Source: Streptomyces sp. GC420
Lineage (GTDB): Bacteria > Actinomycetota > Actinomycetes > Streptomycetales > Streptomycetaceae
Assembly: GCF_009916105.1 (NCBI RefSeq)
Contig: NZ_JAAAXQ010000031.1
Span: forward strand, 1 to 34,176
Direction: 5' to 3'
Length of the DNA: 34,176 nt
A program made the position numbers and the translations under genes. Below are positions 1-34,176 of the stretch, one piece after another (position 1 is the stretch's first letter; each line of letters starts with the position of its first letter). The notes beneath the pieces are model-generated. The model was not told the DNA's origin, made no database searches, and saw nothing but the letters and a program-made list of their open reading frames with translations.

Positions 1-886
1 GGGTCGGTGATGGTCCCGCGCAGGGCGGCCACGGGGAGCCCGGCCTCGAGGCCGAGGTCGAACACGCTGATGCGATTGAGCCGGTTCTGCACCACGTACA
101 GCCTCCGGCCGATACGGAGGAGGCCGTCGCCGTTGAGGACGTCGTCCGCGCCCCTGAGGGCGATCTCGGCGGCATGTCCGGTCTTCGGGCCCACGTGGTA
201 GAGCCTGCCGACGGGCCGGCTGCTGACGACGATCAGCCCTCGGCCGCCGGGGGCCGGGACGATGCCGTTGGCGTTGATCACGTCGGGCGCCTGCTGCCAG
301 TCCCCGCCGAGGCGGAGGCTGGTGACGGTGCCGCGGGTGCCCCGGGGGATGCCGTGGAGCGCGCCGTCACGGGAATCGGTGAACCGGGCGCGATCCCCCA
401 GCAGGGTGACGTCGTTGACGAAATGCCCGGTTGGTCCGGCCGGACGGTGGGTGGCGACGAGTTCGCCGGTGCGGGTGTCGAGGACCCTGGCCGTGCCGTC
501 GGCGCCTCCCGCGATGTAGAGCAGGCCGTCGTGGTCGAGTTTCATGCCGACGGCCGCGGTGCCGCTCGCGCCGTCGAGCACGACCCTGCCGCGGCCGGTG
601 CGCAGGTCGGCCCGGTAGACGGCGCCGGTGCCCAGCGAGCCCACCCAGGCGTACGGCCCGGAGCCGATGGTGATGCCCTCGGGCCGGAAACCGTCGGGAA
701 GCGGGAAGCCCGCCGGCCACCGTGCCTCGGTCCCCGCGGTCCCCGCGGTCCCCGCGGTCGCCGCGGTCGCCGGTGTCCCCGCGGTGGCGCCCTGGCCGGC
801 GCGGTGCCCGTCGCGAGGGCGAGCAGGGTGGCGGCCGCGCCACCGAGGACGGTGCGCCGGGACGGCGGGGAAGGGGTCCGGGTCAT
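1..886 (-). pseudogene. Secreted SMP-30/gluconolactonase-like beta-propeller protein, frameshifted, 3' end off the window
   Basis: The start at 886 follows a GGAGG ribosome site and opens with a twin-arginine-type signal (SRRTVLGGAAATLLALATG). From about 780 down to 3 the coding frame is one base different and reads as a continuous SMP-30-like protein, with segments such as PDGFRPEGITIGSGPYAWVG, GHFVNDVTLLGDRARFTDS and DDVLNGDGLL. Restoring one base near 793-797 would join the signal peptide to the mature part as APA-QGATAG, a good cleavage site. After it comes a low-complexity Ala/Thr/Gly linker encoded by short GC repeats (731-780). The family comprises calcium-dependent lactonase-like six-bladed propellers; some Streptomyces members are annotated as superoxide dismutase, which the sequence does not support. 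The product would be exported by Tat. The frameshift could be real or a sequencing slip in a GC-rich run; the C-terminus is missing. Confidence 0.75.
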
Positions 887-955
887 GGTTCACGCCTCCG
901 GAAGTGGGGGTGGGAGCGGAAACTCAGGTCGGCTTCTGCCCCTGACGAGCCGCCC

Positions 956-989
956 GTTCCCGGAGTTCCCCGATGTTCCCGGAGTTCCC
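956..989. repeat. Four GTTCCC iterons in a divergent intergenic region
   Basis: The 15-mer GTTCCCGGAGTTCCC occurs at 956-970 and again at 975-989, giving four GTTCCC units spaced 9, 10 and 9 bases apart. They lie in the 292-bp gap between the start of the SMP-30-like gene (886, minus) and the DUF5999 gene (1179, plus). Near-helical spacing would suit a DNA-binding protein, but no regulator is identified. I see no gene in the rest of this gap. Confidence 0.45.
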
Positions 990-1178
990 ACGGGCAACTT
1001 CGGGGGACCCGATGCGCACGCGTGTACCGCCCCGTCGCGGACCGGTCCCGGAAACGTCCGCGTGCTGTCACGTTTCCCGCCGGCCTGTTCCCGTGGCCTC
1101 TCCCTGCGGGCATGGTTCTGACCAGCGGGGCGGCGACGGTGCCGTCCGCACCCACCGCATCCGACCCGGAGGTGCGCC

Positions 1179-1382
1179 ATGTGTTCCCACCAGCCGCAGT
1201 GCCCGTCAGCCGACAGCACGGACCGCGAGGCCGCGCACATCATCGCCTTCCACCCCGAGCAGGGCTGGAACCTGCTGTGCAACGGCGCGATCCTCTTCGA
1301 CGACACCGGTGAGCTGCTGCCCGACGGCCGGGTGGTCGCCCCGCACCGTGCGCCCGCAGACCGCCTGGCCGTCGCCGCCTGA
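1179..1382 (+). CDS. DUF5999 family protein
   Basis: A 67-residue protein starting MCSHQPQCPSADSTDREAA, matching the short actinobacterial DUF5999 family: a Cys/His-containing N-terminus, then HPEQGWNLLCNG, FDDTGELLPDG and a closing APHR segment. The start has a GGAGG ribosome site six bases upstream. No function has been established for the family. The two N-terminal cysteines (residues 2 and 8) with nearby histidine could bind metal, but that is inference. It stands alone, with the minus-strand CxxC mini-protein converging from 1714. Confidence 0.85.
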   Translation: MCSHQPQCPSADSTDREAAHIIAFHPEQGWNLLCNGAILFDDTGELLPDGRVVAPHRAPADRLAVAA

Positions 1383-1510
1383 ACCCGCTCCCACCGGCGC
1401 ACCGGCTCCCACCCCGGGTGCCCGTCACCCGTCTCCCACCGCCGCCCCGCCGCCCTCGCCGGCACGGCGGCACAGTCGGGGGGCCGTACAGCCGCCACGG
1501 CCGGTACGGA

Positions 1511-1714
1511 TCAGTGCGCGAGGTCGTCGCCCGCGGCCGTGTCGCACACCGGGCAGGTGCCGCGGACCAGTATCGCCGACAGGCCGTTGCTGCCCGTCCA
1601 GCCCGGATCCTCGCTCACCACGATGCGGAGCAGGCTCCGGCACACCCGGCACCGCTGCGGTACGTGTTCGTACAGCACAGCGTCGTGAATCTTCTGCCAA
1701 GCGGGCGTGACCAT
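1511..1714 (-). CDS. Small CxxC zinc-ribbon-like hypothetical protein
   Basis: A 67-residue protein starting MVTPAWQKIHDAVLYEHVP with a GGGAG ribosome site about six bases upstream. That favours this start over an ATG 21 bases further out. Two CxxC pairs (CRVC near residue 23 and CPVC near residue 55) are spaced as in zinc ribbons, so a metal-stabilised fold is likely. Small proteins of this kind are frequent in Streptomyces; I do not recognise a named family. It converges on the DUF5999 gene and is divergent from the PHP gene. Confidence 0.65.
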   Translation of the reverse strand: MVTPAWQKIHDAVLYEHVPQRCRVCRSLLRIVVSEDPGWTGSNGLSAILVRGTCPVCDTAAGDDLAH

Positions 1715-1932
1715 GCCCAACTCCCGTTCTCGCACCTGAGCGTGAGCAGGCTAACGACCACTCAGCAACGGTTCCGCACCGGGGTACGGAATACCGGCCG
1801 CGGCGGTTCACCGGATGCGGAGACGTTCCCGCTCACCGAGACTGGGGGAACCGGCCGGCACCGGCACCTGCTCCGCACCGGCATGTGCCCGCCGCCGGTC
1901 CCCGCACCGCCACAGCTGCCCGAGGACCCCCG

Positions 1933-3000
1933 ATGGAACCGGTGGAAGCACTGGACAGGATCGCGTTCCTCCTCGAACGCGCCGGGGCTCCGACGTACCG
2001 GGTACGCGCCTTTCGCACCGCCTCCCGCGCCGTGACCGGGCTGGGCGCCGACACCGTGGCCGCCAGGGCGGCGGCCGGCACCCTCGAATCGGTACGCGGG
2101 ATCGGCCCCAGGACCGCCGAGGTCGTACGGGAGGCGCTCGCCGGCAAGATCCCCGGCTATCTGCGCCGGCTGGAGGAGGAGGCGGACGAGCCGCTCACCG
2201 AGGGCGGCACGGCACTGCGCGCCGCACTGCGCGGCGACTGCCACCTGCACTCCGACTGGTCCGACGGCGGCAGCCCCATCGAGGACATGGGCCTGGCGGC
2301 CGCCGGGCTGGGCCACGAGTGGGCCGCGCTCACCGACCACTCCCCCACGCTCACCGTCGCCCGCGGCCTGACCGCGGAGCGGCTGCGCGGGCAACTGGAG
2401 ACGGTGGCGGAGCTGAACCGGCGGTGGGCGCCCTTCCGGCTGCTCACCGGCATCGAGTGCGACATCCTCCCGGACGGCACCCTGGACCAGGAGCCGGAGC
2501 TGCTCGACCGGCTGGACGTGGTCGTGGCATCGGTCCACTCCAAGCTGCGGATGGACGCGCCCGCCATGACCCGCAGGATGCTGCGCGCCGTCCGCAACCC
2601 CCTGATGGACGTGCTCGGCCACTGCACCGGACGGCTGGTCACCGGCCGCGGCCGGCCGGAATCGGAGTTCGACGCCGACCAGGTGTTCGCCGCCTGCGCC
2701 GAGACGGGTACGGCCGTGGAGATCAACAGCCGTCCGGAACGCCTGGACCCGCCGCGCCGGCTGCTGCGCCGGGCGGTGGACGCCGGGACGCTGTTCGCCG
2801 TGGACACCGACGCGCACGCCCCCGGCCAGCTGTCCTGGCAGATCCTGGGCTGCGCCAGGGCCGAGGAGTGCGGCGTACCGGTGGAGCGCGTCGTCAACAC
2901 CTGGACGGCGGAGCAGCTGCTGCGCTGGGCGCGCACCAGGGAGGTCCCGGCGGCGGGCCGGACCGGAGGGGCGCGCCGTGCGGGCCGGGCGGGCCGCTGA
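1933..3000 (+). CDS. PHP domain-containing metal-dependent phosphoesterase with N-terminal HhH region
   Basis: About 355 residues. The N-terminal 80 residues resemble the helical/HhH part of family X DNA polymerases (RIAFLLERAGAPTYRVRAFR; then VRGIGPRTAEVVREALAGKI). The rest is a PHP domain with a full-looking set of metal ligands: DCHLHSDWSDG, ALTDHSP, GIECDI, VASVHSKLRM, LGHCTGR and AVDTDAHAP. No polymerase palm is present, so this is a stand-alone PHP protein with a DNA-binding-like head. It probably hydrolyses phosphoesters, possibly on nucleic acid; the substrate is unknown. I chose the ATG at 1933 because homology begins there; an in-frame start 48 bases upstream adds only low-complexity sequence. 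The basic Gly/Arg/Ala-rich tail looks disordered. Confidence 0.85.
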   Translation: MEPVEALDRIAFLLERAGAPTYRVRAFRTASRAVTGLGADTVAARAAAGTLESVRGIGPRTAEVVREALAGKIPGYLRRLEEEADEPLTEGGTALRAALRGDCHLHSDWSDGGSPIEDMGLAAAGLGHEWAALTDHSPTLTVARGLTAERLRGQLETVAELNRRWAPFRLLTGIECDILPDGTLDQEPELLDRLDVVVASVHSKLRMDAPAMTRRMLRAVRNPLMDVLGHCTGRLVTGRGRPESEFDADQVFAACAETGTAVEINSRPERLDPPRRLLRRAVDAGTLFAVDTDAHAPGQLSWQILGCARAEECGVPVERVVNTWTAEQLLRWARTREVPAAGRTGGARRAGRAGR

Positions 3001-3036
3001 GGCTTTCGCGCACAGGGGCGGGACACCCGTGCCGGC

Positions 3037-3186
3037 ATGGTGCGAATCGGATACACGATGATGACCGAGCAGGCAGGACCGCGGGCACTCCTCGACCACG
3101 TGGTGCGCGCCGAGGAGGCGGTCGGCGTGGCGCTCGCGCGCGGTGTGGGCGGCGACGAGACGTCCTGCCCGACGCGCCCGCCGTGA
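3037..3186 (+). pseudogene. Remnant of a TIGR03557-type F420-dependent LLM oxidoreductase (N-terminus only)
   Basis: The open frame begins MVRIGYTMMTEQAGPRALLD and continues HVVRAEEA, which matches the first 28 or so residues of the F420-dependent glucose-6-phosphate-dehydrogenase-like family (normally over 300 residues). In intact members the next residues are G-F-D plus an SDHYFPW-type segment; here the frame switches to unrelated sequence and stops after 49 codons. No remaining part of the TIM barrel is visible before the next gene, so most of the ancestral gene was deleted. The assignment rests on one short but characteristic segment. Confidence 0.6.
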
Positions 3187-3313
3187 TGGCTCGCGGCCGC
3201 GGTCCCCGCGCGGGCAGCGAACCGTCGGCCGGGACAGCCATGGGCGGGCGGCCGGGGCAGTCATGGGCGGTTGATCCGCTGCGGGGGCTTCGGCGCCGGG
3301 CAGCCCACAGGTT

Positions 3314-3339
3314 CCCGAAGAGGACGATCCCTCGTCGGG
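3314..3339 (-). terminator. Candidate terminator stem-loop after the TIM-barrel gene
   Basis: CCCGAAGAGG pairs with CCTCGTCGGG (9 of 10 positions) around a short loop, about 28 bases beyond the stop codon of the minus-strand gene at 3368. No strong T tract follows, as is common in high-GC actinobacteria. Confidence 0.4.
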
Positions 3340-3367
3340 GACCTTGCCCTGCGAGCAGCGTGAGACG

Positions 3368-4393
3368 TCAGGCGCGGTACGAGTCGGCCAGTGCGGCAAA
3401 CGCCGCCTTGGGTTCCCAGGGCATGTCGGGGTAGGTGATCCCATGGCCGTCGTCGAGGACTCTGACGATGCCGGGGCTGGCGAGGTCGAGGTCGTCGCGG
3501 GGGTCGCCGTCGGGGCGGTGGGGGAAGTTGCCGAGCGCGAAGAGGAACGCGAAGGTGCTGTCGACGCCGTGGGTGTCGAAGACCTCCAGCAGTTCCCGGA
3601 GATAGGTGGCCTGGCCCGCTTCGTCGCGGGTGAATTCGCCGTTCAGCCGGATCGGCGCGCCGGTCTCCTTGTCGTACTCGACGATCTCCATGCAGCGGCC
3701 GCCCAGGTCACCGGCGCCGCGATAGGCCGCTGTGCCGAATTCGGTGATGGCGACCGGCTTTCCCTGTGCGACGAGGGTACGCACGCCCTCGGCGAACTGG
3801 TCGGAGACTTCGGCCGATCGGTACAGGTCCACGCTGATGAAGTCGAAAGGCGCCCAGTCGACGCGTTCGAGCGGTATGGCAGCGTAGGTGATCTTTCCGC
3901 CGAAGCGCTCGCGGACGAGGAGGGCGGCCTCGGCGAGGAGGTCATTCACGCGTGCGCTGACCTCGCCCACCCGCTCGTGCAGGCGATCCCGCTGGTCCAG
4001 CAGCAGCCGGAGCCGGTCCTCCTGTGTGCCGCCGGGCAAGAACCCCTTGTTCATCAGGCTCAACTCGGCGCCGGCGACGAACACCACCTCGGCTCCCCGC
4101 CGCCGCAGCCGCTCCGCACGGGCGGCGCAGTCGGCGAACAGGTCGAGTATTTCCTCGCCGGTCAGCTCCAGGGGGTAGGGCGAGAGCCAGACCTCGAGGC
4201 CGAGGTCGGCGGCGCAGGCCGCGGCCAGTTCCAGTCGCTCCGGATCACCGCCGATGACGCGGACGGCGGTGCAGTGCAGGTCGTCACGGATGATGCTCAG
4301 CTCGCGGCGGACCTGGTCGGGCGGGAAGTGCTCACGGGAGATCACTCCCCCTCGAACGAAGCCGGTGTCGTAGCTGATGCCCTTGGCTCGCAT
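3368..4393 (-). CDS. TIM-barrel glycoside-hydrolase-like protein, often annotated 'abortive infection protein'
   Basis: A 341-residue cytoplasmic protein starting MRAKGISYDTGFVRGG. The pattern is that of clan GH-A-like TIM barrels: VFVAGAELSL (Glu110, candidate acid/base), FDFISVDLYRSAE and VAITEFGTAAY (Glu218, candidate nucleophile), ending with a segment around FAFLFALGNF. No signal peptide is seen. Homologues in actinobacteria often carry the label abortive phage infection protein, but nothing here shows a defence role; a glycosidase-like enzyme is the safer reading. The start at 4393 is where homology begins; the frame stays open upstream but runs through the operator. It is transcribed divergently from the TetR gene at 4498 across a palindromic site, so TetR control of this gene is likely. 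Confidence 0.8.
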   Translation of the reverse strand: MRAKGISYDTGFVRGGVISREHFPPDQVRRELSIIRDDLHCTAVRVIGGDPERLELAAACAADLGLEVWLSPYPLELTGEEILDLFADCAARAERLRRRGAEVVFVAGAELSLMNKGFLPGGTQEDRLRLLLDQRDRLHERVGEVSARVNDLLAEAALLVRERFGGKITYAAIPLERVDWAPFDFISVDLYRSAEVSDQFAEGVRTLVAQGKPVAITEFGTAAYRGAGDLGGRCMEIVEYDKETGAPIRLNGEFTRDEAGQATYLRELLEVFDTHGVDSTFAFLFALGNFPHRPDGDPRDDLDLASPGIVRVLDDGHGITYPDMPWEPKAAFAALADSYRA

Positions 4394-4442
4394 GGGCCTG
4401 GTCCTTCCTGCCGGGTTTGCCGGGAGCCCGACTCTAGGGGCA

Positions 4443-4476
4443 AAACTTGCGTGCACGCAAGTTTGCGGGCACGCAT
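4443..4476. promoter_or_regulatory. Double palindromic TetR operator in a divergent promoter
   Basis: Positions 4443-4464 form a perfect 22-bp palindrome centred on GTGCAC. Its core, TTGCGTGCACGCAA (4447-4460), is followed 16 bases later by a second, near-identical site, TTGCGGGCACGCAT (4463-4476). Both lie between the divergent starts at 4393 and 4498. Two tandem dyads are typical of TetR autoregulators that bind as a pair of dimers. An apparent TTG start inside the palindrome is better read as operator sequence. Confidence 0.8.
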
Positions 4477-4497
4477 GTCTGTTGGGATGCTGGGACG

Positions 4498-5148
4498 GTG
4501 ACGACACGACAGGCAGGGTTGCGCGAGCGGAAGAAGCAGGCCACGCGGAAGGCGTTGCGCGAGGCGGCGCTTCGGTTGGCCCTGGAGCGTGGCCCGGACA
4601 ATGTCCGCGTGGACGACATCGCGGAGGCCGCCGGCGTCTCGCCGCGCACCTACAACAACTACTTCTCAAGCCGCGAAGAGGCGATCGTCGCCGCCGTCAC
4701 CGCCGAGCGGGAGTTCAGGGTGGCGGCGGCAGTGGCCGACCGGGCCGGCACCCGTCTCGCCGATGACGTCGTCGGCGCGGTCGTGGAGCAGTACACCGAC
4801 TCGGGCGAACCCGGCCGCGACGCACTCTTGCTCATCACGACAAGTCCGGCACTCCGCAACGTGTTCCTCGACGCCGCAGCCGCGATCGAGCTTCCGCTCA
4901 CGGAGGCAATCAACGGCCGCCTCGGCGAGACCGACCCGTACGCCGCCCGCGTACTCGCGGCGAGCGTCGCCGCCGCCGTTCATGTAGCGCTTGATCGTTG
5001 GTTGCAGCCGGCGGCCGCGTCCCTGGCGGCCGGTGGGTTCGTCGTTCCGGCCGGCTCACTGCCCGACCTGCTCCGCGCAGCGCTGGCACCACTCGCACCC
5101 GCATTCGACGCGGCCGAGGAGCGGGCACGACACGACGAGCACCGATGA
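4498..5148 (+). CDS. TetR/AcrR family transcriptional regulator
   Basis: About 216 residues from a GTG start (VTTRQAGLRERKKQATRKAL). The N-terminal HTH is clear: RVDDIAEAAGVSPRTYNNYF is the recognition region, followed by SSREEAIVAAV. The C-terminal ligand-binding helices have no obvious ligand signature. I preferred GTG 4498 because the longer frame would translate through the operator and homology starts around LRERKK. It probably represses itself and the divergent TIM-barrel gene through the double palindrome at 4443-4476. The inducer is unknown. Confidence 0.85.
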   Translation: MTTRQAGLRERKKQATRKALREAALRLALERGPDNVRVDDIAEAAGVSPRTYNNYFSSREEAIVAAVTAEREFRVAAAVADRAGTRLADDVVGAVVEQYTDSGEPGRDALLLITTSPALRNVFLDAAAAIELPLTEAINGRLGETDPYAARVLAASVAAAVHVALDRWLQPAAASLAAGGFVVPAGSLPDLLRAALAPLAPAFDAAEERARHDEHR

Positions 5149-5253
5149 CGCCACCGCGAGGGGAGCGGCATGCACGCCCGCCGACTCAAGCGCTCGGAAC
5201 CGCCGGCCGATGGGTCGTGACCGCTTGCGGCGGTGAGGCCGGGCGCCCCCGAT

Positions 5254-5301
5254 TTTCGCCGCAGCCCTCGTCACCGATTTCGCCGCAGCCCTCGTCACCG
5301 A
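5254..5301. repeat. Perfect 24-bp tandem repeat, two copies
   Basis: The unit starting TTTCGCCGCAGCC and ending CACCGA occupies 5254-5277 and 5278-5301 with no mismatches. Because 24 is a multiple of three, it keeps any reading frame open and would encode repeated SPQPSSP. No gene uses it convincingly, so it looks like a recent slippage product in non-coding DNA. Confidence 0.85.
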
Positions 5302-5384
5302 CCGTGCCGATCACGGTCGGCCGGGCCGCTCCTTGCCGTCAGGCGCGCGGTCCGAGGAAACAGTCCACCGCTTTTCGATGACGG

Positions 5385-5470
5385 TCCACCGCTTGCGTCG
5401 ATGACCTGCCCGGTGATCCGGCGTGCCGCCTCAGAGGCGAGGAACGGGACCGCGCGCGGCGGCCAGTGCC
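5385..5470 (-). pseudogene. Fragment of a short-chain dehydrogenase/reductase C-terminus
   Basis: On the minus strand the segment FLASEAARRITGQVIDASGG (5385-5444) matches the conserved near-C-terminal block of classical SDR enzymes (FLAS...ITGQ...GG). Upstream there is no Rossmann fold and no YxxxK motif; the adjoining frame (ALAAARGPVP) may be a shifted remnant. Only the last part of a lost gene appears to remain. The exact limits are uncertain. Confidence 0.5.
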
Positions 5471-5623
5471 TGCCCGGCCGCCATGCACACGGCATTGGTG
5501 CGCTGGGCCGAGGACGATGGCCGGACCGGCCTGCCCGACCTGATCGCGAAGGCGCCCGCTGCCACCTTGGGTGAGATGCGACCGGGGTCGCCTCCATACG
5601 TTCTGCCCGTTGGAAGCAGTACG

Positions 5624-5658
5624 GGGCGGGGCCGCGCGGAATCCGCCCGGCCCCGCCC
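5624..5658 (-). terminator. Terminator after the VanZ-CsbD operon
   Basis: GGGCGGGGCCG (5624-5634) and CGGCCCCGCCC (5648-5658) form a perfect 11-bp stem. The loop contains a small inner GCGG/CCGC hairpin. It lies 27 bases beyond the stop codon of the CsbD-like gene. Confidence 0.65.
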
Positions 5659-5684
5659 TGTGTGACGAACGCGGTCGTCGCCGT

Positions 5685-5876
5685 TCAGTGGCGGAAGGCG
5701 TCCTTGGCCTTCTGGCCGGCCTGACGCAGCGCCCCCTTGGAGCGCTCCGTACGGCCCTTGGCCGTCATGCTCTCGTTGCCCAGCGCCCGGCCGAACATGT
5801 GCTTCACGGCGCCCTTCGCCTGCTCCGCCTTGGCGGCGACCCGGTGCTGGGCGTCCTTGCTGTTCCGCGCGGTCAT
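5685..5876 (-). CDS. CsbD-like general stress protein
   Basis: A 63-residue hydrophilic, Lys/Ala/Gln-rich protein (MTARNSKDAQHRVAAKAEQA start, KDAFRH end). It has the two-part CsbD layout: KAEQAKGAVKHMFGRALGNE, then TAKGRTERSKGALRQAG. The start is preceded by a GAGGAGTG ribosome site. CsbD proteins are small, predominantly helical and commonly stress-induced; their biochemical role is unresolved. The gene begins 11 bases after the VanZ-family stop, so the two are almost certainly co-transcribed. A strong stem-loop follows. Confidence 0.85.
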   Translation of the reverse strand: MTARNSKDAQHRVAAKAEQAKGAVKHMFGRALGNESMTAKGRTERSKGALRQAGQKAKDAFRH

Positions 5877-5887
5877 GGTCGCACTCC

Positions 5888-6583
5888 TCAACGGTCGGCG
5901 TGTCTCCTTGACACAAGATCGCGTGCCCGCGCCCCGGGGCTCCAAACCCGGTCGGCGCGGCTCGTCCGGCCGGTGGCCGTGCCCGCGGCGCCGTCGGGAG
6001 CACGGCCGCGTCCACGGGCGGCGCCGAGCCGCTGCCACCAGCGGCGGCGGGGAGGGTGCAGGGCCCTGCCGAGCCGGCGGCCCACGAGCAGGTAGCCGAG
6101 CAGGGCGCCGGTGGTGTTGAGGATGACATCGTCGATGTCGAACGCCCGGCCGGTCACCAGGACACCCTGTGCCGCCTCGACCATCAGCATGACCAGGGCC
6201 GTCAGCAGGGCGACCCGCAGCAGCCCGCGGGCGCGCGGCACCAGTGTGGGCAGCAGCACACCGAAGGGCACGCCCAGCAGGATGTTGCCGCCGATCTGAC
6301 GGACCGTCTCGCGGAACGCGGGCTGCTCGAGGTAGGTGGAGATGGAATCGCCGGGCCGCAGATTGGTGTGGGTCAGGTCCTCCGACGGGCCCGAGGGCAC
6401 GAGAGTGACCCTGGCCAGGGCCACGGCGAAGGCGATCATGCAGAGCAGTGCGGCCAGCAGGACGAGGCCGCGGACCAGGGCCGCGCCCCAGCCCCGGCCC
6501 GGTGGTTCGGGCGGACCCGACCCCGAACCCGACTTCCGAGCGGCGCCGGCGTCCGCCGGCGGGGTACGCGGAATACGTGCCAC
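5888..6583 (-). CDS. VanZ family membrane protein
   Basis: A 231-residue protein from a GTG start with a GGAGGT ribosome site. A Pro/Gly-rich cytoplasmic head (about 34 residues) precedes a first membrane helix (LVLLAALLCMIAFAVAL). Then comes the VanZ-like core: GGNILLGVPFGVLLPTLVPR, LLTALVMLMVEAAQGVL, and FDIDDVILNTTGALLGYLL. That core signature identifies the family, named after the teicoplanin-resistance accessory protein VanZ. Most chromosomal members are not in glycopeptide clusters, and no van genes lie nearby, so resistance should not be assumed. The basic C-terminal tail of about 50 residues is poorly conserved in appearance. It forms an operon with the CsbD-like gene. Confidence 0.85.
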   Translation of the reverse strand: MARIPRTPPADAGAARKSGSGSGPPEPPGRGWGAALVRGLVLLAALLCMIAFAVALARVTLVPSGPSEDLTHTNLRPGDSISTYLEQPAFRETVRQIGGNILLGVPFGVLLPTLVPRARGLLRVALLTALVMLMVEAAQGVLVTGRAFDIDDVILNTTGALLGYLLVGRRLGRALHPPRRRWWQRLGAARGRGRAPDGAAGTATGRTSRADRVWSPGARARDLVSRRHADR

Positions 6584-6665
6584 AGGGACCTCCCTCCCGG
6601 TTCCCAGGCTCGTACCCCCGGTTCACATGCGCACACCCGGAGCCGACCGCCCAACTTGCCTGGCT

Positions 6666-6878
6666 TCAGGCGGAGTTGATCGTTCCCGGCACCTCGGTGC
6701 CGGAGTCCTCCTCACCGTCGGCGGCCCCGTGGAGCGGCTCCACGGAGGTGTTCGGCGGGCCGGGGGCGCCGAGGCCCTCAGCACCGGGCCCCGCCGCCTG
6801 GGCCGGGCTGGGTGACACGGCGGCCAGGACGGCTCCCGCGGCAAGGGTGAGGACGGCCATGGCACTTCGCTTCTTCAT
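6666..6878 (-). CDS. Small secreted protein with Sec signal peptide
   Basis: A 70-residue product with a textbook signal: basic MKKRSAMAV, a hydrophobic core (LTLAAGAVLAAV) and a SPSPAQA cleavage site near residue 28. The mature peptide of about 42 residues is acidic and rich in Gly, Pro and Glu, with no cysteine. I recognise no family. No strong ribosome site is visible upstream, which lowers confidence in the start. It is divergent from the flavoprotein gene. Confidence 0.6.
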   Translation of the reverse strand: MKKRSAMAVLTLAAGAVLAAVSPSPAQAAGPGAEGLGAPGPPNTSVEPLHGAADGEEDSGTEVPGTINSA

Positions 6879-7007
6879 GCACGGACAACTGCGCCGCCCC
6901 GGGCGAGGTCACGCCCTGCCCGTGCGGAGACGCAGGCGGCGGCGTGACGGCGCGGCTGTCCGTATCGGCAGTTGCGAATGATCGTATTCGCGGGGTGGGA
7001 TGGGCGC

Positions 7008-7562
7008 ATGAGGACGTCACGCACCATGTACCTGTTCAGCTGTGCCGCACCGCCCCTGTTCGACGTGGCCCATGTGGTCGAGAACGCGCAGACCCGTGGC
7101 TGGGACGTCTGCCTGGGGCTGACGCCCACCGCGGCCCGCTGGCTCGGTGGCAGTGTCGAAGGGCTCGCCGCCCTCACCGGCCACCGGGTGTACACGGAGC
7201 ATCCGGTGCCCGGCGTCCCCTTCGAGTGGCCGGCCCCCGACGTCCTGGTCATGGCACCGGCGACCTTCAACACCATCAACCAGTGGGCGCTCGGCATCAC
7301 CGAGAAATGGGTCGTCGGTGTCGCCGCCGAGGCGATCGGGCGGGGCGTTCCGCTCATCGCGCTGCCGTGCGTGAACAACGCGCTGGGCACGCATCCGCAG
7401 TTCGGGCGCTCGGTGGGCACCCTGCGGGAGGCTGGGGTGAGGGTGCTCCACGGCGAGGAGGGCGGCTTCCCGGCGAACGAGCCCGGCGAGGGCAGGCCGG
7501 CCGACTTCCCGTGGCATGCGGCGCTCGACGCGGCCGGTTCGGTGGACACGCTCGTTCCCTGA
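7008..7562 (+). CDS. Flavoprotein, phosphopantothenoylcysteine-decarboxylase-type (HFCD) fold
   Basis: A 184-residue protein. The N-terminus (MYLFSCAAPPLFDVAHVVEN) and the central VLVMAPATFNTINQWALG segment correspond to the FMN-binding and PASANT-like motifs of the HFCD family. LIALPCVNNAL corresponds to the PxMNxxMW substrate-clamp region. It is a single-domain protein without the CoaB synthetase, so it is not a bifunctional CoaBC. Stand-alone members decarboxylate cysteine-type substrates in natural-product maturation or act as uncharacterised flavoenzymes. No precursor peptide or biosynthetic partner is evident here. The ATG at 7008 is preferred because it follows GGGATGG; starts at 6972 and 6978 are possible. 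Confidence 0.8.
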   Translation: MRTSRTMYLFSCAAPPLFDVAHVVENAQTRGWDVCLGLTPTAARWLGGSVEGLAALTGHRVYTEHPVPGVPFEWPAPDVLVMAPATFNTINQWALGITEKWVVGVAAEAIGRGVPLIALPCVNNALGTHPQFGRSVGTLREAGVRVLHGEEGGFPANEPGEGRPADFPWHAALDAAGSVDTLVP

Positions 7563-7634
7563 CGCTGTGCCCGGACGACCGGCGGGCCGCCCCCGGCCGG
7601 ACCGGCTCCTTTCAGCCGAACCGGCTCCCCGCGG

Positions 7635-7850
7635 TCAGAACAGCGGCAGCTGGCCCGGGAACGGAGGGACCGCGTAGCCGTCCAGGGACGGCTGCTCGGC
7701 CCCCAGGGGTGCGGGCATGCGGGAGCCTGGGCACGAGACGAGCTCGTTCGAGGTGCGGGCCCCCGGCGGATCGTGCCGGGCGAACCGGGCGGCCACCACG
7801 GCGATCTCGCGCCGGCACACGGGGCAGGTACGGCGAGGGCTCAAGGACAT
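7635..7850 (-). CDS. Small CxxC-motif hypothetical protein downstream of TetR
   Basis: A 71-residue protein (MSLSPRRTCPVCRREIAVVA) with one CPVC pair and one later cysteine in ELVSCPGSRMPAPLG. A zinc-knuckle-like N-terminus is likely, but there are too few ligands for a full ribbon. Its start lies only 4 bases past the stop of the TetR gene, suggesting co-transcription and coupling. No family is recognised. Confidence 0.6.
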   Translation of the reverse strand: MSLSPRRTCPVCRREIAVVAARFARHDPPGARTSNELVSCPGSRMPAPLGAEQPSLDGYAVPPFPGQLPLF

Positions 7851-7854
7851 ACGG

Positions 7855-8571
7855 TCAAGTCTGCCCTCCCCCACTGACAGCGAGCCGGGCGGCCGCACTG
7901 TCCAGCAGCATCTCGAGCGCCGTCGGGTAGGCGCTGTCGTTCATCCGGGCGACGAGCAGCGGGGCGGTCGCCGCGATGTGCGGATGTGTCTCGGCCGGCA
8001 GCCTGGCGTAGGTGGCACCCCACACCTCCTCGTCCGCCCTGCGGGACGCGGCGGGCAGGGCGAGCGAAGCGGCGTCCAGGGCAGCGAAGGCCAGGCTCTG
8101 GTCGATGAACGCGTGATAGATCCGCACGGTCTCGGCGTCGGAGAACCCGGCCTCGCGCAGCACCCCGAGGACGGTTTCGTCGGCGGCGATCTCATGGGCA
8201 CGACCGGTGACCCGGCTGGCGGTGAGCACGGCCGCCTGGGGGTGGGCGAGGTACGCGGCGTGGATGCGCAGCCCCAGCCCGCGCAGGTCCTCGCGCCAGT
8301 CCCCGGTGGCCCCCCAGCCCTCCATGGCCCGGCCGATCAGGGCGTCGCCGATGGCCAGGGTCAGGTCGTCGATACCTCGGAAGTAGCGGTACAGCGTGCT
8401 GGGGTCGGCGCCCAGGGCGGCGCCGAGGCGCCGTACGGACAGGCCGTCGCCGCCGTGCTCGCGCAGCATGCGCAGCGCGGTCTCGACGATCAGGTCCTCC
8501 GAGAGCACCGCGCCCTGTTTGGTGGGCCTGCGCCGCCGTCGTTCGCCCTCCGGTACCACCTGCTTGGCCAT
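7855..8571 (-). CDS. TetR/AcrR family transcriptional regulator
   Basis: About 238 residues starting MAKQVVPEGERRRRRPTKQG. The HTH is clear: DGLSVRRLGAALGADPSTLYRYF, preceded by a helix around LIVETALRMLREHG. The C-terminal part (EMLLDSAAARLAV at the end) is an all-helical ligand domain without known signature residues. It is divergent from the saccharopine-dehydrogenase-like gene at 8728 across a 156-bp gap, so that gene is the likely target. It probably forms an operon with the small CxxC gene. The ATG at 8571 is preferred over a start 24 bases upstream because the extra codons look like leader. Confidence 0.85.
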   Translation of the reverse strand: MAKQVVPEGERRRRRPTKQGAVLSEDLIVETALRMLREHGGDGLSVRRLGAALGADPSTLYRYFRGIDDLTLAIGDALIGRAMEGWGATGDWREDLRGLGLRIHAAYLAHPQAAVLTASRVTGRAHEIAADETVLGVLREAGFSDAETVRIYHAFIDQSLAFAALDAASLALPAASRRADEEVWGATYARLPAETHPHIAATAPLLVARMNDSAYPTALEMLLDSAAARLAVSGGGQT

Positions 8572-8639
8572 GGCCCCCCGTTCCCCCGGCCGCACCGTGC
8601 GTCCGTCTCTCTCCTCGCGTGGAGCTTATGCCAACACCA

Positions 8640-8669
8640 TTGACGTGAAAAGGGGCGGCCGCGTTTCAT
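8640..8669 (+). promoter_or_regulatory. Candidate promoter of the saccharopine-dehydrogenase-like gene
   Basis: TTGACG (8640-8645) and TTTCAT (8664-8669) are separated by 18 bases, 59 bases upstream of the ATG at 8728. The -35 is close to the housekeeping consensus; the -10 is weak. No clear dyad for the divergent TetR was found in the gap. Confidence 0.35.
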
Positions 8670-8727
8670 CGCTCACGCGGGGCCTGTTGCCCCGCTTCCC
8701 AGCCAACCGAGCCGAAAGGGTTCCGTC

Positions 8728-9948
8728 ATGCGTGTTCTGCTCGTGGGAGCGGGCGGTGTGGGCACCGCGATCACCCGTATCGCCGCCCGCCGTCCGTTCC
8801 TCGACCACATGGTCGTCGCCGACTACGACCTGTCCCGTGCCGAGGCGGCCGTGGCCGCCCTGGGAGAGTCGGGGAGCCGGTTCAGTGCCGCCAGGATCGA
8901 CGCCTCCGACGAGGCCGCGGTCACCGCGCTGCTGGCCGGTGAGCGGTGCGACGTACTCCTCAACGCCACCGATCCCCGATTCGTCATGCCGCTGTTCGAG
9001 GCGGCGCTTGCGGCCGGGGCCCACTACATGGACATGGCGATGTCACTGTCCCGTCCGCATCCGGAACGGCCCTACGAGGAGTGCGGGGTCAAGCTGGGCG
9101 ACGCCCAGTTCGAGCGCGCGGGCGACTGGGAGAGCGCGGGCCGGGTGGCTCTGGTCGGCATGGGCGTCGAACCCGGGATGTCCGACGTGTTCGCCCGCCA
9201 CGCCGCCGACGAACTCTTCGACGAGATCGAGGAGATCGGCGTCCGTGACGGCGCGAACCTCACCGTCGACGGCTACGACTTCGCGCCCTCCTTCAGCATC
9301 TGGACCACCATCGAGGAGTGCCTCAACCCGCCCGTCGTCTATGAGGCCGGGCGCGGCTGGTTCACCACCGAGCCCTTCAGCGAGCCGGAGGTCTTCGACT
9401 TCCCCGAGGGGATCGGCCCGGTCGAGTGCGTCAACGTGGAGCACGAGGAGGTGCTCCTGGTGCCCCGGTGGGTGGACGCGAAGCGCGTCACCTTCAAGTA
9501 CGGTCTGGGCGACGCCTTCATCAACAACCTGAAGGTGCTGCACCAGCTCGGTCTGGACCGTACGGAACGGGTGGCGGTGCCCGGTGCAGGCGGCACGGTC
9601 ATGGTCTCGCCGCGCGACGTGGTCGCGGCCTGCCTGCCTGACCCGGCGGGGCTCGGCGAGCGCATGCACGGCAAGACCTGCGCCGGCACCTGGGTGAAGG
9701 GCACCAAGGACGGCCGGCCGCGCGAGGTGTATCTGTACCACGTCGTCGACAACCAGTGGTCGATGCGGGAGTACGGCTCGCAGGCGGTGGTGTGGCAGAC
9801 CGCCGTCAACCCCGTGGTCGCCCTGGAACTGCTCGCCACCGGTGCCTGGTCGGGCACCGGCGTCCTCGGCCCCGAGGCGTTCCCCGCGCGGCCCTTCCTC
9901 GACCTGCTGACCGCGTACGGATCCCCGTGGGGCCTGCGTGAGCAGTGA
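8728..9948 (+). CDS. Saccharopine dehydrogenase family NAD(P)-dependent oxidoreductase
   Basis: A 406-residue protein starting MRVLLVGAGGVGTAITRIAA with a Rossmann dinucleotide-binding loop (GAGGVG, residues 7-12) and an acidic residue after the second strand (VVADYD), favouring NAD. Next come LLNATDPRFVMPLFEAALAA, GMGVEPGMSDVFARHAADEL and a C-terminal catalytic/dimer domain, in the usual order for LYS9-like enzymes. It could act in lysine catabolism or polyamine-related metabolism (carboxynorspermidine synthase is a relative), but no pathway partner adjoins it. Control by the divergent TetR at 7855-8571 is likely. Length and motifs look intact. Confidence 0.85.
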   Translation: MRVLLVGAGGVGTAITRIAARRPFLDHMVVADYDLSRAEAAVAALGESGSRFSAARIDASDEAAVTALLAGERCDVLLNATDPRFVMPLFEAALAAGAHYMDMAMSLSRPHPERPYEECGVKLGDAQFERAGDWESAGRVALVGMGVEPGMSDVFARHAADELFDEIEEIGVRDGANLTVDGYDFAPSFSIWTTIEECLNPPVVYEAGRGWFTTEPFSEPEVFDFPEGIGPVECVNVEHEEVLLVPRWVDAKRVTFKYGLGDAFINNLKVLHQLGLDRTERVAVPGAGGTVMVSPRDVVAACLPDPAGLGERMHGKTCAGTWVKGTKDGRPREVYLYHVVDNQWSMREYGSQAVVWQTAVNPVVALELLATGAWSGTGVLGPEAFPARPFLDLLTAYGSPWGLREQ

Positions 9949-10034
9949 CAACAGGTGTGGGGCGGGCCCAGTGGGTTACCCCGACAGGTAGTCCCCCGAC
10001 CGCTGGACAGGGGGCCTGCCGTTCCGGTGCAGCG

Positions 10035-10080
10035 GCCGTACCACTGCCGTGAGCCGTACCAGCCGTACCACTGCCGTGAG
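10035..10080. repeat. 19-bp direct repeat upstream of the P-type ATPase
   Basis: The 19-mer GCCGTACCACTGCCGTGAG occurs at 10035-10053 and 10062-10080, a 27-bp period. An extra CCGTACCA lies between them, and the last copy ends 12 bases before the ATPase ATG, running into its ribosome site. It may be a slippage duplication or a paired operator in the 5' leader. Confidence 0.7.
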
Positions 10081-10092
10081 GTGAGGACGCCG

Positions 10093-13000
10093 ATGTCGCT
10101 CCTGAGCCTTCTCCGCGCGCCGGCACGTGTCCCGGCGCCGCCCGTGCCGGGACCACTGGTGGACGGCGTACTGACCGGGATGCGCGCCGTCGTCGATCTG
10201 ACCTGGCGGGCGGCCGGCGTGCCCCGCAGGGCCGTGTGGTCCCGGCCCGGCCGCTGCTACATCGCGGTGCACGGAGTCCACGGCGTGCACGCCCCCAGGG
10301 CCGAGCGGATCGCCCGGCGTGTGGAAGAGGCTCTGGAACGGCACCCGGGTGTGACCTGGGCCCGCGTGAACGGGCCGGCGGGACACGTGACGGTGGAACT
10401 GGGCCCCACGCCGGCCCGGCCGCACGAGCTGATCGCGATGATCGAGCGCGCCGAGGCGCTGCTGGAGGAACACGAGGAGGCGGAGGAGGCCGGCGAGTGG
10501 TGCAGGGAACCGCACCACCCCTGCGAGGGGCCGCGGACCCGGCAGTCCGTCTCGGGCCTCGCGGCCGACGCCCTCGGTCTGGGCATCGCCACAGCGGCCA
10601 GGATCGCCCCGTGGGCGCCACTGCCCCACGAGGTGGGAACGGTGGCGTCGGCGCTGCAACGCCACCCCCGGGTGCGGGAAGCCGCCGCGCGGTGGACCAA
10701 GGGCCCCGAGCAGGCGGAGTCGTTGCTGCCGGTGATCGGCGCGCTCGTCCAGGGGGCGGCCACCCACGGCGGGGGCATCGTGCTGGACGTCGTCCAGCGG
10801 CTCGCGCAGTGGCGCGAGGCCACGGCCCACCAGGACGCGTGGGAGCGGGCCGAGCCGGGCCTGGTCCGCGGTCCCGAGCACGCCGCGGCGGGGCCGGTCC
10901 TCGCCGACCGTCCCTGTCCCCCGCCGAAGGACTCCGCCGATCGGTACGGCGACCGCGCACTCGCCGCCGGCGCGCTGGCCGGCGCGGCAACCACCCCGTT
11001 CGCCGGGCCGCGGCGCGGGCTGGCGGTGGCGCTGACCGGCCTGCCCAAGGCTCCCGAGGCCGGGCGCGAGGGCTTCGCGAGCACGCTGGGGCGGGCCCTG
11101 GCGTTGCGGGGCGTGGTCACCATGGACCGGGGCGTCCTGCGGCGCCTGGGCCAGATGGACACCGTGGTGCTCGACGAGTCGGCACTGCGCGGCGAGGGGT
11201 ACGAGCTCGCCGACCTGGGACTGGTGCGCAAGGCCGAGGCCGAACGCTGCGCGGAACGTGCCTTCTCGCTCTTCGATCCGCAGGCCCCAGGGGAGATACG
11301 GAGGGACGGCGAGTGGGTGCTGGGGCCGCTGGAGCGACTGGATCCCAGTACCTCGGACGGGAAAGGCGGAAAGGGCGGAAGAAGCGGCAAGGGCAGCAAG
11401 CGCGGCAAGGACGGCAAGGACGGCAAGAAGGGTCCCGGCGGCAGGAAGGCGGCCGCCCGGCTGCGGCGCCGGGGCGCCGAGCAGGTCCTGGGGCTGACCG
11501 AGCGCGGCCGGCTGCGTGCCGTCGCCTCCGTGACGGCGCAGTCCGCCCGGGGTGCCGAGGCGGTGGTGGCCGCCGCCCGGCGCTCGGGCGTGCGGATCGT
11601 GCTGGCCACCGGGACGCCGGACGAGAACGCCGACGGTGTGGCGGCGGCGCGGGTCCCCGCGTCCGGTGCCGGCCCGGGAGGCGTACGGGTCACCCCCGCC
11701 GCGCAGGAGGCGCTCGCCCGCGCCGGGGGCACCGGCGTGGACACGGGTACCGGCGACACGGCCTCGGGGCACGCCGGTACGGGCTACGCCTCCGCCGCAC
11801 ACACCGGCGCGGCAGCCGGTACGGCGGCGGGGCGGAAAACACCGGGAGGCGGACCCGGTTCCGCGGCTCCGGACGCCGGCCCCGGCGACGGCGGCCCCCG
11901 CCATCGCTTCGCCGACGCCACCGTGCCCGGCGGGGACCGGCTCGTCGCATCCGTGCGGGAACTCCAGGCAGGGGGCGCCGTCGTCCTGCTCGTGTCGGGG
12001 AACCGGCGGGCACTGGTCGCGGCGGACTGCGGTGTCGGGGTTCATCCGGAAGGAAAGCCGCCCGCCTGGGGAGCGCATCTGCTGGTCGGCGCCGACCTCG
12101 CGACGGCCGGCCTCCTCGTGGACGCGGTCGGGGTGGCGGCGCAGGTGGACCGGGAGAGCGTGATGCTCGCCTCCGGCGGCAGCGGGGTGGGCGCCGTCGC
12201 CGCCCTGCAGGCCGCTCCCGCCCGGGCCTCCTCCAGGAGCGCCGCCGCCGGGAACGCCGCCGGCACCGCCGCCTTCTGCCTGGCGGTCTGGCGCGCCAGG
12301 CAGTTGCTGTCGCGGCCGCCCGACGAGACGGAACGGGCCCTGCCCTGGCATCTGATGCCGGTACCCCGTGTCCTGGAGCACCTCGACGCGAGCGAGGAGG
12401 GTCTTTCGGACCAGGACGCGAAGGAACGCAAGGACCGTGCGGATGGCTCGGCGCCGCAGGACGGGCCCAGGGCCACGACGCTGCCCGTGGCCTTCGCCGA
12501 GGAACTGGCAAACCCCCTGACGCCGGTGCTCGCGGCGGGCGCCGCGCTCGCGGCCGCCGTCGGCTCCCGCACCGACGCGGGTCTGGTCGCGGCCGTCACG
12601 GGCGTCTCCGCGCTGGCGGGCGGCGTCCAGCGGGTGCGTACCGACCGGGCGCTGGCGGAACTGTTCGAGCGGTCCGCGATCGGGGCGCGGGTGCGGCGCG
12701 GAGGCCGGGAACGGCTGATCACCGCCGGGGACCTGGTGCCGGGCGACATCGTCCTGCTCCGCCCCGAGGACGTGGTGCCCGCGGACTGCCGGGTGCTGGA
12801 GGCGGAGGGAGTCGAGGTCGACGAGTCCTCGCTCACCGGGGAGTCGCTGCCGGTCTCCAAGAACCCGGCGCCCGTGGTCGCCTCGCAGATCGCCGACCGC
12901 CGCTCCATGCTGTACGAGGGCACGTCCGTGGCAGCGGGCCGTGGCACAGCCGTCGTGGTGGCCACGGGCGCGGCCACCGAGGTCGGTCGGAGTCTGGCGG

Positions 13001-14961
13001 CGGCCGGGCAGGCGGCGCCGACCGCCGGCGTGGAGGCCAGGCTGACCGGACTCACCAGGGCCAGCATGCCGGTCGCGCTGGGCTCGGCCGCCGCGGTCTC
13101 GGCGGCGGGCCTGCTCCACGGCAGGTCGCCGGTACGCACCCTGTCCTCGGCCGTGAACCTCGCCGTGGCATCGGTACCGGAGGGCCTGCCGTTCCTGGTC
13201 GGCGCCGCGCAGATGGCGGCAGCCCGCAGGCTCGCCGACCGCGGGGCGCTGGTCCGCAATCCACGCACGATCGAGGCGCTGGGCCGCGCCGACGTGCTGT
13301 GCTTCGACAAGACGGGCACCCTCACCGAGGGCACACTGCGACTCGCCGCCGTCAGCGACGGGGACAGCGAACTGCCCGTCGACCGGCTGGACGACCGGTA
13401 CCGGACGGTGCTGGCCGCGGCGCTGCGGGCGACCCCGCCGGCCCGGGAGTCGGAGCCGCTGGCCCATCACACCGACCGGGCGGTGGCCGCCGGCGCCCGG
13501 CGCGCGCACGTCGCGGTACGCCACGGCGCCTCGCGCTGGCGGCGCACCGACGCGCTGCCGTTCGAGCCCTTGCGGGCCTACCACGCCACGGCCGGGCAGA
13601 CCTCGCACGGCATGCTGCTCAGCGTCAAGGGTGCGCCGGAAAACGTGCTGGAACGCTGCACGGGCCGTCGCGCCGACGGCTCGACCACCCCTCTCGACGC
13701 GGCCGCCCGCCAGGAACTCACGGACAAGGCACAAGAGTTGGCCGGCGCGGGACGCCGGGTGCTCGCGGTGGCCGAGCGTACGGCGGCCGAGGGCGAGGAG
13801 CTGACCGACGAGTCGGTGCGCGACCTGGTGCTGCTGGGCTTCCTCGCGCTGTCGGACCCGGTGCGGGCCGGGGCGGCGCCCGCCGCGGCGCGGCTGCTGA
13901 AGGCCGGGGTGCAGATCGTGATGCTCACGGGCGACCACCCGGCGACGGCCGACGCGATCGCCACCACCGTCCACCGGGACGCGGACCAGAAGGTCTGCAC
14001 CGGCGCCGAGCTGGACGAACTGGACGACGACCGGCTCGACGCGCTGCTGCCCACCGTGGATGTGATCGCCCGGTGCAGCCCGCACCACAAGGTGCGGATC
14101 GTCCAGGCGTACCAGCGGCTCGGCCGGGTCGTGGCGATGACCGGGGACGGCGCGAACGACGCGCCGGCGATCAGGCTCGCGGACGTCGGGATCGCGCTCG
14201 GAAGACGCGGCACACCGGCGGCGACCGCCGCCGCGGACCTGGTGGTGAGCGACGACCGGCTGGAGACCATCATCTCGGCCCTGATGGAGGGCCGCGCCAT
14301 GTGGGTCTCGGTGCGTTCCGCGCTGGCCATCCTGATCGGCGGGAACTTCGGCGAGATCACCTTCAACGTGCTGGCCGCCATTCTGACCGGGGGCACTCCG
14401 CTGGGCGCGCGCCAGCTGATGCTGGTGAACCTCCTGACGGACCTCGCCCCCGCGCTGGCGATCGCCGTACGGGAACCGACCGCGAACGGCGGGGAACGGC
14501 TGCTGCGGGAGGGGCCGGACCGTTCGCTCGGGGAGGCGCTGCGCCGCGAGATGCTGCTGCGCGGCGCCACCACCGCGCTCGGCGCGGGCCTGGCCTGGGG
14601 CGCCGCCCGGTTCACCGGGCGGGCACGGCGGGCGGGGACGGTCGCGCTGGTCGCCCTCGTGGGCACGCAGCTCGCGCAGACGCTGTTCACCGGTGTCCGC
14701 GACCGCAAGGTGCTGCTGACCTCCCTGGGTTCGGCGGCGGCGCTGGCGATGGTGGTCCAGACGCCGGGTCTGAGCGGCTTCTTCGGCTGCACGCCGCTCG
14801 GGCCCGTGGGCTGGGGCATCGCGGTGGGCGCGATCGCCTCGGCGATGGCGCTCGGCGCCGCGCTGAACCCGGTGGCGCGCCGGCTGCTTCCCCGGGAGGG
14901 GCTGCCGGGGACGGAGTCCGGGGACGCGGAGCTCTCCCGCGCGGACGTCCCGTCGGACTGA
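10093..14961 (+). CDS. Very large P-type cation-translocating ATPase (CtpH/CtpI-like)
   Basis: About 1622 residues, close in size to the giant mycobacterial CtpH/CtpI pumps. The C-terminal half is a complete P-type ATPase. It has a first membrane pair around residues 800-850, the TGES dephosphorylation loop (near 915), M4 with PEGLP, the phosphorylation site CFDKTGTLTEG (Asp about 1072), KGAPE in the N domain, MLTGDHPAT, and the GDGANDAPA hinge followed by M5-M10. PEGLP rather than CPC argues against a P1B heavy-metal pump and for a P2-like cation pump; the ion is unknown. The N-terminal half looks like a decayed second ATPase copy: MDTVVLDESALR stands where DKTGT would be. It carries a Lys/Gly-rich low-complexity insert (residues about 421-455). 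The start has a GAGG ribosome site. Confidence 0.88.
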   Translation: MSLLSLLRAPARVPAPPVPGPLVDGVLTGMRAVVDLTWRAAGVPRRAVWSRPGRCYIAVHGVHGVHAPRAERIARRVEEALERHPGVTWARVNGPAGHVTVELGPTPARPHELIAMIERAEALLEEHEEAEEAGEWCREPHHPCEGPRTRQSVSGLAADALGLGIATAARIAPWAPLPHEVGTVASALQRHPRVREAAARWTKGPEQAESLLPVIGALVQGAATHGGGIVLDVVQRLAQWREATAHQDAWERAEPGLVRGPEHAAAGPVLADRPCPPPKDSADRYGDRALAAGALAGAATTPFAGPRRGLAVALTGLPKAPEAGREGFASTLGRALALRGVVTMDRGVLRRLGQMDTVVLDESALRGEGYELADLGLVRKAEAERCAERAFSLFDPQAPGEIRRDGEWVLGPLERLDPSTSDGKGGKGGRSGKGSKRGKDGKDGKKGPGGRKAAARLRRRGAEQVLGLTERGRLRAVASVTAQSARGAEAVVAAARRSGVRIVLATGTPDENADGVAAARVPASGAGPGGVRVTPAAQEALARAGGTGVDTGTGDTASGHAGTGYASAAHTGAAAGTAAGRKTPGGGPGSAAPDAGPGDGGPRHRFADATVPGGDRLVASVRELQAGGAVVLLVSGNRRALVAADCGVGVHPEGKPPAWGAHLLVGADLATAGLLVDAVGVAAQVDRESVMLASGGSGVGAVAALQAAPARASSRSAAAGNAAGTAAFCLAVWRARQLLSRPPDETERALPWHLMPVPRVLEHLDASEEGLSDQDAKERKDRADGSAPQDGPRATTLPVAFAEELANPLTPVLAAGAALAAAVGSRTDAGLVAAVTGVSALAGGVQRVRTDRALAELFERSAIGARVRRGGRERLITAGDLVPGDIVLLRPEDVVPADCRVLEAEGVEVDESSLTGESLPVSKNPAPVVASQIADRRSMLYEGTSVAAGRGTAVVVATGAATEVGRSLAAAGQAAPTAGVEARLTGLTRASMPVALGSAAAVSAAGLLHGRSPVRTLSSAVNLAVASVPEGLPFLVGAAQMAAARRLADRGALVRNPRTIEALGRADVLCFDKTGTLTEGTLRLAAVSDGDSELPVDRLDDRYRTVLAAALRATPPARESEPLAHHTDRAVAAGARRAHVAVRHGASRWRRTDALPFEPLRAYHATAGQTSHGMLLSVKGAPENVLERCTGRRADGSTTPLDAAARQELTDKAQELAGAGRRVLAVAERTAAEGEELTDESVRDLVLLGFLALSDPVRAGAAPAAARLLKAGVQIVMLTGDHPATADAIATTVHRDADQKVCTGAELDELDDDRLDALLPTVDVIARCSPHHKVRIVQAYQRLGRVVAMTGDGANDAPAIRLADVGIALGRRGTPAATAAADLVVSDDRLETIISALMEGRAMWVSVRSALAILIGGNFGEITFNVLAAILTGGTPLGARQLMLVNLLTDLAPALAIAVREPTANGGERLLREGPDRSLGEALRREMLLRGATTALGAGLAWGAARFTGRARRAGTVALVALVGTQLAQTLFTGVRDRKVLLTSLGSAAALAMVVQTPGLSGFFGCTPLGPVGWGIAVGAIASAMALGAALNPVARRLLPREGLPGTESGDAELSRADVPSD

Positions 14962-14998
14962 GCCGGTGCCGGTGCGGCCCGCTCCCCGACGGGACGTC
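14944..14998 (+). terminator. Stem-loop overlapping the ATPase stop codon
   Basis: GACGTCCCGTCGG (14944-14956, inside the last codons) pairs perfectly over 13 bases with CCGACGGGACGTC (14986-14998). The stop codon falls in the 29-base loop. No T tract follows. Confidence 0.6.
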
Positions 14999-15184
14999 AA
15001 CCTCCCGTTCCGCGAGTGTTGTTGGGGGTCCGACACGAGGGCCCGGACGGGCGTGCGGTTTGGCCGCCGGACGACGGAGGCCCGGGGCCGGACGTCCGCT
15101 CCGGTCCGGTCCTGGTGCCCGCGAAGGCGGGGACGCACGGACCTGTACGACCCGCAGGGACCCGCACGGACTCGGAGGGCTCTG

Positions 15185-15515
15185 AGGGCCCTGAGGGACT
15201 GGCACGGCTCGGAGGCAACGGCGACGGACTGGTGGGGACGGGCGGCGTGCGCCGGGGTGGATCCGGAGGTGTTCTTCCCGGTCGCCGCCGGGGCCCGGCG
15301 CTGCGCGAGCAGCAGGACCGGGCCAGGGCGGTGTGCCGGCGCTGCGCGAGCAGCAGGACCGGGCCAGGGCGGTGTGCCGGCGCTGCGTGGTGATCCGGAA
15401 GTGCCTCGACCGGGCCCTGCGGGCGGCACCGGCCGCGGGCGTGTGGGGCGGCACCGGGGAGGAGGAACGGCGGTCGGCGGCACGCCGGATCCGCGGCGCG
15501 GAGCCTGGGCCACGC
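15185..15515 (+). pseudogene. Disrupted WhiB-like Fe-S transcription factor
   Basis: Three frames together encode a WhiB-like protein. The first is DWWGRAACAGVDPEVFFPVA, with the first cluster cysteine. The second is PALREQQDRARAVCRRC, with the CxxC pair. The third is VVIRKCLDRAL, then the GVWGG turn, then a basic tail (RRSAARRIRG). All four Fe-S cysteines and the G(V/I)WGG motif can be found, but not in one frame. A 41-bp tandem duplication (15295-15376) plus at least one further single-base shift break the gene. No convincing start codon or ribosome site is visible before DWWG. WhiB-like proteins are [4Fe-4S] sigma-factor partners in actinobacteria; which Wbl this was cannot be told. The limits are approximate. 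Confidence 0.75.
15295..15380. repeat. 41-bp tandem duplication inside the WhiB-like gene
   Basis: The 41-bp unit beginning CCGGCGCTGCGCGAGCAGCA is present at 15295-15335 and 15336-15376, and a third copy starts (CCGG and following bases) at 15377. The copies are identical by eye. Because 41 is not a multiple of three, the duplication shifts the frame. Confidence 0.9.
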
Positions 15516-15639
15516 AGCGGGCGGCTGCCGCTGAGCCTCACGGTCCGTGCACACTCCTTGCCGTGCACCGGCGGGGCGGCGACGATGTGGGCGGGTGTGT
15601 GCACGTGGAGGGCCGCCGTGCCTTCCGAGGAGGTTCCCG

Positions 15640-16902
15640 TTGGACGAGTCATGGGTGGTCATGCGGCCCGGCGCCGATCCCGCCGAGCACGTCGGCGTGC
15701 TGCGCCGCGCCCATGAGGCCTTCACCTCCGCCGGCACCGCCGGCCGCCAGGTGGACCAGCCGGTTCGTCGCCTGGTCGCCGAGTCCTGGCGCCGCTCCGC
15801 CCGCGCCCGGGTCAGCCCCGACCGCACCGCGGACGTCGACCTCTCGGACTCCGACCTCGCCGCGTACCGCGCGGAGCACCCGCTGTCCCGGGTCATGCCA
15901 CTGGTCAGGGAACTGATGGGCTCGTACGCCGCGGACGGCGAGCACCTGCTGGCGGTCTGCGACGCGCACGGGAGACTGCTCTGGGTGGAGGGGCACTCGG
16001 GTGCCAGGCGGCGCGCCGGGCTGATGAACTTCGTGCCGGGCGCCCACTGGTCCGAGTCCGCGATGGGCACCAACGCGCCGGGCACGGCCGTCGCCGTGGA
16101 CCGGCCGGTGCAGGTCTTCGCGGCCGAGCACTTCAGCCGTCCGGTGCAGAACTGGACCTGCGCGGCGGCGCCGGTGCACGATCCCCGGACGGGCCTGGTG
16201 CTGGGCGCGGTCGACATCACCGGCGGGGACCGGCTCGCCCATCCGCACAGTCTCGCCTTCGTACAGGCGGTGGCCCGCGCGGCCGAGTCCCACCTCGCGC
16301 TGCTCGCCCCGCTCCCCCACCCGGGGCTCCAGCTCACCGCGCTCGGCCGTGACGAGGCCACGCTCCTCGCCGACGGCCGCCGGCTGCGGCTGACGCGCCG
16401 GCACAGCGAGATCCTCACGCTGCTGGCCCGCCACCCCGAGGGCCTTTCCGGGGACGAACTGCTCATCGCGCTGTACGAGGACGAGTCGGTCACGCCGGTG
16501 ACGCTGCGGGCGGAGATGACGCGGCTGCGCCGGGCCCTGGGTCCCGAGCTGCTGAGCTCCCGCCCCTACCGGCTGTCCGCCCCGATCGACTCGGACTACG
16601 ACACGGTTGCCCGGCACCTCGACTCGGGAGCGCTCACCGCCGCTCTGCGCGCCTACGCGGGCCCGCTGCTGCCGCTGTCCGGTGCCCCCGCGATCGCCCG
16701 GCTCCGCAGCGCCCTGCACGAACAGCTTCGGGCCGCGCTGATCGCGCGCGGCGACCCGGGGCTGCTGGCCGACTGGGCGCGCAGCCCCTGGGCCGAGGAC
16801 GACCTGGAGGCATGGCGCGCGCTGGCCTCCGCCCTCCCGGACGACGCCCGCGCCCCGGCCCTGAGCCGGGTCCACGCCCTGGAGGCCGAACTCTACGGAT
16901 AG
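15640..16902 (+). CDS. GAF domain-containing transcriptional regulator of the aldehyde dehydrogenase
   Basis: About 420 residues. The TTG start at 15640 has a strong GAGGAGG ribosome site seven bases upstream; an ATG at 15661 is the alternative. A GAF sensor domain spans roughly residues 75-220 (LLAVCDAHGRLLWVEGHSGA, MNFVPGAHWSESAMGTNAPG, GLVLGAVDITGGD). A C-terminal region near 235-330 contains LTRRHSEILTLLARHPEGLS and LRAEMTRLRRAL, which look like a winged-helix output. The SESAMGTNAPG block is shared with AcoR-type activators, but the AAA+ domain is missing. Genes of this kind commonly precede an ExaC-type aldehyde dehydrogenase in Streptomyces, as here (205-bp gap). I infer sensing of an aldehyde or alcohol signal and activation of the downstream gene. 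Confidence 0.82.
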   Translation: MDESWVVMRPGADPAEHVGVLRRAHEAFTSAGTAGRQVDQPVRRLVAESWRRSARARVSPDRTADVDLSDSDLAAYRAEHPLSRVMPLVRELMGSYAADGEHLLAVCDAHGRLLWVEGHSGARRRAGLMNFVPGAHWSESAMGTNAPGTAVAVDRPVQVFAAEHFSRPVQNWTCAAAPVHDPRTGLVLGAVDITGGDRLAHPHSLAFVQAVARAAESHLALLAPLPHPGLQLTALGRDEATLLADGRRLRLTRRHSEILTLLARHPEGLSGDELLIALYEDESVTPVTLRAEMTRLRRALGPELLSSRPYRLSAPIDSDYDTVARHLDSGALTAALRAYAGPLLPLSGAPAIARLRSALHEQLRAALIARGDPGLLADWARSPWAEDDLEAWRALASALPDDARAPALSRVHALEAELYG

Positions 16903-17022
16903 CGGCGGCCGCCGCTCCGACTGCCCCGCGCCCGCACCGTGGAGCGCGCGGCCCGGTGGGCGGGCAGGGCGTCCGGGCGCCGCGACCGGGCGCGGCGCCC
17001 GGTCGGCCCCGTGCCCGCCGTG

Positions 17023-17039
17023 CGCAACGTGGTCGCAAC
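17023..17039 (+). promoter_or_regulatory. CGCAAC direct repeat upstream of the aldehyde dehydrogenase
   Basis: CGCAAC occurs at 17023-17028 and 17034-17039, an 11-bp period that places both on one DNA face, about 70 bases upstream of the ATG at 17108. It is a plausible binding site for the adjacent GAF regulator, but this is inference from position and spacing only. Confidence 0.35.
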
Positions 17040-17107
17040 CTTTCGCTTCGTAGCCTCGCGCCGAGCGCTGCCCAAAGGCGGGCGGCGCAGGGACGGAAGG
17101 CCTCGAC

Positions 17108-18631
<1,524 letters not shown>

Positions 18632-18641
18632 ACGCAGAAAA

Positions 18642-18679
18642 AGGGCGCCTGACCAGGCAAGATGCCCGTCAGGCGCCCT
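18642..18679 (+). terminator. Terminator after the aldehyde dehydrogenase gene
   Basis: AGGGCGCCTGAC (18642-18653) and GTCAGGCGCCCT (18668-18679) form a perfect 12-bp stem with a 14-base loop, starting 10 bases after the stop. An A run precedes the stem and would give the U tract on the opposite strand, so it may act in both directions. Confidence 0.8.
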
Positions 18680-18760
18680 CCGCAGCGCACGGCTTCGGCG
18701 CGGCGGCAGCGCAGTTCGCCATTGGGCAACTTGATCATTCGGGGAACCTGACCACGGGTA

Positions 18761-18806
18761 GGGGTGCCGGTAAGAACCGTGTCACCAGCCGCAAATGGCG
18801 GTGATC
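18761..18806 (+). repeat. Left terminal inverted repeat of the Tn3-family element
   Basis: This 46-bp end starts GGGGTGCCGGTAAGAACCGT. It matches the complement of 22861-22906 at 44 of 46 positions; the two differences (T/C and G/A) are near the inner end. The transposase start follows 48 bases inside. Confidence 0.93.
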
Positions 18807-18854
18807 TTCCGAGGGTGTCACCCGTGTGGGTGAGTCCGGGGCCGTACGGCTGCG

Positions 18855-20377
18855 GTGGGTGAGGCTCTGCGGGGACGATCGGCGGTCGTGGCCCGTACTC
18901 CGTTGGACCTGGACGAGTTGGTCGAGCACTGGACGCTGCTGAAGGACGAGCAGGCGCTCGTGTCCGGCAAGCGTGGTGCGACACGACTGGGCTTCGCCGT
19001 GCTGCTGAAGTTCTACACGCAGTACGGCCGGTTTCCCCGGAACCGGGCAGAGCTGCCCGGTGAGGCCGTGGAGTTCGTCGCCCGTCAGGTGCAGGTTCCC
19101 GCCTCGGAGTTGGATTCCTACGACTGGACGGGCCGCACGGTCGAGTACCACCGCGCGCAGGTCCGGGAGCACCTCGGCTTCCGCGAGTGCAGCGTCGCGG
19201 ACGCGGAGAAGCTGACCGCGTATCTGGCCGAGCATGTCGCGCACAAGGAACGCAGGCCCGAGCAGGTCCGGGTGGAACTGCTGGCGCGCTGCCGCGCCGA
19301 GAGCATCGAGCCGCCCACGCTGGGCCGGTGCGACCGCATCGTGGCGGCCGCCCTGCGAGCGGCCGAGGAGTCGCTGACCGCCCTGATCTCCTCGCGGCTG
19401 ACCGTGGAAAGCATCGAGCGGATCATGGCTCTGGTGGCCGGCGCCGACCAGGACGACGCCGGACCCGCGGGCGTGGGTACGGAGGGCGAGGACGCGCCGC
19501 CGGTGCTGGCGAAGGTCAAGGAAGCGCCGGGCAACGTGAGCCTGGAGACGATGCTCACCGAGATCGACAAGCTCCTGTCGGTACGGGCGATCGGTCTGCC
19601 ACCGGATCTGTTCTTCGACGTCGCGCCGAAGGTCGTGACGGGCTGGCGGGCGCGGGCCGCGGTGGAGTCGCCTTCCCACCTGCGCACGCACCCGGTGCCG
19701 CTGCGGGTGACCTTGCTGGCCGCGCTGCTGCATGAGCGGGAGCGGGAGATCACCGACACGCTGGTGGAGCTGCTGATCTCCACGGTGCACCGGATCGGGG
19801 CGAGGGCGGAGAAGAAGGTCACCGAGCAGCTGGTCAACGCGTTCAAGAAGGTGTCGGGCAAGGAGAACATCCTCTTCAAGCTCGCCGAGGCGTCGCTCGG
19901 CACTCCGGAGGGCACGGTCCGGCAGGTCGATGCTGGAGGTCGGCCGCGCAGAAGACCATCTTCGTGGCCCGCTACCTGCGGCTGCGGGACCTCCAGCGGG
20001 AGATCGAGGAGGGCCTGAACGTGGTGGAGTCCTCCAACGGCGCGAACTCCGTGATCGCCTACGGCAAGGGCGGGGAGATCGCCTCGAACCGGCGCGACGA
20101 GCAGGAGATGTTCGTGCTGTGCCTGCGGATTCTGCAATCGGCCCTGGTCTACGTGAACACCCTGATGCTCCAGGACGTCCTCGGCGAACCGGAGTGGGCC
20201 GAGCTTCTCACGCCCGCCGACCGGCGCGGCCTGACCCCGCTGTTCTGGTCCCACGTGCGGCCGTACGGGGAGGTCAACCTCGACATGGACACCCGCCTCA
20301 ACCTTGCCGCGGTCAGACTTCCGGGTCCGCGAGTTGCGACGGACGCCGCCGACCAGCAGCCATCCGGGCATGCGTAG
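18855..20377 (+). pseudogene. tnpA: Tn3-family transposase, large internal deletion and frameshift
   Basis: The first 357 or so codons (to GTPEGTVRQV, about 19927) are the N-terminal DNA-binding region of a Tn3 transposase (DELVEHWTLLKDEQALVSGK, ATRLGFAVLLKFYTQYGRFP). From about 19930 the sequence resumes in other frames as the C-terminal end (LEVGR, then QKTIFVARYLRLRDLQREIE, GLNVVESSNGANSVIAYGKG, LTPLFWSHVRPYGEVNLDMD). Intact proteins have about 1000 residues, so roughly 500, including both catalytic Asp residues, are gone. The final Glu of the triad may survive in GLNVVES. A further two-base loss near 19949 separates LEVGR from QKTIF. The product is inactive, though the N-terminal fragment could still bind the terminal repeats. 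Confidence 0.88.
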
Positions 20378-20509
20378 GCGTAGTCGGCCAGACCGGTCCC
20401 CACGAAGTATCGCCGAGCTCGTTCACCCGTGTGCAAGACGCCGTCCTCGGACGGCTGATTCCGTGCCAAGGGCTGCGACCGCCCCGGAGGTCGTTCACTT
20501 CTCAGTGCT

Positions 20510-21457
20510 TCACTTGGATTCGATCCGTCCCATGGGGGCGACGCTATCCGACAAGGCCTTCTGCGCTGCCGTCCAGCTGGTGTCCTCGATGCCGAGTGCG
20601 TGGCGAAGGTAGGCCCAGGTGATCCGTTGGATCAGGGCCACGCGCTCGGGGTTCTCGTCCGTCGTCTCCCGGACTTCGTAGCCGGCGATTCCGCCGAGGG
20701 AGTGCTCCGCCCCGAACAGAGTGAGCAGGCTCTTGCGCCCCGGGCTCAGGTGGTACGGGTCGGTGAGCCACTCCGGCCCTCTGACGGACAGCGGTAGCTC
20801 GTCCTTATCCCCTGCGACCACGAGGGTCGGCGTGGTCATGTGCGCGAAGTCCGGTCCCTTCAACCACGGAAGGTTCTCGGCCGCGAAGGGAGTCAGGTCG
20901 GCTCCGCCCCTGCCGGCCGTAGCAAGCAGCACGCCCGCCTTGATCCGCGAGTCGGACAGGTCCTCTGCATTCTTGCTCACCGGATCGAGGACGCGCAGGC
21001 CCAGCAGATTGCCCGCCGTCTGGCCGCCGAAGGAGTGTCCGGCTGCGGCAATGCGGCTTCGATCCAGGCGCCCGCTGAGACCGGGAACAGCGGCCTCCAG
21101 CAGATCAAGCTGGTCAAGGATGCGCTTCATGTCCTCGACACGGAAGCGCCAGAGCCGCGGTGTGCGGAGATCGTCCTGGGGAAGACCCACGGTCCTGGAG
21201 TCGAGATGGGTGGGCTGAATCACCACGAAACCGTGAGCAGCCCAGAAGTCAGCCAGAGGACCGTAGCTGTTCAACGACGACCCGAAACCGTGCGAGAAGA
21301 CGATGATCGGCAGTTCGCTCCCGGTTGTCGGCGCGGAAATTCTCACCCGCAGGCCCTCACTGCGGCCCGGTGCTTCCAGCACTACCGGCTTCACCGAGAC
21401 GATGAGGGCGGGGGCGGTGATGGCCACGTCCGTGGCCGCCGCGTCTGATGCAGTCAT
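20510..21457 (-). CDS. Alpha/beta hydrolase (PAF-acetylhydrolase/chlorophyllase-like), transposon cargo
   Basis: A 315-residue hydrolase with oxyanion loop FSHGFGSS (residues 55-61), nucleophile elbow GHSFGG (Ser142), an acid in VVAGDKDE (Asp217 or Asp219) and His252 in GAEHSLGG. The triad is complete. It resembles the PAF-AH/chlorophyllase-type serine hydrolases that act on esters. There is no signal peptide from the chosen ATG (21457), which has a GGAAG ribosome site; a GTG at 21511 would add 18 residues. It is transcribed divergently from the MerR gene across a dyad, so it is the likely regulated cargo. The substrate is unknown; detoxification of an ester is a guess. The C-terminus has no obvious damage. 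Confidence 0.85.
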   Translation of the reverse strand: MTASDAAATDVAITAPALIVSVKPVVLEAPGRSEGLRVRISAPTTGSELPIIVFSHGFGSSLNSYGPLADFWAAHGFVVIQPTHLDSRTVGLPQDDLRTPRLWRFRVEDMKRILDQLDLLEAAVPGLSGRLDRSRIAAAGHSFGGQTAGNLLGLRVLDPVSKNAEDLSDSRIKAGVLLATAGRGGADLTPFAAENLPWLKGPDFAHMTTPTLVVAGDKDELPLSVRGPEWLTDPYHLSPGRKSLLTLFGAEHSLGGIAGYEVRETTDENPERVALIQRITWAYLRHALGIEDTSWTAAQKALSDSVAPMGRIESK

Positions 21458-21566
21458 GGGTAGATCTTCCTTCGCGTTTCCGATGGGGAAGCTGTCGAAC
21501 AAGCTGGTCACGGTCGCGTCCTTCGCCTTGGCGGAGGGGGTGAGCCGTCGCGAGATACGCTAAAAC

Positions 21567-21582
21567 CTGACGCTGACGTCAG
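21567..21582. promoter_or_regulatory. MerR-type operator between hydrolase and MerR genes
   Basis: CTGACG (21567-21572), a CTGA spacer and CGTCAG (21577-21582) form a dyad containing TGACGTCA, midway between the divergent starts at 21457 and 21622. MerR regulators bind such dyads inside their promoters, which fits control of both genes. Confidence 0.6.
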
Positions 21583-21621
21583 AGGCAAGAAGTGTTGCCC
21601 GCCTCACATCGGAGAGACATG

Positions 21622-21993
21622 ATGCGTATCGGCGAGCTCGCCACCAGGACAGGCGTCAGCGTTCGGGCGCTGCGCTACTACGAGGAACAGAACCTGCTCG
21701 CCTCGGAACGCAGCCCCAGCGGCCAGCGGCAGTACCCGGACAGCGCGGTCGACCGTGTCCAGCTGATCCAGCAGTTGTACGCCGCCGGGCTGCCGAGCAA
21801 GTCGATCGCGGATCTGCTGCCGTGTGTCGTGAACGGTGAGGCCACGCCAGAGCTGATCGACCGGCTTTCGGCGGAACGGGATCGCATCGACAGCCGGATC
21901 GGCGATTTGGTGGGCGCCCGGGACAGGCTGGGCACCGTGATTGCCGCCGCCACCGCGAACTGGCGAACAGGCCAACACTGCCGACTCCAGTAA
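21622..21993 (+). CDS. MerR family transcriptional regulator, transposon cargo
   Basis: About 123 residues. The N-terminal winged helix is canonical: MRIGELATRTGVSVRALRYY, then EEQNLLASERSPSGQRQYPD. A dimerisation coiled coil follows (ELIDRLSAERDRIDSRIGDL). The C-terminus is short (GTVIAAATANWRTGQHCRLQ) with a single Cys and no metal-binding cluster, so it is not a MerR/CueR-type metal sensor; a small organic ligand is more likely. ATG 21622 has GGAGAG five bases upstream; ATG 21619 is one codon earlier. It probably autoregulates and controls the divergent hydrolase. Confidence 0.85.
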   Translation: MRIGELATRTGVSVRALRYYEEQNLLASERSPSGQRQYPDSAVDRVQLIQQLYAAGLPSKSIADLLPCVVNGEATPELIDRLSAERDRIDSRIGDLVGARDRLGTVIAAATANWRTGQHCRLQ

Positions 21994-22172
21994 TCAGCAT
22001 GCCGGGCTCTGCGGCTGAGGACGGAGACGCCCAGCAATCGACCGATTGATGAGCAAGATCGATAAGGGGCGGCGCGCGGCCGGATCGGCGCCGGATCATG
22101 CACATAAAACGGTGTCAGAAAGTCGATGTGCTCGAGAACTTGAGAAGCACCCTTTTCTGTACGATCTGGCAG

Positions 22173-22862
22173 GTGCAGCAACCTCAGGACGACGACGCCG
22201 CCGATCTCCTCGCCCCCGTTCCGGCCCTACGGACCGGCAGCCTCGTGGGATACGCACGCGTGTCCACCAAGGAGCAGCTGCTCGACCGGCAGATCCACGC
22301 ACTCACCGAAGCGGGATGCATCCGGATCTTCGCCGACAAGAAGTCCGGCAAGAACGCCGAACGCGAGGAGCTACGGAAGGCCCTCGACTACCTGCGCGAG
22401 GGCGACACTCTCGTCGTCCCGTCACTGGACCGGCTCGGCCGCTCCATCCAGGACCTCATCGCGATCGTGTCCGGCCTGCTCAAGCGCGGCGTCGGCTTCA
22501 CCTCGCTGCACGAGGCACTCGACACGACCACGCCCGGCGGGCGCCTGGTCTTCCACGTGTTCGCGGCGCTGGCGGAGTTCATCCGCGAACTCATCGTGCA
22601 GGGCACCAACGAGGGCCTGGACGCCGCCCGCGCCCGCGGCGCCCGACTCGGCCGCCCGCCGGCGATGACGGAGGAGCAGGTACGTCACGCCCGCGACCTG
22701 CTCGCCCGCCCGGAGAACACCGTCACCTCGATCGCGAAGCTCCTCGGCGTCTCCAGGAACACGATCTACAACTACGTGCCTGAGCTGAAGGGCGGTCGCC
22801 TCGCACTCGCTGAGGCGACGAGCACGCTGGAACTGCCCCAACCCACCAGGTCTGAGGACTGA
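22173..22862 (+). CDS. tnpR: Serine recombinase, Tn3-type resolvase with C-terminal HTH
   Basis: The catalytic domain is clear: LVGYARVSTKEQLLDRQIHA with the nucleophile Ser in ARVS, then FADKKSGKNAEREELRKALD, LVVPSLDRLGRSIQDL and FAALAEFIRELIVQGTNEGL. The C-terminal HTH reads TVTSIAKLLGVSRNTIYNYV. It would resolve cointegrates at a res site, expected in the AT-richer DNA at about 22100-22170 (imperfect GTGCT/AGCAC arms), though I could not define subsites. GTG 22173 is chosen because the upstream codons (from ATG 22098) look like promoter/res sequence; neither start has a good ribosome site. A tail of about 30 residues follows the HTH, and the stop codon lies within the right inverted repeat. 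The protein appears intact. Confidence 0.85.
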   Translation: MQQPQDDDAADLLAPVPALRTGSLVGYARVSTKEQLLDRQIHALTEAGCIRIFADKKSGKNAEREELRKALDYLREGDTLVVPSLDRLGRSIQDLIAIVSGLLKRGVGFTSLHEALDTTTPGGRLVFHVFAALAEFIRELIVQGTNEGLDAARARGARLGRPPAMTEEQVRHARDLLARPENTVTSIAKLLGVSRNTIYNYVPELKGGRLALAEATSTLELPQPTRSED

Positions 22863-22906
22863 TCATCGCCGTTTGCGGCTGGTGACACGGTTCTTACCGG
22901 CACCCC
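22861..22906 (-). repeat. Right terminal inverted repeat of the Tn3-family element
   Basis: The complement reads GGGGTGCCGGTAAGAACCGT and onward, matching the left end at 44 of 46 bases. The last two bases of the resolvase stop codon are its innermost bases. Confidence 0.93.
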
Positions 22907-23263
22907 AATGGGGCAGGACATCCCGGGCCCTTCGCCCGATCACCACACCGAGCTCCACACCCAGTGCGCATCCTGCCCGTCGGCCGACACCAGATGTCCT
23001 CGTCGGCACCCACGACGACATGGCCGCTGTTCCGCACGGAGAACTCCGGCACGGCAGGGTCGGGACGCTCCAACTCCCGTACGCGAAAGGCATAGCCGGG
23101 ACCGACGGCAACCATCTTGTCCGGCCGGACGATCAGTGGTGCGTAGGAAACTTCGTCCAGCCTGTGACGCTCACCGGTATCAGCACCGGCCCGGTCCCGC
23201 CAGCCGTCGCCGAACGCGACCAGCGCCCCGACGTCCGCCCAGTCGGACGGTGCTGAGCTTCAC
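22907..23263 (-). pseudogene. Fumarylacetoacetate hydrolase (FAH) family remnant cut by the transposon
   Basis: Read from GTG 23263 the sequence starts VKLSTVRLG, typical of FAH-family N-termini. In another frame it continues WADVGALVAFGDGWRDRAG, then SYAPLIVRPDKMVAVGPGYA and RVRELERPDPAVPEFSVRNS. A third frame gives VELGVVIGRRARDV, the conserved metal-ligand Glu region of the catalytic fold, immediately before the right transposon end. The rest of the catalytic domain (NDVSxRD onward) is absent, also from the left flank of the element. Deletion, frameshifts and truncation make it a relic. Its GTG overlaps the stop of the sensor kinase gene in a GTGA, suggesting it was once the last gene of that operon. 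Confidence 0.72.
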
Positions 23264-24912
23264 CGGTGAAGCTCCTTCAGTAGTGGTGTGGGGGCTTCGT
23301 CGGCAAAGGGCCGTCCGCTGACGCCGGAAGCCGGGGCGGACAGCGACGGACGGGCACGTCCTTCGAGGTGCTCCGTGGACGCGGCGGTGGGCCGATACGG
23401 CAGAAGCAAGCGGAAGGTGCAGCCGTCCCCCTGCCGGGTGTCGAGCTCCAGACGCCCGCCGTTGGCCTCCGCGGCGCTGGAAGCGATCGCCAACCCCAGA
23501 CCGGAACCAGCCGCAGCCCGCTGGGCGGAGCCGGCGCGGTAGAAGCGTTCGAACACTCGCCGCGCGTCCGACGCGGCGAGGCCGGTCCCGTCATCGGCCA
23601 CCTCGACGGCACAGACAAGAGTGCCGGGGGTGAGCGGAGGGTTGGCACTGGTACGGCCCTCCCCGTCCGTGCCCTGGCCGTTCGGGCGGATGCGCAGGGT
23701 GCCGACGCGCACCCGGACGTGTGTCCCGGGCGGGGTGTGGACGCACGCGTTGGTGAGCAGATTGAACAGGATCTGAGTCAGCTGATGCGGATCACCGAGG
23801 GCATCGACGACGTCCAGCTCGGCCTCATGGGGACCGCCCTCGGTGTCGGCGAGGGCGCCCAGGCCGATGCTGCGGTCGGGGTACTGCACGGCGACGGCGG
23901 CAATGCTGTCCGCGGCAAGAGACAGCAGGTCGACCGGCTGCCACTGCATCGCGGGCACGTCCCCCAGCTTGGCCAGCTGGGACAGGCTCTCGACGAGGCG
24001 ACTCATCCGTTCCGCGTTCCGCACGATCAGCTGCTGCGCCTCGTGGCGTCGCTCCGGACTCATCTCCGGTTCCTGTACGAGGAGTTCGGCGAAGCCCTGC
24101 AAGGAGGTGAGAGGCGTGCGCAGTTCATGACCGGCGTCCGCCAGAAAGTGACGCAGTCGCTGTTCGGACGCCTCTGCGCGGTGCAACGCGGTGCGCAGCC
24201 GGTCGAGCATGGTGTTCAGGGCACGGCTGAGGTGGCCGACCTCGGTGACCACATGCCGGTCCGGAACGCGCAGCTCCAACTCGCCGCCGGCAATGCGCCG
24301 GGCGATGCGCTCGACCCCGACCAGCGGCCGCAGCCCCACTCGCACGACGAGGCTGCCGAAGAGGATGACGCCGGCGGCGACAGCCACCCCCACGGCGAGG
24401 CTGAACCACAGTATCCTGGCGGTCGCGTCGTCCACCTCTTTGAGAGGCAGCGCCACCACCACCCTCGTGCCGTCGGCGCCGGACCGGGCGATCACCCGCC
24501 AGGTGCTGCCCCCGTCGGTCGCGGCGAGCGTGACGGGTCGGCCGTTCTGCAGGCCGAGCGCCGACTCCGACCAGGGCAACCGCGGCCCGGCACCACCCTC
24601 GTCGCCACTCAGCGACCTGGCCAGCCGGTGTCCGCCGCTGTCGTAGAAGTACACCCGGTAGTCCGAGGGAAGGACGTTGTTCCTGCCGCCCTCCCCCGCT
24701 GTCGTCCGTCCGTCGACGACGTCCTGGTCGAGCTGGGCCACCGGTTGGAAACGGCTGAGCCGACCGTCGACCTGGTCCGTGAGCCAGGTGTGGAGCAGGG
24801 CGAGCCCCGCCGCCTGGCAGAGCAGAACCGCCGAGGTGGCCAGCAGAGTGGCGCCGAGAACCAACCGCGCCCGCAGAGAGCGCGGTTTCAGTCGCCTCAG
24901 CCGCTGCCTCAC
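23260..24912 (-). CDS. HAMP-domain sensor histidine kinase
   Basis: A 550-residue membrane kinase. TM1 lies at about 17-40 (LVLGATLLATSAVLLCQAAG), then an extracytoplasmic sensor of about 125 residues. TM2 (residues 168-190) and HAMP (VRVGLRPLVGVERIARRIAG) follow. HisKA has phospho-acceptor His262 in FLADAGHELRTPLTSLQGF. The ATPase domain has its N box (ILFNLLTNACVH), G1 (VADDGTGLA), F box (VFERFYRAG) and G2 (GSGLGLAIA). All catalytic boxes look intact. The GTG start overlaps the stop of the response regulator by 4 bp, so the two are translationally coupled. The final 40 residues are a Pro/Ala-rich extension. The sensed signal is unknown; context suggests it relates to the VTC/CotH genes upstream. 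Confidence 0.93.
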   Translation of the reverse strand: MRQRLRRLKPRSLRARLVLGATLLATSAVLLCQAAGLALLHTWLTDQVDGRLSRFQPVAQLDQDVVDGRTTAGEGGRNNVLPSDYRVYFYDSGGHRLARSLSGDEGGAGPRLPWSESALGLQNGRPVTLAATDGGSTWRVIARSGADGTRVVVALPLKEVDDATARILWFSLAVGVAVAAGVILFGSLVVRVGLRPLVGVERIARRIAGGELELRVPDRHVVTEVGHLSRALNTMLDRLRTALHRAEASEQRLRHFLADAGHELRTPLTSLQGFAELLVQEPEMSPERRHEAQQLIVRNAERMSRLVESLSQLAKLGDVPAMQWQPVDLLSLAADSIAAVAVQYPDRSIGLGALADTEGGPHEAELDVVDALGDPHQLTQILFNLLTNACVHTPPGTHVRVRVGTLRIRPNGQGTDGEGRTSANPPLTPGTLVCAVEVADDGTGLAASDARRVFERFYRAGSAQRAAAGSGLGLAIASSAAEANGGRLELDTRQGDGCTFRLLLPYRPTAASTEHLEGRARPSLSAPASGVSGRPFADEAPTPLLKELHR

Positions 24913-25655
24913 AACGCCGCCGCTCCCGGGCCGGGACGGGCGGCCCGCAGACAGTAGCCGACACCGCGGATCGTCTGGATGAGCTGTGGCTCGAACCGGT
25001 CTATCTTGCGCCGCAGATTGCGTACGTAGGTATCGACGATGCGGGCGTCTCCCGCGAAGTCGTAGTGCCAGACCTCGGACAGAATCTCCTTCTTGCCCAC
25101 GACGCGTTCCGGCTGCGCCAGCAAACAGACCAACAGCCGGAACTCCGTGGGCGACAGCTGGATCGGCAGGCCCGCCCGCCACACCTCGTGCGTCTGCTCG
25201 TCCAGTACCAGATCGGCGTACCGCAGGGGCGGCCGCCTGGCGCCGTCACCCCGTGGCATGTCACTACGCCGCAGGATTGCGCGGATCCGCAGCAGGACCT
25301 CTTGCACATGGAAGGGCTTGGTGACGTAGTCGTCCCCGCCGGAGCTGAGACCGATGATGCGGTCCTCGACGTCGGTGCGGGCCGTCAGGAACAGCACGGG
25401 TGTGTAGACGCCCTCCGCGCGCAGGTGACGGGTCACCGCGAAGCCGTCGATGTCCGGGAGACCCACGTCCAGCAGGATCAGATCCGGCTGGCTGCGGCCC
25501 GCCTCGAACATGGCCGTCCGGCCGGTGTCGGCGGTGTTGACCGCGTATCCGGCGGCGTGCAGAGCGGACGTGAGCAGGGTGCGGATGCTGGGGTCGTCCT
25601 CGACCACGAGCACGTTGTGTCTGGGCGGCGCGGGCACTGACGGCGCGACGGGCAT
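24909..25655 (-). CDS. OmpR/PhoB-family response regulator
   Basis: A 248-residue regulator. The receiver domain has the acidic pair in VVEDD, phospho-acceptor Asp63 (LLDVGLPD), Thr in FLTAR and Lys113 (VTKPF). The C-terminal winged helix is of the OmpR type (IQLSPTEFRLLVCLLAQPER; VDTYVRNLRRKIDRFEP; IRGVGYCLR). It is coupled to the sensor kinase through a GTGA overlap. It starts 92 bp after the CotH-type gene, beyond a strong stem-loop, so it may have its own promoter or depend on read-through. A likely target is the VTC-led operon itself. Confidence 0.93.
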   Translation of the reverse strand: MPVAPSVPAPPRHNVLVVEDDPSIRTLLTSALHAAGYAVNTADTGRTAMFEAGRSQPDLILLDVGLPDIDGFAVTRHLRAEGVYTPVLFLTARTDVEDRIIGLSSGGDDYVTKPFHVQEVLLRIRAILRRSDMPRGDGARRPPLRYADLVLDEQTHEVWRAGLPIQLSPTEFRLLVCLLAQPERVVGKKEILSEVWHYDFAGDARIVDTYVRNLRRKIDRFEPQLIQTIRGVGYCLRAARPGPGAAAL

Positions 25656-25694
25656 GGAGTTTCCTTCGCTGGTGCGGGGTTGGATGTGACCGAA

Positions 25695-25740
25695 CGCCCC
25701 GGACGGCGTCCCACGGGGGAAGGAACTGCCGTCCGGGGCG
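25695..25740 (-). terminator. Stem-loop between the CotH gene and the two-component genes
   Basis: CGCCCCGGACGG (25695-25706) and CCGTCCGGGGCG (25729-25740) form a perfect 12-bp stem with a 22-base loop, starting 7 bases past the CotH stop. It should end or attenuate the VTC-DUF4956-CotH transcript ahead of the response regulator. Confidence 0.72.
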
Positions 25741-25747
25741 CCGGGGA

Positions 25748-27484
25748 TCAGCCGGTCACCTCCTTGTTCTTGCTCAGCGCCTCAGTGCGCTCGGTGACCG
25801 TCTTGCGCAGCTTTTCGACGGCGGAGTCCAGCTCTTTGCCGTCGGCACCGGCCTTCCCCGCCTGTTCGGCGATGTCATTCAGCGTCTTCAGAGCGTTCCC
25901 AGAGCCGTAGAACTTCTCGTACAGCTCCTTGTAGGCCTTCTTGTAGACGGGATCGAAGGTGTCCGAGTCCAGGAAGCGTTCCTTCAAGGGGTGGCCCATG
26001 AGGCTGCCACGCCCGCCGCCTTCGCCTCGGCCGCCCTGACCGCCCGGCATTCCCTCCGGCAGGTCTTCCGGTATCCCCGACGGCATGCCCTCCGGCAGGC
26101 CTTCCGGTATCCCCGACGGCATTCCCTCGGGTATCCCCGACGGCGCTCCAGAGGGTATGTTCTGCGCCCCCTGGCCACCTGTGCCCTGGCCGCTTTGGCC
26201 GCTTCGCCCGTTGGCAGCGCCTCCGCCACCACCGAGAGCGCCGCCCATGCCCATGTCGTCGTCCGGGCCCGACGTCGCGTCGCCGCTGAAGGTGAGGTTG
26301 TAGTCCCACCCGAGGACCGAGAACTTCTTGGTGTCCAGGTCGTACCACAACAGGTAGTTCTTGCCCGGTCCGGCCATGTCGTCGAAGTTCATCAGCAGGT
26401 TCTGCGCCGCGAGGTACGTGGCCAGCGACTCGACGTCCACGTGCTGGTCGAGTTCCTTCTCGAACTCCTCGTCCGATGCCTGGTTGGCCCACTTGATGAG
26501 CTTCATGACCGGCTCCAGGTCCTGGCTGCCGACCTTGTTGAGCTGTTCGAACGAGTCCTCGTAGTCGGTCGGATCGTCACCCTTGTACTCGAAGTTACCG
26601 CTGGCCCGCGCCTTGTACAGGACTCCGTTGCCGTCGCCGATGGACTCGGCGTACTCCGTGTCCGGGCTCTCGACCATCAGCCGGGTGGCGACCGGACGGC
26701 TGTTCACCTTCACCGACGTGAAGGCGTACCGCTCGTTCTTCCAGCCGGTGGTGTCCGTCAGGCTCAGCGAGAGTGCCTCGTTCACCGGTACCTGGCCGTT
26801 GCTGCCGGGGCGCAGCGAGATCTCACGCTCGCCCTGGTAGGCGCGGCCTTCGACGAACTCGTCCACCTTGATGAGCCACGGCAGTTCCTCGGGCTTCTTC
26901 TCGGAGAGGTTGTACTGCGTGATCCCGCCCATGGCACCGCCGGGACCGCCGGGACCGCCGCCGTTGTCCTGGCCGCGGTCCCGGCCCCCGGTCCCGTCGT
27001 CCTGCGACTGGTCCGGGGCGCCCTGCGCGGCTCCTTCGGGCATGGTCCGGCCGCCACCGGGCATGCCCTGGCTGGTTCCGCGCAGGGACATCAGGGTGGA
27101 GTTCCCTTTCAGGCGGATCCCGACGTCCTCGAGATACACGCCGTCGATGGTGAGGTCGGCCTCGATGTACTCCTTGGTGCCGTCCTCCCGGAACTCCTTC
27201 ATCATCTTGTCGAACTCGGTCTGTTCGTACTCGAGTTGGACCAAGTGGGACACCGACGTGTCGTACAGGTCGACCGTGCCCTGCACGTCGTCCGTGATCG
27301 TGTCGGCCTCCACGCTGGAAGACGAGGTGACATACGGCGATATGCGGGCGTCGCCAAAGAAATAGACCATCGTCGCCAGACCCGCGCACAGGGCCGCAGC
27401 CGGCTTCCAGTGGTGCCGCAACCGTACGGGCACTCGGTCCCGCAGACGTCGCGGCCTGCGTACCGTCGCGCCGTCGCTCATCAC
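25748..27484 (-). CDS. Membrane-anchored CotH-type kinase
   Basis: A 578-residue protein. A basic cytoplasmic head is followed by one membrane anchor (residues about 28-45, AAALCAGLATMVYFFGD), then an extracytoplasmic CotH kinase domain. Marks of the family are VGIRLKGNST (near 121-130), LYKARASGNFEY, NLLMNFDDMAGPGKNYLLWY (near 360-375) and VLGWDYNLTFSG (near 391), with the conserved Asp residues present. CotH in Bacillus phosphorylates spore-coat proteins. Two low-complexity inserts interrupt the domain: a Gly/Pro-rich block (about 143-190) and a PSGIPEGMP repeat block (about 442-480). The last 60 residues are charged and helical. Its ATG overlaps the DUF4956 stop (ATGA). The substrate is unknown. 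Confidence 0.88.
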   Translation of the reverse strand: MMSDGATVRRPRRLRDRVPVRLRHHWKPAAALCAGLATMVYFFGDARISPYVTSSSSVEADTITDDVQGTVDLYDTSVSHLVQLEYEQTEFDKMMKEFREDGTKEYIEADLTIDGVYLEDVGIRLKGNSTLMSLRGTSQGMPGGGRTMPEGAAQGAPDQSQDDGTGGRDRGQDNGGGPGGPGGAMGGITQYNLSEKKPEELPWLIKVDEFVEGRAYQGEREISLRPGSNGQVPVNEALSLSLTDTTGWKNERYAFTSVKVNSRPVATRLMVESPDTEYAESIGDGNGVLYKARASGNFEYKGDDPTDYEDSFEQLNKVGSQDLEPVMKLIKWANQASDEEFEKELDQHVDVESLATYLAAQNLLMNFDDMAGPGKNYLLWYDLDTKKFSVLGWDYNLTFSGDATSGPDDDMGMGGALGGGGGAANGRSGQSGQGTGGQGAQNIPSGAPSGIPEGMPSGIPEGLPEGMPSGIPEDLPEGMPGGQGGRGEGGGRGSLMGHPLKERFLDSDTFDPVYKKAYKELYEKFYGSGNALKTLNDIAEQAGKAGADGKELDSAVEKLRKTVTERTEALSKNKEVTG

Positions 27485-28158
27485 AGGTCAGTCGTGTCGT
27501 AACCGGTCAGGACGGTCACCCGCTGACCGGAGGTGCGTTCCTGCAGCGCGGTCACCAGGTCGCTGGGTTCGGTGCCCTTCTTCATGCGCACCGTGTAGAA
27601 CACCTCGGTCAGCGCCCCGCCCCGGATCGTCTCCGTGCTCACCAGCTCGAACTCACTGGTGTAGCGGATGAGGACGTCGCGGATGTCCGAGGAGTAGTCC
27701 TCGCCGGCCGGAACCTGGACCTTGACGACCTGGCGCTGAACGTTGAGCGCGAACCAGTCGAACTTGTACATCACGACGATGACGGCGCTGATCACCACCG
27801 CGGCAACCGCGGCGAGGGTGTAGAAACGGGAGCCGGCGGCCATGCCCACCGCCATGGCCAGGAAGATGAAGCCGACGTCCCTGGTCTCCTTGACCGCGTT
27901 CCGGAACCGGACCACGGACAGTGCTCCGACCAGCGAGAACGCCCGCGCCAGGTTGGACCCGACGACCAGCATGATCATCGCGACGATCATGCCGACGATG
28001 ACGAGGGTCTGAACGTAGGACTGGCTGTAGGAGACGTTGCGGTGCGTGTACCGGTAGACGTAGCCGATCATCGTGCTGAGGATGAACGACAGCGCCATGG
28101 CCGCGACCACGTCGGTGACGCTGAACGTACCGCTGAGTTCCTGCAGATCGAAGTTCAC
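27481..28158 (-). CDS. DUF4956 membrane protein
   Basis: A 225-residue protein with four predicted membrane helices in its N-terminal half (VVAAMALSFILSTMIGYVY; LVIVGMIVAMIMLVVGSNLA; FIFLAMAVGMAAGSRFYTL; AAVVISAVIVVMYKFDWFAL). A conserved loop (FSLVGALSVVRFRNAVKETR) follows the second helix, and a soluble alpha/beta C-terminal domain completes it. This is the DUF4956 pattern. The family's activity is unknown, but it recurs beside VTC-domain polyphosphate polymerases and CotH proteins. Both ends overlap neighbours by 4 bp (GTGA with VTC, ATGA with CotH), implying fixed stoichiometry and probably a physical complex. Confidence 0.9.
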   Translation of the reverse strand: MNFDLQELSGTFSVTDVVAAMALSFILSTMIGYVYRYTHRNVSYSQSYVQTLVIVGMIVAMIMLVVGSNLARAFSLVGALSVVRFRNAVKETRDVGFIFLAMAVGMAAGSRFYTLAAVAAVVISAVIVVMYKFDWFALNVQRQVVKVQVPAGEDYSSDIRDVLIRYTSEFELVSTETIRGGALTEVFYTVRMKKGTEPSDLVTALQERTSGQRVTVLTGYDTTDL

Positions 28159-29078
28159 TGTGCTCCTGCTTTCAAGGGCGCCTCGGGCGCCGACCGCTGC
28201 TGGGGCAGCGACTGCTCGGTGGGGGTGGGCGGCGGACAGTCCACCTCGTTGAGGTGGAAGACGGATCGGGGCGCCAGCCCGAACGCCTCGATGGACTGCA
28301 CGTACTTGGAGACCCTGATGAGGCTGAGGTTCCGGCGTGCGGCAAGGTCCGTGATCCAGTGCGGGGTTCGCTCGTTGACCTTGATCTCCATCACCGACAT
28401 GTGAGGTGGGATGGTGAACCGGTTCTCGGGGGTCGCGATACCGAAGTGGAAGTCCCGGTCCCGGCCGCGGATGCGCCGGTCGAAGGTCACCCGCAGTCCG
28501 GTGTCCGCGTGTCGACCGACCAGTGCCTCGCGCTGGTAGCCGGTGATCGCGGTAGGCTGCAGGTTGAGCCGTATGACCAGTTCGAGCACCTCGTGGATGA
28601 AGGCACGTTCCTTCGGCGAGTGCTCCACCAGCTCACGGCCGTCGCACAGCTGCCGGGCGGCACCGTAAGGGAGAGTGATGCGGCGCTTCTGCGTGACCCG
28701 GTTGACGCGTTGCTTGATCTCCACGCAGACCGGGGACTCGTCTGTGACGCCGTCCAGGTCCCCGTAGTGGCGGATGCGCAGCTTGCGCCGGAACTTCAGG
28801 CCCTCGATCTTCTCCCAGTAGAAGCGCAGTTGCGGGGTGTCGTAGTAGAGACTCCACACGCCGTAACCGCCGGCTGGACTGTTCAGGTCACGGTCCATCC
28901 GCTCGGCCAGCTCGTCCCGGATCTCGGCCGCCTCCTCGACCGGCACGAGGTACTTCAGCTCGAACCGGTTGAACGCGTGCAGCCTGCTGGCCACGTGCAA
29001 CGGCTGTTCCTCCGCCGGATCTTGGTCCTCCTCCCGGCTCGGCGACTTCCGCCGTGTGGTCACCGGTAGTGCCACCAT
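28155..29078 (-). CDS. VTC-domain polyphosphate polymerase
   Basis: About 307 residues, almost entirely a VTC (triphosphate tunnel) domain: FNRFELKYLVP, FRRKLRIRHYG with the basic RxRxR strand, CVEIKQRVNRVTQKRR with an ExK pair, VTFDRRIRGRD, and SVMEIKVNERTPHW, ending RVSKYVQSIEAFGLAP. The tunnel Lys/Arg/Glu residues expected from yeast Vtc4 appear present, so catalysis of polyphosphate from ATP is plausible. No membrane segment is seen; DUF4956 would supply the membrane part. An AAGGAGG site lies 3 bases before ATG 29078 and 6 bases before an in-frame GTG at 29075; an upstream ATG at 29120 is less likely. It is the first gene of the operon. Confidence 0.9.
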   Translation of the reverse strand: MVALPVTTRRKSPSREEDQDPAEEQPLHVASRLHAFNRFELKYLVPVEEAAEIRDELAERMDRDLNSPAGGYGVWSLYYDTPQLRFYWEKIEGLKFRRKLRIRHYGDLDGVTDESPVCVEIKQRVNRVTQKRRITLPYGAARQLCDGRELVEHSPKERAFIHEVLELVIRLNLQPTAITGYQREALVGRHADTGLRVTFDRRIRGRDRDFHFGIATPENRFTIPPHMSVMEIKVNERTPHWITDLAARRNLSLIRVSKYVQSIEAFGLAPRSVFHLNEVDCPPPTPTEQSLPQQRSAPEAPLKAGAQ

Positions 29079-29888
29079 GTGCCTCCTTACATCCTGTGGC
29101 CCGGTCGGGCGACGCATCACACGAAACCGGTGGGATGTGAGAAGCAGCTGAGAATTGCGAGGTAATTCCAGGAGTATTCAAGATGGCCAGAAAGCGAACT
29201 GTGCGCGTTGACAAGCAATCGCAGTGCGGACATTTGACGCACTTGGGATGCGGAGCGCCGCGACCGCAGCGGCACATCGCCCAACGCTTGTCAGAGCCCT
29301 CGTAGACCGCGGAGGAGAAGGCGACCTGCCCCCGAGCGGCATACATGCCCCAGACGCGGCCGGTGAAGGAGGCGCAGGTGCCGGAGGTCAGATGGCGGCG
29401 CCCTGCCCGACGCCGCCGCGCACCGTTTCATCGCCGCGCAGCAGAGCTGGAACCAGCCCTCCCAGGCCCCGGCCGCCCCCTCAGCGCGAATGGCCCCGGT
29501 GGGGGCCCGTCTCACGGCGCGCCCCAGGCTGAGCCAGTAACCCCGTGCCCGCGGCCGTGAGCCCTCCGGTACGACGTGATCGGAGCGCGCCGGCAGAACG
29601 TCCCGGGCATGGTGACCGTGACTCCGCAGGAGGCCGGCGGCCCCCGAAGGTCTGTCCATGGAGTCCCGGGACAGCATCGGGGAAGCACGGACCGATCGGA
29701 GATCAGCAGAGGTCCTGTCGCCGCCCGCCGCCCGCGTTGTCGGCGGGCCCGCACCGCCTGCGACCTGTACCAAGCTGCTCTCTGCCGGTCGTCTGCGCAG
29801 GATGCGGTGTCGCCACGGGTGGCCGCCCGCAGAGGGGGCCGGGCCCACCGCGCCCCGGGTCAGGGGGACTGGCCTTCCGCGAGCGGGG
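29079..29888. other. 810-bp region without a convincing gene; probable promoter of the VTC operon
   Basis: The part nearest the VTC gene (about 29130-29240) is lower in GC and should hold the operon promoter. AATT occurs at 29153 and 29164, an 11-bp period that could be an OmpR-type half-site pair. From 29250 to 29858 all six frames show poor third-position bias or read as Arg/Pro-rich shadows. One short coding-like run near 29404-29490 (plus, HRFIAAQQSWNQPSQAPAAP) is unrecognised. I see nothing else I can support. Confidence 0.5.
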
Positions 29889-29916
29889 TCAGGGGGACTG
29901 GCCTTCCGCGAGCGGG
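29859..29916. repeat. 29-bp tandem duplication spanning a stop codon
   Basis: The unit beginning GTCAGGGGGACTGGCCTTCC occupies 29859-29887 and 29888-29916 without mismatch. The inner copy contains the stop and last eight codons of the double-HTH gene (minus strand); the outer copy repeats that gene end beyond the stop. Confidence 0.9.
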
Positions 29917-30668
29917 GACCGGGGCAGCACCAGGTCGCGTACGAGCCGGGCGGCCCGGTCGCGCCAGCGGACGGCGGCCTCCTCCCTGGCCGGATCGGGC
30001 GCGGAGGCCGGCGGCTGGTCCGCCGCGGCCTCCTGCGGGTCGTGGCCGGCGCGGCCCGCAGTGGGCATGGGCAGGCCCCGGCGGTGGGCGTCGGCCCGTT
30101 CCCACGCCTGCTCCCACAGGCGCGCCCTGGCCGAGCCGGGCCGGACACCTCCGCAGACCTCCACGAAGGCCATCAGCAGGTTCTTGGACGGCATTCGCCT
30201 GCCGCTGAGCACCGCGCTGAGGGTGCTGCGCGGCATGACGCCGACGCCGGCCTCCTCGGACAGGGCGCGCAGGGACTTGTTGCCGTGCGTGAAGCGCATC
30301 TCGCGCATGGCGTCGAGTAGTTCGATGGGTTCCCGGATGTACTGGGGCGGCAGGGCCGGGTGCCGCCTGGCGGCCGCGCTGCCCGGAGGAGCCGTGGCCG
30401 CTTCCGCCTTCTTCCAGAGCCGTGCGGCGTACTGCTCGTCGCCGCCGCACACCCGCACATAGGTCTGGACGACGTTCCAGGCCGGCAGTCGCGTGCCCCG
30501 GTCCGCGTGGTGGAACCGCAGGTGAGGGACCGGGGAGTGAGGATCGGTGGTCGCTTGCCGCGCCATCTGGCGGTAGCTCAGCCCCGAACGCCGGCGCAGT
30601 GACCGAAGCCACTGCGCCAGCTCGGTGAGCGGGGCCGGCGTCGCCAGGGCGCTGGTTTCGCACCCCAT
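29889..30668 (-). CDS. Double helix-turn-helix DNA-binding protein
   Basis: A 259-residue protein with two tandem HTH-like halves. The first is ELAQWLRSLRRRSGLSYRQM... ending TYVRVCGGDEQYAARLWKKA. The second is GNKSLRALSEEAGVGVMPRS, TLSAVLSGRRMPSKNLLMAF and VEVCGG...LWEQAWERA. The repeated 'V.VCGG' plus Trp/Ala helix suggests an internal duplication of an XRE-like unit, as seen in Streptomyces regulators. The C-terminal 60 residues are Ala/Asp/Arg-rich and probably disordered, ending SPLAEGQSP. It begins 13 bases after the stop of the small membrane protein gene, within the same transcript. Targets are unknown. Confidence 0.8.
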   Translation of the reverse strand: MGCETSALATPAPLTELAQWLRSLRRRSGLSYRQMARQATTDPHSPVPHLRFHHADRGTRLPAWNVVQTYVRVCGGDEQYAARLWKKAEAATAPPGSAAARRHPALPPQYIREPIELLDAMREMRFTHGNKSLRALSEEAGVGVMPRSTLSAVLSGRRMPSKNLLMAFVEVCGGVRPGSARARLWEQAWERADAHRRGLPMPTAGRAGHDPQEAAADQPPASAPDPAREEAAVRWRDRAARLVRDLVLPRSPLAEGQSP

Positions 30669-30681
30669 GGACGCCGCCCCC

Positions 30682-30915
30682 TTACGCGCCGCGGCCGGTG
30701 AAGACGACGACCGCCCGGCGGATCAGTTCGACGGCCAGGAGGCCGCCGGCGACGAGCGTGGTGATGATGACCTCGAGGGGCTGGCCCAGGGCCGCCATGG
30801 CGGCGGTCAGGAGCAGCACCACCACCACGATGACCACGGCCGGGGCCGGCAGCTGGGAGCTGCCGGCGGCGGCCGGGCCCTGCACGCATGCGTGCGCGGG
30901 TCCGCGCTTCTTCAT
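30682..30915 (-). CDS. Small two-helix membrane protein
   Basis: A 77-residue protein (MKKRGPAHACVQGPAAAGS) with a first membrane helix VVIVVVVLLLTAAMAAL and a second, VIITTLVAGGLLAVELIRRA, ending in a short basic tail. GAGGAG lies six bases before ATG 30915; a GTG at 30945 would add MSSSNDRGEQ. It is co-transcribed with the downstream double-HTH regulator. No family is recognised; small membrane proteins beside such regulators also occur in actinobacterial plasmid genes, but that link is weak. Its leader carries one copy of the 25-bp repeat found again at 32089. Confidence 0.7.
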   Translation of the reverse strand: MKKRGPAHACVQGPAAAGSSQLPAPAVVIVVVVLLLTAAMAALGQPLEVIITTLVAGGLLAVELIRRAVVVFTGRGA

Positions 30916-30920
30916 TTGTT

Positions 30921-30945
30921 CTCCTCGGTCGTTGCTACTCGACAC
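30921..30945 (-). repeat. 25-bp dispersed repeat, copy 1 (leader of the small membrane protein)
   Basis: CTCCTCGGTCGTTGCTACTC plus GACAC. On the minus strand this is GTGTCGAGTAGCAACGACCG followed by AGGAG, the ribosome site of the small membrane protein. It matches 32089-32113 at 23 of 25 positions in the same orientation. Confidence 0.8.
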
Positions 30946-31333
30946 GAGGCTCCGTAGACGACGATCCCCCGGCCTTGCAGAGCAGGGGGATCAGGAACCT
31001 CAATTGCACAGCTTTCTGCCCGCGCCGTAAGGGCGTAAAGAGGCCAATAAGACCGGCGTTTCGTCCCGTCCCAGTTGCACGGAACAATGCGGCGCCCAAA
31101 GGCGCAGGTCGTTCCGGGGGGCGCGTGGCCAGGTGTCTCGCACGCCCCCTGAAAAATCCAGCTTCCAGTGCTCTCCGGGCTCTTGAACGGGACGGATGAA
31201 ACGGTGAAGGTCTGGGGACAACCGCAGCAGGGCCGCAGAGCCCGGCTCGGGCCAGGCAGCCGACAGGCATGCCTGGGCATTTGTGGGTTCGGAAAGCGAA
31301 ATGCAGGCGAGTGCACCGGAGGGGGGACCTGAC

Positions 31334-32044
31334 ATGGCGACACGGTCACAGGTCATGGCAGGACCCGGCACCAGATTCGTCGTCCTGCTCGTGGACCCCA
31401 CCGCCTTCCGGCGTCCGCCGGACAGCGGCGCCGCAGCGGCCGGCAGGGCCTGCCACAGGCTTGCGCAGCTGCTCCACGGGACTCCGGCTCCGGCGCGCCC
31501 TGACGCCGACGCGGTATCCGCCTGGCTTCGGCCCGGTCCGCTCGCGGGCCCGGCACGGACGCAGGCGCGCGCACCGGAGGAGTCCGGGTGCGTGCGGTAC
31601 CGCTGCGCGGGTGCGTCGCCACCGGTCGACGGAGCCGGCGTGCGGGTGTCGTCGCCGTCTCCTGCCCGCTGCCGGTCCCGCGCAACTCCTGCGGACGGAT
31701 GGCGCACGCGCGGCCGGCGTCCACGCGCCCGCACCGTGGCTTCCGCGCGCTCGAAAGCCCGAGTCCTGAGCCTTTACCGGCCCTCCTCGGACCCGGCGAT
31801 ACCGCGCGACGAGCACGAGCGGTGCCGACGGATGCACCGGCCGACGGCCACGCCGCTCAGGCAGCCGGAGCCGCGCCCGGATCCACGTCTGAATCCCGGT
31901 CCTCGCCGTCGTACACGCGGGTTCGTGCGGCCCAGCGCGGACCGTGGGCGTGCCCGAGGCCGGCTGATGCCACGCGGCCATCGGTTCGCCGACGAGGACG
32001 GGACGGTGGCGGTACACAGGTATCGGCGCTACGGGCACGCGTAA
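31334..32044 (+). CDS. Hypothetical protein, weakly supported
   Basis: An open frame of 236 codons starts ATGGCGACACGG with GGAGGGG eight bases upstream. The first 75 residues (TRFVVLLVDPTAFRRPPDSG, then GRACHRLAQLLHG) have good codon bias and a plausible beta-alpha start. The remainder is Arg/Pro/Ala-rich and may be a shifted or read-through tail. A minus-strand frame across 31346-32113 has comparable composition and begins MSSSNGRGD at the second repeat copy, so the strand is not certain. No homology is recognised. Confidence 0.3.
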   Translation: MATRSQVMAGPGTRFVVLLVDPTAFRRPPDSGAAAAGRACHRLAQLLHGTPAPARPDADAVSAWLRPGPLAGPARTQARAPEESGCVRYRCAGASPPVDGAGVRVSSPSPARCRSRATPADGWRTRGRRPRARTVASARSKARVLSLYRPSSDPAIPRDEHERCRRMHRPTATPLRQPEPRPDPRLNPGPRRRTRGFVRPSADRGRARGRLMPRGHRFADEDGTVAVHRYRRYGHA

Positions 32045-32088
32045 ACCTTTCCTCTGCCGCGACCGGCAGCGCGGCCTACAATCGCGGT

Positions 32089-32113
32089 CTCCCCGGCCGT
32101 TGCTACTCGACAC
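32089..32113 (-). repeat. 25-bp dispersed repeat, copy 2
   Basis: CTCCCCGGCCGTTGCTACTC plus GACAC, two transitions away from the copy at 30921-30945, in the same orientation and 1168 bp apart. Read on the minus strand it would again open MSSSN-G-RG, but no clear gene follows and the ATG of copy 1 is replaced. Confidence 0.8.
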
Positions 32114-32335
32114 AAACAGGGGATTCGGGCATGCCCCGTTGCAGCGGAGCATGCCCACGGCGCAGCACCGCTGCGCAGCCTCCGGTGGTTCCTCGCTCTC
32201 CCGCGGCCGGCCGCCGCGAGAGACGCTGGACCGCCGGAGGCCATTCACTTGTCATCCCCGGGACGGAGTCACTGGACGTCCGAGCGGTTGGGCGACCATG
32301 AACTACGGACGTCGACCTGCCGCTGGCCTGCTCGC

Positions 32336-32862
32336 GTGACGCCCGCCGATGATCGACGGTTTCCTGCCGCGCTCGCTGCCGCTATGGCGGTCCCGTTCGA
32401 CTACGCCGAAGGCGAGGGGGTCGACTTCGAGCCCTTCCCGGCCTTCCTGTCCACCGAGGAGACCGCTGCCTGGTTGCGGGCCTGGACCGGCAACGGGGAG
32501 GTGAGTGGCGACGACCTCCGCGTATTCGGCCAGGACGGCTCCGGTGGGTACGCGGCGTTCTGGTTGATCCGCCCGAACCGGGCGCTGGTCGACCAGCCCG
32601 TTGTCTTCCTCGGCTCCGAGGGGGAGACCGGCGTTGTCGCACAAGACCTGGGCGACTTCCTGTGGCTCCTGGCCGATGGCCTCGGCCCCTGGGAAGCAGC
32701 CACCTCGTACGAGCAGGACCGCGTGCCATGCCCCAGCCAGAGCTGACGGCCATCGCGGAACGGTTCGCGCCAGGTCGGCGGCGGTCGGCCGCTGCCGTGA
32801 TCGAGCAAGTCACCCGGGAGTTTCCCGACTTCGACGATGCCATCATGGAGCTCTGCCGCTGA
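32336..32862 (+). pseudogene. SMI1/KNR4 (SUKH)-like protein, frameshifted
   Basis: From GTG 32336 the frame encodes TPADDRRFPAALAAAMAVPF, GVDFEPFPAFLSTEETAAWL, VFGQDGSGGYAAFWLIRP and QPVVFLGSEGETGVVAQDLG, then DFLWLLADGLGPWEAA. This matches SUKH-superfamily proteins used as immunity proteins and regulators. The natural C-terminus, PQPELTAIAERFAPGRRRSA ... FPDFDDAIMELCR, follows in another frame up to 32862, so a one- or two-base indel lies around 32715-32735. The frameshift leaves a product stopping at 32746. With the next gene it makes a pair of SUKH-like proteins, an arrangement typical of polymorphic-toxin immunity arrays. Confidence 0.72.
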
Positions 32863-32908
32863 ACCCGGCGGACACACTGCTGGAGGGCGAGTTCCGTGGG
32901 AGCAGGAG

Positions 32909-33415
32909 ATGCCGACCGTGCCTGATGAGCGGCTTGACGCCGAGTGGGTCCGCGCCTGGTACGAGGAAGTCGATGCCGCTCTCAAGGAACTGATGGAGTC
33001 GTTCCTTGCGCGGCACGGCTTCCCGCCCGGCCGGAACGAGGTCAGGCTCGCAACAGGGTCAAGCCACAAGGCGACCGAGGCGCTCGTGGAACTGACGCCG
33101 ATCCCCTCCGACCTGACCACGATGTACTGGGTCATTGCCGAAGCCTCCCTGCCCGACGTGGACAACGGTTACTTCATCCACTCGCCCTCAACAGTCGCAG
33201 CTCACTTTCGCGAGTACGGCTTCATCCAGATCGACGGAGAAGAGCCCGCCCTGGTGTTCGCCGGCGACGGTGGCGGTCACCTGTTCGCCGTGGCCGGGAC
33301 GGGACGGGTGTGGAAGTCCGCCACGGCTTCCTGGTTCGATCAGTTCGATCTCGATGCGGCCGGCCTCAAAGAGTTCCTCGAACGGCTGGCGCGAAGGATC
33401 GCCGGACAGTCCTGA
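32909..33415 (+). CDS. SUKH-like hypothetical protein (putative immunity)
   Basis: A 168-residue acidic protein starting MPTVPDERLDAEWVRAWYEE. The latter half (HFREYGFIQIDGEEPALVFA, GDGGGHLFAVAGTGRVWKSA, FDQFDLDAAGLKEFLERLAR) has the strand order and closing helix of SUKH/SMI1-like folds. The GDGGGHLFAV turn is especially similar. ATG 32909 follows GGGAG; a GTG at 32918 is also possible. It lies 46 bp after the frameshifted SUKH gene, in the same direction. No toxin gene is visible in the window, so the immunity role is inferred from family and context. Confidence 0.6.
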   Translation: MPTVPDERLDAEWVRAWYEEVDAALKELMESFLARHGFPPGRNEVRLATGSSHKATEALVELTPIPSDLTTMYWVIAEASLPDVDNGYFIHSPSTVAAHFREYGFIQIDGEEPALVFAGDGGGHLFAVAGTGRVWKSATASWFDQFDLDAAGLKEFLERLARRIAGQS

Positions 33416-33871
33416 CCGGTGCCGATCCGCATCTTGGCCCGCCCTGCCACTGTGCCCGGCGTCAGGTCCGGCGCGGACGGGCCGGGAGTCGGCCGGCTGG
33501 CTCCGGGGAGCTGTCCCCAGGTGTTCCGGAAGGCGACCACCCCGGCGAAGTCTTCGCCCACGCCGCCCTGGGCAACCACAGCGCGACCCACACCGCGATC
33601 TCGTAAGCACACCCACTTCGGCCTGATCAGCACCATCGATCCGGGCCCGGCCCGGGTCGCCTACTTCGACGAGCCGAAGCTGATCGTGGACACCGGAATC
33701 GTTCATGGCCGCCCGGGCGAAGCCGCCCTCGCAGAACCCCTCACCGCGGGAGCTCCACGCCGCGGACACACATCGAGCCATCGAGGCGGCACCGGCAGTG
33801 GCTGGTCTGGTCAGATCACTTGTTCTACGGTCTTACATGGTGTCAGGACCACGACGAACGGGGGCCTTCGA
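33416..33871. other. 456-bp stretch without an assignable gene
   Basis: Short coding-like runs appear in the plus strand in two frames: GEVFAHAALGNHSATHTAIS ending at about 33606, and KHTHFGLISTIDPGPARVAY then FDEPKLIVDTGIVHG from about 33606. They may be parts of one decayed gene joined by a frameshift. I do not recognise the family. Nothing else is supported here. Confidence 0.4.
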
Positions 33872-34176
33872 GTGACTGACGGGACGGCGCTGGCGGAGCG
33901 GATCGCAGAGCGGCGCGATGGCAGGGGTGATCCCCGGGCGCTGGTGGGCGAGTTGAGGCGGTCTGTGGTGCTGGTGCCGTTCGCGGGGGGCGGGTTGTGG
34001 ACCGCGGACCTGGGCGGGGTGCGCTGGATCTGCGCGTTCACGGACGAGGAGGCGCTGGCGCGGTTCGCGCGGGCACGTGACCGTGGGGACGCGCGGGAGA
34101 GCGGCCGGCCTTGGGAGTTCGCGGAGTTGCGCGGGGCGCGGCTGCTGGACGAGATCATTCCGGCGATGGGTGGGCC
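33872..34176 (+). CDS. SseB-like protein, C-terminus off the window
   Basis: From GTG 33872 the frame reads VTDGTALAERIAERRDGRGD, ALVGELRRSVVLVPFAGGGL, then WTADLGGVRWICAFTDEEAL and WEFAELRGARLLDEIIPAMG, open to the edge. The pattern, a helix, then VLVP, then an AFTDEEALARF strand-turn, is that of the SseB N-terminal domain. In Streptomyces such genes often lie beside WXG100-type proteins and polymorphic toxins, which agrees with the SUKH-like genes upstream. The role is unknown. Confidence 0.75.
   Translation, partial: MTDGTALAERIAERRDGRGDPRALVGELRRSVVLVPFAGGGLWTADLGGVRWICAFTDEEALARFARARDRGDARESGRPWEFAELRGARLLDEIIPAMGG

Follow-up and report, generated by a model that had tools for sequence, protein, structure and literature searches.

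The window, that is the whole 34,176-nucleotide stretch of the Streptomyces sp. GC420 genome that was analysed, contains five real and intact genes, each scoring above its Pfam cut-off in profile searches. These genes and their associated features are as follows:

29135..29200, minus strand: array of six 11-bp units, 57-122 bp 5' of the VTC ATG
28155..29078, minus strand: VTC-type polyphosphate polymerase, 307 aa, predicted cytosolic (PF09359, 158.1 bits, E 3.5e-46)
27481..28158, minus strand: DUF4956 membrane protein, 225 aa (PF16316, 80.7 bits, E 1.4e-22)
25748..27484, minus strand: CotH-family kinase, 578 aa (PF08757, 104.5 bits, E 1.1e-29)
26924..27073, minus strand: low-confidence Gly/Pro-rich insert of CotH (aa 138-187, pLDDT <50)
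26000..26242, minus strand: low-confidence CotH segment after the WDxN motif, with Pro/Gly/Ser/Met/Glu repeats (aa 415-495, from pLDDT <50 and sequence)
25695..25740, minus strand: terminator-like stem-loop between CotH and the response regulator, 13-bp stem and 20-nt loop
24909..25655, minus strand: OmpR/PhoB-type response regulator (RR; PF00072 and PF00486)
23260..24912, minus strand: histidine kinase (HK; HAMP, HisKA and HATPase domains)

VTC and DUF4956 share the bases GTGA at 28155-28158, and RR and HK share GTGA at 24909-24912, the latter as described in the first-pass annotation. All three cassette genes had also been described as overlapping by exactly 4 bp, which is correct for VTC/DUF4956 but applies to DUF4956/CotH only if CotH starts at the GTG at 27484; from the next in-frame ATG the overlap is 1 bp. 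Across related loci, with starts chosen by script, the gap is -4 for VTC/DUF4956 in 64/81, -4 (56/78) or -1 (8/78) for DUF4956/CotH, and -4 for RR/HK in 44/52. On one side the window cassette borders an FAH remnant and Tn3-type genes; on the other, an HTH protein.

VTC, DUF4956 and CotH form a conserved cassette. Of 81 related loci, 78 show the identical order and the other three have CotH cut by a contig end, which bears out the earlier claim that this association recurs in bacteria, far beyond the source genome. A co-occurrence count across genomes, proposed in the first-pass annotation, finds VTC in 20 of 198 Actinomycetota genomes and DUF4956 in exactly the same 20, adjacent to each other (hypergeometric p ~8e-28, uncorrected for relatedness). 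CotH is found in 17/198, and 16 of those are among the 20. Both VTC and DUF4956 also occur in the same 3 of 14 control genomes; in the control searches Corynebacterium glutamicum has all three families, and B. subtilis is the only control genome with CotH but without VTC.

CotH is not obligatory, as Cthe_2159 lipoproteins replace it in many loci. The remaining four VTC-DUF4956 genomes all have Cthe_2159 adjoining DUF4956, and all 20 carry CotH, Cthe_2159, or both. In a genus survey of 295 genomes, DUF4956 is present in 25/25 genomes with CotH and 14/14 with Cthe_2159; among the 78 with VTC, 40 have neither CotH nor Cthe_2159, and DUF4956 was not found in nine. CotH lies far from VTC, or on another replicon or contig, in 3 of the 25 CotH genomes (G275, G313, G470), and on another contig in one (G306). 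Plasmids of Hymenobacter and Sinorhizobium have DUF4956 and lack a VTC match. No function for the gene set was found in the literature searched, in line with the earlier statement that none is established.

The 158.1 bits of the VTC protein compare with a curated PF09359 cut-off of 23. Its residues K42, R101, R103, K122, K131, R183 and R196 align with VTC4 K200, R264, R266, K281, K294, R361 and R373, and E231 and K258 correspond to E426 and K458 by manual counting along the alignment; these VTC4 residues we take to be tunnel-lining. The tunnel residues are intact, as first annotated, and invariant in 33 bacterial sequences, except K42 (at least 90%). This includes the equivalents of R264, R266 and E426, the positions changed in an impaired yeast VTC mutant (R264A/R266A/E426N; PMC9911596). 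The bacterial set resembles the eukaryotic VTC complex in its tunnel domain with VTC4 catalytic residues, and in having a membrane partner whose basic residues are conserved, like those of the yeast channel (PMC9911596). Unlike the eukaryotic complex, the 307-aa protein has the VTC domain only, with no SPX domain, fused membrane domain or hydrophobic segment found; the partner, DUF4956, is separate, and the set includes an outward-facing kinase as well. A further difference is K99 of the bacterial proteins, which is Ala in VTC4. VTC is a putative polymerase that would form polyphosphate from ATP, though not the sole polyphosphate enzyme of the source genome, since an ordinary PPK is also encoded.

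DUF4956 had been called a four-helix protein, but its model shows five helices and, at the C-terminus, an ACT/ferredoxin-like domain, at middling confidence (pLDDT 75.6, pTM 0.55). Y35, R84 and R86 do not vary among 43 sequences from four phyla. Structure searches matched no solved structure to the membrane part, and no relation of DUF4956 to VTC membrane domains was found. Together, VTC and DUF4956 could be a polyphosphate synthase-translocase encoded by two genes, in which the cytosolic tunnel enzyme would build the chain from ATP, and the five-helix DUF4956 would dock VTC and conduct the chain outward, with the conserved Arg pair at its predicted cytosolic face. In yeast, a single VTC complex both makes and translocates polyphosphate.

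DUF4956 also shows weak profile similarity to the MgtC family (PF02308; 24.4 bits, E 4e-5), and its C-terminal domain appears to resemble ACT domains, including that of MgtC; a Foldseek search placed 2lqj at rank 17 (E 0.011), amid many ferredoxin-like folds. Such likeness would suit a reading without export, which we think unlikely, in which the polyphosphate made by VTC stays inside the cell, DUF4956 acts as a regulator of MgtC type with an ACT-type domain, and CotH, though co-expressed, uses a nucleotide donor. DUF4956 itself stays under the curated MgtC cut-off of 31.4 and adjoins VTC in 20/20 genomes. Against this reading, the cassette is linked to outward-facing partners from two unrelated families, which favours use of the product outside.

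The window CotH (104.5 bits, cut-off 23.8) models as a kinase fold, aligning with B. cereus CotH (5jda) over 337 residues at 3.4 A (Z 30.4). D368, W393 and D394 are present in 37/37 sequences and N376 in 33/37, so the Asp motifs are intact as first described; residues were matched by alignment and spacing to the kinase residues of spore CotH, where catalytic residues and the Tyr142/Trp245 pair that holds ATP have been reported (PMC12189002). The earlier description of CotH as anchored is likewise supported, by a predicted N-terminal membrane helix (aa 26-43) and by a hydrophobic N-terminal segment in 75/78 relatives. The kinase fold and catalytic Asp residues are shared with the Bacillus spore-coat kinase, which in B. 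subtilis uses ATP and acts in spore-coat assembly (PMC7821199). Unlike that kinase, the window CotH is membrane-anchored (lipoprotein-like in distant members), has long Gly/Pro-rich inserts, and is encoded with VTC-DUF4956.

The nucleotide-site residues of CotH are ambiguous. Based on one alignment with inferred numbering, the adenine-stacking Trp (Trp245 position) is kept in 78/78, whereas the Tyr142 position aligns with Lys in 77/78, with an adjacent Tyr in 78/78. The conserved Trp speaks for a nucleotide donor, as the reading without export would have it, but ATP is not expected at the location of CotH outside the membrane. Rather doubtful, and slightly less so than the absence of export, is the idea that VTC-DUF4956 exports polyphosphate and that the outward CotH uses it, instead of ATP, as phosphoryl donor. 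The Lys at the adenine-stacking Tyr position could then be part of a changed donor site, and extracytoplasmic phosphorylation would have a dedicated, phosphate-regulated energy supply.

Related gene sets are already in print as unexplained Pel-locus accessory genes: in streptococci and clostridia, pelDEADAFG directly adjoins cotH together with genes for a polyphosphate polymerase and DUF4956, and in bifidobacteria the three lie next to pel genes (PMC7112168). This raises the possibility, which we regard as the least improbable of the alternatives, that the cassette serves to decorate or anchor a polysaccharide of the cell surface, with VTC-DUF4956 as the source of phosphate or of phosphate chains and with CotH or Cthe_2159 acting on or binding the polymer. 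Cthe_2159 is a carbohydrate-binding family, its members in these loci being lipoproteins. Glycosyltransferases adjoin the set in Planococcus and Pseudobutyrivibrio, and GT2 and PMT_2 glycosyltransferase families (each named from one member) lie near the cassette in 16/81 and 18/81 loci. However, beyond the five core families no neighbour is common to more than 19/81 loci (some flanks are short). The ORF scan of the window (14 ORFs) found no glycosyltransferase and no pel genes directly beside the cassette, which differs from the Pel loci also in its OmpR-type pair and, in relatives, its PHO-box-like repeats.

These repeats are, we believe, a new observation. Direct repeats of the GTTCACC type (three mismatches or fewer) lie 5' of VTC in 46/79 loci, compared with 12/457 control upstreams, and the signal is limited to a 4-bp spacer, other spacers from 0 to 11 giving 3 to 10 of 79. 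Such repeats are absent in 7/7 Streptosporangiaceae, in 22/61 Streptomyces and in the window itself, whose own array is degenerate (five mismatches, no better than shuffles). The unit and spacing in relatives are like those of the Streptomyces Pho regulon, GTTCACC being the PHO-box motif of S. coelicolor (PMC4415409); the cassette is a candidate member. The spacing is no proof of phosphate control, because M. tuberculosis PhoP likewise recognises direct repeats of 7 bp separated by 4 bp (PMC4832192). The repeats could accordingly be an operator of the local RR, with a signal other than phosphate, and this RR scores best against PhoB-type models, far under their cut-offs. We consider this unlikely, as the unit matches the PHO box and the repeats also precede VTC where no local pair was detected. 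Some of these loci hold the strongest repeats (L122 exact; L115, L116, L118 and L120 one mismatch; L102 and L108 two), which points to phosphate control, with PhoP as a candidate regulator. The 'envelope control' proposed earlier is unsupported.

The RR/HK pair is recurrent, also in Bacillota. It lies downstream of the cassette in Streptomyces, upstream in L117, L121, L125 and L132, and after CotH in the distant L144; it adjoins VTC-DUF4956 in L135, L139, L150 (Pfam on RR only for L139 and L150), Paenibacillus L174 and Acetoanaerobium L175. The HK has hydrophobic segments at aa 22-40 and 172-190, giving a sensor region of about aa 41-171. However, a same-strand pair is absent nearby in 17/81 loci (one, L130, has an opposite-strand pair), and a stem-loop separates the pair from CotH. 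Its stem is 13 bp, where 12 had been counted (25740-25728 pairs with 25707-25695, with no T run), and a perfect stem of at least 9 bp directly follows CotH in 61/77 loci, compared with 0/77 equal-length stretches within CotH. The pair might thus be a neighbour by descent only, neither controlling nor serving the cassette, which its varied positions make the least probable of the readings considered. The first-pass view of five genes as 'one coupled system' is partly supported: the pair recurs, but the 17 loci and the stem-loop weaken it.

The reading we prefer, to which we give an even chance, is that the cassette encodes a polyphosphate synthase-translocase under phosphate control, which works for a partner at the cell surface. 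The sequences show that VTC and DUF4956 are tightly paired, that key residues are intact, that CotH is anchored in the membrane, that alternative partners exist and that relatives have the repeats. Export of polyphosphate would bring the chain to an outward-facing partner, the anchored CotH here, the Cthe_2159 lipoprotein elsewhere, and sometimes both. CotH may then phosphorylate a surface protein or polymer, possibly drawing on polyphosphate. Transcription of VTC-DUF4956-CotH would answer to phosphate through the PhoP-type direct repeats, with the adjacent RR/HK pair contributing a local signal.

Annotation calls bacterial VTC proteins polyphosphate polymerases without assigning them a role. 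From the counts follow rules that can be tested: VTC is accompanied by DUF4956, either CotH or Cthe_2159 is the outward partner, and the set is under phosphate control. Corynebacterium glutamicum, with all three families, is a tractable species. If true, a two-protein synthase-translocase would be a minimal equivalent, easily reconstituted, of the multi-subunit VTC complex in yeast, and would suggest how an outward-facing bacterial kinase gets phosphate where ATP is lacking. The gene set hints at a bacterial route by which phosphate chains may reach the cell surface and be used there.

The three genes of the cassette lie on the minus strand and are followed by a two-component pair. All five gave Pfam matches over cut-off, and a Tn3-type element recognised from domain matches adjoins them:

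28155-29078, minus strand, VTC
27481-28158, minus strand, DUF4956
25748-27484, minus strand, CotH
24909-25655, minus strand, OmpR-type response regulator (RR)
23260-24912, minus strand, HAMP-type histidine kinase (HK)
18855-22862, Tn3-type element, adjoining the cassette

NCBIfam models offered no name for VTC, DUF4956 or CotH of the cassette. The first-pass annotation described exact 4-bp overlaps, which is correct for VTC/DUF4956 and RR/HK (GTGA in each), whereas the choice between two adjacent CotH start codons makes the DUF4956/CotH overlap 4 or 1 bp. The stem-loop reported between CotH and RR is present, with a perfect stem of 13 bp instead of 12 bp and a loop of 20 nt. A simple scan for sigma-70 promoter and terminator signals found none. 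The window is an entire contig of an 8.59-Mb draft genome (854 contigs), and the closest loci are from Streptomyces. In the Tn3-type element the transposase is broken, with DUF4158 and the Tn3 transposase DDE domain split over two adjacent frames; the element also encodes a MerR regulator, a resolvase and an alpha/beta hydrolase. Elsewhere in the window, at 10027-14961, a 1644-aa ORF combines P-type cation ATPase domains with an HMA domain.

With the window VTC as query, public genomes yielded 231 related places; the 80 most similar were kept, and the gene-order counts therefore apply to close relatives. These comprise 62 Streptomyces loci and 18 others, which from their genus names we take to be Micromonosporaceae (11) and Streptosporangiaceae (7). 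The proposed conserved neighbourhood is borne out, as DUF4956 lies 3' of VTC on the same strand in 81/81 loci (the window included) and CotH comes next in 78; in the other three the CotH match reaches the contig end. Placement of RR/HK is more variable: both directly follow the cassette in 52 loci, RR alone in 3, and 2 loci have a same-strand pair ahead of the cassette, while 17 have no same-strand pair nearby (one of them, L130, has a pair on the opposite strand) and 7 are cut loci, two of which (L117, L121) also have the pair upstream. A perfect stem of at least 9 bp directly 3' of CotH was found in 61/77 loci, compared with 0/77 equal-length stretches inside CotH. Given these counts, VTC-DUF4956-CotH is a unit and RR-HK a frequent but separable neighbour, and the case for the five-gene coupled system first proposed is weaker than stated. 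No further neighbour family was common to more than 19 of the 81 loci.

The idea that the cassette is a passenger of the adjoining mobile element was rejected, since the same gene order occurs in 80 other loci and transposase is absent, by eye, from the neighbour families that at least 5 loci have in common. Among the neighbours are a GT2 gene with a GtrA/DPMS domain (16/81 loci) and a PMT_2/YkcB glycosyltransferase gene (18/81), both mostly 3' of HK; L057 has both (16793-20915), followed by another response regulator, and L151 likewise has the PMT_2/YkcB gene close to the cassette. A fumarylacetoacetate-hydrolase-family gene lies 3' of HK in 19/81 loci, and the window has a remnant of it (22972-23241, residues 5-94 of 255).

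Co-occurrence was examined in samples not picked by similarity, namely 198 Actinomycetota genomes, 295 genomes of the genus and 14 control genomes, with p-values computed with relatedness ignored. Among the Actinomycetota, VTC was found in 20 genomes and DUF4956 in the identical 20, always adjoining VTC, which marks these two as the tight core. CotH was present in 17, 16 of them among those 20, and was near VTC-DUF4956 in 14/16 and on another contig in G108 and G147. The carbohydrate-binding family Cthe_2159 (PF14262) was found in 8 of the 198, 7 of them with VTC-DUF4956. It adjoins DUF4956 in all four CotH-less VTC genomes (G027, G066, G142, G174) and in G186, lies elsewhere in the genome in G031 and G113, and occurs without VTC in G012. 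None of the 20 VTC-DUF4956 genomes lacked both CotH and Cthe_2159.

Within the genus, VTC was detected in 78 of the 295 genomes, DUF4956 in 70, CotH in 25 and Cthe_2159 in 14. VTC and DUF4956 occur together in 69, VTC only in 9 and DUF4956 only in G310, where the gene is at a contig edge. DUF4956 accompanies CotH in 25/25 genomes and Cthe_2159 in 14/14, and CotH and Cthe_2159 were found together in none of the 295. CotH has VTC or DUF4956 nearby in 21/25 (elsewhere in G275, G313 and G470; on another contig in G306), and Cthe_2159 adjoins VTC in 13/14, G429 being the exception. Neither partner was present in 40/78 VTC genomes. Of the 14 controls, Bacteroides ihuae, C. glutamicum and Methanosarcina acetivorans were matched by both VTC and DUF4956, C. 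glutamicum, M. acetivorans and B. subtilis by CotH, and B. ihuae alone by Cthe_2159. CotH as the defining partner was rejected as too narrow, because Cthe_2159 takes its place in many loci; at the sequence level the two are alternative outward partners of the core.

Other arrangements were also observed. A second VTC type in the genus (L154, L155, L157) has the order DUF4956-VTC-lipoprotein, the last with a Cthe_2159 domain. A third (L163, L168) is DUF4956-VTC with neither partner adjoining and VTC residues intact, and such genomes form part of the 40/78. In L142 (6744-8223, genome G099) VTC is interrupted by TAG and DUF4956 by TGA, and CotH is open.

Phyla beyond Actinomycetota were sampled through plasmid records. 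A Planococcus plasmid carries VTC-DUF4956-CotH with a GT2/chitin-synthase-type glycosyltransferase two genes further on, a Pseudobutyrivibrio plasmid GT2, CotH, VTC, DUF4956 and GT4 in that order, and a Deinococcus plasmid CotH-VTC-DUF4956. A two-component pair, VTC and DUF4956 are accompanied by a Cthe_2159 protein in Paenibacillus and by a phospholipase-D-like protein in Acetoanaerobium; the latter (L175, 9732-11288) follows DUF4956, in the position of CotH or Cthe_2159 in other loci. The VTC profile had no match on Hymenobacter and Sinorhizobium plasmids that carry DUF4956, an argument against strict pairing unless their VTC has diverged beyond the reach of the profile. The Hymenobacter DUF4956 (L173) lies between an unassigned protein, for which no Pfam family matched, and a TolC-family gene, with CotH elsewhere on the plasmid; that of Sinorhizobium (L176) is on psymA.

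With 33 bacterial VTC proteins as a profile, yeast VTC4 (3g3q, E 1.2e-25) ranked far above VTC2 and VTC3. The family profile was needed, as phmmer with the single window protein against solved structures gave repeat-driven chance matches only. Sixteen columns are invariant in the 33 sequences, including the counterparts of VTC4 R264, R266, K281, K294, R361 and R373 and, by hand count from the profile alignment, E426 and K458, in agreement with the view that the tunnel residues are intact. K281, K294, R361, R373 and K458 presumably also have a tunnel role. Bacterial VTC differs from yeast VTC4 at K99, an invariant Lys where the yeast enzyme has Ala. The R264A/R266A/E426N form of VTC4 is described as a catalytically impaired mutant (PMC9911596).

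The DUF4956 model (pLDDT 75.6, pTM 0.55) has helices at 14-38, 46-65, 69-86, 92-109 and 113-132 and, from residue 143, a beta-alpha-beta-beta-alpha-beta domain. All 43 sequences compared, from four phyla, have Y35, R84 and R86. Provided that the five helices all span the membrane and the C-terminal domain is cytosolic, the model would place both conserved clusters at the cytosolic ends of helices, the likely point of entry into DUF4956 for a chain coming from VTC. The yeast channel is described as lined by Lys/Arg in its upper part, on the enzyme side (PMC9911596). The DUF4956 profile found no credible relative among solved structures, and an MgtC profile matched below cut-off. The C-terminal domain resembles ACT domains; its Foldseek and VIA-align matches are common ferredoxin-like folds, with full-length MgtC not among the matches listed.

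The CotH model (pLDDT 74.8) superposes on B. cereus CotH over 337 residues (Z 30.4). The Asp residues are intact as anticipated, with D368, W393 and D394 present in 37/37 diverse sequences and 78/78 close relatives, and D368 is taken to be the counterpart of D228 in the B. subtilis protein, where a change to Gln is reported to abolish activity (PMC7821199). Anchoring is likewise supported by an N-terminal basic stretch and hydrophobic helix, also found in 75/78 relatives at a permissive threshold; several distant members are lipoprotein-like by eye. Spore CotH is described as gripping ATP between Tyr142 and Trp245 (PMC12189002). Trp245 aligns with W393; Tyr142 (numbering with Trp at 245) aligns with K291, a Lys in 77/78 relatives, next to Y290, a Tyr in 78/78. 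Judged from the alignment, this pattern is ambiguous and would weigh for neither nucleotide nor polyphosphate as phosphate donor; polyphosphate in that role seems rather unlikely. Behind the WDxN motif, the CotH proteins of the window (aa 402-495), L136 and L144 have repeats of Pro/Gly/Met together with Asp or Glu; these may form a cation-binding or autophosphorylation segment.

Upstream of VTC, the window and its closest relatives share a conserved block, with DNA beyond it not conserved; the block consists of 11-bp units that each start GTTCACC-like, and GTTCACC is given as the S. coelicolor PHO-box motif (PMC4415409). Direct repeats of GTTCACC with a 4-bp spacer and at most 3 mismatches were found in 46/79 VTC upstreams (L079 and L111 dropped) vs 12/457 upstream stretches of other genes from these loci and about 2% of first-order random sequences. 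Other spacers from 0 to 11 gave only 3 to 10 of 79; for sixty permuted units the median was 2 and the maximum 28. The repeat-bearing loci (Streptomyces 39/61, Micromonosporaceae 7/11, Streptosporangiaceae 0/7) are related, and these counts are not independent events. In further loci 4/18 gene starts had the repeat at this threshold, and RR-cluster upstreams showed a weak excess (9/82); L154 has a PHO-box-like repeat with two mismatches. The best matches are in loci without a detected local RR/HK pair, L122 being exact. Global PhoP control of the cassette is probable for the family on the strength of these repeats, and less so for the window, where the 5 mismatches of its own copy may mean a weakened or altered site. 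Possibly it is the local response regulator, not global PhoP, that acts on the repeats.

Both the individual families and the grouping of VTC, DUF4956 and CotH have already been published. DUF4956 is named in three papers of the open-licence literature searched, and none of that literature was found to address what the set does, the DUF4956 pairing, the Cthe_2159 alternation or PHO boxes here. A passage of a stalk-cluster paper (PMC8250860) names CotH and neither VTC nor DUF4956; CotH and VTC are absent from the main text of a Pho paper (PMC7244524), and the 'CotH' matches of PMC3881020 and PMC4193843 turned out to be spurious. The strongest rival explanation is a role in surface polysaccharide: genes for CotH, polyphosphate polymerase and DUF4956 are noted as Pel-locus accessory genes (PMC7112168), and a C. 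perfringens locus is described with VTC-domain, CotH and putative glycosyl- (name cut) genes together (PMC2879425). Such a role may be one downstream application of this polyphosphate mechanism. It is plausible that the cassette synthesises and exports polyphosphate.
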